Virus record (IMG/VR): IMGVR_UViG_3300029258_002750
Span: 124,001-188,000 of that record
Source of the DNA: a virus
Reading direction: 5' to 3' (one strand)
Length of the DNA stretch: 64,000 bases
In this document: in pieces, positions 1-64,000 of the stretch
How the letters are laid out: each line of letters opens with the position of its first letter
How positions within the stretch are numbered: position 1 is the stretch's first letter
Translations under genes and position numbers: made by a program
Notes under the pieces: model-generated
Seen by the model: only the letters and a program-made list of their open reading frames with translations
Database searches by the model: none
Told to the model about the DNA's origin: nothing

Positions 1-6
1 TCGGCC

Positions 7-402
7 TCAGAAGGGGAACTCACTCGGATCGATCCCTGGTTCAATGTCGTTCGCGACCTCGGCCAGTCCGACGACGGCGCCCTTGTGGTCGAGGATCTGC
101 TCCCGCATCTTGTCTCGGTAGACCTCTCCCGCGTACGCGCGAGCAGTGTTGTCGAGGCTCTCCCACGTGCTCCTGTGCTGGATCGAGCAGAAGATGAGCA
201 CGCGCTTCTTCGGTCCCTTTCGGAACATGCCGCCCATCTCCAGCACCGTCGAGACGTGGGAGGCGTTGTGTGCTACCCAGCCGGGCGGCAGGTCGCCCCG
301 GAAGTAGTCCTTGGCGTCCCGCGCCTGCTTGTGGATCGCAGCCTCGGCCTTCATCTTCGTTCCGCACAGTTCGCACGTGAAGGTGACATCGATGCCGCTC
401 AC
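7..402 (-). CDS. Zn-binding tail protein, paralogue of 38839-39177
   Basis: 131 aa from a GTG whose GTGA overlaps the stop of the gene before it. An N-terminal CELC pair and a later FCS suggest a metal site. The order CxxCG, LPxxWV, LIFCS and the ending GAVVGLAEVAN is shared with the protein at 38839-39177, so the two are paralogues. The end is a variant of the tail, followed by about 12 acidic/proline residues. Last gene of the leftward run visible in the window. Function unknown. Confidence 0.75.
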   Translation of the reverse strand: MSGIDVTFTCELCGTKMKAEAAIHKQARDAKDYFRGDLPPGWVAHNASHVSTVLEMGGMFRKGPKKRVLIFCSIQHRSTWESLDNTARAYAGEVYRDKMREQILDHKGAVVGLAEVANDIEPGIDPSEFPF

Positions 403-680
403 GTGCTCTCTCCGACACTCGCCAGCCGATCGATCGCCGAGCACGAGTCGAGCGGGGCCTCGGCCCACTCGTACTGGCAGGTCCGACAGGAGCGGTGCAT
501 GTGCTCCTCGGCGGAGAGCCTGCCTTCCATCAGGCGATTGCCGATCGTCGCCGGTACTGACAGCCCGCTCTTCAGCCTCTTCTTCAAGAACGGCTGTGCC
601 TTGACCCACACCACGTGGATGTCGCGCTGGCCGCACTTGGGGCAGGAGCGATCGTGTCGGTAAGGCTTCAGCTCGCTCAC
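399..680 (-). CDS. Zinc-ribbon tail protein
   Basis: 93 aa; GTG start chosen because GTGA overlaps the upstream stop. Two CxxC pairs (CPKCG near residue 11, CRTCQ near residue 70) fit a treble-clef or ribbon zinc site. It ends with the tail SAIDRLASVGEST. A longer reading from 713 would overlap the upstream gene and is not favoured. No enzymatic motif is visible. Confidence 0.78.
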   Translation of the reverse strand: MSELKPYRHDRSCPKCGQRDIHVVWVKAQPFLKKRLKSGLSVPATIGNRLMEGRLSAEEHMHRSCRTCQYEWAEAPLDSCSAIDRLASVGEST

Positions 681-865
681 GCGTTCGCCTTGTAGTGCAG
701 GTCGCCGATCCACATCCCGCAGACACAGCAGCAGCCGACGTCACCGGCCCAGTGATCGGTGCGTAGGACGGTGGTGAGTTCCCCCTCCACCTCAGCCTGC
801 TTCGGCTCGTGGTCCTTGCACCAGACCGTGCTCTTCTCATCGAACCAGGCGATAACCTCGTCCAT
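677..865 (-). CDS. Small Cys-rich hypothetical protein
   Basis: 62 aa, ATG at 865 inside the TGATG junction with the upstream gene. The central segment VGCCCVCGMWIG has four cysteines in a short span, and an upstream WCKDH may complete a metal site. It lacks the tail. Tight coupling to both neighbours argues that it is expressed. Confidence 0.7.
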   Translation of the reverse strand: MDEVIAWFDEKSTVWCKDHEPKQAEVEGELTTVLRTDHWAGDVGCCCVCGMWIGDLHYKANA

Positions 866-1149
866 CAGTCCATCCCACTTGGAGCGGTCGATCTCTTCGC
901 CTGCTCCTCGGCGTAGATCCGATTCGCGTAGTCCGCGTAGGCGGAGAAGATCTCCCTGTCATCTCCCCAACTGGCGATCTCCTTTCGGCCCCTCTCGGTG
1001 CAGTGACCGGCCGAGATGAGACCGAGACGCGACAGGGAGATGACCAGCTCGCGGCCCTCTTGGGTATCGGTCACGCCGACGCTGAACCAGTGGTAGTAGT
1101 AGCGCAGGAGCATCAGCTTTTGCTCTTGCGTCAGGTCCGAACCGGCCAC
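865..1149 (-). CDS. Hypothetical protein, helical
   Basis: 94 aa, ATG start. Predicted mostly helical, with a region ELVISLSRLGLISAGHCTERGRKEIASW that reads like a winged-helix module ('LGLI..G..TERGRKEI' is typical of phage DNA-binding wings), but this is weak. No tail. It is 3 nt downstream of the preceding Cys-rich gene. Confidence 0.65.
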   Translation of the reverse strand: MAGSDLTQEQKLMLLRYYYHWFSVGVTDTQEGRELVISLSRLGLISAGHCTERGRKEIASWGDDREIFSAYADYANRIYAEEQAKRSTAPSGMD

Positions 1150-1152
1150 TTC

Positions 1153-1347
1153 TTACTCCTCTGGGATCGGTCCCAGTCGCAGCTTCTTGGAAACGGATAC
1201 CATTCGCTCGTGGGTGACCGATCCCGCGCACGTCTTGCAGAGAGGGCTACAGCTGTTACCCCACCAGTAGCAGGTGTGCTTGCCGCAGATCACGCAGACC
1301 TCGACGACTTCGTCGCACGGCTGTTCTCTGGTCACTGGTACGGGCAT
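1153..1347 (-). CDS. Zinc-finger-like small protein
   Basis: 64 aa starting MPVPVTREQ at the TGATG junction; the longer frame to 1368 is less likely. Two pairs, CVICGKHTCYW and CSPLCKTC, suggest one or two zinc sites. It has no tail. Function unknown. Confidence 0.72.
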   Translation of the reverse strand: MPVPVTREQPCDEVVEVCVICGKHTCYWWGNSCSPLCKTCAGSVTHERMVSVSKKLRLGPIPEE

Positions 1348-1559
1348 CAGTCCAGCCACTTCTCGCACCCGCGTTTCATGTTCTCCAGCGCCTCGTACTG
1401 GGCTTCGGTCACGTGCCGCCGGTCCTCGATCCAGGCGCGGATGTCCCGCACTTTCTCCTCGACCGACCCGGCGAACTCCTCGGCCTTCTCGGGCAGCTCG
1501 TTGTCGATCATGTCGAGGATCTCATCGGCGATCTCGAGCGCGCTCTCCCAGTCAGCCAT
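1347..1559 (-). CDS. Acidic helical hypothetical protein
   Basis: 70 aa starting MADWESALEIAD; the start lies 8 nt inside the end of the SEC-C gene. The protein is acidic and helical with one late cysteine. No recognisable domain and no tail. Confidence 0.68.
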   Translation of the reverse strand: MADWESALEIADEILDMIDNELPEKAEEFAGSVEEKVRDIRAWIEDRRHVTEAQYEALENMKRGCEKWLD

Positions 1560-2208
1560 CTCGTCTCCCGCAGCAGCGCTTCCACTTCTTCCCGGAGCCA
1601 CAACCGCACGGTGCGTTGCGGCCTGTCTTCTTCCTCGGTCGGCGGTAGGTTCCGGCGTGCTTGAAGTAGCGGTGCAGGTGGCCATCGGACGTCATGGCCT
1701 CCTTGATGCCCAAGCCGGTGGTGAGCAGCCGCTCCAGCCAGTTGTCCGCGAACCACGACCACACGCCCCCGGGCAGCGGCGAGAACCGATCGTTGAGCAG
1801 CTCGGTCAGGTCGGTCAGGCCCTCGGGGGTCTCCTCCGACTCTTCGTTCACGTCCATCTGGTAGACCGCCCAGACGGCGATCTCGATGAGCGTGAGCACC
1901 TCGGTGACGCTGGCGTTGATGACCGATCCCTCGATGTGATCGGCCGCGCCGAACACGCGCAGGAGCAGCTTGGCGATGTCCTCGTCGTCCGGGTGGACGC
2001 CGTTCCGCTTCCGGGAGAGCCGGATACCCTCCTCGACGGCCTCGGGACACGTGGAGATGAGCCACTTGAAGATCAGGCCCGCGCCCTTCGGGGTCTCGAT
2101 CTCCCACGACGATCCCAGGCACGGGAATCCTTTACGGGCCGCGTGCTTGGTGGCGCGCGCCACGTCGGCCTGGATCTCGGCGATCATCTCGGGCGCGGGC
2201 TTCTCCAT
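1552..2208 (-). CDS. SEC-C motif protein (paralogue of 7358-7966)
   Basis: 218 aa. The last 20 residues are a SEC-C zinc motif (PCGCGSGKKWKRCCG), found at the end of SecA and many unrelated proteins. The body is helical and Trp-rich and matches no family I know. The join HAGTYRRPRKK before the SEC-C motif mirrors [11 protein letters not shown] in the 7358-7966 protein, so they are duplicates. The ATG lies 6 nt after a TAGAAC box, with no Shine-Dalgarno. Confidence 0.85.
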   Translation of the reverse strand: MEKPAPEMIAEIQADVARATKHAARKGFPCLGSSWEIETPKGAGLIFKWLISTCPEAVEEGIRLSRKRNGVHPDDEDIAKLLLRVFGAADHIEGSVINASVTEVLTLIEIAVWAVYQMDVNEESEETPEGLTDLTELLNDRFSPLPGGVWSWFADNWLERLLTTGLGIKEAMTSDGHLHRYFKHAGTYRRPRKKTGRNAPCGCGSGKKWKRCCGRRDG

Positions 2209-2214
2209 ACCGAT

Positions 2215-2220
2215 GTTCTA
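2215..2220 (-). promoter_or_regulatory. TAGAAC box, leaderless start of 2208
   Basis: On the minus strand: CCCGGG-TAGAAC-ATCGGT-ATG. Its TAG is also the stop codon of the upstream gene 2218-2493, which therefore ends Pro-Gly-stop. Confidence 0.75.
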
Positions 2221-2493
2221 CCCGGGACTGGCGCCCATCCAGCCGAGTTGTGTCACAGCATCAGGGATCTTGCAGCGGTCGCGCCGGACCGAGATGACTA
2301 GGCCGCTTGGCAGCTTCACCAGGTAGCAGTCCGGCGGCGCAATCATGTAGACCTTGGTGTGCCAGACGCCCTGGTCCCGCTGGTGTTGGGTGTGGATTCC
2401 CAAGTTCAGGTCTACGACCGTCCCCCACGTGTATCGGCAGCGTGGGAACGGTGGCGAGAAGATCACCCGGGAGCCGACCGTGAGGAAGTTCAC
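2218..2493 (-). CDS. SH3-like barrel tail protein
   Basis: 91 aa from a GTG in the GTGA junction. It opens NFLTVGSRVIFSPPF, the 'GxRV' strand common to many genes here, followed by alternating beta-type residues, which suggests a small SH3/KOW-like barrel. The tail variant DAVTQLGWMGASPG ends at a TAG inside the next promoter box. Confidence 0.75.
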   Translation of the reverse strand: MNFLTVGSRVIFSPPFPRCRYTWGTVVDLNLGIHTQHQRDQGVWHTKVYMIAPPDCYLVKLPSGLVISVRRDRCKIPDAVTQLGWMGASPG

Positions 2494-3071
2494 CGGACGA
2501 CGGCGGCCAGCTGATCGATCGCGCTCAGGGGTCCCAACTCGTCCAGCTCCACGTGCAGGGAGGCGATCTTGATTCCTTTGGCCTCGAAAACGACCAGGAG
2601 CACGTAGTCCTGGTCTCGGCTCGGCTCGGTGGCGCACTTCCAGTCCTTCGCGCGCCTGCGCCATCGCCGGTAACCCGCGCCGTCGCGCATCCCCTCGGGC
2701 GGGTCGGTGTTGTCCCAGTACGGGTAGTCCTCGACGTAGTCCGGCATTACCAGGTTGCCGCGCAGCTCGTGCTCGCCCCAGGGGGAAGCGAAGGTGAAGC
2801 GACCCTTCTCGGGGATCCAGATCTTCCAGCCGCACTCCAGGTCGAACCACGGTCGCCGGAACGACTCCTTGGCGATCTCGCGGAACATATCCATCGTCGC
2901 CATCACGCGGTGGCTCCAGGTATCGACCTCGACCCTCTCGGCCTTGAGCTGAGATGCGATCAGGCGCGCCCGGTCCCGGATGATCTGCCACTGAGCGTGA
3001 CGGACGTCTCGAATGAACGCCGCCAACTTGGCCTTCGGAAAGCGCTTGCCTTCGTAGATCTTGGTGCTCAC
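2490..3071 (-). CDS. Hypothetical tail protein
   Basis: 193 aa from a GTG overlapping the previous stop; the longer frame to 3188 duplicates the upstream gene and is rejected. An N-terminal helical part is followed by an aromatic, beta-rich half, ending in the tail LSAIDQLAAVVR. No family recognised. Confidence 0.75.
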   Translation of the reverse strand: MSTKIYEGKRFPKAKLAAFIRDVRHAQWQIIRDRARLIASQLKAERVEVDTWSHRVMATMDMFREIAKESFRRPWFDLECGWKIWIPEKGRFTFASPWGEHELRGNLVMPDYVEDYPYWDNTDPPEGMRDGAGYRRWRRRAKDWKCATEPSRDQDYVLLVVFEAKGIKIASLHVELDELGPLSAIDQLAAVVR

Positions 3072-3325
3072 TCGCCTTTGCCCTCCTCGCGCAGCAGCCG
3101 ATCGCCCAGGACGGATAGACGGGTGATCGCGTTGTCGGTGTAGGGCTCCCAGTCGTCGTATTCGTCCGCTCGCGACATCTGCATCCACTCATAGGCCACG
3201 TCGCAGACGTAGATGTCTTCCTCGAAGCCGGTCATTCTTTCGGCGTACGCTGGCTCGTTGTTGATCGCGGCCGGTCGCTTCGCCAGGCCGCTCTCGCTCA
3301 TCTCGATCGCGCGGCGGACCTTCAC
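3068..3325 (-). CDS. 'AI..S' / 'DDWEP' family tail protein
   Basis: 85 aa, GTG start overlapping the upstream stop. It begins VKVRRAIEMSESGLAKRP and ends YDDWEPYTDNAITRLSVLG. This matches a recurrent pattern here: an N-terminal [AI]xxSxxG[IVL]A segment and a C-terminal DDWxP directly before the tail (also at 17782, 19851, 40899, 44947, 45242). Likely one expanded family of unknown role. Confidence 0.75.
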   Translation of the reverse strand: MKVRRAIEMSESGLAKRPAAINNEPAYAERMTGFEEDIYVCDVAYEWMQMSRADEYDDWEPYTDNAITRLSVLGDRLLREEGKGE

Positions 3326-3573
3326 GTCAGCGCCGCCAGCCGCGAGATGGCGTCGGCCTGGATCAGCTCGTGAGTCCAGCGGTGGTAGGTGGCCCTCGAG
3401 TTGCCGAATCGCGGGCCGAGTTGGAAATCGACGACCCACAAGAGGCACTCGCCGATCCCATCAGGATCGTGACCCTCGGGGCACTCGCCGTGGATGCTGT
3501 CGCACACCCACTTGACGACCTCGCCCTCCCAGCCGTGGTCGCGATCGATCACTCGTAGCCCGGGGCGGATCAT
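3322..3573 (-). CDS. Small tail protein
   Basis: 83 aa, leaderless ATG. It opens MIRPGLRVIDRDHGWEGEVVKWV, again an SH3-like 'G.RV..G..G.V' strand pattern, then Cys/Trp-rich sequence, and ends in the tail DAISRLAALT. Confidence 0.78.
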   Translation of the reverse strand: MIRPGLRVIDRDHGWEGEVVKWVCDSIHGECPEGHDPDGIGECLLWVVDFQLGPRFGNSRATYHRWTHELIQADAISRLAALT

Positions 3574-3579
3574 GGTGAC

Positions 3580-3585
3580 GTTCTA
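3580..3585 (-). promoter_or_regulatory. TAGAAC box for 3573
   Basis: Minus strand CCCGGGG-TAGAAC-GTCACC-ATG. The 18-bp unit ctaccccgggtcagcgct just beyond it is tandemly repeated (3583-3600 and 3601-3618). Confidence 0.72.
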
Positions 3586-3618
3586 CCCCGGGTCAGCGCT
3601 CTACCCCGGGTCAGCGCT
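3583..3618. repeat. Tandem 18-bp repeat upstream of 3573
   Basis: Two back-to-back copies of ctaccccgggtcagcgct. The second runs into the palindrome GTCAGCGCTGAC at 3610-3621. The unit includes most of the TAGAAC box and the palindrome half, so it may be a duplicated promoter/operator cassette. Confidence 0.7.
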
Positions 3619-3625
3619 GACTCGG

Positions 3626-4003
3626 CTATGGACTGACGGTAATGGCCGTCACGTGACCGGCCGTCGAGCTTCCATCTGCCGAGCGGACCTCGAACTGGAC
3701 TCGGAAGTTGCCCGCCAGTGTCGGTGTTCCGCTCACCACGCCGTCCGGTGATGTCGCCAGGCCGGTGGCCGAAAGCCCTCCGTCGTCCGAGAACGTGTAC
3801 GGCTGAACGCCGTACTGCGCAGTCAGGCGGTAGCTGTAAGCCTGACCGACCGTCCCATCTGGCGGGGAGATCGTCGCGAACTCGACGGCTCGAGTAGGCG
3901 TGGAGCTGGTTGTTGTCGTCTTGTCTCCATCGGAATCGCTACATCCGGCAGCGAACAAGCCGACGCACAGAACGAACGCGGCGGAGGAGATCAGGGCTCT
4001 CAT
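3626..4003 (-). CDS. Putative lipoprotein with Ig-like domain
   Basis: 125 aa. A signal peptide (residues 1-20) ends in the lipobox FAAGC, with Cys21 as the probable lipidated residue, followed by a Ser/Thr-rich linker. Residues 45-120 (ISPPDGTVGQAYSYRL, then SGTP and FRVQFEVRS) match the He_PIG/putative-Ig pattern of surface proteins. It has no tail. It may act at the host envelope, for example in superinfection exclusion, but this is inference. SD-like GAGGG precedes the ATG. Confidence 0.8.
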   Translation of the reverse strand: MRALISSAAFVLCVGLFAAGCSDSDGDKTTTTSSTPTRAVEFATISPPDGTVGQAYSYRLTAQYGVQPYTFSDDGGLSATGLATSPDGVVSGTPTLAGNFRVQFEVRSADGSSTAGHVTAITVSP

Positions 4004-4016
4004 CCCTCATGGCTCT

Positions 4017-4316
4017 CTACCACCTTCCCCGAACCACACCCTGTCTTGGTTCCGTGCGGATGTCCAGCTGATCGGCAATGTTCGCCAGGCGATCGACCAC
4101 ATCGAGCGGCCGGAGGAACATCTGCCACGTGTCGGCGGTGGTGTCCGGCTCGGGGCCATCGAGCACCGTGAACTCGTACATCGGGTCGCCGAACTCCTGG
4201 TCTATGAACTGCCGGGTGATGCGCACGCGCCAGGCGGGTGTGATAGTGTCTCCGCGCCACCAGACGACCTCGCCGATCTTGAACAGGAACGGGTAGATGG
4301 GCTCGGTGAATCTCAC
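4017..4316 (-). CDS. SH3-like tail protein
   Basis: 99 aa from the GTG in the GTGA junction. The segment FKIGEVVWWRGDTITP resembles the 'GD/GE-V' barrel strand of neighbours. The tail variant DVVDRLANIADQL is followed by 15 basic residues. Confidence 0.74.
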   Translation of the reverse strand: MRFTEPIYPFLFKIGEVVWWRGDTITPAWRVRITRQFIDQEFGDPMYEFTVLDGPEPDTTADTWQMFLRPLDVVDRLANIADQLDIRTEPRQGVVRGRW

Positions 4317-4495
4317 CCGCAGACCGGGCACTTGGCGAGCAGCCGCCGCGCGCCTGCGCCGCTCGCGACCTTCCATCCCTTCGGCAGCTCGAATGGACCG
4401 CCCTTCGCCTTCTTGTGGCAGCCGGGCTTCGCCGTGCCGCGCACGTGCGCCATGCAGGTCCAGTGGGTCTTCTTCGGTTTCTTCGGTCGGCTCAC
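4313..4495 (-). CDS. Basic zinc-binding small protein
   Basis: 60 aa, GTG start one nucleotide after the upstream TAG. Lys-rich N-terminus (SRPKKPKKTHWTC), CxxH/CHKK, and a terminal CPVCG give a possible zinc site. It lacks the tail. Probably nucleic-acid binding by composition only. Confidence 0.68.
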   Translation of the reverse strand: MSRPKKPKKTHWTCMAHVRGTAKPGCHKKAKGGPFELPKGWKVASGAGARRLLAKCPVCG

Positions 4496-4496
4496 G

Positions 4497-4817
4497 CTAG
4501 TATCCGTCGTCCATTTCGCCCGTGTAGTCGATGAACTTGGTACCGGGGGTCTTGGTCGGGTCGTGGCTCAGGTGGTTCGGGTCCACGATCTTGAAGTTCT
4601 CCAGGGGATCGCGCGGAGTGTTGCGCGGAACGTCGAACGACAGCGACACGATGTCGACGCCCTCGGAGTCGCCCGGCTCGATGTCGGCCGTGACGTTCTT
4701 GAGGATGAACTCCTTACCGTCGAGCGCCAGTCGGATCTCGGGTACGGGTTTCTGCTCCAGCACGCGGTTCAGCCACGCTTGGAAGTCGGTGATCACGCCG
4801 AACTCGGGATCGATCAT
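4497..4817 (-). CDS. Hypothetical protein
   Basis: 106 aa from an ATG in the ATGA junction (MIDPEFGVITDFQAWLN). Mixed alpha/beta with a central IRLALDGKEFILKNVTADI beta stretch and a charged C-terminus. No family recognised and no tail. Confidence 0.72.
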   Translation of the reverse strand: MIDPEFGVITDFQAWLNRVLEQKPVPEIRLALDGKEFILKNVTADIEPGDSEGVDIVSLSFDVPRNTPRDPLENFKIVDPNHLSHDPTKTPGTKFIDYTGEMDDGY

Positions 4818-5065
4818 GATGCGCGCTCGATTCGTGCGTCTGGTTGGAACAGCCCATCGCGGAGCCTCTCGGCCCACACCTTCTCGAAGTGTCTAGCTCG
4901 TCTCCGGTCGGGCGTGTAACGAGTCTCCTGCATTCCGCGTTCGATGCAGATCCGATCGATCCACATCTGCGAGATGCCATCGCCGTACGTGCAGGAGACG
5001 ATGTAGCCCTCGCCCGGCGCGGGGTGCGGGCTACCGATGATGTCAGCGAACTCGTTGTTGTTCAC
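4814..5065 (-). CDS. Hypothetical protein
   Basis: 83 aa, GTG start (VNNNEFADI) overlapping the upstream stop. Two cysteines, no clear domain, no tail. The C-terminal half (RARHFEKVWAERLRD) is helical and basic. Confidence 0.7.
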   Translation of the reverse strand: MNNNEFADIIGSPHPAPGEGYIVSCTYGDGISQMWIDRICIERGMQETRYTPDRRRARHFEKVWAERLRDGLFQPDARIERAS

Positions 5066-5343
5066 AGGCCCAATACCTCCAGCACGGACGCGGTTTCGTT
5101 ACGCTCGATCTTCTCGCTTCGCACGAGGTGGGAGACGAACGCGACCAGCTCCGACTTCGGGAGCACGAACTTGGCTTCCGCCGACCAGGTGACGGTCTTG
5201 AGACCGTTGCGGTCCTCGGGCTCGCCTTGCATCAGCTGGACGATCTCAACCTCGCCGCCCTCGATGCCGGAATCGCAGCTGAACACGTACTTGGTCTTCG
5301 CCAGGCCGTCATGCTCCACCTCAGTTCGGAACGTGTGGCTCAC
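5062..5343 (-). CDS. Hypothetical beta-rich protein
   Basis: 93 aa from a GTG at the GTGA junction; the much longer frame to 5892 is antisense-like and rejected. The middle reads as alternating beta strands (YVFSCDSGIEGGEVEIVQL) with a helical end. No tail. Confidence 0.72.
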   Translation of the reverse strand: MSHTFRTEVEHDGLAKTKYVFSCDSGIEGGEVEIVQLMQGEPEDRNGLKTVTWSAEAKFVLPKSELVAFVSHLVRSEKIERNETASVLEVLGL

Positions 5344-5975
5344 GGCTCTCCCTCGGTCTCCCGAATGCGGACAACCTCGTACCAGTCGACCTCGCACCGA
5401 GTGTGAGTCCACGCGGCGTCCTCGTCGACCTCCGGGTTGTCGTCCTCCAGCACGAAGACGACGAACTTGTGACGCTCCTGCTTCGGCGGTACCAGGACGC
5501 GGGCCTTCGCCCACCGCACGCGTTTTCTCCATGCGGCGAGCGATTGATCTGCCGCCTCGCGTGGCGTGATCGGCTCGCTGAGTCGCTGCGTGAGCTGGAA
5601 GCAGCGGTCCACGCCTTCTACGAAGCCCTCGTCGGCGATACGGACGATCTCGCCTGCCTGGATCCACTCGTTCTCGCGGTCGCGCGCCTGTCTGAACGCT
5701 TCGGCCTCGGCCCGCAGGTCTGCGATGGTCTGCTTCCAGCCGATCCAGGCGAGGTGATCCACGACCTCCAGCCGGGCGGTTTCCTCGGGTGCAAACGGGA
5801 ACCGGGCACCACAGGCCGACTCGAGGATCAGCGTGTCGTTCTCGACCTCCGTCGTCGTCTGCTCGACCACCTTGGCCAGGACCCCGGCCCACGCATCGGG
5901 AACGTCCGAGCTGGCAGACACGCGCAGGACATCGCCCGGCTTGATCTCGTTCTTCGCGACCATGTGAGTCAGCAC
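5340..5975 (-). CDS. Hypothetical protein with GDVLRV strand and coiled coil
   Basis: 211 aa. GTG at 5975 (VLTHMVAKNE) has GAGG about 5 nt upstream; ATG at 5963 is an alternative. It begins with a barrel-like strand IKPGDVLRVSAS, then a long helical stretch (TIADLRAEAEAFRQARD), then a beta-rich end. No tail. Function unknown. Confidence 0.72.
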   Translation of the reverse strand: MLTHMVAKNEIKPGDVLRVSASSDVPDAWAGVLAKVVEQTTTEVENDTLILESACGARFPFAPEETARLEVVDHLAWIGWKQTIADLRAEAEAFRQARDRENEWIQAGEIVRIADEGFVEGVDRCFQLTQRLSEPITPREAADQSLAAWRKRVRWAKARVLVPPKQERHKFVVFVLEDDNPEVDEDAAWTHTRCEVDWYEVVRIRETEGEP

Positions 5976-6014
5976 GATGGCCTCACTCGTTGGCGGCCCC
6001 CAGCTCTCGGTGGG

Positions 6015-6551
6015 TCACGACCACTCCTCCAGTCCGGTGATGAGCGCGCCGATCTCCGCCAGCTTGGTCTCGGCGACCGCAACCACGGCGCGGATCGCTT
6101 CTTCGGGCGTGTCTCCGTGCTCGGCCCATCTGCCGCCAGACGAGTCCGGGCTTCCCAGGAACGCGGTGTAGTGATCGGGCAGGATCGCGGCCAGCTGATC
6201 GATCGCCGATCCCTTCAGCGTGGTTTCGCCGGTCCGACAGTTGTACGTGCCGTGTCGCCAGTGCTCCTTGAGCTTGATCCTGCGGCACGGCGACCAGACC
6301 GTGTAGTGCCAGCCCATGTTCTCGTGCACCTCGGCGGTCCAGCCCTTGCCCATGTGCTTGGCCAGTGCGTGCGCACGGCGCCTCGCCACCTGGTAAGCCT
6401 TCCAGGTGCACTTCGTACCGCACCACGGCGCGCAGTAGAGGTCGCCTTTACGAACGGCGCGCTTCGAGTAGAGATCCTCGATCTCTTTCTCTCGCTCGGC
6501 GGCCGTCTTGATCTTCTTCCGCTTCCGCTTCCTCCTCGATCGCGTTGTCAT
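6015..6551 (-). CDS. Basic Cys-rich protein with internal tail
   Basis: 178 aa. Very basic N-terminus (TTRSRRKRKRKKIK), then CAPWCGTKC and CRR/NCR cysteines. The tail GSAIDQLAAIL occurs at about residue 115 and is followed by some 60 further residues containing GDTPEEAIRAVVAVAETKLAEIG. That suggests fusion of a tail-ending gene to a second module. Leaderless start. Confidence 0.75.
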   Translation of the reverse strand: MTTRSRRKRKRKKIKTAAEREKEIEDLYSKRAVRKGDLYCAPWCGTKCTWKAYQVARRRAHALAKHMGKGWTAEVHENMGWHYTVWSPCRRIKLKEHWRHGTYNCRTGETTLKGSAIDQLAAILPDHYTAFLGSPDSSGGRWAEHGDTPEEAIRAVVAVAETKLAEIGALITGLEEWS

Positions 6552-6832
6552 GGTGTCGTTCTACCCAGCTCGGCGAGACGCTCGATCGCGCCGCCAGGTC
6601 GTAGCTCGTGCTCCATGAACCACTGACCATCCTCCGGTTGGTGGTTCTCCAAGAAGATGCGGTAGACCGGCGGGTGTAGCTTGGTGCCTCGATCGACGGC
6701 GACCACACGCCCGCGCCGCAGATCGAGCGAGACGACCTCCACCAACTCGCCCTTCTCGAAGCCGATCTTGGGCATGACGAGCGGCTCGACGGTGATCTCT
6801 TCCGATCGCGCGGTCAGGAAGTACTTGGGCAC
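6548..6832 (-). CDS. SH3-like barrel tail protein
   Basis: 94 aa. The GTG at 6832 lies 19 nt inside the upstream gene and has an excellent GAGGAGGA Shine-Dalgarno. The segment FEKGELVEVVSLDLRRGRVVAVD fits a small barrel. The tail GAIERLAELGRTTP ends in residues encoded by the next promoter box. Confidence 0.76.
   Translation of the reverse strand: MPKYFLTARSEEITVEPLVMPKIGFEKGELVEVVSLDLRRGRVVAVDRGTKLHPPVYRIFLENHQPEDGQWFMEHELRPGGAIERLAELGRTTP
6558..6563 (-). promoter_or_regulatory. TAGAAC box for 6551
   Basis: Minus strand TGGG-TAGAAC-GACACC-ATG. It lies inside the 3' end of gene 6548-6832; read in that frame the box encodes the terminal G-R-T-T-P. Confidence 0.72.
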
Positions 6833-7026
6833 TCGTCCTCCTCGGCCAGCTGAAGCACGAAGAACGACAGCTCGCAGGCCGGACTGTTCTTGCTCTCGGC
6901 CTCGTCGAGCACACGTCGCGCGCACGCGAACATCCGCTCGCACTTGCCGCCGGTCACCGCGTCGATTGCTCGTCGTGCCTGAGCCCGCTTGCGCGCCTGC
7001 CTGTTGTCTGGCGCGCCGTACCTCAC
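6814..7026 (-). CDS. Small basic helical protein
   Basis: 70 aa, GTG start overlapping the upstream stop. Arg-rich helix (DNRQARKRAQARRAID), four cysteines spread along the chain, no tail. Function unknown. Confidence 0.7.
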   Translation of the reverse strand: MRYGAPDNRQARKRAQARRAIDAVTGGKCERMFACARRVLDEAESKNSPACELSFFVLQLAEEDECPSTS

Positions 7027-7361
7027 AGATCCTCGATGCTCCGTAGGCCCAGCCGGACCTCTTCCAGAGCCTTCTTCCTGGCGGTGAGCCGATCGGCTTC
7101 GGCGAGCATGGCGGCAGCCTGGTCTCTAGTGTGCCGGTCGTACTCTCCGTCGGTGTCCCCGGCCACATGCTCTAGTCCTCGGACGGTTGCGGCGAACATC
7201 GCGTTGAGCCTGCGGTCGAATCTCTCCCGGCGACGCCAGTATGCCCAGCTGTGAATGAGCCGATACCACCAGGAGCCGTGGGCGAGCCGGTCGCTCTCGG
7301 CCCTCAGCTTTTCCAGCTCGCGCCGCATCGATTCGTGGAGCTGCATCTCCTCGGGGGTCAT
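7023..7361 (-). CDS. Coiled-coil hypothetical protein
   Basis: 112 aa from the ATG in the ATGA junction ([16 protein letters not shown]). Almost entirely helical with heptad-like charge patterns ([31 protein letters not shown]). The end GLRSIEDL is only faintly tail-like. Confidence 0.74.
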
Positions 7362-7966
7362 GCGATTCTCCGGCCGCAGCACCGCTTGTACTTCTTCCCG
7401 CTCCGGCATGGGCACGGATCGTTGCGCCTGAGCTTCTCCCCGGGTCGGCGGTAGGTGGACGCGGCCCGCGTGATCCGGCTGTGGTGCTCCCTGGAGGCGC
7501 TGGCTTCCATTGCGGCTCCTGCTGACATGGTGACTCGGTTCCAGAACATCGACCAGGAACCAAACGCCAGGCGATCTCCATCGGCCAGGCACTCGAACCA
7601 CTCGATGAGCCCGTCGCCGGTCTTTCTGTCAACACCGTGCTCCTCGGCCGCGCTCGACAGCGTACCGGCGAGGAGGATCAGCCCTCCCGATCCAGTAAGG
7701 AACCGGACGCCGTAGCCCTCGGGCGTGCCCCGGAGCGCCTCGGTGATGGAGAGCATCTCCTCCTTGTCTCGATCAACCCACGGCTGCGACAGCATGTAGC
7801 GCTGGGCAACGTCCCAGGCCGGGTCGTTGACGACCTTCAGCAGGATCGGGATCGCGGCCCAGTCGACCTCGACGTACCAGCCTTCGTCGACCCACAGGAA
7901 CGTGTCGCGCACGTGTACTACGCCGTCCGCCATGTGGACCTGCATTCCGGGGAACAACTCGCTCAT
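7358..7966 (-). CDS. SEC-C motif protein (paralogue of 1552-2208)
   Basis: 202 aa, leaderless ATG. It ends in a SEC-C zinc motif ([16 protein letters not shown]). The N-terminal half is beta-rich with a [17 protein letters not shown] segment, and the centre resembles the SEC-C protein at 1552-2208 (TYRRPG linker). Probably a duplicated gene; the zinc motif usually serves protein-protein contact. Confidence 0.85.
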
Positions 7967-7972
7967 GCTGAC

Positions 7973-7978
7973 GTTCTA
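7973..7978 (-). promoter_or_regulatory. TAGAAC box for 7966
   Basis: Minus strand CTGGG-TAGAAC-GTCAGC-ATG. The TAG ends the upstream gene 7976-8206 (…LDPG-stop). Confidence 0.73.
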
Positions 7979-8206
7979 CCCAGGATCCAACTGAGCTAGC
8001 CGGTCGATCGCCGACGCTGGCCGCAGCTCGCTCTCGGCCATCAGGTAGGGCTTCGAGCGGTTCCCCAGCGCGAGCAGGTAGATCGAGCAGAAGCGATGGC
8101 CCTGTTCGTTGACGATGGAGCCCGCGATCTCAGCCAGGTGACCGTTGAGCACCGAGTTGAAGCCGGTGCTCGCGATGATCACGACGTCGCCCTCGTGGTA
8201 CCTCAC
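7976..8206 (-). CDS. SH3-like barrel tail protein
   Basis: 76 aa, GTG start in the GTGA junction. 'YHEGDVVIIASTGF' then 'GHLAEIAGSIV' fits a small barrel. The tail ASAIDRLAQLDPG is close to consensus and ends at the promoter TAG. Confidence 0.78.
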   Translation of the reverse strand: MRYHEGDVVIIASTGFNSVLNGHLAEIAGSIVNEQGHRFCSIYLLALGNRSKPYLMAESELRPASAIDRLAQLDPG

Positions 8207-8679
8207 GGGTCGCCGGTCAGGCTCCGCAGGTCATCGGCCAGATTCCTCGCCTCCTCGGCCGTCAGCTCGAGTCGCCAATCGGCCGTCTCTCCTGCCTCGA
8301 TGACCACGCCGTTGCCCCACTCGTAGACGGCCAGGCCGTCCATCAGCTCGTGACCGTGGCCGCGCTTCGGCATTTCGGTTTCGGCTGTCGGCAGACGCAG
8401 CAACCGCGTGTCCTGCCGCCGCCGGATGCTCTCACTGGAGCCACGCCCAAGAAGCGTGAGCAATGCAAGAAGCCCGTCGTCGTCCTTATCCTCGCAGAAG
8501 ACGACGTAGCCGGAGCCGATCCCAACAGCGCCCTTCTCTCCTGGCCGCAGCCTCTCGGCCAGCTTGAAGAGACGACCGTCAGACATCACGCGCCAGAGGC
8601 GGGCGATGTCGGCTTCTTCGAGTCGCTCCTGCGCCTTCTGCAAGAAGTGCTCGGTGATCTTCACGTGTCGGACGCACAT
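8203..8679 (-). CDS. Hypothetical protein, helix-rich C-terminus
   Basis: 158 aa; ATG at 8679 chosen for its GAGGAG 8 nt upstream rather than 8712. Alpha/beta with a C-terminal ELTAEEARNLADDLRSLTGDP helix that resembles, but does not match, the tail. The N-terminus (VKITEHFLQKAQERLEEADIARL) is helical. Unknown function. Confidence 0.74.
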   Translation of the reverse strand: MCVRHVKITEHFLQKAQERLEEADIARLWRVMSDGRLFKLAERLRPGEKGAVGIGSGYVVFCEDKDDDGLLALLTLLGRGSSESIRRRQDTRLLRLPTAETEMPKRGHGHELMDGLAVYEWGNGVVIEAGETADWRLELTAEEARNLADDLRSLTGDP

Positions 8680-8683
8680 CAGC

Positions 8684-8932
8684 TCATCTCCTCGGGCGCG
8701 CAGAGCGTTCACCCAACTCGGCCAGCGCGTCGATCGCCGACAACTGGACGATCGACGGGTTGTTCTCTACCCACCGTACGGGCTCGTTGCGGCCGTCGAA
8801 CTTGATCAGGTTGTAGCGACAGTAGTCGACGCCATAGTCGAGGTGATCGACGACGGTACCGCGCACTCCTTCCGGGGCCAGGACGACGCGAGAGCCGATT
8901 GGGAGCAGTCCGTTTCCTCCAGCGCGGATCAC
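8684..8932 (-). CDS. SH3-like barrel tail protein
   Basis: 82 aa, GTG at the GTGA junction. 'LPIGSRVVLAPEGVRGTVVDHLDYG' is a clear G-RV/G-V barrel signature with an RWVENNPSIV edge strand like the 31894 protein. Tail LSAIDALAELGERS plus five basic residues. Confidence 0.78.
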   Translation of the reverse strand: MIRAGGNGLLPIGSRVVLAPEGVRGTVVDHLDYGVDYCRYNLIKFDGRNEPVRWVENNPSIVQLSAIDALAELGERSARPRR

Positions 8933-9372
8933 CCCATTCCCTCCAGCGCGGCGGTCAGCGCCGACCTCGCGCGCTCGTAGCGCTTCCGCAGCCCGTGGTC
9001 CTCGGGAAGGTCCGAGAGGTTGTCCTCGATGTCGGCCAGCTTCAGCCGGATCGCTCGCCAGCTGTCGCTCGCGACGATGTCTCCGATGAACTCCATGTAC
9101 GTGCGGTCGTCCGGCCGCGAGACGAGCTGGACCGTGTCGGCGACCTCGATACCGAACCACTCCAGCAGCTCCCGGTAGGTCGTCTCGGTGTCCTCCAGTA
9201 CGTCGTGAAGGACGGCGGCCTTCTTGAGCGTCTCGTCGGCGTACAGCACGCCCAGTCGGTTCGCAACTCGGAGCGGGTGCAGCACGTAGGGCTCGCCGCC
9301 CCACCGTGTCTGCCCGTGGTGCGCCTTGACGGCCAGGATGATCGCGTCTTCGTAGGTCATGCGTGTGCCCAT
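8929..9372 (-). CDS. HD-domain hydrolase, RelA/SpoT-hydrolase-like
   Basis: 147 aa. The order H18/H19..Q.R.GEPYVLHPLRVA, AAVLHDVLEDTETT (HD at 56-57, ED at 60-61) and a later RPDDR is the signature of the metal-dependent HD domain of (p)ppGpp hydrolases (SpoT/MESH1 type). Length fits a stand-alone hydrolase. A phage enzyme lowering (p)ppGpp or a related nucleotide is plausible; the substrate is inferred. ATG at 9372 is 2 nt after the upstream stop. Confidence 0.85.
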   Translation of the reverse strand: MGTRMTYEDAIILAVKAHHGQTRWGGEPYVLHPLRVANRLGVLYADETLKKAAVLHDVLEDTETTYRELLEWFGIEVADTVQLVSRPDDRTYMEFIGDIVASDSWRAIRLKLADIEDNLSDLPEDHGLRKRYERARSALTAALEGMG

Positions 9373-9374
9373 GA

Positions 9375-9836
9375 TCAGGCGCCGTTGTCCAGCTTGGCCA
9401 AGGCGTCTTCGAGCCGGTGGACGCGGCGACGGACGCCGGGGATCCGGTTCTCGAAGGCGTAGTTGGTCCGGTTGTGCTTGGCCTTGTAGGCGTCGTTCTT
9501 CTTCTCCAGGTCGGCCAGCTTCGCGCGCTTCGCGGCCAGCTCGCGCTCGGCGCGCTCGCGGCTCTGCTCGGTCAGGGCGATCTCGCCCTTGGAGTTGGGG
9601 AAGGTCTCGAACGCGTAGGTCAGTCGCTCGACCGGCTCACCCGTCTTGGTGAAGCGGTTGTGGCGGCCGTTGAGCAGCGACAGGACGATGTAGCCCTTGG
9701 CGCAGCCGCGCCAGTCGATGCCCGACGTGATCGAGTTCGCGGCCCAGGCGGTCCGGTGCGCGCTCAGGTGGCGCGCGGCCTTCATGACTGCCTTGTAGGC
9801 GCCGCTCGTCTTGTCGTGCTTCGTGGTCTCGTTCAT
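9375..9836 (-). CDS. Basic coiled-coil protein behind conserved leader
   Basis: 153 aa starting MNETTKHDKT, with AAGGAG 10 nt upstream; the frame extends further but has no leader there. N-terminal alpha/beta region, then a long Lys/Ala coiled coil (AERELAAKRAKLADLEKKNDAYKAKH) and a basic end. No tail. First gene after leader copy A. Confidence 0.8.
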   Translation of the reverse strand: MNETTKHDKTSGAYKAVMKAARHLSAHRTAWAANSITSGIDWRGCAKGYIVLSLLNGRHNRFTKTGEPVERLTYAFETFPNSKGEIALTEQSRERAERELAAKRAKLADLEKKNDAYKAKHNRTNYAFENRIPGVRRRVHRLEDALAKLDNGA

Positions 9837-9900
9837 CTGTGCGTTGCTCCTTCTGCTCCTCTCAACAATCTCGTTCTCGGTTCTCACAGAGTTATTGTAA
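9837..9900 (-). promoter_or_regulatory. Conserved leader, copy A
   Basis: Minus strand ACTTACAATA…TGAGAAC-N12-TGTTGAGAGG…AGAAGGAG before the ATG at 9836 (in this copy the second box begins TTGTTGAGAGG). One of five copies; the N12 spacing is invariant. Confidence 0.75.
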
Positions 9901-9924
9901 GTAGCGCTGACCGAGCGGTTTACG

Positions 9925-10197
9925 CTACACCCCTGCGGGGTGCGGCAGGGGACTGGTGTTCTCGGTCTTGACCTCGACGCCAGCGTGGCGGGCGACGTGG
10001 AGAGCGATCTCCTCCAAGGTCTTCCACTCGCGGTAGAGACGGGTGGAGTCGTCGTTGGTGGTGTTGTAGTGGCCGTAGACCTTGGCATCGGCGATCCGCT
10101 GCCACTCCATTCGGAGGCGACGGTGCGCGCGGCGCGCCTTCAGCGCGGCGTGCTCGGCGACGGCCTTCAGACTCGCGTTCGACCTCAGCTTGCTCAT
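9925..10197 (-). CDS. Small basic helical protein behind conserved leader
   Basis: 90 aa, ATG with AAAGGAG Shine-Dalgarno. Basic, helix-rich (KAVAEHAALKARRAHRRLRMEW), no cysteines, no tail. It could bind nucleic acid, judged by composition only. Independent transcription unit from copy B of the leader. Confidence 0.78.
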   Translation of the reverse strand: MSKLRSNASLKAVAEHAALKARRAHRRLRMEWQRIADAKVYGHYNTTNDDSTRLYREWKTLEEIALHVARHAGVEVKTENTSPLPHPAGV

Positions 10198-10256
10198 GGG
10201 GTTCTCCTTTCACCCCTCTCAACAACTCAAGCGTCGGTTCTCACAGGTATTCTGTA
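10198..10256 (-). promoter_or_regulatory. Conserved leader, copy B
   Basis: Minus strand ACTTACAGAATACC-TGTGAGAAC-N12-TGTTGAGAGGGG-TGAAAGGAG. Shares ACTTACA upstream with copy A. Confidence 0.75.
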
Positions 10257-10263
10257 AGTGCAG

Positions 10264-10458
10264 TCAGCCGCCGCGCTTATCACATCCCCCGGTCTCGGGC
10301 TGGTAGGGAGGGCAGCCGCCGCAGGTGCAGTCGCGCTCCTGGGTGCAGTTGTCCTCGGGCACCGGGTAGTAGATGTTCGGGTAGGTCCGGGTGTCCGGCG
10401 CGGCCAGGAGTACGAGCGACGAAAAGACGACGACAAAGACGATCACGGTGTGTGTCAT
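10264..10458 (-). CDS. Small secreted or membrane-anchored Cys-rich peptide
   Basis: 64 aa. Hydrophobic N-terminus (VIVFVVVFSSLVLLAA) is a signal peptide or anchor. The rest is a Pro/Cys-rich domain with six cysteines (CTQERDCTCGGC…GGC) that could form disulfides outside the cytoplasm. Leaderless start. Possibly an envelope-active phage peptide. Confidence 0.72.
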   Translation of the reverse strand: MTHTVIVFVVVFSSLVLLAAPDTRTYPNIYYPVPEDNCTQERDCTCGGCPPYQPETGGCDKRGG

Positions 10459-10464
10459 GCCTAC

Positions 10465-10470
10465 GTTCTA
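10465..10470 (-). promoter_or_regulatory. TAGAAC box for 10458
   Basis: Minus strand CCCGGG-TAGAAC-GTAGGC-ATG. Diverges from the rightward box at 10495-10500, 24 nt away. Confidence 0.73.
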
Positions 10471-10494
10471 CCCGGGAGTGTCGCCGACCCGGGG

Positions 10495-10500
10495 TAGAAC
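10495..10500 (+). promoter_or_regulatory. TAGAAC box with leader for 10518
   Basis: CCGGGG-TAGAAC followed by 17 nt containing GCAGGAGG, then ATG at 10518. This is the leadered version of the box. Confidence 0.65.
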
Positions 10501-10517
10501 TACCGCAGGAGGCAACA

Positions 10518-10880
10518 ATGAGAATCTGGGGTGAGAAGCCTGGTTTCTGGTTGTCAGGGCTCGTGATCGGCGCCTTCTTCGGGCTCGTGCTGCAAGGCTG
10601 TCCGCCCACGAGCGGACCCGCCAAGGGCACGCCCGCCGAGAAGATCAATGCGCTCTGGGAGTCGGTGCCGGTAGACACGATGCAGATGCATCCGGTTCGC
10701 CGGACTCCTACTCCCCACGGCTGGCTCGTCGTCAGCGGCAACGGTGGTTCGGTGAATTCGGTGACCTACGTTCCCGATCACGAGCACACCTGGCTCGCGG
10801 TGCCGAAGCCCAAGCCGACGCCGCCCACGGCGGCCGAGATCACCGCCGACGACTGGGGAGGAGCGAGTGATGGGCAGTAA
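10518..10880 (+). CDS. Putative lipoprotein or signal-anchored protein
   Basis: 120 aa starting MRIWGEKPGFWL with GCAGGAGG 5 nt upstream. A hydrophobic segment (residues 10-27) ends LVLQGC, a lipobox-like site with Cys28, then a Pro-rich exposed region. No tail. First gene of the rightward run. Confidence 0.75.
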   Translation: MRIWGEKPGFWLSGLVIGAFFGLVLQGCPPTSGPAKGTPAEKINALWESVPVDTMQMHPVRRTPTPHGWLVVSGNGGSVNSVTYVPDHEHTWLAVPKPKPTPPTAAEITADDWGGASDGQ

Positions 10881-11103
10881 GCGGTCGGTCCGGGAGAAGG
10901 CGCTGAAGCCGATCTACACCGACCTCTGCCTGGAGGGCTACGGTCAGTGTGAGTTCCTACACGGCCTCGAAGACGCCTTCGACGAGCCGGGCGACTTCGA
11001 GATCGAGCACAGCGACGAGATGCTGATCCTGACCACGAAGAGCGGCACGCAGATTCGCGCGTTCGCGCGCGAGATCATCTACCTGAACCAGGAGCCCGTG
11101 TGA
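10870..11103 (+). CDS. Small acidic hypothetical protein
   Basis: 77 aa; ATG at 10870 preferred over GTG at 10867 because GGAGGAG is then 6 nt away. Acidic alpha/beta protein, no tail, overlapping the end of the lipoprotein gene by 11 nt. Confidence 0.72.
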   Translation: MGSKRSVREKALKPIYTDLCLEGYGQCEFLHGLEDAFDEPGDFEIEHSDEMLILTTKSGTQIRAFAREIIYLNQEPV

Positions 11104-11564
11104 CCGACAGGCCGAGCGACGCGTCCGACCTTCTCCGTGACCTGTGCGAGGACCAGCGGAAGGAGATCAAGCGACTCCGCCAGGAGATCGAGGAGTTCCA
11201 GGCCAGCGCTGACCTCCGATGGGACGCGGACATGCGCGCGATCAAGCGCTGGCAGGAGGCGACCGGCGCAACCGACACCTGGCCGGACCACGCCGACCTG
11301 TGCGTCTGGCTGCTGGAGCAGCTGGACACGCACAAGAAGGAGCAGGCGCGGGAGCTGCACGATCGCCTGAGCAAGCTGCGCTTCATGGCGCACGACGAGC
11401 ACTGCGAGATCTACGCGAAGATCATCAGCGATGCCCAGCATCGCCTCGACAACTGGGACCACGAGCCGACGCAGAAGGCCAAGATCGTTCCCGGGTGGTG
11501 GAAGCTGCCGCGCGATCCACAAGGCACGCCGCAGTGCCGCGCGTGCGGCACGTGGCTGGCATGA
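11100..11564 (+). CDS. Coiled-coil protein with C-terminal CxxC
   Basis: 154 aa, GTG start in a GTGTGA junction. N-terminal coiled coil (DLCEDQRKEIKRLRQEIEEF), a second helical zone, then a C-terminal CRACGTWL zinc-knuckle-like end. No tail. Confidence 0.74.
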   Translation: MTDRPSDASDLLRDLCEDQRKEIKRLRQEIEEFQASADLRWDADMRAIKRWQEATGATDTWPDHADLCVWLLEQLDTHKKEQARELHDRLSKLRFMAHDEHCEIYAKIISDAQHRLDNWDHEPTQKAKIVPGWWKLPRDPQGTPQCRACGTWLA

Positions 11565-11896
11565 GCGAGCAGCCGAACTACGAACTGCTCTCCATGCTCT
11601 GTGAAGCGCCAGACAGTCAGATGGGCGAGACGCTCGTGGACATGCTCCGCAAGCTGCTTCCGTCGGCCGTCGAGCAGCTCGGCCGCGTGGCCGATCCCGA
11701 CGAAGACGAGGTGGCGCGCGTTCGTCGCGGACTTCACGAAGCGCTGGACCTCGCTGCCTACAGCTCGCTCGCATCTGGGTTCGTGATGCAGGTACTCGAC
11801 ATGGAGTGGAGACGGCTGGGCGGTTCGCCGGACGACCCGGCGCCGTGGCGCGAAGGACCGCCGTGGAATTGGGTCCAAGACGGAACGGAAGCCTGA
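11561..11896 (+). CDS. Acidic helical protein
   Basis: 111 aa, ATG in the ATGA junction. The segment SAVEQLGRVADPDEDE at residues 35-50 matches the tail consensus but lies inside the protein, so it may be an internal copy or coincidence. The remainder is helical with a Trp/Pro-rich end. Confidence 0.73.
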   Translation: MSEQPNYELLSMLCEAPDSQMGETLVDMLRKLLPSAVEQLGRVADPDEDEVARVRRGLHEALDLAAYSSLASGFVMQVLDMEWRRLGGSPDDPAPWREGPPWNWVQDGTEA

Positions 11897-12174
11897 TGGA
11901 GGATCTTGAGGACCCTACCTGCGACGAGTGCGGGCGACCGACCCTGCCCGAGGACGGCATCGCCGTCCCCGGCGCAGGCGCCGATGGCGAGCCGGGCTAC
12001 TACTGCCGGTCCTGCGCAACCGAAGACGAAATCAAGGAGGACGAGCGTGAGAGATCGATACGGAAAGCGCTACGGAAGCCTGATGGACAACTGGCCCAGC
12101 CGATCGAGGGGCGAGTTGCAGCGGGAGGCGGCGGCGGAGCGGAAGAGGAAGGAGGCCAAGAAGAAGCGCCGTGA
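11896..12174 (+). CDS. Zinc-finger protein overlapping the next gene
   Basis: 92 aa from ATG in TGATG. CDECGRP near residue 10 and CRSC near residue 38 form a treble-clef-like site resembling the dksA/traR pattern of spacing. The last about 42 codons overlap 12047-12310 in another frame and are low-complexity (Gly/Glu), so the true C-terminus is doubtful only in function, not in reading. Confidence 0.65.
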   Translation: MEDLEDPTCDECGRPTLPEDGIAVPGAGADGEPGYYCRSCATEDEIKEDERERSIRKALRKPDGQLAQPIEGRVAAGGGGGAEEEGGQEEAP

Positions 12175-12310
12175 GAAGCAGCCGCTCATGGTCCGCGTGC
12201 GGGGCCTGGTCTGGTGCCGGGTCTGCGGCAAGGTGCACGAGCGGCGCTCGCAGATGGCCGAGTGCACGCGGTCGGAGTGGTACGCGCTGTGGAGGGAGAA
12301 GATCAGGTAG
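12047..12310 (+). CDS. Basic zinc-binding small protein
   Basis: 87 aa; GTG at 12047 has a strong AAGGAGG upstream, inside the preceding gene. Lys/Arg-rich helix (RGELQREAAAERKRKEAKKKRREK), then CRVCGKVHERRSQMAEC, a CxxC…H/C site. Likely nucleic-acid or protein binding; no tail. Confidence 0.72.
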   Translation: MRDRYGKRYGSLMDNWPSRSRGELQREAAAERKRKEAKKKRREKQPLMVRVRGLVWCRVCGKVHERRSQMAECTRSEWYALWREKIR

Positions 12311-12592
12311 ATGGCCAGCAAGAACACAAGGGAGCTGGCCCTGATCATGCTGGAAGGGGAGCGGCTCACCGGCGGGGTAACCGTGGAGATGCTGCGGCAA
12401 CGCGCCCAGGTCTCGGACAGGGTGGCGCACCGGATCCTCGGCGACCTGTTCAAGAAGGGACAGGCCGCGCGAACGAAGCGGTGGTGCGCACGGGCCGGTC
12501 GGAACGTGTGGCACTACTACGATCCGAAGACGGGCGGCGGTGCCGAACAGCCGAAGCATCGGACACGGGCCGCGCGGAGGGCCGGTGGCTAG
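12311..12592 (+). CDS. Winged-helix-like DNA-binding protein
   Basis: 93 aa, ATG immediately after the upstream TAG. LALIMLEGERLTGGVTVEML, AQVSDRVAHRILGDLFKKGQAARTKRW, NVWHYYDPKTG reads as three helices plus wing, the usual wHTH layout. It is a candidate regulator for the rightward run; target unknown. Confidence 0.72.
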   Translation: MASKNTRELALIMLEGERLTGGVTVEMLRQRAQVSDRVAHRILGDLFKKGQAARTKRWCARAGRNVWHYYDPKTGGGAEQPKHRTRAARRAGG

Positions 12593-12905
12593 CCAGCTGA
12601 CCGTTGCGCAACGGCTCGTGCTCGAGGCCGATCGGGAGCGCGGCCTGGAGGACGGTCCGCTCGACGAGCCTGCCCAGGAGGGTGAGTTCGACCGGCGGAC
12701 GCGCGCGCAGATGGTTGAGGCTCTCGCCACGTCGATCATCCGAAACGCGCGGGACATGCGGCCCTACCACAAGGAGGAGGCGGCCCTGCGGCGGGTGCTC
12801 GGTCACCCGGACTCGGCCGTCGATGAGCTGGCCGCGCTCTGGAAGGAGCCGACCATGCTGCACGGTCTGCGCGAGGCCCTCGACGAGCTGAGAAAGGAGG
12901 CGTGA
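12585..12905 (+). CDS. Helical tail-containing protein
   Basis: 106 aa, GTG with GGAGGG nearby. Contains PDSAVDELAALWKEP (tail-like) about 25 residues before the end; the remainder is helical and charged. Function unknown. Confidence 0.72.
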   Translation: MASQLTVAQRLVLEADRERGLEDGPLDEPAQEGEFDRRTRAQMVEALATSIIRNARDMRPYHKEEAALRRVLGHPDSAVDELAALWKEPTMLHGLREALDELRKEA

Positions 12906-13300
12906 TGGATCCGCTGGTGGACCTGCCGCGCGATCAGCAGGCGCGCCTTCGAGAGCTGAAGAAGCAGCGCGACAAGATCGACGAGGAGATCCTCGTGGTG
13001 CAAGCACGAGGCGATACCTGGTACCCACGACCACTATGCGACCTACTGCCGCCACTGCGGCCACATGATGGACTCGTGGCTCTGAGGTGGGAGCGGCTGG
13101 CTTGTGGCGCTCTGCGGTTCCACGGCAGGAAAGCCATGACGGAGATCGTCGAGCTGCTGCATGGGGATGACGACTACACCACGTCGATCCCAACCGGCTG
13201 GCCCGCGCCCTTCTGGATTGACGTCTACCCGAAGAACATCGAGGCCCAGAACGAACTACTCCGGCTGGTCGAGGAAGACGAGGGTAGAACGACAGCATGA
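12905..13300 (+). CDS. Hypothetical protein ending in GRTTA
   Basis: 131 aa; ATG at 12905 follows AAAGGAGG (GTG at 12902 possible). N-terminal coiled coil (RLRELKKQRDKIDEEIL), then mixed sequence. The last codons GRTTA are supplied by the TAGAAC box of the next gene. Confidence 0.72.
   Translation: MDPLVDLPRDQQARLRELKKQRDKIDEEILVVQARGDTWYPRPLCDLLPPLRPHDGLVALRWERLACGALRFHGRKAMTEIVELLHGDDDYTTSIPTGWPAPFWIDVYPKNIEAQNELLRLVEEDEGRTTA
13285..13290 (+). promoter_or_regulatory. TAGAAC box for 13297
   Basis: GAGGG-TAGAAC-GACAGC-ATG; read in the upstream frame as G-R-T-T-A-stop. Confidence 0.73.
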
Positions 13301-13800
13301 AGATCAAGATCAGCTACGAGCGAGCGCGAACAGGTTTCCCCGAGGCGGTGAAGGAGGCTGTTGCCAAGCTACGCAAGGGCAGGAGCAAGCATCGCAACGC
13401 GGCCCCCGCCGACCTCCGGTGGAGCCTCTCGTGGGGTGTTCGTATCGAAGGCGGCGCGTTCTCGTTCAAGGATCTGCTGGACGGCACGGCGCGGGCCAGA
13501 GCGGCGGCCCGCCGCGCGATGACGGTTGAGGAGCGCATTGCCGACGAAGTGCGCCGGGTCTTCGCATCCGTCGAGGCGGCCATACCCACCGGGCACTGCT
13601 ACTACGGCGGCGCGCCTCTCACTCCCGTTCCCGACGAGATCGTTCGGTACATCACCGAACGCAAGACCGAGATCTACCGGGAGGAGCAGCGGGAGGAGCG
13701 GCGGGTCGCGGCGATGAGCGACGAGGAGCGCGCGGCCGAGGCCGAACAGTTGCTCAACAAGCTGCGCGGTACGCCCGGGTTCGTGGAGGTGAACCTGTGA
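13297..13800 (+). CDS. Basic/helical hypothetical protein
   Basis: 167 aa, leaderless ATG. Basic N-terminus (KISYERARTGFPEAVKEAV), a central GHCYYGG, then a long charged helix (RYITERKTEIYREEQREERRVAAMSDEERAAEAEQLL). No tail, no family recognised. Confidence 0.76.
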   Translation: MKIKISYERARTGFPEAVKEAVAKLRKGRSKHRNAAPADLRWSLSWGVRIEGGAFSFKDLLDGTARARAAARRAMTVEERIADEVRRVFASVEAAIPTGHCYYGGAPLTPVPDEIVRYITERKTEIYREEQREERRVAAMSDEERAAEAEQLLNKLRGTPGFVEVNL

Positions 13801-14063
13801 GTCTGCCGAAAGCCGTCGAGGAGCTGACCGATCGAGTTGGGGGACAGGAGGCGGCCCGGCTGCTGCGCGAGATCGCCGGGACGCTGGATGGGCTGCCGCC
13901 GCCGCCCGAGCCCGAGATCATCATCGCCTGCCTGCACTGCGGCTGCCGGTCGTTCGACTCCAACCTCATGCCGATCACTCACCTGAACGCGATCGTGGGG
14001 TACGTGTCTCGCGGCGTGCACTGCGCGAGGTGCGGCAAGCCGCTCGATTTGAGGCCCAGCTGA
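13797..14063 (+). CDS. Zinc-ribbon protein
   Basis: 88 aa, GTG in the GTGA junction. Helical N-half (AVEELTDRVGGQEAARLLREIA), then CLHCG…CARCGKPLDLRPS, a two-knuckle zinc ribbon. No tail. Confidence 0.76.
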   Translation: MSLPKAVEELTDRVGGQEAARLLREIAGTLDGLPPPPEPEIIIACLHCGCRSFDSNLMPITHLNAIVGYVSRGVHCARCGKPLDLRPS

Positions 14064-14299
14064 TGGACGGGGACCTCGGACTCCCACTGCGGCGGTGCAA
14101 GGCTGGCCGGTGTTGCGCTCACGCCGATCCCAGGTGGGTCAAGGAGGCGACGATCCGCCGCGCCGAAGACGGCTGGGAGATCGAGACGGTCGATGGTCAG
14201 GTGCTCACCGTGGGCCAGCTGACGTTCGAGGAAGATCCGAGACGTGAGCAGTTCGAGAAGCAGGCTCGCGCCGACATCCGAGCGATCTGGGGGCGATGA
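14063..14299 (+). CDS. Small hypothetical protein
   Basis: 78 aa, ATG in TGATG. RRCKAGRCCAHADP near the N-terminus has three cysteines and a histidine; then a beta pair (WEIETVDGQVLTVGQLTF) and a helix. No tail. Confidence 0.72.
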   Translation: MDGDLGLPLRRCKAGRCCAHADPRWVKEATIRRAEDGWEIETVDGQVLTVGQLTFEEDPRREQFEKQARADIRAIWGR

Positions 14300-15129
14300 T
14301 GGCCGACTACGAGCGAGAGGACTGGATGCTTGAGGCGCTGAGGTGGGCATCCGCGTACGGATGGACGTGGGTCAGCGCTGACGAGGAGTTCGTGTTCGCC
14401 GACCGGCCCGAGCATCTGAAGGTCATCAAGAACCCGAACTCCGAGGCCAAAGGCGGCTGGTGTCCGTGGTTCTCCCCAATCGGTGCGGTCCAGATGGAGG
14501 CGCCGTTCGGACATCCGATCGCCGCGCTCAAGGCGGCGACCAAGGTCTATGAGATGTTCGTCGGCGAGGATGAGATCGCGCGGCTTGAGAAGGAGAAGGA
14601 GGAGGCAGTCGCGGTGGCGCATCTCCGAGATCGGATCGAGAAGATCAAGAGCCCGCCGCAGGCACCGGCGCCGATGATCGGACTGAACGAGCCGGTCACC
14701 GCCCACGTGCTCATCCAGCGCGTCCAGTGCGAGCGGTGCGGGCTGGCCTTTGACTCACCGGCCAGCAACGCCGGGAGGGTCGCGCTCTGCGGCGGCTGCG
14801 GGATCATGATCCGCTTCCCCGAGATCAACCAGACTGAGCCGTTCCGCGCCCCGTCCAAGGTGGCCAGTTTCCTCCACTGCCCCAGCTGCGGTGTCGCTGT
14901 TCCGTCGTGCAGGAGGGGGAAGCTGTGCCTCAAGTGCGAGGTAGATGGTGTCGACGAGAAGGAGTCGCCGGACGAACGACCGCTCGCGGCCCGCGTCGAG
15001 ATGCTGGAGAAGCGTCTGGACTGTATGCCCTGCCCCTCGAAGGGACCTGGCGGGCGCCCCTGCACCAAACCGTTCGGCCACCAGGCTGATGGCAACCTCG
15101 CGCACACGAACGGAGACTTCGGCTGGTGA
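14296..15129 (+). CDS. Multi-zinc-ribbon protein
   Basis: 277 aa. Alpha/beta N-terminal 100 residues, a helix (EIARLEKEKEEAVAVAHLRDRIEK), then two or three zinc ribbons: CERCG..CGGCG near 150-170, CPSCG..CLKCE near 195-215, and CMPCPS…CTKPFGH near 245-265. The last CxxC…H-type segment (GGRPCTKPFGHQADGNLAHTNG) resembles short host/phage modules of unknown role. No tail. Confidence 0.78.
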   Translation: MMADYEREDWMLEALRWASAYGWTWVSADEEFVFADRPEHLKVIKNPNSEAKGGWCPWFSPIGAVQMEAPFGHPIAALKAATKVYEMFVGEDEIARLEKEKEEAVAVAHLRDRIEKIKSPPQAPAPMIGLNEPVTAHVLIQRVQCERCGLAFDSPASNAGRVALCGGCGIMIRFPEINQTEPFRAPSKVASFLHCPSCGVAVPSCRRGKLCLKCEVDGVDEKESPDERPLAARVEMLEKRLDCMPCPSKGPGGRPCTKPFGHQADGNLAHTNGDFGW

Positions 15130-15338
15130 GCGGCGTCAACCGCGTCAAGCTGCTGTGTCCGGTCTGCGGGAAGACTCCGGTGTCCCGCGACTACCCGAGC
15201 GGCCTGCCGACTCTGGCGGACTTCATCTGCGAGGCGTGCGTCAAGGACGGCAAGACCAAGAAGGACATCCCGTCGCCGTCTCCCGAGGAGCAGGAGATGA
15301 TCGACTGGCTGATGGGAACCGTGGAGGAGCAGCGATGA
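15126..15338 (+). CDS. Zinc-ribbon protein
   Basis: 70 aa, GTG start. CPVCGKTPVSRDYPSG…CEACVKDGKTKKD is a simple ribbon, followed by an acidic helix (SPEEQEMIDWLMGTVEEQR). No tail. Confidence 0.76.
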   Translation: MSGVNRVKLLCPVCGKTPVSRDYPSGLPTLADFICEACVKDGKTKKDIPSPSPEEQEMIDWLMGTVEEQR

Positions 15339-22442: not shown

Positions 22443-22673
22443 GTGAACCTGGCGCAGAGAGCCCGTATAGCCACAGGACTTAGCCAGCGCGAGCTGGCCA
22501 GGCGGCTTGGGGTCAGCCACTCGAGCTTCGAGCGCTGGGAGGCCGGAACAGTACCATCGTCGATGGCGCGCAACTTGTTGAGGCTGATCGAGTTGCACCC
22601 GCAGTTTGTTCTCGACGAGTTGGAGAAGAACGGGCCAGCGGTGTCCAACGGCCCATCCCGGGGCGCCACTTGA
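22443..22673 (+). CDS. XRE-type helix-turn-helix protein
   Basis: 76 aa, GTG start. NLAQRARIATGLSQRELARRLGVSHSSFERWEAGTVP is a canonical Cro/C1-type HTH (five-helix). Short C-terminal extension. Likely a phage repressor or Cro-like regulator controlling the adjacent genes. The first of three operator-like repeats lies in its 3' end. Confidence 0.85.
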   Translation: MNLAQRARIATGLSQRELARRLGVSHSSFERWEAGTVPSSMARNLLRLIELHPQFVLDELEKNGPAVSNGPSRGAT

Positions 22674-22721
22674 TGTCCAGTGGTCCATTTTCTATGCTGT
22701 CGGCGTTGTCCAGTAGACCAT
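22642..22721 (+). promoter_or_regulatory. Three operator-like repeats
   Basis: TGTCCAACGGCCCAT (22642), TGTCCAGTGGTCCAT (22674) and TGTCCAGTAGACCAT (22707): the same 15-mer with 2-4 changes, spaced 32 and 33 bp, i.e. about three helical turns. Placed directly upstream of the second HTH gene, so probable binding sites for one of the two regulators. Confidence 0.7.
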
Positions 22722-22737
22722 CGGAGGTGCAAGCGCG

Positions 22738-23358
22738 ATGACCCTTGTGTCGGAAGCCCGTGCTGCGACGGGGCTTACGCAGCGTGAGTTCGCGGCCATC
22801 GTTGGCGTCGATCCGTCCCAGATCGGCCACTGGGCGAGCGGCCGGAAGCGCGTAGCTAAAGCCGTGTCCTCACTGATGGTTGTGATCAAGGCCATGCCCG
22901 CCGAGGCCGTTGCTATTCTGGCCGAGCACCACGGGGTGAAACTCAAGGGCGAGGTCAGCGCTGCCCTCAACCGTGCGGGTTCCAGCCCAGCTGTTGTGCA
23001 GCGACCCGTTGAAGAAGTCGACCTCGAGGAGGCCGACCTCGGGGAGGCGGAGGACGGGTTCCGGCAGCTCGACTCGGGCTACCTGGTCTTCCCCGACCGG
23101 GGCATCGTGGCCGAGTTCGATGAGGACGACCCCCATGGGGGCGTCGAGCCGTCGCCCGAGCCCGACGATGCGGGCTTTGCGGGCGATGGCGGCCCGCCGC
23201 CCGGCCGCGCGCGGCCGGGTACCGAGGAGGACCGGGCCTACGGCCCGAATCGGCGGGGCGACACCGGCAAGCGCCGGGCAGTCGATGAGCAGGTCCCCGA
23301 CTACACGCCCGAGTTCGGCTACACGGGCGGCCAGGAGCCGCCCGGCGGCGGCCCTTGA
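22738..23358 (+). CDS. HTH protein with long disordered acidic tail
   Basis: 206 aa. Residues 1-50 (TLVSEARAATGLTQREFAAIVGVDPSQIGHWASGRK) are an XRE-type HTH. From about residue 80 the chain is acidic, Pro/Gly-rich and repetitive (EEVDLEEADLGEAEDG; EPSPEPDD), probably disordered. Contains a 45-bp segment also found at 29228-29272 in another frame. Likely a DNA-binding regulator or replication-initiation accessory factor. Confidence 0.8.
   Translation: MTLVSEARAATGLTQREFAAIVGVDPSQIGHWASGRKRVAKAVSSLMVVIKAMPAEAVAILAEHHGVKLKGEVSAALNRAGSSPAVVQRPVEEVDLEEADLGEAEDGFRQLDSGYLVFPDRGIVAEFDEDDPHGGVEPSPEPDDAGFAGDGGPPPGRARPGTEEDRAYGPNRRGDTGKRRAVDEQVPDYTPEFGYTGGQEPPGGGP
23140..23184 (+). repeat. 45-bp dispersed repeat, copy 1
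   Basis: GGCGTCGAGCCGTCGCCCGA… through …GCGGGCTTTGCGGGC; one mismatch (GAT for GAC) to copy 2 at 29228. Here it encodes GVEPSPEPDDAGFAG. Confidence 0.85.
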
Positions 23359-23373
23359 CGCCGGGCATGACTC

Positions 23374-23396
23374 TGGGGTAGCCTACGGCTACCCCA
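23374..23396. terminator. Perfect 10-bp hairpin, probable terminator
   Basis: TGGGGTAGCC-TAC-GGCTACCCCA, 15 nt after the HTH gene's stop. No U-tract, so a terminator or protein-binding hairpin. Confidence 0.6.
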
Positions 23397-23628
23397 GGTG
23401 AACTGGGGAACCCAGTCCAGTCTCGAGCCCGGCCCCATGCTGGTCGGGCTCGCGGTCCGTACAGGCCGCGACCCCGCTCGTGGGGATGGGGCGAGCGGGG
23501 CCGGGCGCAGAAGAAGCCTGACCAAGAGCCAGGAGGTAACGCCCAGCATCGTAGCCGAGCCCGGCCCGGCGGGCCACCAGATACCCCCTAGCGGGCAAGT
23601 CCTTATTTCTCGGTGCCGGGCCGCGCCG
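23397..23628. other. Intergenic, no supported gene
   Basis: A 77-codon ORF from GTG 23398 has no ribosome site and reads as low-complexity Gly/Arg/Pro. The region contains one CCCCCTAGCGGGCA word (23584-23597). Nothing else recognised. Confidence 0.55.
23584..23597 (+). repeat. CCCCCTAGCGGGCA word 3
   Basis: Full 14-mer; 31 nt upstream of the TAGACT box at 23629. Confidence 0.7.
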
Positions 23629-23634
23629 TAGACT
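23629..23634 (+). promoter_or_regulatory. TAGACT box for 23642
   Basis: CCG-TAGACT-GGGCCGG-ATG, 7 nt spacing. Confidence 0.6.
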
Positions 23635-23641
23635 GGGCCGG

Positions 23642-24037
23642 ATGAACGTGCTCGTGATCGAGGAGAGGGCCGAGGCCCGCGACCGGCTGCTCGACGCCCT
23701 GGTCGATGAGCACGCCGCGTGGCCAGCCGCGAGCTGGGAGGATGTTGCCCTCGTGGTGAACGAGGGCCGATGGTGGCCGCAGGCGGTCGTGCTTGGGCAG
23801 GCCGCCAGCCGGGGCGAGCTGGTTCGGGTGCTTCGGCACACCTACGGGGAGCATCTCCGGGTCGTGCTCTACATCGAGGAGCCCACGGTCGCGGCCGTGC
23901 TCGCGAAGGCCCTCGTGAGCGTGGCCCACGCCAACGCCTGGGTCACCGATGCAGAGCTACCCCTTCTGCACGAGGTCGTGGCCGGGCGCGTCGCGCCGGA
24001 CGCCGATACTCCACGCGGCGGGTTTCCCCTGCCGTAG
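23642..24037 (+). CDS. Hypothetical protein, receiver-like fold possible
   Basis: 131 aa, leaderless-type start. MNVLVIEERAEARDRLLDALV, then ALVVNEGRWWPQAVVL and HLRVVLYIEEP alternate beta and alpha as in receiver or Rossmann-like folds, but the phospho-acceptor Asp pattern is not evident. No tail. The 3' end overlaps a possible antisense gene. Confidence 0.68.
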   Translation: MNVLVIEERAEARDRLLDALVDEHAAWPAASWEDVALVVNEGRWWPQAVVLGQAASRGELVRVLRHTYGEHLRVVLYIEEPTVAAVLAKALVSVAHANAWVTDAELPLLHEVVAGRVAPDADTPRGGFPLP

Positions 24038-24169
24038 GTCCGGCCCGCCGCGCGGGCACACCACGTCGCCGTTGCTGAAGCCGCCGTGGCAGCAGCGGCC
24101 GTGCACGCGGTAGTAGCAGCCAGCGCCAGCGGCGCCCAGGGGGCAGCAGTCTCGCTCGGCAACGGACAT
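23957..24169 (-). CDS. Cys-rich small protein
   Basis: 70 aa from ATG 24169. DCCPLGAAGAGCYYRVHGRCCHGGF…CPRGG has eight cysteines and two histidines, a likely zinc or disulfide domain. Overlaps the 3' end of 23642-24037 on the other strand by 81 nt, which lowers confidence. A TACGCT -10-like box lies 12 nt upstream. Confidence 0.5.
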   Translation of the reverse strand: MSVAERDCCPLGAAGAGCYYRVHGRCCHGGFSNGDVVCPRGGPDLRQGKPAAWSIGVRRDAPGHDLVQKG

Positions 24170-24204
24170 CCCAGACCGCCACCAGCGTAGCGCGCGCGGC
24201 CGAC

Positions 24205-24528
24205 CTAGTCCTCGTCGTTCTTGAAGCGCTCCCAGTCCTCTTCCCAGGCGAGGTCCGACTCCGGCTCCGGCCGCTCCGCAGGGAGCAGCGGATCGTCTTG
24301 GAGGATCGGCCGGGCGGGCGGCGGATCGGTCAGCCACGCGTTCGAGAGCGCGTGCAGATGGGCGTGCAGCTCGTCGGTCATGCAGTCCACGTGTACGAGC
24401 TGGCCGGAGTCGTGGTGCCACCAGTAGCGGTCGCCGAGCCCGATGTGGGCGCGGCGGCAGCCGTCGCAGTGGCGGGGAACGGGAGAGTAGCACCGCACGA
24501 GGCGGAGACCGGGGTGGGAGAGCGACAT
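24205..24528 (-). CDS. Zinc-binding small protein
   Basis: 107 aa from MSLSHPGLRL. RHCDGCRRAHIGLGDRYWWHHDSGQLVHVDC gives a C2-H-H-C site. Acidic C-terminus (DLAWEEDWERFKNDED). AAAGGAC-type ribosome site. No tail. Confidence 0.7.
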   Translation of the reverse strand: MSLSHPGLRLVRCYSPVPRHCDGCRRAHIGLGDRYWWHHDSGQLVHVDCMTDELHAHLHALSNAWLTDPPPARPILQDDPLLPAERPEPESDLAWEEDWERFKNDED

Positions 24529-24606
24529 AGTAGGGAGCCCCGTCCTTTCTGCCCACACCGTAGCGCAGACCCCCGACAACTGAGCGCGCGGTCAGCGCTG
24601 CCCCCG

Positions 24607-24612
24607 TAGACT
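24607..24612 (+). promoter_or_regulatory. TAGACT box for 24619
   Basis: CCCG-TAGACT-GGGAGG-GTG, 6 nt spacing. Confidence 0.65.
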
Positions 24613-24618
24613 GGGAGG

Positions 24619-24807
24619 GTGAGCCCGGCCCGCGCCCTCCTGTGCCCCATCTGCAAGCGGCCGATCGACGTGCACCACCGCGCGGCGATCGACACCAAGC
24701 GCGACCGCATCTACCACGTCTCCTGCTGGTGCAAGCTGCAAGGCTGGCCGCTACCAAGGTGGCTCGACGAGCGGTATCATCGGCGGCCAGGAGGCACACG
24801 ACCATGA
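24619..24807 (+). CDS. Zinc-finger small protein
   Basis: 62 aa, GTG start. LLCPICKRPIDVHHRAAIDTKRDRIYHVSCWCKL has a CxxC…H…H…CxC order like that of the C-terminal finger in the 31145 protein (CKKCGK…YYHMSCWRKL). Ends in the ATGA of the next gene. Confidence 0.74.
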   Translation: MSPARALLCPICKRPIDVHHRAAIDTKRDRIYHVSCWCKLQGWPLPRWLDERYHRRPGGTRP

Positions 24808-25220
24808 GCTTGTTCGAGCGATGCGCGACGCCTGGGATGAAGATCCGCAGCAAGGGCAAGGGCATGGCGCGCGGCCAGGGCAAGGGTCCCATCGGAGAGC
24901 CGACTGGTGAGGTCGAGGAGGACAAGACGAGCCTGCTCGGCCGCGCGATGACGGCCTACTACGTGGACCTGGGCGATCTCTCGACCGAGGAAGCCGAGGA
25001 AGCGCTGGCTGCCGCGAAGGACGAGCTGGCCGAGGACAAGGACGTGACCCAGGCGCAGAAGGAGCTGGACCATCTGCTCCAGATGCTCCGCACGCTGGCG
25101 AAGAAGCACACCAAGCGGCTGGAGTGGGCTGGCTCGCACCACCAGGACTACCAGAGCGCGGCCCAGGAGGCGAAGCGCGGCCTCCTGGGGATGGTGGCGG
25201 CACTCGCCAACCTGCACTAG
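24804..25220 (+). CDS. Possible virion-internal protein with MSLFER tag
   Basis: 138 aa. MSLFERCATPG is like MSLFDRV at 26585 and LFERVVGVLDEG in the polyvalent protein. Then Gly/Lys-rich linker, and a helical domain from residue 40 (LLGRAMTAYYVDLGDLSTEEAEEALAAAKDELAEDKD). The tag suggests capsid targeting. Coupled by ATGA to 24619-24807. Confidence 0.72.
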   Translation: MSLFERCATPGMKIRSKGKGMARGQGKGPIGEPTGEVEEDKTSLLGRAMTAYYVDLGDLSTEEAEEALAAAKDELAEDKDVTQAQKELDHLLQMLRTLAKKHTKRLEWAGSHHQDYQSAAQEAKRGLLGMVAALANLH

Positions 25221-25223
25221 CTG

Positions 25224-25586
25224 CTACGGAACGAGCAGGTCAGCGTCGACCCCGGCCCAGAACGCTTCGCGAGCGCGGGCACCATCGACGCAGCCCTCCG
25301 CGCCGGGGATCGCGGGACGCGGGCAGCAGGGCGCACCGGCCCACCAGTCTGGTACCTCCCCGAGCCCCAGCCGGGCACCGCACTCGAAGCAGCGGCGGCC
25401 CTCCCCGCCGCCGCCGACCCCGGCCCAGTCAGCGCTGACCTCGAGCGGCGACCGGTCCAGCGGCCGAGCGTGCAGCTCACGCGGCTTGCTCCCGGCGCGG
25501 CGACGCTCCACCAGCAGCCGCAGCCCGGCCTCGATGTCACCCGTGGCCGCCGCCCGCTCCAGCTCCCGTAGTCGTTGGTCGCTCAT
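25224..25586 (-). CDS. 'LERAAATGD..A..RLL' helical/zinc protein
   Basis: 120 aa. The start RLRELERAAATGDIEAGLRLLVERRRAG is a short two-helix module seen at the start of many uncharacterised bacterial and phage proteins. Then RCFECGARLGLGEVPDW…CCPRPA…C, a zinc-like cluster. Contains the palindrome GTCAGCGCTGAC in VSAD frame. Converges on 24804-25220 with 3 nt between. Confidence 0.72.
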   Translation of the reverse strand: MSDQRLRELERAAATGDIEAGLRLLVERRRAGSKPRELHARPLDRSPLEVSADWAGVGGGGEGRRCFECGARLGLGEVPDWWAGAPCCPRPAIPGAEGCVDGARAREAFWAGVDADLLVP

Positions 25587-25647
25587 ACCTGCCTGACGGG
25601 CGAGCCGCAGCCGACTGACACGGCCCCCGGTGCGGGCGACCCACAGG

Positions 25648-25663
25648 CCCCCTAGCGGGCAGT
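25648..25663 (+). repeat. CCCCCTAGCGGGCAGT word 4
   Basis: 16-nt match with word 5. Confidence 0.72.
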
Positions 25664-25690
25664 GCCCCCTCGAGTCGGCGATGACCCCCT

Positions 25691-25706
25691 CCCCCTAGCG
25701 GGCAGT
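25691..25706 (+). repeat. CCCCCTAGCGGGCAGT word 5
   Basis: 16-nt match with word 4, 43 nt away. Confidence 0.72.
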
Positions 25707-26227
25707 GGGGTCTCGCCGAGCGGTTCCTGCGTTTTGTAGAGGGTCTCAACGCCCAGAACGGGCGGAACGTAAGGGGAGTCTCCAGCTCACCTTTCCGAAA
25801 CCGACCCTAACAGTAGCCGAACCCGGCCCTGCCCCACACCTGCGCACTGGACCCCGGCCCCCTGGCCATCTGCTTGGTTCCTGCGTTACCGAGGCCCCCC
25901 ATCGAAGGATGGGCGACGGAACCGGGTGGGACTATGGACCCACCCTCTTGGAAACTCACCCTGTAGGGGTGCAGCCCGCGCCCCCAGAGGGCTTCTGCGA
26001 CACGGGCACGCCATGATGCACAGCTCCCCAGCCCGAACACGACACCCGAACCTGCCATGACAGCTCACCGGCCGCGATCCGGTGGACGAGGAGTCGTTCG
26101 GGGGATAATCCAGGTCCCCAAAATCGCGCGGGAAGTGGTTGGTAGAGAGAAGAGCGCGCGCTCTCCCTCTCCGACTACCTCCGCTTACCCCCACAGCATC
26201 CCTTGGCGTCTTCGCCGCGTGTTTGGG

Positions 26228-26233
26228 TAGAAT
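26228..26233 (+). promoter_or_regulatory. TAGAAT box for 26256
   Basis: TTGGG-TAGAAT, then 22 nt containing GGAG before ATG 26256. Confidence 0.6.
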
Positions 26234-26255
26234 CGTCGGCTGTGTGGAGATCTGG

Positions 26256-26588
26256 ATGAGCCTGCGCGATCGTCTGCTCGATGAAGCTGCGGCTCCCAAG
26301 GCGGACGTGGGGTGGGCGAACTCGCAGGCGAAGGCCGCGAAGAAGGCCGCGCAGTCTCGCTGGGGAGCCGGATGGAACCTGCTGTCGGTGGAGCAGCAGA
26401 AGGGCGCGGTCGCGCTGGTGCGATCGGCTGGCGGTGTGGAGGAGTCTGAACCGCACCCGGACTCACCTGCTGGGATCACGGCGCACTTTCGCCGCGAGCG
26501 GGAGATGAAGCTCAAGGTCGCGCGCGCGAAGAAGGAGCGCGCGAAGGCCGAGCGCGAGTGGAACAAGAAGAGGAAGGCGGGACGATGA
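26256..26588 (+). CDS. Small basic protein with MSLRDRLLDEA tag
   Basis: 110 aa; ATG 26256 has GGAG 7 nt upstream (GTG 26244 is in frame). MSLRDRLLDEA resembles T4 capsid-targeting leaders cleaved after L-x-E. The body is helical and basic (AKAAKKAAQSRWGAGWN; RAKKERAKAEREWNKKRKAGR). Likely internal-head or DNA-binding protein. Confidence 0.73.
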   Translation: MSLRDRLLDEAAAPKADVGWANSQAKAAKKAAQSRWGAGWNLLSVEQQKGAVALVRSAGGVEESEPHPDSPAGITAHFRREREMKLKVARAKKERAKAEREWNKKRKAGR

Positions 26589-27199
26589 GCCTGTTTGATC
26601 GCGTGACCGTTCGCCGCGTGGACCTGGGCGAGATGGACGACGGTGGCTACGGTCCGCGCAAGACCTACTCGTACGACTACGACCAGTACGGTGTCCACAA
26701 GACCACCCACTACGGCGAGCCGGAGGTTTCGCCGTCCAAGTTTCCACCGTCCAAGCCGTCCAAGCCCAAGCCCAAGAGGAAGCCCAAGAAGAAGGGCTCG
26801 CTCAGGCAGCTCAAGACCAAGGTCTGGATGCGCCCGCCGAACGGCGACTACGAGCTGGTGGCCGCGTTCAAGGCGAAGGGCGACGGGCACCTGTTCGCTG
26901 ACAGCAAGAAGAGCAGCCCGCTCGTGAGAGGCGGCGGCAAGTTCGTGGTCGAGGACAAGGACGAGGCCAGCGAGCTGACCGAGAGCTTCTACAAGCGGAC
27001 ATCCGGCTTCCAGGTGGACGACATCGACGTGAGCTTCGGTCCGTACAACATCGGCACGCCCGACCACTTCGGCCTGGTCTTCAAGCAGGGGATGAGCGAG
27101 CACTCCGTCACGCTCATGCCGATCCAGCTCAAGCCGATGGCCGATGGGCTGCGGAAGCTGGCCCGCCACATCGAGAAGGCCAAGCTGCCGAGGAAGTAG
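26585..27199 (+). CDS. Possible virion-internal protein with MSLFDRV tag
   Basis: 204 aa, ATG in the ATGA junction. N-terminal MSLFDRVTVRRVDLGEMDDG, a Pro/Lys-rich linker (residues 55-80: SKPSKPKPKRKPKKK), then an alpha/beta domain of about 120 residues with no recognised family. Sharing the tag with neighbours suggests a common destination in the capsid. Confidence 0.74.
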   Translation: MSLFDRVTVRRVDLGEMDDGGYGPRKTYSYDYDQYGVHKTTHYGEPEVSPSKFPPSKPSKPKPKRKPKKKGSLRQLKTKVWMRPPNGDYELVAAFKAKGDGHLFADSKKSSPLVRGGGKFVVEDKDEASELTESFYKRTSGFQVDDIDVSFGPYNIGTPDHFGLVFKQGMSEHSVTLMPIQLKPMADGLRKLARHIEKAKLPRK

Positions 27200-27203
27200 C
27201 GAT

Positions 27204-27554
27204 TCAGGCGTCGTCGTTCGGGTTGTAATGCCAGCTCACCTTGAGCGGTACGCACACCAGCGGATCGTGCGTCTCGATGACGCCGGTCTTGTAGTTGATC
27301 TCGCCGACCGTGTTCCCCTGGCAGCGGAGCTTGCCCATCCCGTCGTCCGTCATCGGGTACGGATCGGTGACCAGCACCGAGCCGGGTCCCACGGGGAAGT
27401 AGGGCAGACGATAGCGGGTGGGTCGGCGCTGACCCGTCGCTACGTCGCCTAGCCGCTCGACTGCTGAGGGCTCCTCTGGCTCGATGGTGCTGCCGTCGAT
27501 GCGGTTGGAGGAGTAGTACTTGTTGGGCGGCGCGATGTCGTTGTAGTTGGTCAC
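27204..27554 (-). CDS. Tail-containing hypothetical protein
   Basis: 116 aa, GTG in GTGA. The tail PSAVERLGDVATGQ lies near residue 30, followed by a beta-rich domain (LPYFPVGPGSVLVTDPYPMTDDG). Here the tail is N-terminal to the domain, a rare arrangement. Confidence 0.72.
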   Translation of the reverse strand: MTNYNDIAPPNKYYSSNRIDGSTIEPEEPSAVERLGDVATGQRRPTRYRLPYFPVGPGSVLVTDPYPMTDDGMGKLRCQGNTVGEINYKTGVIETHDPLVCVPLKVSWHYNPNDDA

Positions 27555-27841
27555 GGCCGGGCCAGGTCGGCCAGATAGTCGATGACCATCTTGGGTGACA
27601 CCGGCTCCCAGTTGTTGGTCTTCTCGGCGTCGAGCATGGGGACGAGCTGGATGCGGATCTTGCCGGGCTCGTGCTCGCCGAGATGCTTGAGTGCGCGAGC
27701 GCGGGCGACCTGGCCGACGTTGCAGAGCTGGCGGCGCACGTAGGACATGGACCCGAGCGAGCAGTAGAAGACGAGCGGCTCGTAGCTCTCATCGACGGCG
27801 ATCTTGACGCGGCTGGCCGCGATGGCGTCGGTCGGGCTCAT
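27551..27841 (-). CDS. 'AI.AS/NNWEP' family tail protein
   Basis: 96 aa. MSPTDAIAASRVKIAVDESYEPL at the start and NNWEPVSPKMVIDYLADLARP at the end fit the DWEP family; tail MVIDYLADLARP is diverged. Confidence 0.76.
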   Translation of the reverse strand: MSPTDAIAASRVKIAVDESYEPLVFYCSLGSMSYVRRQLCNVGQVARARALKHLGEHEPGKIRIQLVPMLDAEKTNNWEPVSPKMVIDYLADLARP

Positions 27842-28062
27842 TCGACCGGGTCTCCGAGCTTCCAGCGCGCGAGGTCACCGAGCTGCTCGACGGCCGAGAT
27901 CACGCGGACCTGCTCGGTCGGGATGCCGACCAACGGCCGGTCCCACTGGTCCGGCTGGATGTTCACAAACGTGCCCATGGGGCCGACTCCGAAGACCGTT
28001 CCGCGCAGGCCGCGAGTGCCGGGGAGGCCCTCGAAGATCTCCACCCGGTCGCCGGGCTTCAT
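27838..28062 (-). CDS. SH3-like tail protein
   Basis: 74 aa. MKPGDRVEIFEGLPGTRGLRGTVFGVGPMGTFVNIQPD is a textbook G-DRV…G-V barrel. Tail ISAVEQLGDLARW then eight residues. Confidence 0.8.
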   Translation of the reverse strand: MKPGDRVEIFEGLPGTRGLRGTVFGVGPMGTFVNIQPDQWDRPLVGIPTEQVRVISAVEQLGDLARWKLGDPVE

Positions 28063-28280
28063 CCGCCGCCGCCGATCCAGAGATCGTCGCCGCGCAGGAA
28101 CACGTCATGGGCGATATTCCAACCCTTCTTGGACTCGGCCTTTAGGGTGCCCATGAAGTGCCCCTTGTCCACGCGAATGTAGGCTCCCATCTCGCCGAAC
28201 AGGTCGTCGATCCAGATGTAGACGTCATCGCACTCCGCGAGGGCCTCATCGATCTGATCGGGCTTGAGCTTGAGCTGCAC
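28059..28280 (-). CDS. Hypothetical alpha/beta protein
   Basis: 73 aa from GTG 28280 (VQLKLKPDQIDEAL), which has GGAGG 8 nt upstream; GTG 28298 would add six residues but sits 1 nt from the TAGAAC box. Beta-alpha-beta with Trp-rich strands (VYIWIDDLFGEMGAYIRV). No tail. Confidence 0.7.
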   Translation of the reverse strand: MQLKLKPDQIDEALAECDDVYIWIDDLFGEMGAYIRVDKGHFMGTLKAESKKGWNIAHDVFLRGDDLWIGGGG

Positions 28281-28299
28281 GGTTCTCGCCTCCGCCACC

Positions 28300-28318
28300 G
28301 TTCTACCCGGGGTAGAAC
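28300..28318. promoter_or_regulatory. Divergent palindromic TAGAAC pair
   Basis: GTTCTACCCGGGGTAGAAC: two TAGAAC boxes on opposite strands share one GC core. Leftward box 28300-28305 serves 28280; rightward box 28313-28318 (then GAGGGC-ATG) serves 28325. Confidence 0.75.
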
Positions 28319-28324
28319 GAGGGC

Positions 28325-28702
28325 ATGACCTACTTGCTCCTGGGAATCGCGGCCGTGGCTCTTCTGTCCGTCTTGTCCTACGCGGCTACGCCAGCCGAGG
28401 TCGGGCGCGCGTGTTCGTGTGAGCACTGCTCGTGGTACCTGAACAAGCGGCCGGGGTGCTCGGGGCCGATGGTGCGGGCGCCCTACATCCCGATCTCGAT
28501 CATCGAGGGTCTTCTCCTCAAACCGATTACCGAGCCCGGCCCGGTCACCTTCCTCCGCTACAAGTACCCGCTCATTCGCCGCGTCAACGCGCGCACGGTG
28601 GCTGAGAAGCTGGTGCGGGTCGAGCCGATGCCGAAGGACTGGCTGCCTGCCGAGCTACGCGTCTTTGAGGGTATGCCTCCTCCGATGAGGAATCGCGTGT
28701 GA
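28325..28702 (+). CDS. Membrane-anchored Cys-rich protein
   Basis: 125 aa, leaderless. N-terminal hydrophobic helix (residues 3-20, YLLLGIAAVALLSVLSYA), then CSCEHCSWYLNKRPGC, then a basic domain (RRVNARTVAEKLVRVEP). Probably anchored with the rest in the cytoplasm or exported. No tail. Confidence 0.75.
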   Translation: MTYLLLGIAAVALLSVLSYAATPAEVGRACSCEHCSWYLNKRPGCSGPMVRAPYIPISIIEGLLLKPITEPGPVTFLRYKYPLIRRVNARTVAEKLVRVEPMPKDWLPAELRVFEGMPPPMRNRV

Positions 28703-29064
28703 CCGACGCCGAGGCCATCAAGTGGCTCCGCAAGCACGGGTGTGTGGTGATCTTCCACGAGGACCGGATCATCGCGTTCCGGCCGCGAGGTCTGGTCAAC
28801 CTGTCCGCCGCCGGTAACAGCGACTCGCCGTCGCCGATGATCTCGTTCCCGCACGGCTCGACGTTCGGCTACACGGAGCACGCTGGCGAGACCGTCGCCG
28901 AGCTGGTCGAGCACGTTCGATCATGCTGGCTGGACAACGACGCTGGGGTAATCGATGGCCTGGCAGACTGCTGTGAGGAGAGCAGTCCGCCCGGCGTTGA
29001 GTTGTACGTCGGCACATCGATGCGGGAGAGATACCCAGGGCTCGTGGAGGAGGGTAAGGAATGA
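28699..29064 (+). CDS. Hypothetical protein
   Basis: 121 aa, GTG in the GTGA junction. Alpha/beta with CVVIFHEDRIIAF strands and a CC-containing loop; acidic end. No tail, no family recognised. Confidence 0.73.
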   Translation: MTDAEAIKWLRKHGCVVIFHEDRIIAFRPRGLVNLSAAGNSDSPSPMISFPHGSTFGYTEHAGETVAELVEHVRSCWLDNDAGVIDGLADCCEESSPPGVELYVGTSMRERYPGLVEEGKE

Positions 29065-29378
29065 GCTACGAGGACTACGAGGCCCACAAGGCGGAGATGG
29101 AGCGAGTTGTTCCGCAGATCGCCACCGAGCTTGGAGAGGCGCTGGAGTCCGCGCCGCCGGAGGTGAAGGGAGCCTTCTTCATCGTCGCCGGGTCGCTCGG
29201 CAACGGGATGATGGGCCTGTTCGGAGGGCGTCGAGCCGTCGCCCGAGCCCGACGACGCGGGCTTTGCGGGCTAACGTCGTTGTTCAACTCGACGGCGCGG
29301 GACGCGGCCTTCGGGATTCTGCGCAAGTGGATGGTCGAGACGTTCGACTGGTACTCCGCGCACGAAGGACTGTCGTGA
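29061..29378 (+). CDS. Hypothetical protein carrying inserted repeat
   Basis: 105 aa. Helical N-half (HKAEMERVVPQIATELGEALESA), a Gly/hydrophobic middle, then residues 56-71 (RRAVARARRRGLCG) encoded by a 45-bp segment shared with the HTH gene 22738 but in a different frame. The C-terminal helix (LFNSTARDAAFGILRKW) follows. Likely altered by insertion of the repeat. Confidence 0.7.
   Translation: MSYEDYEAHKAEMERVVPQIATELGEALESAPPEVKGAFFIVAGSLGNGMMGLFGGRRAVARARRRGLCGLTSLFNSTARDAAFGILRKWMVETFDWYSAHEGLS
29228..29272 (+). repeat. 45-bp dispersed repeat, copy 2
   Basis: 44 of 45 bases match 23140-23184. The -1 frame still reads GVEPSPEPDDAGFAG and then stops at TAA, the original coding sense. Confidence 0.85.
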
Positions 29379-29641
29379 ACGATCGCGGCTTCCGACCCGG
29401 TGACCGCGTGTGGATCGATCCCTCTCAGGAGGAGGTCTGGAGGGAGACTCGTCGGCCGATCTACGTGATCTCCTACTTCGGCCAGCGCGAGATCGGCGGT
29501 CGCGAGCGGCCGTGCGCGAGGCTTGCTGTAGCACCGGGGCCGAGCACCTGGGCGTCCAGGCAGAATCCGCCGTCGTGGGTCCCAATCGAATGGCTGCGGC
29601 ACGCCGATGATCTGGTGACGCGCCTCGGGAGGCTCGCGTGA
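29375..29641 (+). CDS. SH3-like tail protein
   Basis: 88 aa, GTG start. FRPGDRVWIDPSQEEVW…RPIYVISYFGQ barrel pattern; WVPIEWLRHADDLVTRLGRLA tail. First of a tandem set of DAVT-RLGRL genes (29375-30511). Confidence 0.8.
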   Translation: MNDRGFRPGDRVWIDPSQEEVWRETRRPIYVISYFGQREIGGRERPCARLAVAPGPSTWASRQNPPSWVPIEWLRHADDLVTRLGRLA

Positions 29642-29877
29642 GCGAGTTCCGCGTTCGCGATCGGGTGAGGATCGCCGAGGATCGTCGGCGTCCCGGCAAG
29701 TTCATGATTCTGGGACTCGAGCCCAAGCGGGCACGCGGGGCCGACCTGGCGGTTCCGTGTGCGCTCGTGCAGCGGCTCAGGGAGGGTCTGGGAGAGATCA
29801 ATCAGGTCTTCTGGATCGAGGAGAGCGCGCTGGAGCACGCCGAGGATGCTGTGTCGCGGCTCGGGAGGCTCGCGTGA
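29638..29877 (+). CDS. SH3-like tail protein
   Basis: 79 aa, GTG in GTGA. FRVRDRVRIAEDRRRPGKFMILG…FWIEESALEHAEDAVSRLGRLA. Tandem paralogue of 29375 and 30275. Confidence 0.8.
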   Translation: MSEFRVRDRVRIAEDRRRPGKFMILGLEPKRARGADLAVPCALVQRLREGLGEINQVFWIEESALEHAEDAVSRLGRLA

Positions 29878-30278
29878 GGGGCAACACGACGACCTGTCCG
29901 ATGTGCCGTGGGGAGGCCAAGCGTACCGGGGCTTCCGAGGTTGATCTGGTCCTTCAGCTCCGCCAGCTGTTCGCCTGTCAGTTTTGCGACTGGTCGGGAT
30001 GGTTACCCGGCGAGGAGCTGGACAACATGCGCGCGCTCGGCGGTGTCTCGCCCGAGTTCCGCGTTGGGGATCGCGTGCGAGTCAACGAGCACTACGGCCT
30101 CCAGCCTGGCATCTACGTGGTGATGGAGACGGGCCTGCGCGTCGATCCCGAGACTCACGGACTGAGGATGTCGGCTCTCATCTCGCTCGAACGGGTCGGC
30201 GTTGACGCCGTCACGATCTCTGTCGAGTACCTTGACCATGTGGACGACGCTGTGACCAGGCTGGGTAGGCTCTCGTGA
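29874..30278 (+). CDS. Zinc-ribbon plus SH3-like tail protein
   Basis: 134 aa. N-terminal ribbon CPMCRGEAKRTG…CQFCDWSG, then FRVGDRVRVNEHYGLQPGIYVVMETG barrel, then DHVDDAVTRLGRLS. Shows the ribbon and barrel modules fused in one chain with one tail. Confidence 0.8.
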   Translation: MRGNTTTCPMCRGEAKRTGASEVDLVLQLRQLFACQFCDWSGWLPGEELDNMRALGGVSPEFRVGDRVRVNEHYGLQPGIYVVMETGLRVDPETHGLRMSALISLERVGVDAVTISVEYLDHVDDAVTRLGRLS

Positions 30279-30511
30279 GCTTCGCGACACTGTTCTGCGG
30301 CGGCTTCCGCGCGGGTGACCGTGTGCGTGTGAAGGGCGTCGAGATCATCGGCCGGATCAGGAAGTTTGAGATGCGCGCGGAGGAAGTGAAGGGCCTCGTG
30401 ATGTGGGCGATGGTGGTGTCGGAGACCCCTCGCATCGGCGCCGTCTGGTCGAAGATCGCCGAGCTGGAGCACGCGAGCGATGCCGTCACACGGCTGGGTC
30501 GGTTGGTGTGA
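30275..30511 (+). CDS. SH3-like tail protein
   Basis: 78 aa, GTG start. FRAGDRVRVKGVEIIGRIRKFE…ELEHASDAVTRLGRLV. Paralogue of 29638. Confidence 0.8.
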   Translation: MSFATLFCGGFRAGDRVRVKGVEIIGRIRKFEMRAEEVKGLVMWAMVVSETPRIGAVWSKIAELEHASDAVTRLGRLV

Positions 30512-30600
30512 AGGTCTACCTGATCTATCTTCGTCGTCGCGCTCGTGCGCGAGAGGGAGGTCCGGGGATCGGTCGTCGATGCACTGGCGGAGGTGGTGCG

Positions 30601-30840
30601 ATGAGGGAGACGGCCTTCGCCGTTGGCGACCGCGTGCGGTGGGCGGTTGGTGTCGAGCATGTTGCGCATCTCGCAGCGTCTCGTATGCGGGGAAGGGTCA
30701 CGAATATCGTAAGAGGTGGTCGTCTGCACGTGGTCTGGGACGGATCGTGCTACGAGTGTCCTCCGGTCTTCGTGTGGCCCAAAGACCTGGAGACGGTAGA
30801 CGCCGTCTCTCAGCTTGGGGAACTGGCCGATGGAGTATGA
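30601..30840 (+). CDS. SH3-like tail protein
   Basis: 79 aa; ATG 30601 has GGAGGTGG upstream. GTG at 30508 would overlap the previous stop but would add an Arg/Gly-rich stretch unlike any relative. FAVGDRVRWAVGVEHV…GRVTNIVRGGRLHVVWDG…PKDLETVDAVSQLGELADGV. Close to 35661 (VWPADIEPVDAVSRLGDLL). Confidence 0.75.
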   Translation: MRETAFAVGDRVRWAVGVEHVAHLAASRMRGRVTNIVRGGRLHVVWDGSCYECPPVFVWPKDLETVDAVSQLGELADGV

Positions 30841-31099
30841 AGGCCCTGCGTTCCGGCCTGGTGATCGTGTCCGCTGGCTCTCGTGGAAGAACAACCGCGC
30901 TGGCTTCCCGTCTGTTCGACACGGATGGGTCCGCCGAATCGTCGAGCCAGCGCGCTCCGCTCACGGGCCGCGTCTGCTGATCGATGTCGATCCGTTCTGG
31001 GGCGAGGTACCGACGGCGATTGAGCTTCTGCCGCACCTGCACGGGGTCCGCAAGCTCTCGGCCATCGACGCGCTCGCCCAGCTGATGAGGAACCCGTGA
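30830..31099 (+). CDS. SH3-like tail protein
   Basis: 89 aa, ATG overlapping the previous gene by 11 nt. FRPGDRVRWLSWKNN…RHGWVRRIVEPARS barrel; tail LSAIDALAQLMRNP. Confidence 0.78.
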   Translation: MEYEGPAFRPGDRVRWLSWKNNRAGFPSVRHGWVRRIVEPARSAHGPRLLIDVDPFWGEVPTAIELLPHLHGVRKLSAIDALAQLMRNP

Positions 31100-31143
31100 T
31101 CGACGGCGATCGAGTGCGCTATCGCGGCCCGAAGGAGAAGTAG
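31096..31143 (+). pseudogene. 15-codon remnant of a GDRV gene
   Basis: GTG in GTGA encodes VIDGDRVRYRGPKEK-stop: just the first strand of the GDRV barrel, without the rest or the tail. Either a decayed copy or a translated spacer that carries the GAAGGAG for the next gene. Confidence 0.55.
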
Positions 31144-31144
31144 C

Positions 31145-31897
31145 GTGGGAATGCAGGGTCGCGCTGTTCCGCCAGGGCCGCCGCGTCGGCCTATGCGCTC
31201 ATTCCACACGAAGCCGCCCGAGCCGCCGATGTTTAGCCTTCGGCCGAGCGAGCGTCGTGAGGACGAGCGGTGCGCGCTCTGTCATGACGGGCCGACCGGC
31301 CTGGTCATCTGCCGGGGATGCGGCGCGCTGACGCACGCCCAGTGCCTCCTCCACCACGGCTCGTGCCCGACCCCGGGCTGCGACGAGCGCGATCCCATGC
31401 AGGAGCCGCCGCCGAGCGTGCGCGGCCAGCTCAAGGAGTGGCGCAACTTCTTCCGGGGCGAGAAAGGTCCGAGAGAGGAGCCTCGCTGTCGTCACAAGTT
31501 CGGCAAGGACCAGCGGTGCGTCTACTGCCACAGGGACGTGGACGACATCTGGCAGGACGGTCCGCCGGTCTACGAGGATCCTGACGCTCGCGGGCCGTGC
31601 AAGAAGTGCGGCAAGGAGGTCTTCGCCGGGCTGAACTGCCTAGCAGAGCAGGACCAGTACGGCGAGGATGCCGCCTACTACCACATGAGCTGCTGGCGGA
31701 AGCTCAAGGACCAGGAGCGAGAGAAGCGCAGGCCGCGCTGGTGGGCGAGTGCAGAGCTGTGGGTAGCCGCGCTCTTCGTGATGTTCCTGATTGCTGGTAT
31801 AGGCGAGTTGATCGTCACCGGGGAGCCCACGTTGATGCTCACCGCCATCTTGGCATTGGTGCTCTGGCTCATGGACCAGAAGCGGCGGCGGCGATGA
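31145..31897 (+). CDS. RING/zinc-finger membrane protein
   Basis: 250 aa, GTG 31145 with GAAGGAG 7 nt upstream. Residues 38-80 (CALCHDG…CRGCGALTHAQC…CPTPGC) follow a RING/PHD-like Cys-His order; a second cluster HKFGKDQRCVYCHRD and a third CKKCGKEVFAG…HMSC follow. The last about 40 residues are two hydrophobic helices (LWVAALFVMFLIAGIGELI; LMLTAILALVLWLM). Probably membrane-bound with cytoplasmic fingers. No tail. Confidence 0.78.
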   Translation: MGMQGRAVPPGPPRRPMRSFHTKPPEPPMFSLRPSERREDERCALCHDGPTGLVICRGCGALTHAQCLLHHGSCPTPGCDERDPMQEPPPSVRGQLKEWRNFFRGEKGPREEPRCRHKFGKDQRCVYCHRDVDDIWQDGPPVYEDPDARGPCKKCGKEVFAGLNCLAEQDQYGEDAAYYHMSCWRKLKDQEREKRRPRWWASAELWVAALFVMFLIAGIGELIVTGEPTLMLTAILALVLWLMDQKRRRR

Positions 31898-32133
31898 GCC
31901 TGATCCCTGTTGGCACCAGAGTCCGGCGCTGCGGCTGGCCGACCGATCCTCACCACGACTACGTGGGGACCGTCATCGACCACAACCACAACACCGAGAA
32001 TCCGCAGAGCCGCCTGCGCTACGACGTGATCGAGTGGGACCATCTTCCGGGCACGCGCTCCCAGTGGGTCGAGAACCACGCTGGCATCGTGCCGCTGAAC
32101 GCGATCGAGCTGATGGGAGAGCTGGTCGAATGA
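31894..32133 (+). CDS. SH3-like tail protein
   Basis: 79 aa. MSLIPVGTRVRRCGWP…DYVGTVIDHNHNTENPQSRLRYDVIEWD…SQWVENHAGIVPLNAIELMGELVE. The QWVEN/RWVEN strand also occurs in the 8684 protein. Confidence 0.79.
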   Translation: MSLIPVGTRVRRCGWPTDPHHDYVGTVIDHNHNTENPQSRLRYDVIEWDHLPGTRSQWVENHAGIVPLNAIELMGELVE

Positions 32134-32507
32134 CCGAGGTCATCTGCCCCTACTGCGGCCAGCCCGCCCAGCTGACCGACTCGGCCGAGGTCTACGGCGG
32201 CCGGTCCTACGGCAACATCTGGCTCTGCCGACCGTGCGGTGCGCGCGTGGGTACCCACAAGCGCGACGGCAAGACCCCGCTTGGGACGCTTGCTGACGCC
32301 CCGCTGCGAGCGCTCAGGATGCGCGTGCACGGAGACTTCGATCCGCTCTGGAAGCAGGACCCCGAGCCGAGAGGCGCGCGCCTCCGCTGGTACCGGCGGC
32401 TCGCCGAGGCGATGGGGATCGAGCTGAAGGACTGCCATATGGCCATGTTCGACGAGGAGTCGTGTCGTCGGGCGTTGGAGGCGATCGAGATCATCCGACC
32501 CGGGTAG
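32130..32507 (+). CDS. Zinc-finger-containing protein (DUF3268-like)
   Basis: 125 aa. CPYCGQPAQLTDSAEVYGG, SYGNIWLCRPCGARVGTHK and PLGTLADAPLRALRMRVHGDFDPLW, then CHMAMFDEESC, match the order of conserved motifs in the zinc-finger-containing domain family (DUF3268) found in many phages. Unlike its neighbours it has no tail (ends EIIRPG at the promoter TAG). Confidence 0.83.
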   Translation: MTEVICPYCGQPAQLTDSAEVYGGRSYGNIWLCRPCGARVGTHKRDGKTPLGTLADAPLRALRMRVHGDFDPLWKQDPEPRGARLRWYRRLAEAMGIELKDCHMAMFDEESCRRALEAIEIIRPG

Positions 32508-32510
32508 AAC
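32505..32510 (+). promoter_or_regulatory. TAGAAC box for 32517
   Basis: CCCGGG-TAGAAC-GTCAGT-ATG; its TAG ends the DUF3268-like gene. Confidence 0.74.
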
Positions 32511-32516
32511 GTCAGT

Positions 32517-32756
32517 ATGGTGCGAGCCGGGCTAAGAGAGGGCGAGAGGGTCTGGGTGCGGGCGATCGGGGGGTCGCTCGAGCGCGCGCCCCGCCGGGCC
32601 ACGGTCACCTGCACCGGGTCTTCGGCTCTGCCGACCCCGGCTCGCTACTACGACGTCGAGTTCGACGCGGGCGATGAGCGGCGGCTCTGGCTCGGCGACC
32701 ACAACTACGACGTGTGGAAGCGATCCGCGATCGATCGGCTAGGAGAGCTGGCATGA
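32517..32756 (+). CDS. SH3-like tail protein
   Basis: 79 aa, leaderless. LREGERVWVRAIGGS…RRATVTCTGSS…YYDVEFDAGDERRLWLG; tail SAIDRLGELA, exactly consensus and at the very end. Confidence 0.8.
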   Translation: MVRAGLREGERVWVRAIGGSLERAPRRATVTCTGSSALPTPARYYDVEFDAGDERRLWLGDHNYDVWKRSAIDRLGELA

Positions 32757-33331
32757 CTCCCGACCAGAAGGTGAAGGCGGCCGAGGCCGCGCTCAAGAAG
32801 GCGCAGGACGAGGCGAAGCAGGCGAAGCTCGAACAACTCGCGCTCGCGGCCGACAAGAAGCTCGCCGAGGCGGCCCGCGCCGTCTGGGACATCGCCGATG
32901 CGGCCGATCATCCTGAGTGGCTCCACGACATGGAGAAGCAGGTCCACCTGGTGCGCGACAGGATCGCCCTCTCGCTCCTCGGGGCCGGGCCGCGCGTCGA
33001 GGGCCTGGAGAAGCTCGACCCGCATCGGTGGGGGCCGGGCGAGTTCGCAACCAACGAGCCGCACACCTACACGACCGACGAGGATGTGCACCACGCCATC
33101 GCGACCTGGATCTTCGATACGCTCGGTGTGCGCGGCTACGAGCGAGGCCGTCAGGAGAAGTGGGAAGAGCAGTGGTCCAAGGAGGAGATGGACGGGCACG
33201 AGGAGGCGCTGGCCCGGATCCGCGAGCTGATCTTCAACGCCTTCAAGGCGGCCTACGGCAACGAGTCGCGCGCCCGCGAGTTCGCCAACGAGAGCACCCG
33301 GGCCTGGCGCGAGGGCAGACACGACACGTGA
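32753..33331 (+). CDS. Helical hypothetical protein
   Basis: 192 aa, ATG in the ATGA junction. N-terminal coiled coil (VKAAEAALKKAQDEAKQAKLEQL), then a largely helical acidic body with HAIATWIFDTLGVRGYERG. No tail, no family recognised. Confidence 0.75.
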   Translation: MTPDQKVKAAEAALKKAQDEAKQAKLEQLALAADKKLAEAARAVWDIADAADHPEWLHDMEKQVHLVRDRIALSLLGAGPRVEGLEKLDPHRWGPGEFATNEPHTYTTDEDVHHAIATWIFDTLGVRGYERGRQEKWEEQWSKEEMDGHEEALARIRELIFNAFKAAYGNESRAREFANESTRAWREGRHDT

Positions 33332-33621
33332 CTACCGTCTTCGTCGTCCTGCGCGACTACATGGGCGATCATCACGCCCACCCCGAGTTCGAGTCGGTCT
33401 GGTGGAACAGGGAAGAGGCCCGGGAGGAGTGTTTGCGGCTCGCGGAGGAGGAGATGACAAGGAGCACCGGCTACATCCTCCGCCTTCGGGTCACCGACAG
33501 CGTAGTACGTATTGAGCACAAGCTCACTGGTGGCACCTGGGCGGATCGGACGCTCTTCTTCACGAAGCCCGTCGGGATTCGCGGGTCAGCTGTCATGGCG
33601 CTAGCGAGTCTGGTGCGATGA
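33328..33621 (+). CDS. Tail-variant protein
   Basis: 97 aa, GTG in the GTGA junction. MTTVFVVLRDYMGDHH…REECLRLAEEEM then beta strands; ends SAVMALASLVR, a diverged tail. Confidence 0.75.
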   Translation: MTTVFVVLRDYMGDHHAHPEFESVWWNREEAREECLRLAEEEMTRSTGYILRLRVTDSVVRIEHKLTGGTWADRTLFFTKPVGIRGSAVMALASLVR

Positions 33622-33851
33622 GAGCGCGGCCGACGGACGACTTCTGGTACCGCTTCGACCCCGGCGACCGGGTGGAGGGCATTCCCGGCTCGGCGACGCT
33701 TCGCGGCCGACGCGGCACCTTTCTCGGCTACCACGACCGCAACGACACGCTGGTCGTCGTCCAGTTCGACGACGAGGTCGACCCGGAATCCGAGCCGATC
33801 TCGCTGCTCCAGAAGCTCGGGGCGGTGGAGAGTCTGGGAGAACTGGCGTGA
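33618..33851 (+). CDS. SH3-like tail protein
   Basis: 77 aa. FDPGDRVEGIPGSATLRGRRGTFLGYHDRNDTLVVVQFDD is a full KOW/SH3-like repeat; tail GAVESLGELA. Confidence 0.8.
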   Translation: MRARPTDDFWYRFDPGDRVEGIPGSATLRGRRGTFLGYHDRNDTLVVVQFDDEVDPESEPISLLQKLGAVESLGELA

Positions 33852-34261
33852 ACCGGCTCGAGGCAGCGGAGCAGCTCGGCCCGGCCGACGACACGGTCTT
33901 CATCGTGTTCGAGTGGCGCGAGGAGGGCTACACGGCCAACGTCGGCCGCCGCGAGCTGAGGAAGACGAGGGACAAGCTCATCATCCTCGGCCTCTACTGG
34001 ACCGAGGGCCTCGCGCGGCGGCGAATCCACGAGGAGATGGCGAAGCCATCAGGCGAGGACTGGGGAAGCGCGGGCGCGCACGAGGTCCCCAGCCCGCCGC
34101 TCCCGATCGACATCTCCTCGCCGGTGGCGATGTGGCGACTCCGGCGGCGGCGAAAGGACTCCTACCGCAAGTTCCTTGCGATCTGGAAGGTCCAGGTCTT
34201 CGGCTGCGCGATCGACCGCCTGGCGGCCATGGTCGAGGAGCACAACGAGCGAGCAACGTGA
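33848..34261 (+). CDS. Tail-containing basic protein
   Basis: 137 aa, GTG start. TVFIVFEWREEGYTANVG start recalls the 33328 protein; Arg-rich middle (WRLRRRRKDSYRKF); CAIDRLAAMVEEHNERAT tail. Confidence 0.75.
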   Translation: MNRLEAAEQLGPADDTVFIVFEWREEGYTANVGRRELRKTRDKLIILGLYWTEGLARRRIHEEMAKPSGEDWGSAGAHEVPSPPLPIDISSPVAMWRLRRRRKDSYRKFLAIWKVQVFGCAIDRLAAMVEEHNERAT

Positions 34262-34533
34262 ACATGAAGACGCACATCACCCAGGCCGGTGAGGAGATCT
34301 CCCAGCACCTCGATCTCGGCCAGCGCGAGTTTCCGCCCGGCTGCTCCGGCGAGGGGATCGTGGTGTGCGCGACCTCGTCGTGCGATGCGTCGTTCCTCTA
34401 CGGTCCTGTCCCGGCATTCTGGGAGTACGTCGAGGCGGCCGGGATCGGCTCCTACCACTGCCCGAAGCACGCGCTCCATCCGGCGTCGGCCGTGGACCAG
34501 CTCGGCGGCCTCGCCGACGAGGAAGACGAGTGA
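34258..34533 (+). CDS. Tail protein with C/H cluster
   Basis: 91 aa, GTG in GTGA. VCATSSCDASFLYG…YHCPKHALHPASAVDQLGGLADEEDE: a CxxxxxC…CxxH site then the tail. Confidence 0.77.
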   Translation: MNMKTHITQAGEEISQHLDLGQREFPPGCSGEGIVVCATSSCDASFLYGPVPAFWEYVEAAGIGSYHCPKHALHPASAVDQLGGLADEEDE

Positions 34534-34784
34534 ACCGCTACGACGACTATGCGGAGATGGACCAGTACGGCGAGTCGATTCTCAGCAAGGCGATGCGCAT
34601 CTACCGGCCGCCCGAGGCATCCGCGATCGACCGCCTGGCAGCTGTGACCGACAAGGAGGCGGCCCGCCGCGTTCGGGAGTGGGACGAGCACGTCGAGCGG
34701 ATGCGGGAGAACCTCGAGATCGTCAAGAGGCTCTCGCTTACGCCCGCCCGGTTCGAGTTCAAGATCGACGTGGGAGAGCTGTGA
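34530..34784 (+). CDS. Tail-plus-helix protein
   Basis: 84 aa, GTG start. EASAIDRLAAVTDKEAARRVREWDEHVERMRENLEIVKRL: tail followed by a charged helix, the same block fused at the end of 20341-20769. Last residues EFKIDVGEL are beta. Confidence 0.77.
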   Translation: MNRYDDYAEMDQYGESILSKAMRIYRPPEASAIDRLAAVTDKEAARRVREWDEHVERMRENLEIVKRLSLTPARFEFKIDVGEL

Positions 34785-35107
34785 TGCTGAGTGCCAAGAA
34801 TCTGCTGCGGAACATCCTCGGCCCGAACGTCGAGCTGGTGAAGGTCGATGCGCCGATCTTCAAGGCCGGGATCGGTGAACCGTTGGTGGCCGCCCTCCGA
34901 CGTTTCGAGGACGAGGACCACCTGATCGACTCGGCCTTCGCCGAGGGGTGGGAGAAGCTCTACGTCTACGAGATTCGCGGGTGGCTGCGCGGTCCCTACT
35001 TCATTCGTGGGGCCGTCGAGCCCGGCCCATGGCTCTGCGGACACCACGGACGGTGCTCGTGCCTCTGGCATCACCAGACGCAGCGGCGGCGACGGAGGTG
35101 GATGTGA
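34784..35107 (+). CDS. Hypothetical protein, basic end
   Basis: 107 aa, ATG in TGATG. Alpha/beta with NLLRNILGPNVELVKVDAPIF, later CGHHGRCSCLWHH and a terminal Arg run. A Cys/His cluster suggests metal binding. No tail. Confidence 0.73.
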   Translation: MLSAKNLLRNILGPNVELVKVDAPIFKAGIGEPLVAALRRFEDEDHLIDSAFAEGWEKLYVYEIRGWLRGPYFIRGAVEPGPWLCGHHGRCSCLWHHQTQRRRRRWM

Positions 35108-35664
35108 GCGAGTTCGATCCCGGCCACGGCTACAACGACGGCTACGGAGACTTCGGCCGCGATCCGGCTCCATACGATCCCCAGACTGCGCTGTGGGTGA
35201 TGGGGGCGATCGACGAGCTGCGCGGCCTCGGGATCATCGAGGAGATCGCGGGCGAGAATCCCCTTGGCGGCCGTGAAGACAGGAAGCGCTACCGCGAGCT
35301 GAAGAAGTCCGGCTTTGTTCCCCAGCTGACCGAAGCGATGAAGGTCGTCAAGGCCCACGTGCTCGCCGAAGATCAGCCTCTCTTCGAGCGCCTGTTCCGA
35401 GGGATCATCGAAGAAGGGTGGGAGTCGATCCGACGCGAGCGTGATCTCATGCTCGAAGAAGAACGACAGTCGCAGGTCAGCGCTGACGACGACGATGATC
35501 CCTACGCGCCGTTCCGCGAGTTCTACAAGCGGCACGGGATCTATCTGCCCAAGGATTCGACTGCCGAGGGGCGCCCAGATGCGCAAAAAAAGGTGCCATC
35601 GGAAGAAGAGCCGCGCCCGCGCCCCGAGGACTACGGCTTCCCGAGCGACTGGGTGCTGCTATGA
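35104..35664 (+). CDS. Hypothetical acidic protein
   Basis: 186 aa, GTG start. Gly/Tyr/Asp-rich N-terminus (GHGYNDGYGDFGRDPAPYD), a helical middle (MKVVKAHVLAEDQPLFERLFRGI), acidic and Pro-rich C-terminus. Contains the palindrome GTCAGCGCTGAC as VSAD. No tail. Confidence 0.75.
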   Translation: MSEFDPGHGYNDGYGDFGRDPAPYDPQTALWVMGAIDELRGLGIIEEIAGENPLGGREDRKRYRELKKSGFVPQLTEAMKVVKAHVLAEDQPLFERLFRGIIEEGWESIRRERDLMLEEERQSQVSADDDDDPYAPFREFYKRHGIYLPKDSTAEGRPDAQKKVPSEEEPRPRPEDYGFPSDWVLL

Positions 35665-36008
35665 CGAGTGTTCCGCCGATCGACCCACCATGCGCTGAGT
35701 GCGGGGCTGGCGAAGGTGAGCCGTGCGTAGGGCCGCACAGCGCGGACGTCGAGGGCGAGGAGCACGTCTACGCGATCGGCGACCGGGTCCAGTGGACCTC
35801 CTCCAGCGACGGCGGAATGAGCCGACGCCAGGTCGGCCCGATCGAGGGGACCGTTGCTGAGATCATGGACTCCGGCCGCGTTTGCGTGGACTGGGACAAG
35901 CCGTTCGACAGGAAGTATCGGTCGATCCCGATCGTCGTCTGGCCCGCTGACATCGAGCCGGTTGATGCTGTCTCGCGACTGGGGGATCTGCTCGATGACG
36001 GCGCCTGA
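35661..36008 (+). CDS. Cys-rich plus SH3-like tail protein
   Basis: 115 aa. CAECGAGEGEPCVGPHSADVEGEEH module (as in 15951), then YAIGDRVQWTSSSDGG…GTVAEIMDSGRVCVDWD barrel and VDAVSRLGDLLDDGA. Two modules plus one tail. Confidence 0.8.
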   Translation: MTSVPPIDPPCAECGAGEGEPCVGPHSADVEGEEHVYAIGDRVQWTSSSDGGMSRRQVGPIEGTVAEIMDSGRVCVDWDKPFDRKYRSIPIVVWPADIEPVDAVSRLGDLLDDGA

Positions 36009-36240
36009 GCCGGAGTTCAGCGTCGGCGACCACGTCGTTCACTATGTGCCTGAGGTCGGCATCCGCGAGCGCGGCGAGGTCAACTGGGTGCGCACGAGCA
36101 AAACACGCGTCAGCTACGATGTGATCTTCAGGCACGGGGACGGCCGTCTCAAGGGCCTGCTCAAGGAGGTCGATCCGGCGTGGCTGCTGCCGCTCTCAGC
36201 CGTCGAGCGGCTCGGAGACCTGGGAGACCTGGCAGGATGA
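35995..36240 (+). CDS. SH3-like tail protein
   Basis: 81 aa, ATG inside the end of the previous gene (14 nt). FSVGDHVVHYVPEVGIRERGEVNWVRTSKTRVSYDVIF; tail LSAVERLGDLGDLAG. Confidence 0.78.
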   Translation: MTAPEPEFSVGDHVVHYVPEVGIRERGEVNWVRTSKTRVSYDVIFRHGDGRLKGLLKEVDPAWLLPLSAVERLGDLGDLAG

Positions 36241-36605
36241 GCGGGCTGGCCGCGCTTGATCAGGCCGTGGTCGACCCGCGCGAGGGGTGGAAGCGCGTCT
36301 CCCAGTTCATCTGTCGGAGACAGTTCGACCGCGCGAAGGTCAAGTACTCGTCCGAGCGCGGTGGTCGTGTGCTGATTCGGCTGGTGGACGATGTCCCCGA
36401 GCGCACGATCACAACGCTGACCGCGCCCGGCTACCCCAACGAGATCGTGGTGGCAACGATGGCCCTCCTGGCGGACAGGATGCCGGAGGACCAGGCGATC
36501 TGCTCGTTGTGGGTGTGCTCACTGGCCGGACAGGTCACGGTCTACAGCCTGGAGCTTCATCCAGAGCCGTCTGCTGTTGATCAGCTCGGAGACCTGACGC
36601 GATGA
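36237..36605 (+). CDS. Tail protein
   Basis: 122 aa, ATG in the ATGA junction. Helical start (LAALDQAVVDPREGWKRV), beta middle, ends EPSAVDQLGDLTR. No domain recognised. Confidence 0.77.
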   Translation: MSGLAALDQAVVDPREGWKRVSQFICRRQFDRAKVKYSSERGGRVLIRLVDDVPERTITTLTAPGYPNEIVVATMALLADRMPEDQAICSLWVCSLAGQVTVYSLELHPEPSAVDQLGDLTR

Positions 36606-37108
36606 GCAACCCCTTCATCGTCCCTGTTCCGCGCGGCGCGACCCAGATCGACCTGCGGCCCTACCTGGCGCCGATCCTGCGGGAGCTACTGCTGATCGCG
36701 CAGCGCGGTCAACCGTGGGGCGAGGCGCATACCGAGATCGAGCTGGAGGACTGGATTGGTCGCGTCTACGGGCGCGACCGACTCGCTCGCGCGATCGAGC
36801 TGGTGCAGCGGGAGTGGTTCTCGGAGTACATGCTCTCGAGGAAGTGGCGCCGGAGCGGCGGCCTCGACGGCGGATTCGCCCAGTACTATCCTCCCGAGCC
36901 GGAGATGAAGCGGCGGGGGCACTTGTGCATCCGGCTGAAGGAGGAGTTCATTCCCGAGAGCCTGCCTCTGATCAGCCAGCACTGGAGGGCGATCCACGAG
37001 ATCGCAAACTGGGAGAAGCGCGCGCCAGCCGAGGTTGCTCGCGACATCCTGGCGATTGGTGGACTGGCTGTGGATGCGCTTGCGCTCCTCGGCGCGGAGA
37101 CCGAGTGA
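36602..37108 (+). CDS. Tail protein
   Basis: 168 aa. Helix-rich with aromatic segments (WIGRVYGRDRLARAIELVQREWFSEYML; QYYPPEPEMKRRGHLCIRL). Ends LAVDALALLGAETE. Function unknown. Confidence 0.76.
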   Translation: MSNPFIVPVPRGATQIDLRPYLAPILRELLLIAQRGQPWGEAHTEIELEDWIGRVYGRDRLARAIELVQREWFSEYMLSRKWRRSGGLDGGFAQYYPPEPEMKRRGHLCIRLKEEFIPESLPLISQHWRAIHEIANWEKRAPAEVARDILAIGGLAVDALALLGAETE

Positions 37109-37458
37109 GCCTGCTGATCTACCCGGTTGAGGTTTACATCGATCATCGGCTGCGCGAGCGGTTCCCGGATGCCGTAGTCGCGGTTCGCCGCCACTGTGGG
37201 ATGCCGCACTGGTACATCGGCGGCGAGCCAAAGCGCGGCGGGTGGATCCGCTGCCCCGGAGCCGACGGCTGGATGCAGGCACCGTTCCGGCTTTGGCTCA
37301 CCAGAGGATCTGGCAGCCGATCGATTGGTTACACGAGTAGGGGCGAGCTGAATCCGACCTTCGTGCGAGTCGACGACGACAAGCGGTCGTGGGAGTCAGC
37401 GGTGGGGCGGGTGATGCGCGCCGCCGACGATGCGCTTGTTGGGTGGTCTCTTGTATGA
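37105..37458 (+). CDS. Hypothetical protein
   Basis: 117 aa, GTG start. Beta-rich with CGMPHWYIGG and CPGADGW; ends in a helix AVGRVMRAADDALVGW but without the tail consensus. Confidence 0.73.
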   Translation: MSLLIYPVEVYIDHRLRERFPDAVVAVRRHCGMPHWYIGGEPKRGGWIRCPGADGWMQAPFRLWLTRGSGSRSIGYTSRGELNPTFVRVDDDKRSWESAVGRVMRAADDALVGWSLV

Positions 37459-37790
37459 GCCTGTCCATCGGCGTCTACACGAGCAACAACGGCAATCGGC
37501 GGATTCATCTCGGCGACACCGACCAGTGGAGCGAAGGTCTCCGGCCGAGTCTGTGCGGTCTTCACTTTCTTGTGTGGTCGCCGGTTCGGGTGATCGAGGA
37601 CGACAACACGGTCCAGTCACCGGCGACGCGCGGCAAGCGCTCAAGAGACGCGGATGTCGAAGAGGTGCTGCGCTACTACCAGGAGTACAAGAAGGCCCCG
37701 CACTGCCAACGATGCCTGAGACTAGCGCAGAGATTCCGTGACGCTGTTTCTCAGCTCGGCGCCATCGCCCCTCGATCTGGTGGGGCGTAG
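37455..37790 (+). CDS. Tail protein
   Basis: 111 aa, ATG in the ATGA junction. MSLSIGVYTSNNGNRRIHLG start, CxxC late (CQRCLRLA), tail DAVSQLGAIAPRS. The 3' end overlaps the convergent gene 37751-38092 by 40 nt. Confidence 0.75.
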   Translation: MSLSIGVYTSNNGNRRIHLGDTDQWSEGLRPSLCGLHFLVWSPVRVIEDDNTVQSPATRGKRSRDADVEEVLRYYQEYKKAPHCQRCLRLAQRFRDAVSQLGAIAPRSGGA

Positions 37791-38092
37791 GGGCAAGCCT
37801 CAACGGCGTCGGCGATCTCGTCGCGCGGATTAGTCACCCGCGCGAGTCGGTCCACGGCCGACAACTCGTAGACGGTTACTTTGCCGCGCGGGCGTTCTGG
37901 ATTGCCCGGCCGCCAGTACCACTTCACGCGGACGCCGTGACTCTCGGCCAGGTTCGGGAACCTCTCCTTGAACGTCTCCCGCAGGGCGTGCAGGACGATC
38001 GGCCGGTAAGGCTCGCGGCGGAGGTAGTTCTCGAGCAGCGTGGTCAGTCTCTCCTCGGCCATCTCGGGCGTGTGGTAGTCGGGGTCGATCAT
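37751..38092 (-). CDS. Tail-containing protein
   Basis: 113 aa from MIDPDYHTPE at the ATGA junction. Helical, then VKWYWRPGNPERPRGKVTVYELSAVDRLARVTNPRDEIADAV: tail followed by 20 residues. Convergent with 37455-37790. Confidence 0.75.
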   Translation of the reverse strand: MIDPDYHTPEMAEERLTTLLENYLRREPYRPIVLHALRETFKERFPNLAESHGVRVKWYWRPGNPERPRGKVTVYELSAVDRLARVTNPRDEIADAVEACPYAPPDRGAMAPS

Positions 38093-38340
38093 GCGAGCTT
38101 GCCCAGCTGATCGACGATGTTGCGCAGCTCGACCTGGCAGGGCCAGACGAGTTTGCCCTCGAATGGGGAGCTTTCGGGCACGAAGATCCACGGCTGGTGG
38201 CACCGCTGGCACCCGCACAGGAACCGGCCGCGCACGATCGACTCCACGACAGCTTGGTCGGCCGACATGACAGCGCCCTCCTGGCCGGTCTTGATGAGTG
38301 TCACCAGTGCGCATTCCCACAGCTCGCCTTCACTCGCCAT
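38089..38340 (-). CDS. Cys-rich tail protein
   Basis: 83 aa. CGCQRCHQPWIFVPESSPFEGKLVWPC, a C-x-C-x-x-C…C site; tail NIVDQLGKLA at the end. The ATG lies 10 nt inside the upstream gene. Confidence 0.76.
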   Translation of the reverse strand: MASEGELWECALVTLIKTGQEGAVMSADQAVVESIVRGRFLCGCQRCHQPWIFVPESSPFEGKLVWPCQVELRNIVDQLGKLA

Positions 38341-38842
38341 CGGCCAGCGCTCCGAGCAGATCCACGGCCGGGATCAGGGTGTAGATCGATTCGAGAAGGA
38401 ACTGGAGGACCCGCTTCGCGTCCTCGCCGTCCAGGTCGGCCGGATCGTCTGGGGCCTTCCCTTCTCGGTTGACCGAGCACAGCATCAAGACGGTGGCGTG
38501 GATGTTGATCTTCGCGGCCAGCATTCCACTGGGCTGCTCGTCGTAACGCTGCTTGATCAGTTCGGATAAGGTCACGCCGGTCGCGAGCGCGTCAAATCCG
38601 GCGTCGGGAACCTCGGTGCTGAGGTCAAACTCGGCCACGTCGGTGTAGAGCGGCCGGGCGATGGAGTGCCATTCCATGGCGAGCTGGAACGGCTCCCGGC
38701 CTACGTGCCGATTCCAGTCTCCCGCGTTGGACAGGATCTCGGCGAACTTCCTGAGCATGTGACTGGCGAGAGCGTGGGCCGAGATCGTTTTGCCGTCTTG
38801 CTGCTCCAACAGCTTGAAGATGTCCTCGATCGAGACGGTCAC
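38330..38842 (-). CDS. Tail protein
   Basis: 170 aa, GTG start in GTGA. Helix-rich, tail PAVDLLGALADGE. KTISAHALASHMLRKFAEIL is a good amphipathic region. No family recognised. Confidence 0.76.
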   Translation of the reverse strand: MTVSIEDIFKLLEQQDGKTISAHALASHMLRKFAEILSNAGDWNRHVGREPFQLAMEWHSIARPLYTDVAEFDLSTEVPDAGFDALATGVTLSELIKQRYDEQPSGMLAAKINIHATVLMLCSVNREGKAPDDPADLDGEDAKRVLQFLLESIYTLIPAVDLLGALADGE

Positions 38843-39177
38843 GGCCTGTCCTCGGCCACCTCGGCCAGCGCAACCACAGCTCCGCGCGCGCGTAGGATCG
38901 CGGCCCGCATTTCGCTCTGGAAGATCTCCCGGGCGATGCGCTGTCCCTCTCTCTGGGCCTTCTTGGCGATGTCATCCTCAGCCTTCAGCAGCTCCATCCT
39001 GCACTCCTTGGAGCAGAAGATGAGCGTCGGGTCCATGCCTTCGGTGAGGAAGCGCACAGGGCGCATACTCGGACGATCGACCCAGTTCTCAGGGAGCTTG
39101 ATCTGGGTATTCGGCCTGTGCTTCCGCTCGTTGCGCTTCCCGCACCAGCAGCAGACCGTGGTCACCTTCATCGTCAT
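38839..39177 (-). CDS. Zn-binding tail-variant protein (paralogue of 7-402)
   Basis: 112 aa, leaderless. CCWCGKRNE…LPENWVDRP…LIFCSKECRMELL…EIFQSEMRAAILRARGAVVALAEVAEDRP follows the 7-402 protein block by block. The second half of a MYM/FCS-like zinc site (FCSKEC) is visible. Confidence 0.8.
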   Translation of the reverse strand: MTMKVTTVCCWCGKRNERKHRPNTQIKLPENWVDRPSMRPVRFLTEGMDPTLIFCSKECRMELLKAEDDIAKKAQREGQRIAREIFQSEMRAAILRARGAVVALAEVAEDRP

Positions 39178-39183
39178 GCCTTC

Positions 39184-39202
39184 GTTCTACCCCGGGTAGA
39201 AC
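39184..39202. promoter_or_regulatory. Divergent palindromic TAGAAC pair
   Basis: GTTCTACCCCGGGTAGAAC; leftward box 39184-39189 (GAAGGC-ATG 39177) and rightward box 39197-39202 (GAGGTC-GTG 39209), both at 6 nt. Confidence 0.76.
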
Positions 39203-39208
39203 GAGGTC

Positions 39209-39445
39209 GTGAGCCAGATCCCCATCCGCGCCCGGGTCATGCTGCGGCGAGCTATCGACTGCTGGCAGGAGCACGTCGAGGATCACAGTGGAAATCAAGC
39301 ACGCCTACGGGCGGCCGTAGCCGATCCCACGCGACTCCTCCAGGGCGGCCTTGTAGAATGCCCCCTGCGGAGGAGGCGCTACGCATGGCTATTCGTACGT
39401 CGGTCCGGGCTTCGATCGGGGGGAACACCGAGGGAGGGGCGCTAG
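39209..39445 (+). CDS. Possible small leaderless gene
   Basis: 78 aa, GTG exactly 6 nt behind TAGAAC. Helical basic start (VMLRRAIDCWQEHVEDHSGNQARLRAAV). The last 20 codons overlap the next gene and look non-coding, so the reading is uncertain although the promoter is good. Confidence 0.5.
   Translation: MSQIPIRARVMLRRAIDCWQEHVEDHSGNQARLRAAVADPTRLLQGGLVECPLRRRRYAWLFVRRSGLRSGGTPREGR
39354..39359 (+). promoter_or_regulatory. TAGAAT box for 39385
   Basis: CCTTG-TAGAAT then 25 nt with CGGAGGAGG before ATG. Confidence 0.6.
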
Positions 39446-40020
39446 CCGCAGCGGCCTACGACTTCTACCTCGACGACCAGGACCAGCACAACCAGCTGAC
39501 GGTGACGGTCGAGCCCGGCGATGTCCTCAAGCCGGTGACCCTGCCGACCCAGCCAGCCGAGGCCGGGGCGAAGCAGACGTTCTTCATGCTGCGCACCGAT
39601 GGCGACATCCAGGTGCGGCTGAACGACAACACGACGCTGACCTTCAGCATCGCCGCGAACGGGCTGATGGTCTTCTCGGGCCTGCCCGAGATCAGCCGGA
39701 TGGAGTTCAGCTACGTTGGAGCTGGGACCGAGGAGGTCAAGGTCCACATCACCAAGATCATCGGTGACCAGCTCCTCCCCGACCCGGGCGGGCCGGGCGG
39801 TGCGATCGGCCGCGTCGAGGACAAGTGGGCCGCGACCATCGGTCAGACGGTCTTCACGCTCACGCGCGCGCCGGAGGAGCCCGACTCGTGGCCGCTCTTC
39901 ATCGAGGGCGTCCAGTACTCCTCGCCGGACTTCTTCACGGTCTCGGGAACCACGCTCACCTGGCTCGATGTGCCGTTCACGCTGCCTGCCGGTGCGCGGG
40001 TCGAGTTCTACTACGAGTAG
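39385..40020 (+). CDS. Probable virion (fibre/decoration) protein
   Basis: 211 aa, CGGAGGAGG 8 nt upstream. Gly/Ala-rich start, then all-beta domain. The last 55 residues (VFTLTRAPEEPDSWPLFI, YSSPDFFTVSGTTLTW, PAGARVEFYY) match the repeat found in many phage tail-fibre and virion-decoration proteins ('FTLxxAPxDPDSxxLFxNG…Y'). No tail. Isolated between leftward clusters. Confidence 0.8.
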   Translation: MAIRTSVRASIGGNTEGGALAAAAYDFYLDDQDQHNQLTVTVEPGDVLKPVTLPTQPAEAGAKQTFFMLRTDGDIQVRLNDNTTLTFSIAANGLMVFSGLPEISRMEFSYVGAGTEEVKVHITKIIGDQLLPDPGGPGGAIGRVEDKWAATIGQTVFTLTRAPEEPDSWPLFIEGVQYSSPDFFTVSGTTLTWLDVPFTLPAGARVEFYYE

Positions 40021-40029
40021 GAGGACGCT

Positions 40030-40902
40030 ATGGGAATCTTCGGTGCACAACTGGACGATGACGCCATCCCGCAGGCGAAGCTCTCCCCGGATGTCCAGGC
40101 GAAGCTCCCCACCTGGGAGACCAAGACCGAGAACTTCGCGATCACAACCGCCGACAACGGCAAGGGCTACATCAACACGGGTGCGACCGGGCCGGTCAAG
40201 GGCACGTGCGCTGTGGGCCTGCCAGACGGCTTCGAGGTCTCCTTCCTCCGGGTCACGGCTCAGGACTTCTGGTTCCAGCCAGCGCCGGGCGAGGAGTGCT
40301 ACCGCACCGACCTCGGTACCTTGACCGGCTGGGGCACCAACCTTGCGGTCTCGATCAACGCCCTGGTCAATCGCATCACCTGGAAGCTCGTGGTCGACGG
40401 CGCCAATCGGATGTGGGTTCCGCTCGTCGGCACCGTGAACCTGAAGGCGCAGTACCCGCTCCAGGGTCTCGACCTCAAGGACAAGACCCCAGACGGAGCG
40501 GCCTTCAACGTCAATCCGCCGACATGCGCGGCCGGGCGCTGGGAGATCCGCATCCGGGCCGAGCCATCGGCCACGCTCCTGGGATCGCTCGAGTGGGACG
40601 GCGGGTTCACCTGGACAGATGGCGCCGTCGCTGGCGTGTCTGACCTGCTCTATCTGGAGATCGACGCTTCCCTGACGCACGCGGGCGACGATGTGGTCTG
40701 GTCCGACGATCCGGCCGACGACCAGTTCCTCACCCTTTCCTACAGCACCGGCGGCGGCTTCCTCACGCTCTCCACGATCAAGCCCTACGAGGGGCCGCTG
40801 ACCATCGGCCGGGGACAGCTGCTCGACTACTGGATCGGCCAGGACGGACGGCTCTACGCGCGCAACGGCGGTGCGACCCCGTTCCCCTACGAGGCGGTCT
40901 AG
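40030..40902 (+). CDS. Probable virion protein
   Basis: 290 aa, GAGTAGGAGGACGCT before the ATG. MGIFGAQLDDDAIPQAKLSPDVQAKL start is typical of short fibre or base-plate subunits with a 'DxxIxxxKLspDVq' sequence; the rest is beta-rich with repeated Gly/Trp loops. Cotranscribed with 39385. Stop shares CTAG with the convergent gene. Confidence 0.78.
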   Translation: MGIFGAQLDDDAIPQAKLSPDVQAKLPTWETKTENFAITTADNGKGYINTGATGPVKGTCAVGLPDGFEVSFLRVTAQDFWFQPAPGEECYRTDLGTLTGWGTNLAVSINALVNRITWKLVVDGANRMWVPLVGTVNLKAQYPLQGLDLKDKTPDGAAFNVNPPTCAAGRWEIRIRAEPSATLLGSLEWDGGFTWTDGAVAGVSDLLYLEIDASLTHAGDDVVWSDDPADDQFLTLSYSTGGGFLTLSTIKPYEGPLTIGRGQLLDYWIGQDGRLYARNGGATPFPYEAV

Positions 40903-41135
40903 CTCTCCGGCAAGCTACCCAGCTGACTGACCGCGTCCTTCGGTTTGACCGGCTCCCAGTCGGCGAACAGCTCTGCGTTGGCCCAGCGCTCGTCCTGCGT
41001 CTCCGGCCCAATCCCGTGGTACATCACGTAGACGCCTAGTTCGGTCCAGGTAACCGAGTACGGTTCCTCGCTGTTCGCCGGTTTGCGGCGGGCTGCGGGT
41101 ACCTCGCTGCGTCGTAGCGCCGTGTAGAGCTGCAT
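40899..41135 (-). CDS. 'DWEP' family tail protein
   Basis: 78 aa, leaderless. SVTWTELGVYVMYHGI, then NAELFADWEPVKPKDAVSQLGSLPES: family signature plus tail. Confidence 0.78.
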   Translation of the reverse strand: MQLYTALRRSEVPAARRKPANSEEPYSVTWTELGVYVMYHGIGPETQDERWANAELFADWEPVKPKDAVSQLGSLPES

Positions 41136-41141
41136 GTCGGT

Positions 41142-41147
41142 GTTCTA
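41142..41147 (-). promoter_or_regulatory. TAGAAC box for 41135
   Basis: Minus strand GTAGGG-TAGAAC-ACCGAC-ATG. Confidence 0.72.
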
Positions 41148-41149
41148 CC

Positions 41150-41662
41150 CTACGCGGCCGAGAGGGAGAACACCTCCGCGTTCGCGTCGAGCAGGGCGCC
41201 GAGTGAGGTAACGACGTCATCGTTCGGTGCGCCCTCCGGCCACCACCGGACCACGATCGGCTCGAGGTTCCGCTCCAGCAGGGCGCGCACGTCATCCCAG
41301 TGGCACGGGTGGCGGTGCTCGTGGAACAACTCGGTCGCCCACAGCGCGGCGAGCAGGATCCTCTCCAGCTTGTCGCGGCCCGATGGTGTGATCTGCTCAC
41401 GGAGCTGCGGACCCTCGTCCTCGTAGAAGGCGAAACAGCTCGGCCGGAACTGCGGGAAGACCTGGCAGATGAGGTAGTCGATGTAGGACTGGTAGTGGTC
41501 GGGATCGTCGCCCCCGGCCACGGTTTCCACTGCCGCCTTCAGCTTGCTCCGGTCGTGGAGCGTCTTCTCGATGAGCGGAAAGATGGTCGTAGTGGTGCCG
41601 CCGTCAATCTCCAGCCCGAGCACGAGTTGGAGCTGAACGGTCTGGGTGAGTTGCAAAAGCAT
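41150..41662 (-). CDS. Helical tail-variant protein behind conserved leader
   Basis: 170 aa from MLLQLTQTVQLQLVLG with GGAGGAAGG upstream; the frame extends to 41749 but lacks a start signal there. Mixed alpha/beta with RNLEPIVVRWWPEG and DVVTSLGALLDANAEVF, a late tail variant. Function unknown. Confidence 0.75.
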   Translation of the reverse strand: MLLQLTQTVQLQLVLGLEIDGGTTTTIFPLIEKTLHDRSKLKAAVETVAGGDDPDHYQSYIDYLICQVFPQFRPSCFAFYEDEGPQLREQITPSGRDKLERILLAALWATELFHEHRHPCHWDDVRALLERNLEPIVVRWWPEGAPNDDVVTSLGALLDANAEVFSLSAA

Positions 41663-41781
41663 GGCTGCCTTCCTCCGGGTTGGTTGAGCAGCAGTTCCTT
41701 TCGCATGAGGCGTGCCGAGGAAACCCCGACCAACCTCTACTCCTCCCAACAGCTCACCGGCCCGTTCTCACGGCTGGAGTT
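41663..41781 (-). promoter_or_regulatory. Conserved leader, copy E (long form)
   Basis: Minus strand TGAGAAC-N12-TGTTGGGAGGAG, then about 70 nt more before GGAGGAAGG and ATG 41662. The N12 spacing is kept although the leader is longer. Confidence 0.68.
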
Positions 41782-42128
41782 CCGGCAGAAGATTCTTTGT
41801 GCGTTCGGAAGATCCCTTGTGCCTCGATCCGGCCTGGAGCGGATTCCGATCCGGCCAGGGCCGGATTGGGGTGAGCGGCGGGATCGTCGGCTATCCCCTG
41901 GGATAGCTCCGGGGCGCCCCGGGGCTCGCCAGAGAGCCCGACATAAACGCTTGGGGGACGAGGTTGCCCCCGACTATCGATGTAAGTCCTTTAGAATCAA
42001 CGCAGCGCTTCCAGAGCCCGCGTGTGGTTCGATCATCAGGCCGAGGGCTCGTGGCCCCTGTGCGCCGAGATCGTGTCTCCTGATCAAGGACGTGGCGCCA
42101 GGGAGCCTGCCAGGACGTCTGCCCGGGG
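41782..42128. other. Non-coding block with hairpin
   Basis: No credible gene. Contains GCTATCCC-CT-GGGATAGC (41890-41907), repeated CCTTGTGCC/TTTGTGC words and GTAAGTCCTTTAGAATC (41985), the same as GTAAGTCGTTTAGAAC at 51786 but for two positions. Ends at the TAGAAC box for 42141. Confidence 0.6.
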
Positions 42129-42134
42129 TAGAAC
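42129..42134 (+). promoter_or_regulatory. TAGAAC box for 42141
   Basis: CCGGGG-TAGAAC-GTCAGC-ATG. Confidence 0.74.
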
Positions 42135-42140
42135 GTCAGC

Positions 42141-42560
42141 ATGGCGCGTAAGAAGACTCCGGGCATCCCGCTCGCGATGACCACGAATATGTGGATCGGC
42201 TTGCGACTGATCGGCTCCCACTACCTGTGGGAGCGCGCCTGGCCCGACCCGGATCACGAGCCGAAGGAGTACGAGAAGGTCTGCGCTGTGGAGAAGCTCT
42301 ACGAGGAGCTGCCCGGCGACTGGCCAGCGACCGAGGGGCCGAATCGACGCCGCGCCTATGGCGGTCGGCGGGGGCGCGCTCTGAAGAGGCGCCAGAAGAT
42401 GCACCTTCGGCCCGAGCAGGTCGAGCCGATGCTGGACCTGCTGCGCTATGCGGTGTCGGTGCCCGGCGGCTTCATGGACAACCTGGTCTCGGGCTACCAC
42501 ATGCGGATCGCGCAGTTGGAGAAGCTCGACCTGATCACGATCATGGGCTCGCTCGCGTGA
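42141..42560 (+). CDS. Basic helical protein (paralogue of 43510)
   Basis: 139 aa, leaderless. MARKKTPGIPLAMTTNMWIGLRLIGSHYLWERAWPD at the start and a helical C-half (IAQLEKLDLITIMGSLA) mirror 43510 (MSRKKPGIPMRITGPVLLALRMAGAHHLYENEN…SIERLGAIEP). Tail degenerate. Function unknown. Confidence 0.77.
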   Translation: MARKKTPGIPLAMTTNMWIGLRLIGSHYLWERAWPDPDHEPKEYEKVCAVEKLYEELPGDWPATEGPNRRRAYGGRRGRALKRRQKMHLRPEQVEPMLDLLRYAVSVPGGFMDNLVSGYHMRIAQLEKLDLITIMGSLA

Positions 42561-42811
42561 AGCGTCGGCTTCCAGTCGGAACCCCGGTAGTGATCACCGG
42601 CGGCGGCCACGAAGGGGCACTCGGCTACATCACCTGGGACGAGGCTCTCAGCGCGCTGCCGGGCTTCGTTACGGTCCAGCCGGACGACTACAGGGGATTT
42701 GCCGTTCGAGTGCGGATCGAGGACGTGGAGCCCCGCAGCGCGGTCGATGCCCTGGCATCGGTCGTGAGGGAGGAAGAACGTGGAGCGGACGCTGGTACTG
42801 ATCAAGCCTGA
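42557..42811 (+). CDS. Tail protein
   Basis: 84 aa, GTG in the GTGA junction. KRRLPVGTPVVITGGGHEGALGYITWDEAL…TVQPDD barrel pattern; RSAVDALASVVREEERG tail. Overlaps ndk by 32 nt. Confidence 0.76.
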   Translation: MKRRLPVGTPVVITGGGHEGALGYITWDEALSALPGFVTVQPDDYRGFAVRVRIEDVEPRSAVDALASVVREEERGADAGTDQA

Positions 42812-43229
42812 CGCGGTCTCGCGCGGGCTCGTCGGAGAGATCATCTCCCGCTTCGAGCGGAAGAAGCTGAAGCTCCTCGGTCTGAAGATGCTGCGCGCCG
42901 ACGGGGAGCTTGTCGCACAGCACTATGCCGAGCACGTTGACAAGCCGTTCTACGCGGAGCTGGCCCTCTTCACGATGAGCGGGCCGATCGTGGCGATGGT
43001 TCTGGCGGGTCACCAGGCCGTTCACGTCGTGCGCACCTTGATGGGACCGACCGATGGGGTAGGCGCGCCGCTCGGAACGATCCGGGGTGACTTCGCGTCC
43101 GGCGATCCGATCCGCGAGAACCTCGTCCACGGCTCCGACTCAGCTGAGTCGGCTGCGCGGGAACTCGAGTTGTTCTTCGGCGGCGACTTCGATGTGGACG
43201 ACCATCGGGTCAGCGCTGACGGGCCGTGA
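42780..43229 (+). CDS. ndk: Nucleoside diphosphate kinase
   Basis: 149 aa, GTG start. Full NDK pattern: TLVLIKPDAVSRGLVGEI at the start, LMGPTDGVGAPLGTIRGDF near 87-105, and NLVHGSDSAESA with the phospho-accepting His at position 117. It transfers the gamma-phosphate between nucleotides, supplying dNTPs for phage replication. The C-terminus ends VSAD, encoded by the GTCAGCGCTGAC palindrome (43209-43220). Confidence 0.95.
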   Translation: MERTLVLIKPDAVSRGLVGEIISRFERKKLKLLGLKMLRADGELVAQHYAEHVDKPFYAELALFTMSGPIVAMVLAGHQAVHVVRTLMGPTDGVGAPLGTIRGDFASGDPIRENLVHGSDSAESAARELELFFGGDFDVDDHRVSADGP

Positions 43230-43513
43230 CCGAGAACGAGTTCATACGAGAGATCACGGCTCTCGGGTTCTACCCGCTCACCGGCCACGGCACGCGGCCA
43301 GCGAGCGACCTCGTCCACGATCGCCTGAGCATGATGGTCGATCTTCGCGGGCTGAGGCGGCGAGCAACCTACCGCCGTGGCAATCCCTACCTCAGCGCTC
43401 TTGCGGCAATAGCGCGTGAGATCAGCAAGCTCGATGCGATTGATCAGCTCGCCCTGCTGGGAGATACGCTGCCGACCGAGGTAGAACAGGGGTTAGAGGA
43501 ACATGATCTATGA
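43226..43513 (+). CDS. Tail protein
   Basis: 95 aa, GTG in GTGA after ndk. Mixed sequence; tail LDAIDQLALLGDTLPTEVEQGLEEHDL. The TAGAAC box for 43510 lies inside its 3' end. Confidence 0.75.
   Translation: MTENEFIREITALGFYPLTGHGTRPASDLVHDRLSMMVDLRGLRRRATYRRGNPYLSALAAIAREISKLDAIDQLALLGDTLPTEVEQGLEEHDL
43482..43487 (+). promoter_or_regulatory. TAGAAC box with leader for 43510
   Basis: CGAGG-TAGAAC then 22 nt (with GAGGAAC) before ATG 43510. Confidence 0.55.
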
Positions 43514-43860
43514 GCAGGAAGAAGCCCGGAATCCCGATGAGAATCACGGGGCCGGTCCTGTTGGCCTTGCGAATGGCTGGGGCGCATCATCTTTACGAGA
43601 ACGAGAACGATGACGAGGTCCGGTGGTGGCTGGACCGGCTGCCTCGACCGGACTGGGAAGAGGCGGCTCGTAGCTACACAGGTGTTGGCTCGAAGACTAT
43701 TCGGATTCCGGCCGCCAAGGTGGACTCGTTCATCCGCTTCTTGAAGATTGCTGCCACGAATCCGCACCAGGGGCCTGGGGTCGGTGGTGCGATCGAGAGC
43801 CGGATCGAGAAGCTCGAGTCGATGAGCAGCATCGAGCGGCTCGGTGCGATCGAGCCGTGA
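43510..43860 (+). CDS. Basic helical tail protein (paralogue of 42141)
   Basis: 116 aa. MSRKKPGIPMRITGP; helical ARSYTGVGSKTIRIPAAKVDSFIRFLKIA; SSIERLGAIEP tail at the end. Paralogue of 42141. Confidence 0.78.
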   Translation: MSRKKPGIPMRITGPVLLALRMAGAHHLYENENDDEVRWWLDRLPRPDWEEAARSYTGVGSKTIRIPAAKVDSFIRFLKIAATNPHQGPGVGGAIESRIEKLESMSSIERLGAIEP

Positions 43861-44216
43861 GGTTCTGGGAGGCGGTCCGCTGGAGCAAGAGCGGTGTTGC
43901 GTCCTACGTGGTGAAGGAGCCAGGCTGTCCAGAAAACCCGATGACTGAGGAGGAGATCGAGGAGGCGTTCTGCCTCTCCAGCCGCCTGAACGTGAAGATC
44001 GCGCAGGGTCAGCCGGTTCTCATCAACGACAACCACTACGCAGCCGATCGCGTGCCGGATCTGATCGAGAACAGCGTCGAGTGGGAGCCATTTCCGCCCG
44101 TCCGCGACGCGATTTCTGAGCTGGGGAGTCTGACCCCCGAGGTAGAACTGGGGCATGACCCTGGACGAGGCCCTGGGATGGAGCGATCGGCGCGCGGCGG
44201 TCCGTACACCAGCTGA
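43857..44216 (+). CDS. 'DWEP' family tail protein
   Basis: 119 aa, GTG in the GTGA junction. RFWEAVRWSKSGVASYVVKE at the start, VEWEPFPPVRDAISELGSLTPEV tail near residue 87; the last about 30 codons overlap the next gene in another frame. Confidence 0.75.
   Translation: MRFWEAVRWSKSGVASYVVKEPGCPENPMTEEEIEEAFCLSSRLNVKIAQGQPVLINDNHYAADRVPDLIENSVEWEPFPPVRDAISELGSLTPEVELGHDPGRGPGMERSARGGPYTS
44143..44148 (+). promoter_or_regulatory. TAGAAC box for 44155
   Basis: CCCGAGG-TAGAAC-TGGGGC-ATG. Confidence 0.74.
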
Positions 44217-44385
44217 TCCGATCGAACCGTGCGCGGTCATAGATCCACCGTGCACGTGTTGTCCGACGGTTGCGCTCACGGCCACGCGCGAGCCGACTGA
44301 CGTCGCTTGGGCCTACACCTTCGAGAACTGGGAGCCGGTCAGCGCCGACCTGGGCGCGCTGGCGATGAGCGGGACGCGCCGGTGA
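44155..44385 (+). CDS. 'DWEP' family protein, degenerate tail
   Basis: 76 aa, leaderless. MTLDEALGWSDRRAAVRTP and a Cys-rich insert (CTCCPT), then FENWEPVSADLGALAMSG: the tail is eroded. Contains VSAD encoded by a GTCAGCGCCGAC variant of the palindrome. Confidence 0.74.
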   Translation: MTLDEALGWSDRRAAVRTPADPIEPCAVIDPPCTCCPTVALTATREPTDVAWAYTFENWEPVSADLGALAMSGTRR

Positions 44386-44600
44386 AGTTCCGTGTGGGGC
44401 AGGAGGTAGTGGTTACGGCAGGCGATGCCCAGGTCAACCGAGGGGCGGTCGCCAAGGTGACTCAGATCGAACATGCGTCTGTGAACCCCCACCGGGTGCG
44501 GATCAGCCACCACGGATGGAGCACGTGGGTCACGCCCGATCAGATCGAACATGCGAACGCGATCGAGGGCCTCGGTGGCCTGGCGGATGTCGTCCGATGA
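44382..44600 (+). CDS. SH3-like tail protein
   Basis: 72 aa, GTG start. FRVGQEVVVTAGDAQVNRGAVAKVTQIEHASVNPHRVRISHHGWSTWV barrel; NAIEGLGGLADVVR tail. Confidence 0.78.
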   Translation: MKFRVGQEVVVTAGDAQVNRGAVAKVTQIEHASVNPHRVRISHHGWSTWVTPDQIEHANAIEGLGGLADVVR

Positions 44601-44950
44601 GCCTCTCGGATGTTCCCCTGTCCGACCTGGCCGACGAGGTGTTGTTCCACGGGGTAGAGCAAACGCTGCTCAACAAGGTCCGTGAGCGCTCTCGCTCGGT
44701 CTACAAGGTCGCCCGCGACCTCATCGATCATGCGGAAGGTCCCAAGACCATCGGACGGTTCATCGACGCGCGTGATCAGGCAGAGCACGGCATGGACTCG
44801 AACAGACTCTCCTCGGCGCTCATGGCGCTCTGTCGAGCCGAGGCCAAGCTCGCCAACACCGACGATGTGAAGCACCGCGCCCGGCGCTACTTGGTCTCAG
44901 TTCTGCCTGCCGTCGATGCGCTTGCCATCCTGGGTAGGGAGGAATCGTGA
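44597..44950 (+). CDS. Helical tail protein
   Basis: 117 aa, ATG in the ATGA junction. Helical (TLLNKVRERSRSVYKVARDLIDHAEG; SALMALCRAEAKLANTDDV); tail PAVDALAILGREES. Confidence 0.77.
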   Translation: MSLSDVPLSDLADEVLFHGVEQTLLNKVRERSRSVYKVARDLIDHAEGPKTIGRFIDARDQAEHGMDSNRLSSALMALCRAEAKLANTDDVKHRARRYLVSVLPAVDALAILGREES

Positions 44951-45225
44951 CCTACCAGCAGGCGTGCAAGCTCAGTGAGGTTGGGATCGCTGTCCGATGC
45001 AGCGGTGACCTCGCGATCTACTGGACGTGGGACCCAGACGCGCAGGCGGTGCCGAATCCTCGAGCGCCAGCTCGCGCGGTGTGCCCACGCGCGGCCCGCA
45101 TGGTGGACCACCGCTATGCCGGTCTCAACGACGACTGGCAGCCGTGGATGCCGCGCGACGTGATCACAATGCTCGGTGACCTCGTCCGCGAGAAGGAGGA
45201 ACGAGCGTGGCTGTCGGTAGCGTAG
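44947..45225 (+). CDS. 'DDWQP' family tail protein
   Basis: 92 aa, GTG in the GTGA junction. TYQQACKLSEVGIAVRCSGDL start; LNDDWQPWMPRDVITMLGDLVREKEE end. Family with 17782 and 45242. Confidence 0.77.
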   Translation: MTYQQACKLSEVGIAVRCSGDLAIYWTWDPDAQAVPNPRAPARAVCPRAARMVDHRYAGLNDDWQPWMPRDVITMLGDLVREKEERAWLSVA

Positions 45226-45241
45226 AGGGGAGAGGGGCGCT

Positions 45242-45751
45242 GTGAACTTGGATTCGGCGATACGGTCTAGTGGCATTCGCGTTGCGGTTCGCGAGAGCCT
45301 CGTACCGCTGGTCACGGGCCGGGGCCGGTACCGTACCCGTGAGGAGTGGCGGAAGATCCGCATCTGGGAACTGCCCTACATTGCTACGAAGAACCTGGTC
45401 AAGTTCGACGACAGGACAGGGGAGCCGGTCTACGAGACGAGGGTCTACACCAACCAAGGGCAGCCGGTTGCGCTCGCGCTCGCGAAGCGTCGGGACGACG
45501 ATGACTGGGTTCCGGTCGACCGTGTGGACCCGATCACGCTCATGGGCAACCTGCTCGATCGCGAGGAGATCGTGGCCCGGCAGCGTCGGATCACGACCAG
45601 GAAGCGCGAGCTGGGGGTTCCCGAGGGACAGGAGTGGACCTGTACCTGGATCCACGACCTGATCGACGATGGCGAAGACGAGCGCGACCTGATGGACCGG
45701 ATCTTCGGCGGTCCTCCTGCCGCCATCAAGCCGCCGATTCCGCCGGTATGA
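45242..45751 (+). CDS. 'DDWVP' family tail protein
   Basis: 169 aa, GTG with GAGAGGGG upstream. MNLDSAIRSSGIRVAVRESLVPLV start; DDDWVPVDRVDPITLMGNLLDREEIV, the tail at residue 96, then a further 70 residues (SVGSRPGSASWG-like in frame: TRKRELGVPEGQEWTCTWIHDLIDDGEDE). So another case of tail plus extra domain. Confidence 0.77.
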   Translation: MNLDSAIRSSGIRVAVRESLVPLVTGRGRYRTREEWRKIRIWELPYIATKNLVKFDDRTGEPVYETRVYTNQGQPVALALAKRRDDDDWVPVDRVDPITLMGNLLDREEIVARQRRITTRKRELGVPEGQEWTCTWIHDLIDDGEDERDLMDRIFGGPPAAIKPPIPPV

Positions 45752-45752
45752 T
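45747..45752 (+). promoter_or_regulatory. TATGAT box for 45759
   Basis: CCGG-TATGAT-GCCGGT-ATG, 6 nt spacing; a near-consensus -10 in the position TAGAAC takes elsewhere, supporting its identity as a -10 element. Confidence 0.7.
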
Positions 45753-45758
45753 GCCGGT

Positions 45759-46124
45759 ATGAGCAAGACGACCTCGATCCGCCTTACTCACCGCATCTGC
45801 AACGACCTGCGGATCGTCCTTCGGAAGAAGAGCGACGAGGTGCTCGTGACCAACCGGAACGAGTACGTCCACTACAAGAAGGTCGCCGAGCAGCTCGATC
45901 GGGAGAAGGCCAGCGTGAAGGGTGGTGTCACCGTCCACATGAGCTACTGGTCGAGGTCGGCGCTTCTCGTCCTCCGCGAGCTGCTCTTCGCTCTGCTCGA
46001 GGACTGCACCCAGGTCCAGATCCGCCGCGCGGTCCTCAAGCGGATCGCGACGATCGAGGACTATGCCGAGGTCTCGGCCGTCGAGCGGCTCGGCAACATC
46101 GTCCAGCTGAAAGTAGCTTCGTGA
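45759..46124 (+). CDS. Helical tail-containing protein
   Basis: 121 aa, leaderless. MSKTTSIRLTHRICNDLRIVLRKK, then helical LVLRELLFALLEDCTQVQIRRAVLKRI; SAVERLGNIVQLKVAS tail near the end. Confidence 0.78.
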   Translation: MSKTTSIRLTHRICNDLRIVLRKKSDEVLVTNRNEYVHYKKVAEQLDREKASVKGGVTVHMSYWSRSALLVLRELLFALLEDCTQVQIRRAVLKRIATIEDYAEVSAVERLGNIVQLKVAS

Positions 46125-46468
46125 GTTTCGTGCGTCCCGTGTTCAATGCCCGGGGAACCTGGACGGGTAGGTTTTCGGCGGGTAGGCGGCAGACGCACCC
46201 GAAGTTCAAGATGCGGCCGTTCTCGTATCGCTCGCGGCAAGTGATCAAGCGGCACGTGGATCGGTGGGAAGCCTGGAGGGCCGCTCCCAACAACCAGGCG
46301 AATGCAGAGCACCTCATCTTCCTGGTCGATGCCTGTACGCCATCGGCGCTCAAGGCGCGAGGCATGGGCCGAGCCGCACGGCTGGCACGAGACGAGATCT
46401 TGGACCGGCTGTACGAGCTTCAGCAGATGAGTGCTGTGGAGCTGATGACGCTGCTCATCGAGTTCTAA
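46121..46468 (+). CDS. Basic tail-variant protein
   Basis: 115 aa, GTG in GTGA. SFVRPVFNARGTWTGRFSAGRRQTHPKFKMRPFSYRSRQVIKRHV, basic and beta/alpha; ends QMSAVELMTLLIEF, a diverged tail. Precedes the polyvalent gene. Confidence 0.76.
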   Translation: MSFVRPVFNARGTWTGRFSAGRRQTHPKFKMRPFSYRSRQVIKRHVDRWEAWRAAPNNQANAEHLIFLVDACTPSALKARGMGRAARLARDEILDRLYELQQMSAVELMTLLIEF

Positions 46469-46536
46469 CCCCAGGCGGAAGCTCTCCTTGCCTCCGGCCC
46501 CCTTGGACGAGATCATAGGGGTTCCCCGGAGGCTCC

Positions 46537-49500
46537 ATGAACCTGACCGAGCTTAGGGACTCCTGCATCCAGTGCGTGTGCAAGCATCTTGCCCAGGCCG
46601 AGGTGCTGATGGGCGAATCGGTCCAGGGTTACCCCGAGCACAGGTGGCTGGCGATTGGTCATATGGGCGAGGCGGCTGACGAGTGCTGCAAGGACTTCCC
46701 GAAGCTCGCGGCCGAGATCCGCAAGCACCGGACGCGTTACATGGCCGATCCCTCCTACTCCGTTCCGGTCATGGAGCTGATCGAGAAGGCGAATCGCATG
46801 GCGACCAAGACCGAGAACATCCAACCGGCGCGTACCCTCGATGAGGCCCTGGCCTTTCTGGATGAGGGGCGGCGGCGGAAGCACCGGGAGACGGAGCTAC
46901 TCACGCCCGCGCAACTGCACGCTCTGGTGAATCACGAGGCCGACCAGGACTACCTCAAGTGGGCGCACGGCTTCGCCAGCCGCTACAACGAGCGCGCCGG
47001 TCTCGATCTGCACGGGCCGGGCGGCGACGCCAAGGGCGCCGCCGAGGTTGCCGAGCAGGCCGAGGCGCTCGACGACGAGCGAGTCGACGGCCGGTTGGAC
47101 GAGGGCTCGTGGAAGGACAAGTTCTCCGAGCAGTGGCCCGGTGGTCCAGTCTCGCAGGACGAGAAGCTGTTCAAGGACCACGGCCACAAGCTCGGCGACT
47201 GGCTCCGCAAGTTCATGGACGACAACATCCCGAAGAAGGCCAAGGGGTGGCTCGCCAGCAAGAGTCAGGCGAAGTGGTACAAGAAGGGCCTGGAGGAGCT
47301 TGAGAAGGCGGCGAAGGCCGGTGGCGAGCCCCCGCCACCTCCGAAGAAGAAGAAGAAGTTCAAGCCCAGCCACTACCAGCAGGCGATCTTCGACTGGGTC
47401 GCCGATGCGTCGAAGAAGGACAAGGCCGCGCTCGTCGTGGACGCGAAGGCGGGCGCGGGAAAAAGCACCACCATGGAGCAGGCGCTCGAGTTCGTGCCGC
47501 CCGGCCAGAAGGTCGTGTTCCTGGCCTTCAACACCGACATTGCCAACGCGCTGGCCGAGCGCGTCAAGGACATGAAGAACGTCGAGGCCGCGACGATCAA
47601 CGCCTACGGGCGCGCGTCGGTGGTCAAGGCGTTCAAGAAGGGCGGCAAGCCGCCTGAGCTGGTGAAGAACAAGAACCGGCTCATCTGCGACGAGCTGGTG
47701 AAGAAGCTCGCCCCCGACAAGAAGACAGCCGAGAAGTACGAGTCGACCTACGGCTACGACATGGGCGAGGCCATCACCAAGCGCAAGATGATGGGCACGC
47801 TCGACGAGAAGGGCGAGATGCAGTTCCCGCCCTGGAAGGAGGTCTTGGCCAGGTTCGAGATCGACCTTCCGACGTCTGGGACCCAAGGCGAGTACCTCAC
47901 GCCGCAGCAGGTCACGGACACGCTGGAGGAGGCGTTCCAGCGGAGTGTCGATGACAAGGTGACGATGGAGTACGCCGACCAGGTGCTCTGGCCGGTGATG
48001 CACAACCTGCCGATCATCAGCCGGGCGACTGGGAAGAAGGCCAACCTCGACTGGGCGATGGTTGACGAGGTCCAAGACCTCTGCCCGCTCGAGCGCGAGT
48101 TCGCCAAGCGACTCGCCCCGCGCCACATGCTGGTGGGCGACCCGAACCAGTCGATCTACGCCTTCAAGGGCTCAGATCCCGACTCGATGTCGAAGATGCA
48201 GGAGCAGCTCGGCGCGGAGGAGAAGCCGCTCTCGATCTGCTATCGCTGCCCGAAGAAGGTCATCACCGAGGCGCAGACGCTCGTTCCCACGATCGAGGCG
48301 GCCCCGAACGCACCTGACGGCGACGTCCAGACCATCAAGCACGCGCAGTTCTACGAGACCCTCAAGCCGGGGGACTTCGTGCTCTGCCGCACCAACGCGC
48401 CGAACGTGGCCGCCGCGCTGGGGCTGATCGCTCAGGGCAAGAAGGCGAACGTCGTCGGCCGTGACATCGGGAAGTCCCTGAGCAGGCTGATCGAGAGGAT
48501 CGGCGGCAAGAAGGGCCACAAGGACATGCCCATCGACGAGTTCGCTGGGAAGGTGCAGAGCTGGCACGCGAAGGAGACCAAGCGGCTGACGGCCGAGAAG
48601 AAGGAGCACTTGCTCCAGGGTCTCGACGACAAGCGCGACTGCCTCCAGGCTCTCATGTCGAAGGGCGACGTGAAGGTCGCCGGTGACCTGATCAAGGTGG
48701 TCAACCAGCTGTTCGTGCAGGACCCGACACCGGCCATCAACTTCTCCTCGGTGCACAAGGCGAAGGGTCTGGAGGCGGACAACGTCTACATCCAGCGGCC
48801 CGACCTCCTGCCGCTACCGAAGGCGCTGAAGTCCGAGGATCCGGTCCAGATCCAGCAGGAAGACAACCTCAAGTACGTGGCGATCACGCGCGCGAAGAAG
48901 GCGCTGACGTGGGTCCTGCCGCCGCCGAAGGAGGGCGAGGACGAGGGGCCGACCGCTCCGCTGCCGTCACCGCCTCCGCCTCCCAAGCCCTCGCCCGCGC
49001 CTCCCCCGCCACCCGCGCCGGAGGCGAAGAAGCCCAAGGCGAAGAAGAAGGTCACCAAGAAGAAGAAGGTCACCAAGAAGAAGGTCAAGAAGAAGAAGGT
49101 CACCAAGAAGAAGGTCAAGAAGAAGGGTGTCACGAAGGCCGACATCGCCAAGCTGATGTCGATGATCCCGGACGACGCCACAATGGCCGACTGGGGCGAG
49201 TCAATTGACCCGAACGGCGCGACGCTGTTCGAGCGTGTTGTCGGGGTCCTCGATGAGGGTGCCGACTTCACCAAGGGCCGACGGAAGGTCTCCAAGAAGA
49301 AGCTGGTCGCGAAGAAGAAGGCTGCGGCCAGCGTCAAGATGCCCAAGAACGCGGCCCAGGCGGCCGAGCAGATCAAGGCCGCGCTGGCGAAGGGCGATCA
49401 GGCGACGGCGAACCGCGTCTGGGAGCTGTACGTGCACGGCGGCGGGCTGGGCGAGCCGGGGATGTGGGGCTACCAGTCGCGCAAGGCCGACATTCGCCAG

Positions 49501-51789
49501 ACCAAGCTCGCCAAGCTCGGCGTCTCGTGGAAGGGGTCTGGGCCGGTCGTCGAGGGGAAGGAGACGACTGCGGATCTGGTGCTGGCCGAGGTGAACGCGC
49601 TGACCGGAGGGAACACCATCAGCGCGACCGCGCTGGCCAGGAAGATCGGTCGAGCGCGAGGAACCGTCGTCAAGGCGGCCAGTAGGCTGGCCATGCGCGG
49701 CAAGATCGAGCGGTTGTCTGGTCTGGACGTCTACGCGCCTCTTCGAGAGGGGCGCGAGGTCAACAAGGACGGCACGATGTCCTGCGGCGTCTTCCTGCCG
49801 GTGCCGTCGAACCTGGCTCGCTACTTCCCGGACAAGAGCGAGGAGGACGACTCGGTCCCGCACTTCACGGTGCTCTACGCCGGTGATCTCTCGCCAGCTG
49901 ACTACGGGAAGCTGGTCGATGTGGTCGGCAAGGTCGCTCGGAAGCACGAGCCCTTCCTGATGCGGATGGGCGGCTACGGCGAGTTCACGAACAACAACGG
50001 CCAGACGATCCCGCACATGATCGGCAACGCCTGGCCCGAGAAGGCGAGCCTCAACGATCTGCACGCGGCTATCCGCAAGGCGGCCGAGCAGGCCGGTGTT
50101 CCGATCGCGCACACGTATGGACCAAACGAAGACAAGAAGAAGGGCTACGCCGAACAGTTCAAGGCGCACGCGACGCTGGCCTACATCAACCCGGGCGAAC
50201 CGGCCTACAAGGGCCACAGGCCCGAAGGGAGCTGGAAGGTGACCGACCTGGAGCTGTGGGGCCACGAGAAGTATCGGGTGCCGCTCGGTGCGACCGTGAC
50301 CGAGGACTACAAGGCGACCAAGAAGAAGGCGAAGAAGAAGGCGAAGAAGCCCAAGGGGTCCAAGGCATTCCTCAAGGACGTGGAGGAAGCCGCCAGCAAG
50401 CTCGCTGGCAAGCCGCTCAAGGTCGACAAGCACTCGACGACGCTTGGGAAGGGATTCGACTACTCGTTCAAGAGCGGTGGCCGGTTCAAGATCCGGCTTC
50501 GCCCGGATGGCTCGTTCACGGTCAAGCTCCAGGGACAACCGAAGCCGCACTATCGCTACCGGGGCGACGGCGCGACCCTCGCTGGCGCGCTGGCTTCGAT
50601 GAAGTCGGAGAAGACCAAGGGTAAGAAGCCTCCCGAGCACCACGTGCAGATCGCGAAGGCCGGGAAGAAGCCCAAGATGAAGCCGTGGGCAGTCGGCGAG
50701 CCTGGCCCCAAGCAGGCGAAGGTGAATGGCATCATGCTGTTCAACGACCTGGGCGTGGACCAGGAGACCTGGGACCGCTACGCGACGGCCTGCAAGGACT
50801 CGATGGACCTGCTCAAGAAGCGCGGCTTCGGCTTCATGCTGCCGAACGTGACGATGCACCTCCGCACCGGCACGGCGCTGGGAAACTACGACATGAAGAC
50901 GAAGATCGTCGAGATCTTCGTGAACACGATCGGCGCGAAGCAGACTCCGGCCAAGATCATGACCACGATGGTCCACGAGATGGGACACCACTACTACTAT
51001 CGGGAGATCCCTCGCGCGCGCAGGAAGACCTACGCCTGGTACTTCGGGCTCGCGAAGAAGCCAACCGAGAAGGGGAAGAAGCACGGCGACTTCCCCAGCT
51101 CCTACGGGGCGACGAAGCGCTACGAGGACTTCGCCGAGATCTTCGCGGCCTACATCGGCAAGGGGCACAAGATCCAGAGTCGCTACAAGCTCACGAAGGA
51201 CATCATGGACCGCTTCCGTACGTTCATGGCGCCCGACAAGCGCGTGGACCTGCGCGAGGACGAGGAGCTGTTCGGCGATGGCCTCTCGTCGGTGCTCGAG
51301 CGGCGCGAGGTGGTGACCCTGGGCGTCTGCTGCGCGCTCTGCGAGGCCGAGGGCAGCAAGACCGGAGGGGGCAGCAAATGGGTGCATCCGCTGGCGCTGC
51401 TCGCCAGGAGGCGCGCCAGGATCGATGCCAGGGACGGTCACGACGACGCGGCCGAGTATTGGCGCGGGTGGGCTGTCGGTTCGTTCCTGACGGCCAAGAA
51501 GGGCAAGGGCGACGACCCGGGCAGCAAGAGCACTCATCGTCTCGCGCTCCGCGCGCGCGACTGGGCCGAGAAGGATGACGAGGAGGGGCACAGCGACGCG
51601 GCCGAGTACTGGCGCGGGTGGGCAGCCGGGGCGTTCCTGACGGCCGAGGCTGTGGACTTCCCTCACCGCTACAGCTCGCCTGCCCAGGGCTCCTCGCGCA
51701 CGGGCGTGGGGACTGCTCCCGTCGAAGACCCGGGGGAAGCGCTGCCGCCGCCCGCGAAGCGGCGGAAGCTGAAGACGCCGCGCCCGTAA
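46537..51789 (+). CDS. Giant polyvalent protein: helicase + wHTH + 2H phosphoesterase + metallopeptidase
   Basis: 1,750 aa, ATG with CCGGAGGCTCC upstream. Residues 1-115: helical, Cys-rich head ending ALAFLDEGRRRKH (L-x-E-G, cleavage-like). About 285-800: UvrD/Rep-type superfamily-1 helicase with AKAGAGKSTT (about 303), DEVQD (about 509), VHKAKGLE (about 737) and TRAKKAL (about 783). 805-870: Pro-rich then KVTKKK-type repeats. About 897-908: LFERVVGVLDEG. 1010-1060: winged-helix. 1085-1250: 2H phosphoesterase with HFTVLYAG and HATLAYI. 1262-1275: Lys linker. Around 1480: HEMGHH zinc-peptidase site with EDFAEIF downstream. 1620-1705: two copies of GH(D/S)DAAEYWRGWAxGxFLTA. Resembles polyvalent proteins injected with phage DNA; the domain set is inferred from motifs. 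Confidence 0.88.
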   Translation: MNLTELRDSCIQCVCKHLAQAEVLMGESVQGYPEHRWLAIGHMGEAADECCKDFPKLAAEIRKHRTRYMADPSYSVPVMELIEKANRMATKTENIQPARTLDEALAFLDEGRRRKHRETELLTPAQLHALVNHEADQDYLKWAHGFASRYNERAGLDLHGPGGDAKGAAEVAEQAEALDDERVDGRLDEGSWKDKFSEQWPGGPVSQDEKLFKDHGHKLGDWLRKFMDDNIPKKAKGWLASKSQAKWYKKGLEELEKAAKAGGEPPPPPKKKKKFKPSHYQQAIFDWVADASKKDKAALVVDAKAGAGKSTTMEQALEFVPPGQKVVFLAFNTDIANALAERVKDMKNVEAATINAYGRASVVKAFKKGGKPPELVKNKNRLICDELVKKLAPDKKTAEKYESTYGYDMGEAITKRKMMGTLDEKGEMQFPPWKEVLARFEIDLPTSGTQGEYLTPQQVTDTLEEAFQRSVDDKVTMEYADQVLWPVMHNLPIISRATGKKANLDWAMVDEVQDLCPLEREFAKRLAPRHMLVGDPNQSIYAFKGSDPDSMSKMQEQLGAEEKPLSICYRCPKKVITEAQTLVPTIEAAPNAPDGDVQTIKHAQFYETLKPGDFVLCRTNAPNVAAALGLIAQGKKANVVGRDIGKSLSRLIERIGGKKGHKDMPIDEFAGKVQSWHAKETKRLTAEKKEHLLQGLDDKRDCLQALMSKGDVKVAGDLIKVVNQLFVQDPTPAINFSSVHKAKGLEADNVYIQRPDLLPLPKALKSEDPVQIQQEDNLKYVAITRAKKALTWVLPPPKEGEDEGPTAPLPSPPPPPKPSPAPPPPPAPEAKKPKAKKKVTKKKKVTKKKVKKKKVTKKKVKKKGVTKADIAKLMSMIPDDATMADWGESIDPNGATLFERVVGVLDEGADFTKGRRKVSKKKLVAKKKAAASVKMPKNAAQAAEQIKAALAKGDQATANRVWELYVHGGGLGEPGMWGYQSRKADIRQTKLAKLGVSWKGSGPVVEGKETTADLVLAEVNALTGGNTISATALARKIGRARGTVVKAASRLAMRGKIERLSGLDVYAPLREGREVNKDGTMSCGVFLPVPSNLARYFPDKSEEDDSVPHFTVLYAGDLSPADYGKLVDVVGKVARKHEPFLMRMGGYGEFTNNNGQTIPHMIGNAWPEKASLNDLHAAIRKAAEQAGVPIAHTYGPNEDKKKGYAEQFKAHATLAYINPGEPAYKGHRPEGSWKVTDLELWGHEKYRVPLGATVTEDYKATKKKAKKKAKKPKGSKAFLKDVEEAASKLAGKPLKVDKHSTTLGKGFDYSFKSGGRFKIRLRPDGSFTVKLQGQPKPHYRYRGDGATLAGALASMKSEKTKGKKPPEHHVQIAKAGKKPKMKPWAVGEPGPKQAKVNGIMLFNDLGVDQETWDRYATACKDSMDLLKKRGFGFMLPNVTMHLRTGTALGNYDMKTKIVEIFVNTIGAKQTPAKIMTTMVHEMGHHYYYREIPRARRKTYAWYFGLAKKPTEKGKKHGDFPSSYGATKRYEDFAEIFAAYIGKGHKIQSRYKLTKDIMDRFRTFMAPDKRVDLREDEELFGDGLSSVLERREVVTLGVCCALCEAEGSKTGGGSKWVHPLALLARRRARIDARDGHDDAAEYWRGWAVGSFLTAKKGKGDDPGSKSTHRLALRARDWAEKDDEEGHSDAAEYWRGWAAGAFLTAEAVDFPHRYSSPAQGSSRTGVGTAPVEDPGEALPPPAKRRKLKTPRP

Positions 51790-51853
51790 GTCGTTTAGAA
51801 CTCACCAACCGCGTCGAGATGCTCGACGTGGCTCGGGTGTCTGGCGAGCTGGG

Positions 51854-51859
51854 TAGAAC
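51854..51859 (+). promoter_or_regulatory. TAGAAC box for 51866
   Basis: CTGGG-TAGAAC-CTCGGT-GTG. Confidence 0.74.
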
Positions 51860-51865
51860 CTCGGT

Positions 51866-52330
51866 GTGGAAGACCGTATCGTCGGCCTACAGGGACTCTT
51901 CGACAAGTGTGTCGCACGCGGCGTGAGCTGGAAGAAGCTCGCGGCCGTGTTCGATGGCATCGGCGGCTACCTCGGCGTGCGCGGCCGGGAGCTGGGCTAC
52001 GACGATGTCCAGTGGAACGCGGCCACGGTGCGAACAGCTCTCCACACGATGAGGCTCGCGGCCGAGCCGAAGACCCATCGTGTGCGCGGCGGCTACCACC
52101 CGACGAGGCCGCGCTACGCGCACGTGGATCTCAGTGTGGAGGAGATCCAGAGGCGGTCGATCCCGCACCTACAGCGGTGCATGGAGGCTACGCTCGACGC
52201 TTTCCGCTTCTTCGCCAGGCGGTACCGTGACGAGTTCGCGGACGAGCTGGAGCGCATTCTCAAGATCGGACTCACCGAGCACCTGGACGCGATCGACGCG
52301 CTGGGTGCGCTGACACCAGTAGAGGACTGA
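51866..52330 (+). CDS. Helical tail protein
   Basis: 154 aa, leaderless GTG. Helical body (VSWKKLAAVFDGIGGYLGVRGRELGYDDVQW; IPHLQRCMEATLDAFRFFARRYRDEF); LDAIDALGALTPVED tail at the end. Confidence 0.8.
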   Translation: MEDRIVGLQGLFDKCVARGVSWKKLAAVFDGIGGYLGVRGRELGYDDVQWNAATVRTALHTMRLAAEPKTHRVRGGYHPTRPRYAHVDLSVEEIQRRSIPHLQRCMEATLDAFRFFARRYRDEFADELERILKIGLTEHLDAIDALGALTPVED

Positions 52331-52332
52331 GT

Positions 52333-52683
52333 ATGGACGGCAACGCCTATCAGGAGAAGACCAGGACGACCGCGATCTACGTGGAAACGGTCCAGCCGAT
52401 CTCGCAGGAGGAGGCCAGGATCGTCTACACGATGTTCGGCATGATGGGCGAGCTGGGCGAGCTGGCCGAGAAGGTCAAGAAGACCCTGCGCGGCGGGAAG
52501 ACGCTCGCCTCGATCAAGGGTGACCAGCGGTTCGCGAAGGAGCTGGGCGACATCGCCTGGTATTTCTCGGAGACCTGCACCGAGCTGGGCTTCAAGGTCA
52601 ACGACGTGCTCGAGGGCAACGTCGCCAAGCTGGCATCCCGGAAGGAGCGCGGCGTCCTGCACGGGGAGGGAGACGATCGCTGA
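52333..52683 (+). CDS. MazG-like nucleotide pyrophosphohydrolase
   Basis: 116 aa. MMGELGELAEKVKKTL (E40/E43-type acidic pair) and FAKELGDIAWYFSETC (E70..D73) form the all-alpha NTP-PPase motif of the MazG superfamily. Phage MazG-like enzymes trim unusual NTPs or affect (p)ppGpp. No tail. Confidence 0.85.
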   Translation: MDGNAYQEKTRTTAIYVETVQPISQEEARIVYTMFGMMGELGELAEKVKKTLRGGKTLASIKGDQRFAKELGDIAWYFSETCTELGFKVNDVLEGNVAKLASRKERGVLHGEGDDR

Positions 52684-53075
52684 ACGATCCTCTTGTTCCG
52701 CTCACGCCCGGCCCGCCGTGCCCGTCCTGTGGCTCGCGCGTGTCCATGCGCGCGCTCATGATGCTGCGCGACTCGCTGGAGGAGCGGAAGAAGAGGATCG
52801 AGCAACGTCGTCGGGAGGCCGCAGCTCCGCCCGGCTCTCTACTCGCTGGCAACAGCGCGGTCATCGGGGCGATGAACGTGATTCAGCAGCACGTGATCGT
52901 CACCGGGCCTGGAGGAGTCAGTAGTGAGGACGAGGTCTGTGCCGACTGCGGCACCCACTGGAAGCCGACAGCGAAGGTCGAAAGCGACGAACTGCGCGCG
53001 GAGATACGCAGGCTCCGTACGGAGATCGACTCGGCCGTAGATCTGCTCGGAGAGCTGGGTAGAACGTCACCATGA
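52680..53075 (+). CDS. Zinc-ribbon tail protein with probable CTG start
   Basis: 131 aa if read from CTG 52680, which overlaps the MazG stop as CTGA, as GTGA/ATGA do elsewhere, with GGGGAGGGAG upstream. Only this start includes CPSCGSR, which pairs with CADCG at residue 94 as a ribbon. GTG 52740 is the first standard start. Coiled coil (LRDSLEERKKRIEQRRREA), tail SAVDLLGELGRTSP with its end encoded by the next promoter box. Confidence 0.68.
   Translation: MNDPLVPLTPGPPCPSCGSRVSMRALMMLRDSLEERKKRIEQRRREAAAPPGSLLAGNSAVIGAMNVIQQHVIVTGPGGVSSEDEVCADCGTHWKPTAKVESDELRAEIRRLRTEIDSAVDLLGELGRTSP
53060..53065 (+). promoter_or_regulatory. TAGAAC box for 53072/53100
   Basis: CTGGG-TAGAAC-GTCACC-ATG 53072; in the upstream frame it encodes G-R-T-S-P-stop. 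Confidence 0.73.
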
Positions 53076-53161
53076 GCGAGCGTCAGATCAGGAGGTCCGA
53101 TGTCTGGGGGCGAGATGCGTACCTGTGCGAGCGAGGGATGCGAGGAGCCGACGAAGGATGA
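53072..53161 (+). CDS. 29-codon leaderless ORF
   Basis: MSERQIRRSDVWGRDAYLCE and nine more residues. It contains the CAGGAGG ribosome site and start of 53100-53768 in another frame. May be a leader ORF coupled to 53100, similar to 17081. Confidence 0.45.
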   Translation: MSERQIRRSDVWGRDAYLCERGMRGADEG

Positions 53162-53768
53162 GCGGTGTCCTCTGTGCCAAGCGGAGGACGAGGTCTTCTC
53201 CGAGGAGAAGCTCTCGCCGCGCGAGCTGCTGAAGGCTAGCCTCGCCCGACTACGACAAGTCGAGGAGGAGCACCGTGCGCTCTGCGAGAGGCTGGCGGAC
53301 AGCGAGGGCCTCGACGGCATGGCCGAGGATCTGATCGAGATCGGCCGTCTGCCGCCGTCCAAGCTCAAGTACCCGATCGAGATCACCGACGTCCGTGGAT
53401 CGGGCCTGCTCGAGTGGCTCGAAGAGAACAGGCTCAACTGGCGCAAGCCGGGCACGTTCGTCAGCGTCCGGCCATGCGGCGACGAGTACGAGGGCAAGAC
53501 CTACTTCGGCATCCTCATCGGCGATCTGCCGATCAGCGTCGGCATCAGCTATGACGACGAGACGGGTCAGCTTCACGTGTGCGCTGGGCACGGCAACCCG
53601 GCGATCTTCGTGCCCGCTCTCGGCAAGCTCATCTTCGGCTGCGGCTCGTTCTGGGGGCCGATCAAGGACCCGGAGCAGGTCCGAAAGATCACCGACGACG
53701 AGATCCAGAATCTCTGGTACATGAAGGCGATCAAGGCCCAGCTGGCTGGGCTGGAAGGCGACGCGTGA
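53100..53768 (+). CDS. Zinc-finger and alpha/beta protein
   Basis: 222 aa, ATG with AGGAGG. CASEGCEEPTKDERCPLC zinc-like N-terminus, coiled coil (LLKASLARLRQVEEEHRALCERL), then a beta-rich domain (FVSVRPCGDEYEGKTYFGILIGDLPISVGISY). Acidic tail end without the consensus. Function unknown. Confidence 0.77.
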   Translation: MSGGEMRTCASEGCEEPTKDERCPLCQAEDEVFSEEKLSPRELLKASLARLRQVEEEHRALCERLADSEGLDGMAEDLIEIGRLPPSKLKYPIEITDVRGSGLLEWLEENRLNWRKPGTFVSVRPCGDEYEGKTYFGILIGDLPISVGISYDDETGQLHVCAGHGNPAIFVPALGKLIFGCGSFWGPIKDPEQVRKITDDEIQNLWYMKAIKAQLAGLEGDA

Positions 53769-54217
53769 CCGCCGAGGCTGTCACGATCGGGCTACCGCTG
53801 ATCACCTGGGAGAGGCTGCTGCTCGTCTTCCAAAACGCATATCAGCTTGATGCCGAGCCGCCGATGGGATGGAGCGAGGAGGAGCGCAAGCGGGAGAAGC
53901 GCGCCATGTTCTCCGCGATGGCGGCTGTAGGTCGGCAGCAGGAGGAAGCGAGGGAGCTGCCGCCTGGCGACTGGATGGTTGTCTGGGACGAGGTCGATCG
54001 TCTAACCAGGTGGAAGAACCTCAGCCAGGGAGATCGAGCGGCCATCCGCGAATTCCGGTCAGCCGTTGAGCGAGCGCCTGCGCTGCGCCCCACCTTCCGC
54101 ATCCTCGGGCTCGTGAAGCGGGCGCAGGGGTCGGTCCTCGCGGCGCAGCAGCAGGTCAGCGCTGCCCAGGAAGACGTGGGCAAGGCCCTGAAGGCGATCT
54201 TCCTTGATGGCTCGTAG
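53765..54217 (+). CDS. Helical hypothetical protein
   Basis: 150 aa, GTG in the GTGA junction. Helical, Trp-containing body (WMVVWDEVDRLTRWKNL), coiled coil at the end (LAAQQQVSAAQEDVGKALKAIFL). Contains VSAA from the GTCAGCGCTGCC variant. Confidence 0.75.
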   Translation: MTAEAVTIGLPLITWERLLLVFQNAYQLDAEPPMGWSEEERKREKRAMFSAMAAVGRQQEEARELPPGDWMVVWDEVDRLTRWKNLSQGDRAAIREFRSAVERAPALRPTFRILGLVKRAQGSVLAAQQQVSAAQEDVGKALKAIFLDGS

Positions 54218-54560
54218 GAAGAAGGCGAAGCGCAGGCACCTAGTTCCGACGCGACCGGAGCCAAGGCTAAAGCCGAAGTCGTTCTCGCCGAGCGCCACCA
54301 TCCGCGAGCTGGTGCGAATGCTGTTCGGTTCGGAGGTCAAGCCGGAGGGCGAGGTCTACTTGCAGTGCGGATCGGCTGACGAGCGGAGTGGCGAGATCTA
54401 CCTCCAGATTGGCCTCACCATCATCCCGGACCCCGATGCGAGCGTCGTGGATCGTCTTGGCGATCTCCTCAGGCGCGAGGAGCGAGAGGCGCTCACGCGC
54501 GGAAGCGACGGGTTCGTCGGCACACGCTTCGGCGAGGTCGGGATCGACCCCCTGGGATGA
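54207..54560 (+). CDS. Basic/beta tail protein
   Basis: 117 aa from ATG 54207. Basic start (ARRKKAKRRHLVPTRPEPRLKPK), beta domain with GEVYLQCGSADERSGEIYLQIGLTIIPD, tail SVVDRLGDLLRREE then 25 residues. Confidence 0.75.
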   Translation: MARRKKAKRRHLVPTRPEPRLKPKSFSPSATIRELVRMLFGSEVKPEGEVYLQCGSADERSGEIYLQIGLTIIPDPDASVVDRLGDLLRREEREALTRGSDGFVGTRFGEVGIDPLG

Positions 54561-54901
54561 CAGATCGGGAGAAGGAACTCATCGCGCGGCGGGCCTACGG
54601 CGAGTACGCCGTCAACGAGCAGTGCACGCGCATCTGGGAGAAGTACAGGAAGAAGCGGCGGGGGTCGATCTACATCGAGTTCTTACGCGTGATCCACCAG
54701 AGAAGCTACACGTGGGAGGAGTACGAGGCCGCAGCTCGGCCAATCCACAAGGAGCATCCCAGGGAGCCGTCTCCAGCCTTCGGGCCGGAACCCGGGCCGG
54801 AGCCGGAGCACGAGGGTCTCCTGGCTGACCGGGATTCGATCCTCGAAGCGCTCCGGCGACCGTGGCCGCGTCGTGGATTATCTGACGAGGAGAAGTCGTA
54901 A
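54557..54901 (+). CDS. Charged helical protein
   Basis: 114 aa, ATG in the ATGA junction. REKELIARRAYGEYAVNEQCTRIWEKYRKKRRGS; Pro-rich middle (PEPGPEPEHE). No tail. Confidence 0.74.
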   Translation: MTDREKELIARRAYGEYAVNEQCTRIWEKYRKKRRGSIYIEFLRVIHQRSYTWEEYEAAARPIHKEHPREPSPAFGPEPGPEPEHEGLLADRDSILEALRRPWPRRGLSDEEKS

Positions 54902-54942
54902 GCTCCCATTGTAGCCCAACTTGCGATCGTGCGACGAGCGTA

Positions 54943-54961
54943 CTAGATGTCGGACGTCTAG
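54943..54961. repeat. CTAG-bounded inverted repeat
   Basis: CTAGATGT-cgg-ACGTCTAG with one G-T pair; between 54557 and 54980. Operator or weak terminator. Confidence 0.55.
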
Positions 54962-54979
54962 GGTAGGAACAGGAGAGCC

Positions 54980-55189
54980 ATGCTGCCGGACTACCTGATC
55001 GCCCTGACGGACCTTCACGAGAAGACGCCCCAGTTCTTCCGGGACGAGGTCTTCGCTCACGGGGATGCCAAGACCAGGATCGTCGCGCTCAGGATCCTAC
55101 GCGATGGCCTGGACCCCGTGCGGCGCTCCTCGCCTGTTCTCCGGGCGATGATGCAGATCGAGTCCAAGGAGCACGGAAACGCTGGGTAG
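54980..55189 (+). CDS. Small helical protein
   Basis: 69 aa, ACAGGAGAGCC before the ATG. MLPDYLIALTDLHEKTPQFFRDEVFAHGDAKTRIVALRILRDGLD; no tail. The stop overlaps the next TAGAAC box. Confidence 0.72.
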   Translation: MLPDYLIALTDLHEKTPQFFRDEVFAHGDAKTRIVALRILRDGLDPVRRSSPVLRAMMQIESKEHGNAG

Positions 55190-55192
55190 AAC
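55187..55192 (+). promoter_or_regulatory. TAGAAC box with leader for 55214
   Basis: CTGGG-TAGAAC, then 21 nt with TCAGGAGG, then ATG. Leadered type. Confidence 0.62.
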
Positions 55193-55213
55193 CACATCAG
55201 GAGGTGGTTACCC

Positions 55214-55735
55214 ATGCCTTTCGTGAGGCTCGACGCAGACGAGATGGAGTTGATCCTGCTCCACCTGCCGGACGACACCGTGTGCCACGATCTCCGCTTG
55301 CGCCTTGGCACGATCCTGCCGATGGTCCCCCATCTACCTGAGAACTTCGTGGTTGCTGGGTCGGACGAGCACCACGTGGCGAGCAGCGAGGGCGTACCCG
55401 AGGAGCCCAAGGCCGAGGAGACCTGTTCGCCTCCCACTCAGGCCCACGCCGAGAAGCCCTGGCCCGAGGGCGTCGTGCCCTTCGGAACCCTGCCCTTCGG
55501 TTGGCGTCGACACGGCGAGCGCGTCGTGCGCGCCAAGGAGGAGCAGGACGTCATGAAGTGGATCCTGAAGGGGAAGAAGAAGGGGTGGACTCACGCCCAG
55601 ATCGCTGCCGATCTGAACGGCCGTCTCCTTCGCACCCGTCGTGGCTCCAAGTGGGAAGGGAGCGGCGTGGGACGTCTGCTGAAGACGTCAATCGAGCACG
55701 AGATGAACAAGCACCTCAAGAAGCGCTGGGGCTAG
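55214..55735 (+). CDS. Recombinase-domain (DNA-binding) protein without catalytic domain
   Basis: 173 aa. Residues 88-170 (VVPFGTLPFGWRRHGERVVRAKEEQDVMKWILKGKKKGWTHAQIAADLNGR, then TRRGSKWEGSGVGRLLKT; given in pieces) follow the 'recombinase' DNA-binding domain of serine recombinases. The resolvase catalytic domain is absent; the N-terminal 85 residues are unrelated and acidic. Possibly a DNA-binding remnant or regulator. Confidence 0.8.
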   Translation: MPFVRLDADEMELILLHLPDDTVCHDLRLRLGTILPMVPHLPENFVVAGSDEHHVASSEGVPEEPKAEETCSPPTQAHAEKPWPEGVVPFGTLPFGWRRHGERVVRAKEEQDVMKWILKGKKKGWTHAQIAADLNGRLLRTRRGSKWEGSGVGRLLKTSIEHEMNKHLKKRWG

Positions 55736-55762
55736 ACGATCGCACGCGCGCCCGCTGATCGT

Positions 55763-55768
55763 TAGAAT
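55763..55768 (+). promoter_or_regulatory. TAGAAT box for 55776
   Basis: CGT-TAGAAT-CGCGGTC-ATG, 7 nt spacing. Confidence 0.62.
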
Positions 55769-55775
55769 CGCGGTC

Positions 55776-57239
55776 ATGACCACGCTGACCGCACTGCTGC
55801 TCGAGGCCCGTCGAGGCAGGATGGGCCGCTCCGGCCGCCGCCGTCCGCTCAAGACGGCTCCGCGTCACAAGACATCGGCCAGGCGCGAGAAGAAGTCCGC
55901 CAAGCCCATCAAGATCACCAAGGAGATGCTCAAGAAGGGCGTCAAGCCCGAGGGCGTCACCTGGAAGGACTGGATGCAGGCAGGCGGCAAGTTCGGTGGC
56001 GGTACAGGCAAGCCCAGGCCGAAGAAGCTCCGCGTCCCGAGCCATGTGGAGGTTGAGATCGGCCGCTGGGCGCTCGATCGGGTCTACATCAGCGACTCGA
56101 ATCTCGAGCACCACCTCCAGCGATCTGGCCGCAAGGGAGATCTCCCGCACACGGCCGCATGGGTCGGTACGGACAAGGAGCGGATGAAGCTCCTGCTCAA
56201 GTTAGGCGTTCGTCACTACCGCAAGAAGGGCCGGAAGTCGAAGGAGAAGGAGAAGGCGAAGTCGGTCTCGAAGTCGATGGGGAAGGCGCTCTCGGCCGAC
56301 CCGTTCGCGGGAGCCAGCTGGGGAGACGAGGACAAACTCCAGCAGACCGGCTGGTGGGGCGTGGGCGGCGGCAAGAAGGCATCGAAGCGGCTCCCGAAGC
56401 CGAAGCCGAAGCTCACGCCCGAGCAGCAGAAGCTCCGAGATCTGGTGAGCGGCTTCAAGAAGAAGATGTCGCACATCCCGCGTACGGCGGCCGGTGGCAT
56501 CGTCTTCAAGACGTTCGAGGGTCCCGATCTCTGGGATCTGCCGGTGCTGGCCTGCCAGGTCGCGCCCAAGTACGGCACCTACTGGGTGTTCCCGAAGGGT
56601 GGTCTCGACATTGGCGAGAGCCTGCACAAGGGGGCGGCTCGCGAGGTCAAGGAGGAGAGCGGTGTTCGTGCGAAGGTCGCGAACAACCAGGCGCACGTTA
56701 CCAAGAGCAAGTTCGGTGACCGTGGCAAGTACGACCTTCCGCTCATCCTGAAGCTGATGAAGGAGCAGTACCCCAAGGAGGCCAAGTTCATCGAGTCCCA
56801 GGCTGAGGAGATCAAGGGGATGTTCTTCTCCTGGGAGAATGAGACCCACTACTACGTGATGAAGCACACCGGCGGCTCGCCGGGGTCTGGCACCGATCAC
56901 GAGATGGCCCGCTCCGAGTGGGTATCGCTGCGCGACGCGTTCAAGCGCAGCTATCGGATGGAGGAGGTCGTCACGAAGCTCTTCCCGGTGATCAGGCGGA
57001 TGTGGAAGCCGACCGGCGAGGCGAAGAAGCCGCTGCCGATCTCGGCGCTGCGGACGCCCAAGCCGAAGACGATGCCGGTCGGCAAGCCATCGGGCAAACC
57101 GATCGGCCCGAGCCGGATCGTGATTACACCGGCCACGAAGCAGTCGCAGAAGCACACGCCGCTGAAGCAGTGGCCGCCGCCGAAGAAGCAGACCAGCTAC
57201 AAGAGCTACCCGATCTGGAAGCTCTACGGCGGCAGCTAG
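55776..57239 (+). CDS. Nudix hydrolase with capsid-targeting-like N-terminus
   Basis: 487 aa. MTTLTALLLEARRG begins like a T4 capsid-targeting leader (L-x-E-A). Residues 20-210 are Lys/Arg-rich. A Nudix domain follows, with the box GGLDIGESLHKGAAREVKEESGV at about 274-296 split as GX5EX7REVxEExGV. Later residues are Pro/Lys-rich. Likely a head-packaged nucleotide or RNA-cap hydrolase. Stop shares CTAG with the convergent gene. Confidence 0.88.
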   Translation: MTTLTALLLEARRGRMGRSGRRRPLKTAPRHKTSARREKKSAKPIKITKEMLKKGVKPEGVTWKDWMQAGGKFGGGTGKPRPKKLRVPSHVEVEIGRWALDRVYISDSNLEHHLQRSGRKGDLPHTAAWVGTDKERMKLLLKLGVRHYRKKGRKSKEKEKAKSVSKSMGKALSADPFAGASWGDEDKLQQTGWWGVGGGKKASKRLPKPKPKLTPEQQKLRDLVSGFKKKMSHIPRTAAGGIVFKTFEGPDLWDLPVLACQVAPKYGTYWVFPKGGLDIGESLHKGAAREVKEESGVRAKVANNQAHVTKSKFGDRGKYDLPLILKLMKEQYPKEAKFIESQAEEIKGMFFSWENETHYYVMKHTGGSPGSGTDHEMARSEWVSLRDAFKRSYRMEEVVTKLFPVIRRMWKPTGEAKKPLPISALRTPKPKTMPVGKPSGKPIGPSRIVITPATKQSQKHTPLKQWPPPKKQTSYKSYPIWKLYGGS

Positions 57240-57628
57240 CTCTCGCTCGGATCAGGGTGCGTCGCGGCCAGCACATCGATCGTGCTGGTCGAGTCGCCGA
57301 CGATCGCCTGGATCTCGGCTGCGCTGACGCCCTTCAGGATGAGCGCTCGCATGAGGCGCAGGATCGCCTCGCTCTTGGCGCTCTCCCGCGTGTCCTTCGA
57401 TCGCCAGCCGCAGCTCGGACAGAACGGCTGGGCCAGCTCCCAGGAGGCGGCCACGATCTGCACGCGGGAGGTCTTGATCGAGGACTTCGTGAAGCCGACG
57501 CCCTCCCAGGGGTAGGGCGCCGACATGGTGACGTTGTAGAGCGCGACCAGCTTGCCGTCACAGCCTGGCGCCGGGCAGGGGCACGCCTCGAACTCGTTGG
57601 CCTTGCTCCAGTTCTTGTCCTTCGCCAT
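57236..57628 (-). CDS. Zinc-binding protein with helical end
   Basis: 130 aa, leaderless. Two clusters: CPCPAPGCDG and CPSCGW; then a helical C-half (ILRLMRALILKGVSAAEIQAIVG). End STIDVLAATHPDPSES weakly tail-like. Confidence 0.78.
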   Translation of the reverse strand: MAKDKNWSKANEFEACPCPAPGCDGKLVALYNVTMSAPYPWEGVGFTKSSIKTSRVQIVAASWELAQPFCPSCGWRSKDTRESAKSEAILRLMRALILKGVSAAEIQAIVGDSTSTIDVLAATHPDPSES

Positions 57629-57634
57629 GCGATC

Positions 57635-57640
57635 GTTCTA
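57635..57640 (-). promoter_or_regulatory. TAGAAC box for 57628
   Basis: Minus strand CCGGGG-TAGAAC-GATCGC-ATG. Confidence 0.73.
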
Positions 57641-57648
57641 CCCCGGCC

Positions 57649-58467
57649 TCAGCTGATCTTGCCGGTCTTCTCGGTGATCTTGGTGGCCAGCACATGGAGC
57701 TTGCGATCTGCGATCTTCTTCTTGGCCTCCTCCCAGGCCGTCCACGACTTGATCCACTCGGTGAGCTTGTTCTTCCACTGGACTAGGGCGTCGCCCTTGG
57801 CTCGCGCGATGGCGTGTTCGACCTCGTTCGCGTTCCAGCTCGTGTCTCCCTTGGTCTTGCCGTTGAGCAGTTCCCTCTTGGCCTCGGTTCGCGCGGTCCG
57901 AATGTGGCCGATCAGAGCGCCCTCCCTTTCGGCCAGCCCCTCGGCCCACTCGCGTTGGAAGTCGACGATGGCCGCACGTCGGATGTCCTTGTGCTTCGCT
58001 GTGTAGACGATCCCGTTCTTGGTGATCGAGCGCGCGATCCCCTCCTGGTGCTCCTTGCAGCGCTGGGCGAAGGCTTCCACCGAGTCCCGGATTTCCTTCA
58101 CGAGGTCGCGGGCCGCGTGCTCGCGAAGCGCCTTCTCAGCTTGCGCCTCCTTCTTCAGCTCCTCGAGAATCTCCTCGGCCTTCACCTTGTTTCGGCCGAG
58201 GTCCACGACCTCGAACTGGGCGTCGTAGCGCTGCCAGTCCTGGTAGGGCGCGCGCGGCTCGGCCCCGAGCATCGTCACGATGTCGACCTCACTTCCCCAG
58301 GCCCCGCGCATCGCGGCGACGAGGTCGCGGGTCTTACTGGAGAGCCTCCACTCCCACCTGTGGCGCAGGCCATAGTACTGGAACGTGCGCAGGCCGCGCG
58401 TGCGGGTGGCCAGAGTGATCTCCGGCTTCTCGTCAGCCTTGGTGGTCTCGGTGGTCTCTTCGGTCAC
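57649..58467 (-). CDS. Long coiled-coil protein
   Basis: 272 aa, GTG in the GTGA junction. A beta-type N-terminus (residues 15-80) then almost continuous helix (KVKAEEILEELKKEAQAEKALREH; AEREGALIGHIRTARTEAKREL). May be a scaffold or structural protein. No tail. Confidence 0.77.
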   Translation of the reverse strand: MTEETTETTKADEKPEITLATRTRGLRTFQYYGLRHRWEWRLSSKTRDLVAAMRGAWGSEVDIVTMLGAEPRAPYQDWQRYDAQFEVVDLGRNKVKAEEILEELKKEAQAEKALREHAARDLVKEIRDSVEAFAQRCKEHQEGIARSITKNGIVYTAKHKDIRRAAIVDFQREWAEGLAEREGALIGHIRTARTEAKRELLNGKTKGDTSWNANEVEHAIARAKGDALVQWKNKLTEWIKSWTAWEEAKKKIADRKLHVLATKITEKTGKIS

Positions 58468-59297
58468 GCTGCCTTCTCTTCGGCCTCGGGCGTCTTGAAC
58501 CAGTCCGGCTCGCGCCAGCCGTCTTCCTTCGCTTCCTCGATTGAGTCGTAGCCGGAGGCGATGGCCTCGTCTTCGGGTGTCCAGGTCTCACCCCTGTTGA
58601 TCGCCTGGCGGCCCTCGTATGTCAGGTCGATCTCGTCGCCGTCGTGCGAGCTGTCGTAGTCGGTGTCGGCATTGGCGAGCACGTAGCCCCATCCACCGCA
58701 CAGCTTGCACACGTCCTTCGCGTAGGGCCTGCCGCCCATGTGCCCCTCGCCCTCGCATCGGGGGCACGCCCAGACGGGCGCGTCGTGCGGCGAGGCGTAG
58801 TGATGGCTCTCCTCGCGCGCCTTGTGCAGCAGCTTCAGGATGGGCAGTACTTGCTCTTCGCACCCCGCGTACTCCAGCAACGCCATGGCGAGCCGGACGA
58901 CTTCGTGCGCAGGCTGCTCTCGCGCGAACTTGCCGACTGGTGAGGAGTAGCCCTCGATGATCTTGTCCACGGCCAGGGAGAAGACGACCTCGCGCTCGGC
59001 GTCGGCCTTTGCCTCGGCCTCGGTCTTCTTCGCAACCTCGGCCAGCTTCTCGACCGCGCTCATGTCGTGGCGGTCGCACAACTTCTTCGCCGACTCGTGT
59101 GCCAGCTGCCAGAGCCTTTCCTCCTCTTCGTCGAGGCAATTCCTGGGCTCCAGCCCTTCGCAGATGGTGTGCTCGTAGCGATACCGCGCGAGGGACAGGT
59201 CGGTGCCGAGACTCGCGACGTGGGACAGGAACTCCTCCTTGGTGAGCGGGGTGTTGTGCCCGTCCGGGACCGGAACGTATCGCCGCTGGTAGGTCAC
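58464..59297 (-). CDS. Protein with DnaJ-type zinc knuckles
   Basis: 277 aa, GTG start (VTYQRRYVPVPDGHN) at the GTGA junction. Helical N-half, then CPRCEGEGHMGGRPYAKDVCKLCGGWGYV, two CxxCxGxG-type knuckles as in DnaJ's zinc domain, then an acidic end (EEAKEDGWREPDWFKTPEAEEK). Probably protein-protein or chaperone-like role. Confidence 0.8.
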   Translation of the reverse strand: MTYQRRYVPVPDGHNTPLTKEEFLSHVASLGTDLSLARYRYEHTICEGLEPRNCLDEEEERLWQLAHESAKKLCDRHDMSAVEKLAEVAKKTEAEAKADAEREVVFSLAVDKIIEGYSSPVGKFAREQPAHEVVRLAMALLEYAGCEEQVLPILKLLHKAREESHHYASPHDAPVWACPRCEGEGHMGGRPYAKDVCKLCGGWGYVLANADTDYDSSHDGDEIDLTYEGRQAINRGETWTPEDEAIASGYDSIEEAKEDGWREPDWFKTPEAEEKAA

Positions 59298-59467
59298 TTC
59301 TTCTCCGTGCACCGCTTGCAGCGTCGCCGTCTCGCGATCGGTTTGCTCGCGTCGACCAGCGTGTAGTGACCGCACTCCAGGTACTCGACGCGGAACTGGC
59401 TCATGACCGACTCGCCGTTCGGCTTGTCGTTCGACTGTCGCACGACCCTGCGGAGCGGAGCGGCCAT
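59294..59467 (-). CDS. Small zinc-knuckle protein
   Basis: 57 aa, ATG in the TAATG junction with the upstream gene. MAAPLRRVVRQSNDKPN, ECGHYTLVDASKPIARRRRCKRC: C-x-H…CxxC site. ATG 59404 (MSQFRVEYLECGHYT) is an alternative start. Confidence 0.7.
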   Translation of the reverse strand: MAAPLRRVVRQSNDKPNGESVMSQFRVEYLECGHYTLVDASKPIARRRRCKRCTEKK

Positions 59468-60483
59468 TAGTAGCGCGCCCCAGAGATTCCGCTCGCGCTC
59501 ACGTAGTCCGGGTCGCCGGGGATGGCCGAGGCGCCGACCGTCGCGGGCTCCTCGGTGGTCCCGTTTGCGGCCTTCTCCAGCTTGTTGACGAGCTTCTCGA
59601 AGAAGCCGCGCTGCTTGCCGCCCGGCGCGAACGAGCCGAACTTGACGACCTTCGCGGCGATGTCCTTGATCGCGTTGCGCTCGTAGTCGTCGAGCTTGCT
59701 CGCGCCAGCGTCCCACGCCTTCCGGGAGCGGTTGATCAGTTCGGCGTCGTCGGCCGCCAGCTCGGCCAGGTCGTCGTCGGGGACCGGCTGGGTGGGCTCG
59801 CCCATCTTGACCGTCTCGGGCTCCGGCTCGCTGGCCTTCTGGGCGTCCAGCTCGGCCTGCTTGTCGAGCACCGGCTCGAGCCGCTTGATCCACTCCTGCG
59901 CGGTCTTCCGCACGCAGGTGCCGTCGAGCACCTTGTAGGCGTTCTTCGAGAGTGCCTTGCGGTCGTACCAGGAGAGGACCGACCGTGCCTTGTAGCCGGT
60001 CTTGTGGAAGAGCGCGTAGACCGTCTGGCGCGCCGTCTTGTCCTCCTCGACCGAGAGACCGCGCGTCTCCAGCAGCTCCAGGCAGAGGTCTTCGCAGACC
60101 TTCACCTTCATCGCGGCCTTGCACTTGGACATCTCCTTGTCCCAGCGCTTGAGGGCCTCGAGCTTCTCGGCCGACTCCGGCACCGCGTCCAGCCAGTCGG
60201 TGATGCACTTGGACCCGACCGGGGAGAGGGTGACCTCCTCGGTTCGCACGAGGCCGGTCGCGACCTTGCCGAGCGCGGTCGGCGTGTCGGGCGCCTCGAA
60301 GTGGATCGCGAAGAGCCACTTGATGTTCTTGTGCTCGCAGAGGATGCAGTCGTCGCCGTCGTCCTCGTAGCCGATGAACTCGGGGTGTGCGAAGGCGACG
60401 TCGTGGTCGCCGAGGCCGTGCTTCGCGAACACCTCGGCGCGCTTCAGGTTGTGCTTGTTGATCGTCTTCTTGCTGAGTGCCAC
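59467..60483 (-). CDS. Zinc-ribbon phage protein behind conserved leader
   Basis: 338 aa from GTG 60483 (VALSKKTINKHNLKRAE), with GGAAGGAG upstream. Residues 35-75 (DCILCEHKNIKWLFAIHFEA…VGSKCITDWLD) match the CxxCgh..ikW.f…VGs.CI.dw pattern of a common phage protein of unknown role. Then helix-rich middle and acidic, disordered linker; no tail. Confidence 0.8.
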   Translation of the reverse strand: MALSKKTINKHNLKRAEVFAKHGLGDHDVAFAHPEFIGYEDDGDDCILCEHKNIKWLFAIHFEAPDTPTALGKVATGLVRTEEVTLSPVGSKCITDWLDAVPESAEKLEALKRWDKEMSKCKAAMKVKVCEDLCLELLETRGLSVEEDKTARQTVYALFHKTGYKARSVLSWYDRKALSKNAYKVLDGTCVRKTAQEWIKRLEPVLDKQAELDAQKASEPEPETVKMGEPTQPVPDDDLAELAADDAELINRSRKAWDAGASKLDDYERNAIKDIAAKVVKFGSFAPGGKQRGFFEKLVNKLEKAANGTTEEPATVGASAIPGDPDYVSASGISGARY

Positions 60484-60536
60484 TGTGTGACTCCTTCCAC
60501 CCCTCTCAACAACCAGGCGTCTGGTTCTCACACCTC
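60484..60536 (-). promoter_or_regulatory. Conserved leader, copy D
   Basis: Minus strand GTGTGAGAAC-N12-TGTTGAGAGGGG-TGGAAGGAG; an extra TAGAAC lies just upstream at 60546-60551. Confidence 0.76.
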
Positions 60537-60625
60537 TCTTTGAAGGTTCTACCCAGCTCGCGCGAATGGACTTGTGCTCGCCAGGAATGCCCTCTAGCCG
60601 TAGGATGTCTGGGTCCTACGAGGCC

Positions 60626-61126
60626 ATGGGGGTTACGACAATGCTGGACTTACGTCTGTCCGACTCACGGCTGTGGCACTATCGGGCGGTGGTCACCCGA
60701 GTGATCGACGGTGACACCGTCGAAGCGCACATCGACTGCGGGTTCGGTAACTACCGGGTCGAGCGGCTCCGGCTCGCGAGGGTGGACGCGCCCGAGATGA
60801 GGCCGCGTCGGGGCACGCCCGAGCAGAAGGAGGCCGAGCGAGCTGTCGCGGCAGAGTCCAAGGACCGTGTGATCGAGTTGGTCCAGGGCCGCGAGTGCAT
60901 GATCCGCACCTACAAGACCGGCAACTTCGGCAGGTGGATCGCCGACGTCCACCTCCCTGACGATGCGGTCTCCGCGCTAGGCCGTGTCGCATCGGACGAG
61001 CCGTTGAAGACCGTCAACGAGGTGCTCATCGAGGAGAAGCTGGCGATCCAGTACGGAGGGAAGAAGCCGGACAACTGGGAGGAGTACCGCAACCAGCCCC
61101 GGCCCGAGGAGGCCGGAGAGGCGTAG
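60626..61126 (+). CDS. Staphylococcal-nuclease-like (thermonuclease) protein
   Basis: 166 aa; ATG 60626 preferred over the ORF start at 60566 (ATG 60641 also possible). TRVIDGDTVEAHIDCG, RLRLARVDAPEMRPRRGTPEQKEAERA and CMIRTYKTGNFGRWIADVHL follow SNase: metal-binding D28/D54-region, catalytic R near 51 and later R. DNA/RNA hydrolase, possibly for nucleotide recycling. No signal peptide seen. Confidence 0.87.
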   Translation: MGVTTMLDLRLSDSRLWHYRAVVTRVIDGDTVEAHIDCGFGNYRVERLRLARVDAPEMRPRRGTPEQKEAERAVAAESKDRVIELVQGRECMIRTYKTGNFGRWIADVHLPDDAVSALGRVASDEPLKTVNEVLIEEKLAIQYGGKKPDNWEEYRNQPRPEEAGEA

Positions 61127-61169
61127 CGATCGGGCCAATCTGCTATCCTCGCTGCTTGGAGATGATCTG

Positions 61170-61694
61170 GTGACGACGACCGTGGTGCTGAAGCGTCGGC
61201 CGCTGAAGACACTCCCGTGGGAGAAGATGTCCCAGCAGCTCAAGGACGCGATGCAGGCGTGGATCGATTCGGGCGGCGATCCAGCGCTCTTGGACAAGGT
61301 CGAGGCGCTCACCAAGAAGGTCCAGCAGGCGTCGAAGAAGGAGCTGCCGCCGCGCAAGCGGGTGAAGTCGAAGAAGGGCCTGGGCGGACGCCACTTCCGG
61401 GAGGAGCTACTCAGCTGGCTCAGGGAGGCGATGCCGAACCCGCGCTTTCCAATGCTCCCTGGGGAGCGCGACAAGTTCTCCTACACTGAGCTGGGGATGC
61501 GCTCGCGCGTGCAGCGCGCTGCGCGCACGGGCGAGTGGACCGTGGTCTTCACCAACGGATTCGTGAAGAAGCCGGTGAAGGTGAAGGCGAGCGCCGAGCG
61601 AATGGCGGAGCGGGCTGCCTGGAAGAAGACCGGCTACAGCAAGAGGCTCTGGAAGATCGTCCGTACCGTGCCACCCGTCAAGAAGGTGAAGTGA
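61170..61694 (+). CDS. Basic hypothetical protein
   Basis: 174 aa, GTG with TTGGAGATGATCTG upstream and TATCCT further up. Helical middle (KMSQQLKDAMQAWIDSGGDPALLDKVEALTKKVQQ, shown in part), basic C-terminus (KTGYSKRLWKIVRTVPPVKKVK). No family recognised. Confidence 0.75.
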   Translation: MTTTVVLKRRPLKTLPWEKMSQQLKDAMQAWIDSGGDPALLDKVEALTKKVQQASKKELPPRKRVKSKKGLGGRHFREELLSWLREAMPNPRFPMLPGERDKFSYTELGMRSRVQRAARTGEWTVVFTNGFVKKPVKVKASAERMAERAAWKKTGYSKRLWKIVRTVPPVKKVK

Positions 61695-62056
61695 TGGGGG
61701 AGCCGCTCGACGAGACGATGGCCCGGCGGCCAGAGATCAGGAAGCGGATGGTCTACATTCGCCGCAAGGCGATGGGGCCGCCGCCGCCGGAGACGCCCGA
61801 GGCCGAGCTGGTCGACGAGATGATCCGCGAGGCCGCGATCGACTTCGATCTCTCGCCGGTCCTCTCAGGCGACAAGCTCCTGGCCCAGCGAGTGGCCGAT
61901 GACTTCGTGAGGGACCTCAGGAAGAAGGTCAGCGCCGACACGGAGATATCGGATGAGGATCTCGAGAAACGGCTTGAGATGCTGTGGCCGTGGTTCTACC
62001 GCTCGCTGAACATCTTCCGCAACCGGCTCAAGACCGCAATTGGAGGACAGTCGTGA
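61694..62056 (+). CDS. Helical hypothetical protein
   Basis: 120 aa, ATG in the TGATG junction. Acidic helix (EAELVDEMIREAAIDFDLSP), then LWPWFYRSLNIFRNRLK. Position just before virion-type genes suggests a head-assembly role, but this is inference. Confidence 0.72.
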   Translation: MGEPLDETMARRPEIRKRMVYIRRKAMGPPPPETPEAELVDEMIREAAIDFDLSPVLSGDKLLAQRVADDFVRDLRKKVSADTEISDEDLEKRLEMLWPWFYRSLNIFRNRLKTAIGGQS

Positions 62057-62607
62057 GTTTCTACGATCGCATCGTCGAAGGCGGCGGCTACGACGACCCG
62101 CCCGACCTTTCCGAGTTCCAGCGCCAGGTGCTCAGGGCTGCGCGGGCGACGCCCAGCGTGAGTGGCACGGGCCGGTTTATCGGCGGAAAGGCGGCGGGTT
62201 CAGTCATCAAGACCATGCGCAAGCAGGGCGTCACCGTGAAGGCGGCGGAGGGCAAGAAGAAGGTAGAGAAGGCGCTCGCCCAGCTCCACAAGCGCGGCCT
62301 AGTCTGGACCCGGCGCGAGGGTACCTGGTCCGGCAAGGCAGGTGGCGAGGTCTTCCACACGCGCGTCTCCACGCCATCCGCAACCTCGATCAAGAGGGGC
62401 GGCTACGTCGACCTGTTGCTCAAGAAGCTGAAGAAGGCTGGCATCAAGACGGCGACGACGTGCCAGCTCGACTACAGCAAGACCCTGAACCGGCGCGAGG
62501 GGATCGGTATGTCCATCGCCGATGTCGTGAAGCTCGCCGCACTTCCGTCCTTCAAGCTCCCGACGAAGGACGAAGCCCGCGCCCACAGGCACGCGAAGGG
62601 GAAGTAG
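62053..62607 (+). CDS. Basic protein with MSFYDRIVEGG tag
   Basis: 184 aa, GTG in the GTGA junction. VSFYDRIVEGGGYDDPP resembles the tag of 24804/26585 and the cleavage-like I-x-E-G. Two basic, winged-helix-like modules follow (GKAAGSVIKTMRKQGVTVKAAEGKKKVEKALAQLHKRGLVWTRREGTW). Likely DNA-binding virion component. Confidence 0.76.
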   Translation: MSFYDRIVEGGGYDDPPDLSEFQRQVLRAARATPSVSGTGRFIGGKAAGSVIKTMRKQGVTVKAAEGKKKVEKALAQLHKRGLVWTRREGTWSGKAGGEVFHTRVSTPSATSIKRGGYVDLLLKKLKKAGIKTATTCQLDYSKTLNRREGIGMSIADVVKLAALPSFKLPTKDEARAHRHAKGK

Positions 62608-63092
62608 TGGTCCCGTACGGTCTGGCAGAAGGAGCGCTCATCTACGCGGCCGATGGTTCGATCATCATGCCAACGTCGATCGAGAAGCTCGCCAAGACCG
62701 GGGAGCAGCCCGAGGTTCTCGCCTACCACAAGAAGAAGGACAGGATCGTCAAGGTTGTGGCGCAGTACCCACGGATGGCCAGTACCGAGGCCGAGATCGT
62801 GGAGGTGACCCTCTTCAACATGCACAAGCTCCGATGCACGCCGAACCACAAGGTGCTCACGACGGTTGGCCTCATCGAAGCCAGGGACCTGAGGACGGGC
62901 GACAAGCTCGTTAGTCCGTCTGCCGGAGCGGGCATTCCCGGCCAGTTCATGTTCACCGCCAACAGGGCCAATCGCGTGGCGGTCGCGGGCGACCCTGTCC
63001 CAGCTGGAAAAGCGCGTGTGTTCGACATCACCACCACGACGGGCAACTTCGTTTGCGAGGGTATCGTCGTCTGCGGCAAGGATGCGAAGTGA
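62607..63092 (+). CDS. Stand-alone Hint (intein-like) domain protein
   Basis: 161 aa, GTG overlapping the TAG. GLAEGALIYAADGSIIMPTSIEKL resembles intein block A but with Gly/Ala where Cys should be; TPNHKVLTTVGLIEARDLRTGD is block B (TxxH); ARVFDITTTTGNFVCEGIVVCG is blocks F/G without the Asn. A mini-intein fold that has lost the splicing residues. Confidence 0.82.
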   Translation: MVPYGLAEGALIYAADGSIIMPTSIEKLAKTGEQPEVLAYHKKKDRIVKVVAQYPRMASTEAEIVEVTLFNMHKLRCTPNHKVLTTVGLIEARDLRTGDKLVSPSAGAGIPGQFMFTANRANRVAVAGDPVPAGKARVFDITTTTGNFVCEGIVVCGKDAK

Positions 63093-63826
63093 GCATTGCG
63101 GGCGACACGGTTATCCACACCCTCACCGGCCCGCAAACCGTCACTCGCATCGCCAACACCGACAAGGCTGTTCACGTCTTCGCCTGGAACGGGGCGAAGA
63201 TCGCGGGCGGCCGGATCTACATTCCGCCGACACCGTGCCGCGCTCAGACGTATCGCGTCGTCCTCGACAACGGCCGCAGCTTGCGGGTCAGCGCCGACCA
63301 GCGCTTCCTGGTATTCACCAAGAGCGAACCGAAGGGCGTTGAGACCGTTCAGGCGATAGACCTCAAGCCGGGCACGAGCCTGCTCCCCCTCTACCTCGGT
63401 CGTATCAAGCAAGGTGGCTATCCGACCTTCAAGCAGGTGGGCGATCATTGGAAGCGATCGGCGTGCGCCAGCGACCGGAAAAGATGGCGGAGCGTCGCTC
63501 GAATGGTGTATGAATGGGCCTCTGGCGACGCTCTCGTTCCTGGGCTTCGGGTGAAGCACAAGGACGGCAATCCTGACAACTGCCACCCCAAGAATCTCTA
63601 CATCGACGGGACCCCACGGCCGGGGAACCGCAGCAAGCTCAATCGTCTTCTCGATCTCCAGAGGAAGATCATGCCAGGCAACCACAAGGTCGCCGGTTGC
63701 GAACCCTGGATCGAAGAGGAAGATGTATACGACGTCCTTCCACAAGACTGCTCGAGCGTTGCGGCGACCGAGGTCTTCTTGGGGGTCGGCGAGGAGACTG
63801 GAGGACTAGATGGCCCTCCGCGATAG
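63089..63826 (+). CDS. Hint-HNH homing endonuclease-like protein
   Basis: 245 aa, GTG in the GTGA junction. SIAGDTVIHTLTGPQTVTRIANT is a Hint start with Ser in the nucleophile position. Residues 140-185 (VPGLRVKHKDGNPDNCHPKNLYIDG) match an HNH endonuclease core (H-x3-N-x8-N/H). C-terminal EDVYDVLPQDCSS is a degenerate block F. Probably a free-standing homing endonuclease derived from an intein. Confidence 0.82.
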   Translation: MSIAGDTVIHTLTGPQTVTRIANTDKAVHVFAWNGAKIAGGRIYIPPTPCRAQTYRVVLDNGRSLRVSADQRFLVFTKSEPKGVETVQAIDLKPGTSLLPLYLGRIKQGGYPTFKQVGDHWKRSACASDRKRWRSVARMVYEWASGDALVPGLRVKHKDGNPDNCHPKNLYIDGTPRPGNRSKLNRLLDLQRKIMPGNHKVAGCEPWIEEEDVYDVLPQDCSSVAATEVFLGVGEETGGLDGPPR

Positions 63827-64000
63827 GGCGGTCAAGGCGCTCCGAAACGTGTTCGGCGCTCCTCAAGCGGAGCGCGCCAAAGCCGACTCGCCCTCGGTCG
63901 CGGCGATGCGGCATCACGTGCCCAGCATGTTCACGGTCTGGGGACGCGAGGACATCGGCGGCCTGCTCACCGTCTCCCAGTCCCTCATGGATCGGTTCGC
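63810..64000 (+). CDS. N-terminus of a probable portal protein (truncated by window)
   Basis: First 63 codons (MALRDRAVKALRNVFGAP … GGLLTVSQSLMDRFA). The GLLxVSQxLMxRF segment resembles the start of several phage portal proteins. Position after Hint genes and before the window edge fits a head module. The gene continues past 64000. Confidence 0.55.
   Translation, partial: MALRDRAVKALRNVFGAPQAERAKADSPSVAAMRHHVPSMFTVWGREDIGGLLTVSQSLMDRF

Follow-up and report, generated by a model that had tools for sequence, protein, structure and literature searches.

Capsid-targeting sequences (CTSs) of bacteriophage T4 are N-terminal, and the T4 CTS reads MKTYQEFIAEA. Residues 4 and 7 of the T4 CTS serve in targeting and residues 8 and 10 in processing, and the protease gp21 cuts after L/I-x-E (PMC9026906). 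Head proteins of SPN3US carry N-terminal propeptides of >100 residues (PMC5694885). In polyvalent proteins, a single polypeptide of a phage or plasmid combines several disparate enzymatic domains, and UvrD-like helicases were recorded in only a few of those from actinomycete plasmids (Iyer et al., PMC5512222). From its sequence and those of its relatives, we put at roughly 55% the probability that P0001, the protein described here, is a polyvalent protein packaged inside the head of a T4-type jumbo phage; the prohead protease would cut it at L-x-E ahead of infection.

The P0001 gene

The window analyzed (64,000 bases) comprised positions 124001 to 188000 of a 275,101-base virus record (G000). 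The P0001 open reading frame (ORF) had by far the highest coding score in the window and a GGAGG upstream of its ATG start, and an ortholog (L003) was found as a single frame of 1,654 amino acids in an independent, diverged assembly (G001), together with an identical copy (L004). P0001 and the ortholog were 86% identical (84 to 90% across conserved segments), with dN/dS values of 0.13 to 0.21 for the N-terminal, helicase, 2H, and zincin segments. Residues 901 to 1750 were repeated at 100% identity in a third record (G003/L002), and a search of G000 for further copies of P0001 segments found none. P0001 is a real gene, and the single ORF encoding 1,750 amino acids that had been drawn at this position by a first-pass annotation made from the sequence alone agrees with the coordinates, start codon, ribosome-binding sequence, coding score, and intact ortholog. 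In a related phage (G004), two P0001 modules are separate genes, as would be expected if the single frame were an assembly or frameshift artifact joining neighboring genes. This explanation is highly improbable and was rejected, with the fusion intact in both G000 and the divergent G001 (the latter with its identical copy), purifying selection on either side of the junction, and the second half repeated in G003. Features of the locus are listed in Table 1.

Table 1. Features of P0001 and of other genes in the window (a slash in a motif marks a putative cut)
Feature	Position in window	Strand	Evidence or remark
P0001, fusion polyprotein, 1,750 aa, ~193 kDa, pI 9.5	46537..51789	+	ORF, coding score, computed mass and pI
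N-terminal domain, residues 1-92, uncharacterised, CxxC..KH..GYPxHRW..GHMxEAxxECCKD	46537..46812	+	separate gene in G004, 63% identity
Candidate prohead-protease site FLDE/G (E110)	46855..46869	+	FLDE/A in ortholog
UvrD-type SF1 helicase, residues 276-795	47362..48921	+	Pfam, phrog_1967, motifs read from sequence
Linker, Pro-rich then Lys-rich, residues 796-866	48922..49134	+	sequence; dS 0.71, dN 0.18
Internal capsid-targeting-like leader TLFERVVGVLDE then /G, residues 896-907	49222..49257	+	would mark fusion point
Probable winged HTH, residues 1011-1068	49567..49740	+	weak Pfam matches; missing in L003 ortholog
LxE site LREG (E1071), wHTH/2H junction	49741..49752	+	not in ortholog, segment replaced there
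2H phosphoesterase, residues 1076-1250	49762..50286	+	Pfam, Foldseek; HxT motifs at H1109 and H1211
Small conserved domain, fold unassigned, residues ~1290-1370	50404..50646	+	conserved versus L003
Zincin metallopeptidase, residues 1386-1600	50692..51336	+	H1480-E-x-x-H1484 (HEMGH), E1530-D-F-A-E
LxE site LCEA (E1603), edge of swapped C-terminal module	51337..51348	+	conserved in ortholog
Two AAEYWRGWA repeats, residues 1612-1700	51370..51636	+	DUF5661 instead in L003
C-terminal RRKLKT element of P0001	51760..51777	+	common to other proteins of same phage
Neighboring Nudix protein, start MTTLTALLLE/ARRGR..RRRPLKT	55776..57239	+	LLE leader and RRPLKT
Basic protein, leader MSLRDRLLDE/A	26256..26585	+	
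Basic protein, leader MSLFDRV..DLGE	26585..27196	+	
Basic protein, leader VSFYDRIVE/G	62053..62604	+	

Domains of P0001 and their exchange among relatives

The first-pass annotation had placed four activities in the chain (helicase, winged HTH [wHTH], 2H phosphoesterase, and zinc peptidase) with Pro/Lys-rich linkers, L-x-E-G sites near residues 109 and 907, and paired AAEYWRGWA repeats at the end, and it had taken the combination for an unusual polyvalent protein. Three of the four domains, namely, the helicase, 2H, and zincin domains, were recovered by profile or fold searches, the wHTH being probable only; the linkers and the repeats were read in P0001, as were the L-x-E sites (E110 and E907, with E189 and E1071 in addition). 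The polyvalent reading also held, and the set proved unusual with respect to the helicase.

The helicase segment matched both Pfam domains of UvrD-type SF1 enzymes (UvrD-helicase, E = 2e-15; UvrD_C, E = 2e-12) and phrog_1967 (E = 1.5e-79) and contained Walker A (K309) and Walker B motifs, DE at residues 510 and 511, and TRA in motif VI. It was the sole phrog_1967-type helicase found in G000, and homologous helicases were stand-alone proteins of ~500 amino acids in every relative inspected. Judged by these homologs and by its rarity in the survey of Iyer et al. (PMC5512222), the helicase is an unusual member of the P0001 set. That no other such helicase was found in G000 and that the homologs stand alone favor the main rival explanation, in which P0001 is a replication or repair helicase with accessory domains that never leaves the infected cell, its leader and LxE sites being remnants of the gene fusion. 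Such a helicase could act in intracellular replication, and in Virus Rctr197k the homologous helicase gene is far from the polyvalent gene. The effector half of P0001 belongs with the 2H, zincin, and DUF5661 proteins typical of the polyvalent class, which argues against this rival, and we regard it as rather unlikely.

In a segment search, residues 1011 to 1068 were matched by five HTH models, among them MarR (E = 0.002), all below the Pfam cut-off, and the AF2 model of this stretch was of low confidence, so that a winged HTH here is only probable. The 2H segment, with its two HxT motifs, matched Pfam 2_5_RNA_ligase2 (E = 1.8e-9, segment search), and the best Foldseek matches were all 2H enzymes (such as LigT, drCPDase, and Usb1). 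The zincin segment matched Pfam Peptidase_Mx1 under the curated cut-off (E = 6e-4) and contained HExxH with a downstream Glu ligand; HE-GH and EDFAE were invariant across 12 sequences. Foldseek placed leukotriene A4 hydrolase-type zinc aminopeptidases first (probability up to 0.98, with a best E value of only 1.5e-3), and viral matches included a putative peptidase of phage PaBG. The structure searches thus supported the fold of both the 2H and the zincin segments, so that more than one domain is confirmed. Pfam searches with residues 1 to 92 and residues ~1290 to 1370 returned no match, and no match was found among cultured phages with the N-terminal region or the C-terminal repeats or among plasmids with the effector half.

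An intact zincin (HExxH and EDFAE, dN/dS 0.18) in the same chain fits a classic polyvalent protein of the kind proposed by Iyer et al., whose own peptidase releases the remaining domains either ahead of packaging or once inside the host; these authors inferred autoprocessing for P1 DdrB (PMC5512222). Against such self-processing, the pattern of candidate cut sites fits a gp21-type protease, which is encoded in the genome, and the zincin precedes the 2H domain in G004, so that its position is not fixed; we consider self-processing improbable.

The relatives retrieved depended on the query: whole or two-row alignments returned only close relatives and one distant helicase, and alignments that included divergent 2H and zincin copies returned distant relatives. 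Among the relatives, a polyvalent repertoire (2H, zincin, and DUF5661) appeared in shuffled form. The L003 ortholog was missing the wHTH segment and had DUF5661 where P0001 has the YWRGWA repeats; the rest of G000 contained no DUF5661. In G004 (L058), the N-terminal domain had its own gene, ending in RRPLKT; next came a gene with the start MSLYDRVLCEG, and after it a gene for a 1,305-amino-acid protein, which starts VSLFARLTED, contains zincin followed by 2H (66% identical to the P0001 2H), and has the C terminus SLFDRVIVGEQAPEGLKRRSLKS. L041 contained several zincin copies and Nudix. The 2,039-amino-acid protein APU88970.1 of Virus Rctr197k contained, above Pfam cut-offs, two InPase stretches, DUF7178, and a 2H module 40% identical to that of P0001, with weaker ParB and DUF5661 matches. 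The Rctr197k kin of the 2H domain, with InPase and DUF7178, and the DUF5661 of the ortholog agree with polyvalent proteins, and the helicase, 2H, and zincin domains of P0001 are disparate enzymes in one polypeptide. P0001 is therefore well supported, on sequence grounds, as a polyvalent protein; domain shuffling in relatives and stand-alone helicases elsewhere suggest a polyvalent-type chimera with the helicase as an unusual partner. Two large proteins were noted separately: a 1,345-amino-acid phage protein combining a 2H domain with a eukaryote-type topoisomerase IB (L059:10001-14038) and a 2,123-amino-acid protein of G000 without a Pfam match (L008:3202-9573; G000 63202-69573), possibly another multidomain effector.

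L-x-E sites, leaders, and the head module

P0001 contained eight LxE[A/G] sites compared to 2.4 in shuffles (P = 0.0035), ranking first when 74 large proteins from three phages were compared; a best P of 0.005 would arise by chance fairly often in a set of this size, so that the enrichment supports the packaging model and is no proof of it. The next few proteins in the ranking included the L003 ortholog, the G004 counterpart, and scaffold proteins. Six of the eight sites lay outside folded domains, whose borders were drawn by hand and partly after the sites were seen. At four sites (E110, E189, E907, and E1603), LxE was kept in the ortholog. This enrichment argues against P0001 remaining in the cell as a helicase, as does the retention of the LxE of the internal leader in the ortholog despite a swapped flanking module.

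G000 encodes a T4-type head module, with a portal protein (phrog_213, E = 1.6e-46), a protease (phrog_207, E = 1.9e-23), and a major head protein (phrog_138, E = 2e-51). The P0001 gene was on the same strand as the portal gene, ~12 kb upstream and outside the head cluster, a position that tells against the packaging model. An attempt to derive the cleavage site from the N terminus of the major head protein failed: an LAE near this terminus was not conserved in G004, so that the L-x-E specificity of the G000 protease is only putative. The gp21-like prohead protease gene (L011:4916-7747; G000 191916-194747) was split by an apparent intein (CLGLGTPVLMADG..HN), also found in G001 and absent from G004, and apparent inteins were seen in the G004 portal protein (5703-10454, L075) and the G000 DNA polymerase A gene (L007:799-3639; 40799-43639); Pfam Intein_splicing matched at 1.4e-7, just under the cut-off.

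About ten genes of G000 started with [M/V]SL(F/Y)(D/E)R(V/I/L)..LxE, most of their products being strongly basic, and many genes in three related phages opened with [M/V]SL(F/Y)(D/E/A)R(V/I/L) followed by LxE (such as MSLYDRVLTE/A, MSLYERVLGE/A, and VSLYERVLGE/A). At the DNA level, the pattern [A/G]TG-S-L-(F/Y)-(D/E)-R-(V/I/L) had 17 occurrences across four related records, those within any one record all lying on the same strand; the reversed pattern occurred 0 times in the same four records and the forward pattern 0 times in nine less related phages. Leader-bearing proteins were basic (median pI of 10.1 versus 5.9, P = 1e-5), as is expected of proteins packed with DNA, except for one small acidic member in G004. 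Aligned without gaps, the leader matched the T4 CTS at Y4, V7, L8, and E10, and we infer that the leader family is a capsid-targeting sequence. Leader-bearing genes with unassigned function were located at L009:12715-13665, L009:13662 onward, and L008:19474 onward (G000 92715, 93662, and 79474), with the leaders VSLFDRVLGEE, VSLYDRVLAEE, and VSLYERVLGEA. A zeta-toxin/AAA_33-type P-loop kinase (L012:1921-2751; G000 208921-209751) had the leader VSLFERVV..LLHEG and a C-terminal KRRKLKTR and is a candidate for packaging in the head.

In P0001, the leader motif was internal, at residues 896 to 907. A CTS has its aromatic (residue 4) and hydrophobic (residue 7) positions and its L/I-x-E at the N terminus, which is also where the motif lies in about ten other G000 genes and in the G004 counterpart. 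The missing leader at the true N terminus of P0001 is the main weakness of the packaging model, and it counts in favor of P0001 acting as a helicase within the cell. The score of the internal leader was reached by 3 of 200 shuffles, which is only moderately significant. Homology gives a stronger argument for a fusion at this point than the leader score: the L003 sequence that follows the internal leader (LTEDLSAEDQRLADEIV..EMWQEVR) was 63% identical to the N terminus of a stand-alone G004 protein, from its start codon, and the separate N-terminal-domain gene of G004 lay just upstream of the effector gene(s). Given the homology between L003 and G004 and the embedded leader, the simplest history would be fusion of a helicase gene ahead of a gene for a leader-bearing head protein.

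A second element, R[R/K]xLKT, was found in seven called genes of G000, at ten places in all compared to 0.2 to 0.4 expected (window positions 51760-51777, 55839, and 61194; G000 positions 22501, 62788, 72153, 80548, 103583, 104725, and 209728). It sits near N or C termini, including those of P0001 (which ends KRRKLKTPRP), the neighboring Nudix protein, and the leader-bearing zeta-toxin-like kinase, and it sometimes directly precedes LxE (RRPLKTLAEA and RRPLKTLDEA). The leader and tag region of the Nudix protein was conserved in three phages. At the DNA level, RRPLKT occurred 7 times in G000 versus 0 in controls and 2 times in G004 versus 2 in controls; because the G004 count is at control level, the tag is treated as suggestive, and R[R/K]xLKT is possibly a second targeting tag.

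Proposed processing and comparison with known systems

Under the packaging model, P0001 would have arisen when a stand-alone UvrD-type helicase was fused ahead of a head-targeted effector whose leader survives at residues 896 to 907. The chain would be recruited to the prohead core, and the gp21-like protease would then cut it after L-x-E at some of E110, E189, E907, E1071, and E1603, giving an N-terminal domain and two fragments, one with the helicase (~88 kDa) and one with 2H and zincin (at most ~77 kDa). A cut at E110 would leave residues 1 to 110 as a long, SPN3US-like propeptide (PMC5694885). The fragments would enter the cell together with the DNA, where the helicase could act on the incoming genome, the 2H domain could remove 2',3'-cyclic phosphate ends or nucleotide alarm signals, and the zincin could cut a host protein or complete processing. 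The first-pass annotation had suggested that several enzymes are released after entry; cleavage in the prohead seems likelier, since L-x-E fits the gp21-type protease of the phage itself and site 907 lies within a leader.

A wider picture is possible and is put forward tentatively, in which an unclassified jumbo-phage lineage places a head address leader (MSLYDRVLxE/A), perhaps with the RRPLKT tag, on a dozen or more mostly basic proteins, and fusion of leader-bearing genes has produced a helicase-delivering polyprotein split by the prohead protease. If this is true, the leader would allow the head cargo of jumbo phages to be listed from sequence, with no culturing needed, and the joint delivery of helicase and DNA would point to a need for the entering genome to be unwound or remodeled as the first event of infection. 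Multienzyme polyproteins would then be built by fusing head-targeted genes and split by the maturation protease; eukaryotic RNA virus polyproteins are also cut apart, by another route.

Like polyvalent proteins (PMC5512222), P0001 is a very large phage protein with disparate enzymes including zincin and 2H, and its relatives contain InPase, DUF5661, and Nudix; unlike them, it joins 2H and zincin to a UvrD-type SF1 helicase and has an embedded T4-type leader and LxE sites at module borders. APU88970.1 of Rctr197k is likewise a large multidomain protein with a related 2H module, encoded near a predicted structural gene, but it has InPase, ParB-like, and DUF7178 domains and no helicase or zincin, and the UvrD helicase of Rctr197k is a separate gene ~136 kb away. 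The phrog_1967 helicases of MiCath, Brevundimonas phages, and Bacteroides phage SJC03 have a homologous core (~30% identity) but are stand-alone proteins of ~500 amino acids where the gene was inspected. The ejection proteins of phiKZ and SPN3US also belong to jumbo-phage heads, where a gp21-like protease cuts them after Glu, and they have long propeptides, as residues 1 to 110 of P0001 would be (PMC5694885); the G000 head module, in contrast, is T4-like (phrog_138/207/213), with a putative L/I-x-E rather than S/A-x-E pattern. With T4 internal head proteins and Alt, the phage shares a leader family (residue 4 aromatic, residue 7 hydrophobic, LxE at 8 to 10), basic cargo, and a gp21-like protease, portal, and head protein (PMC9026906), whereas the leader of P0001 is internal and its cargo is a 193-kDa multienzyme chain, where T4 has small proteins or a lone ADP-ribosyltransferase.
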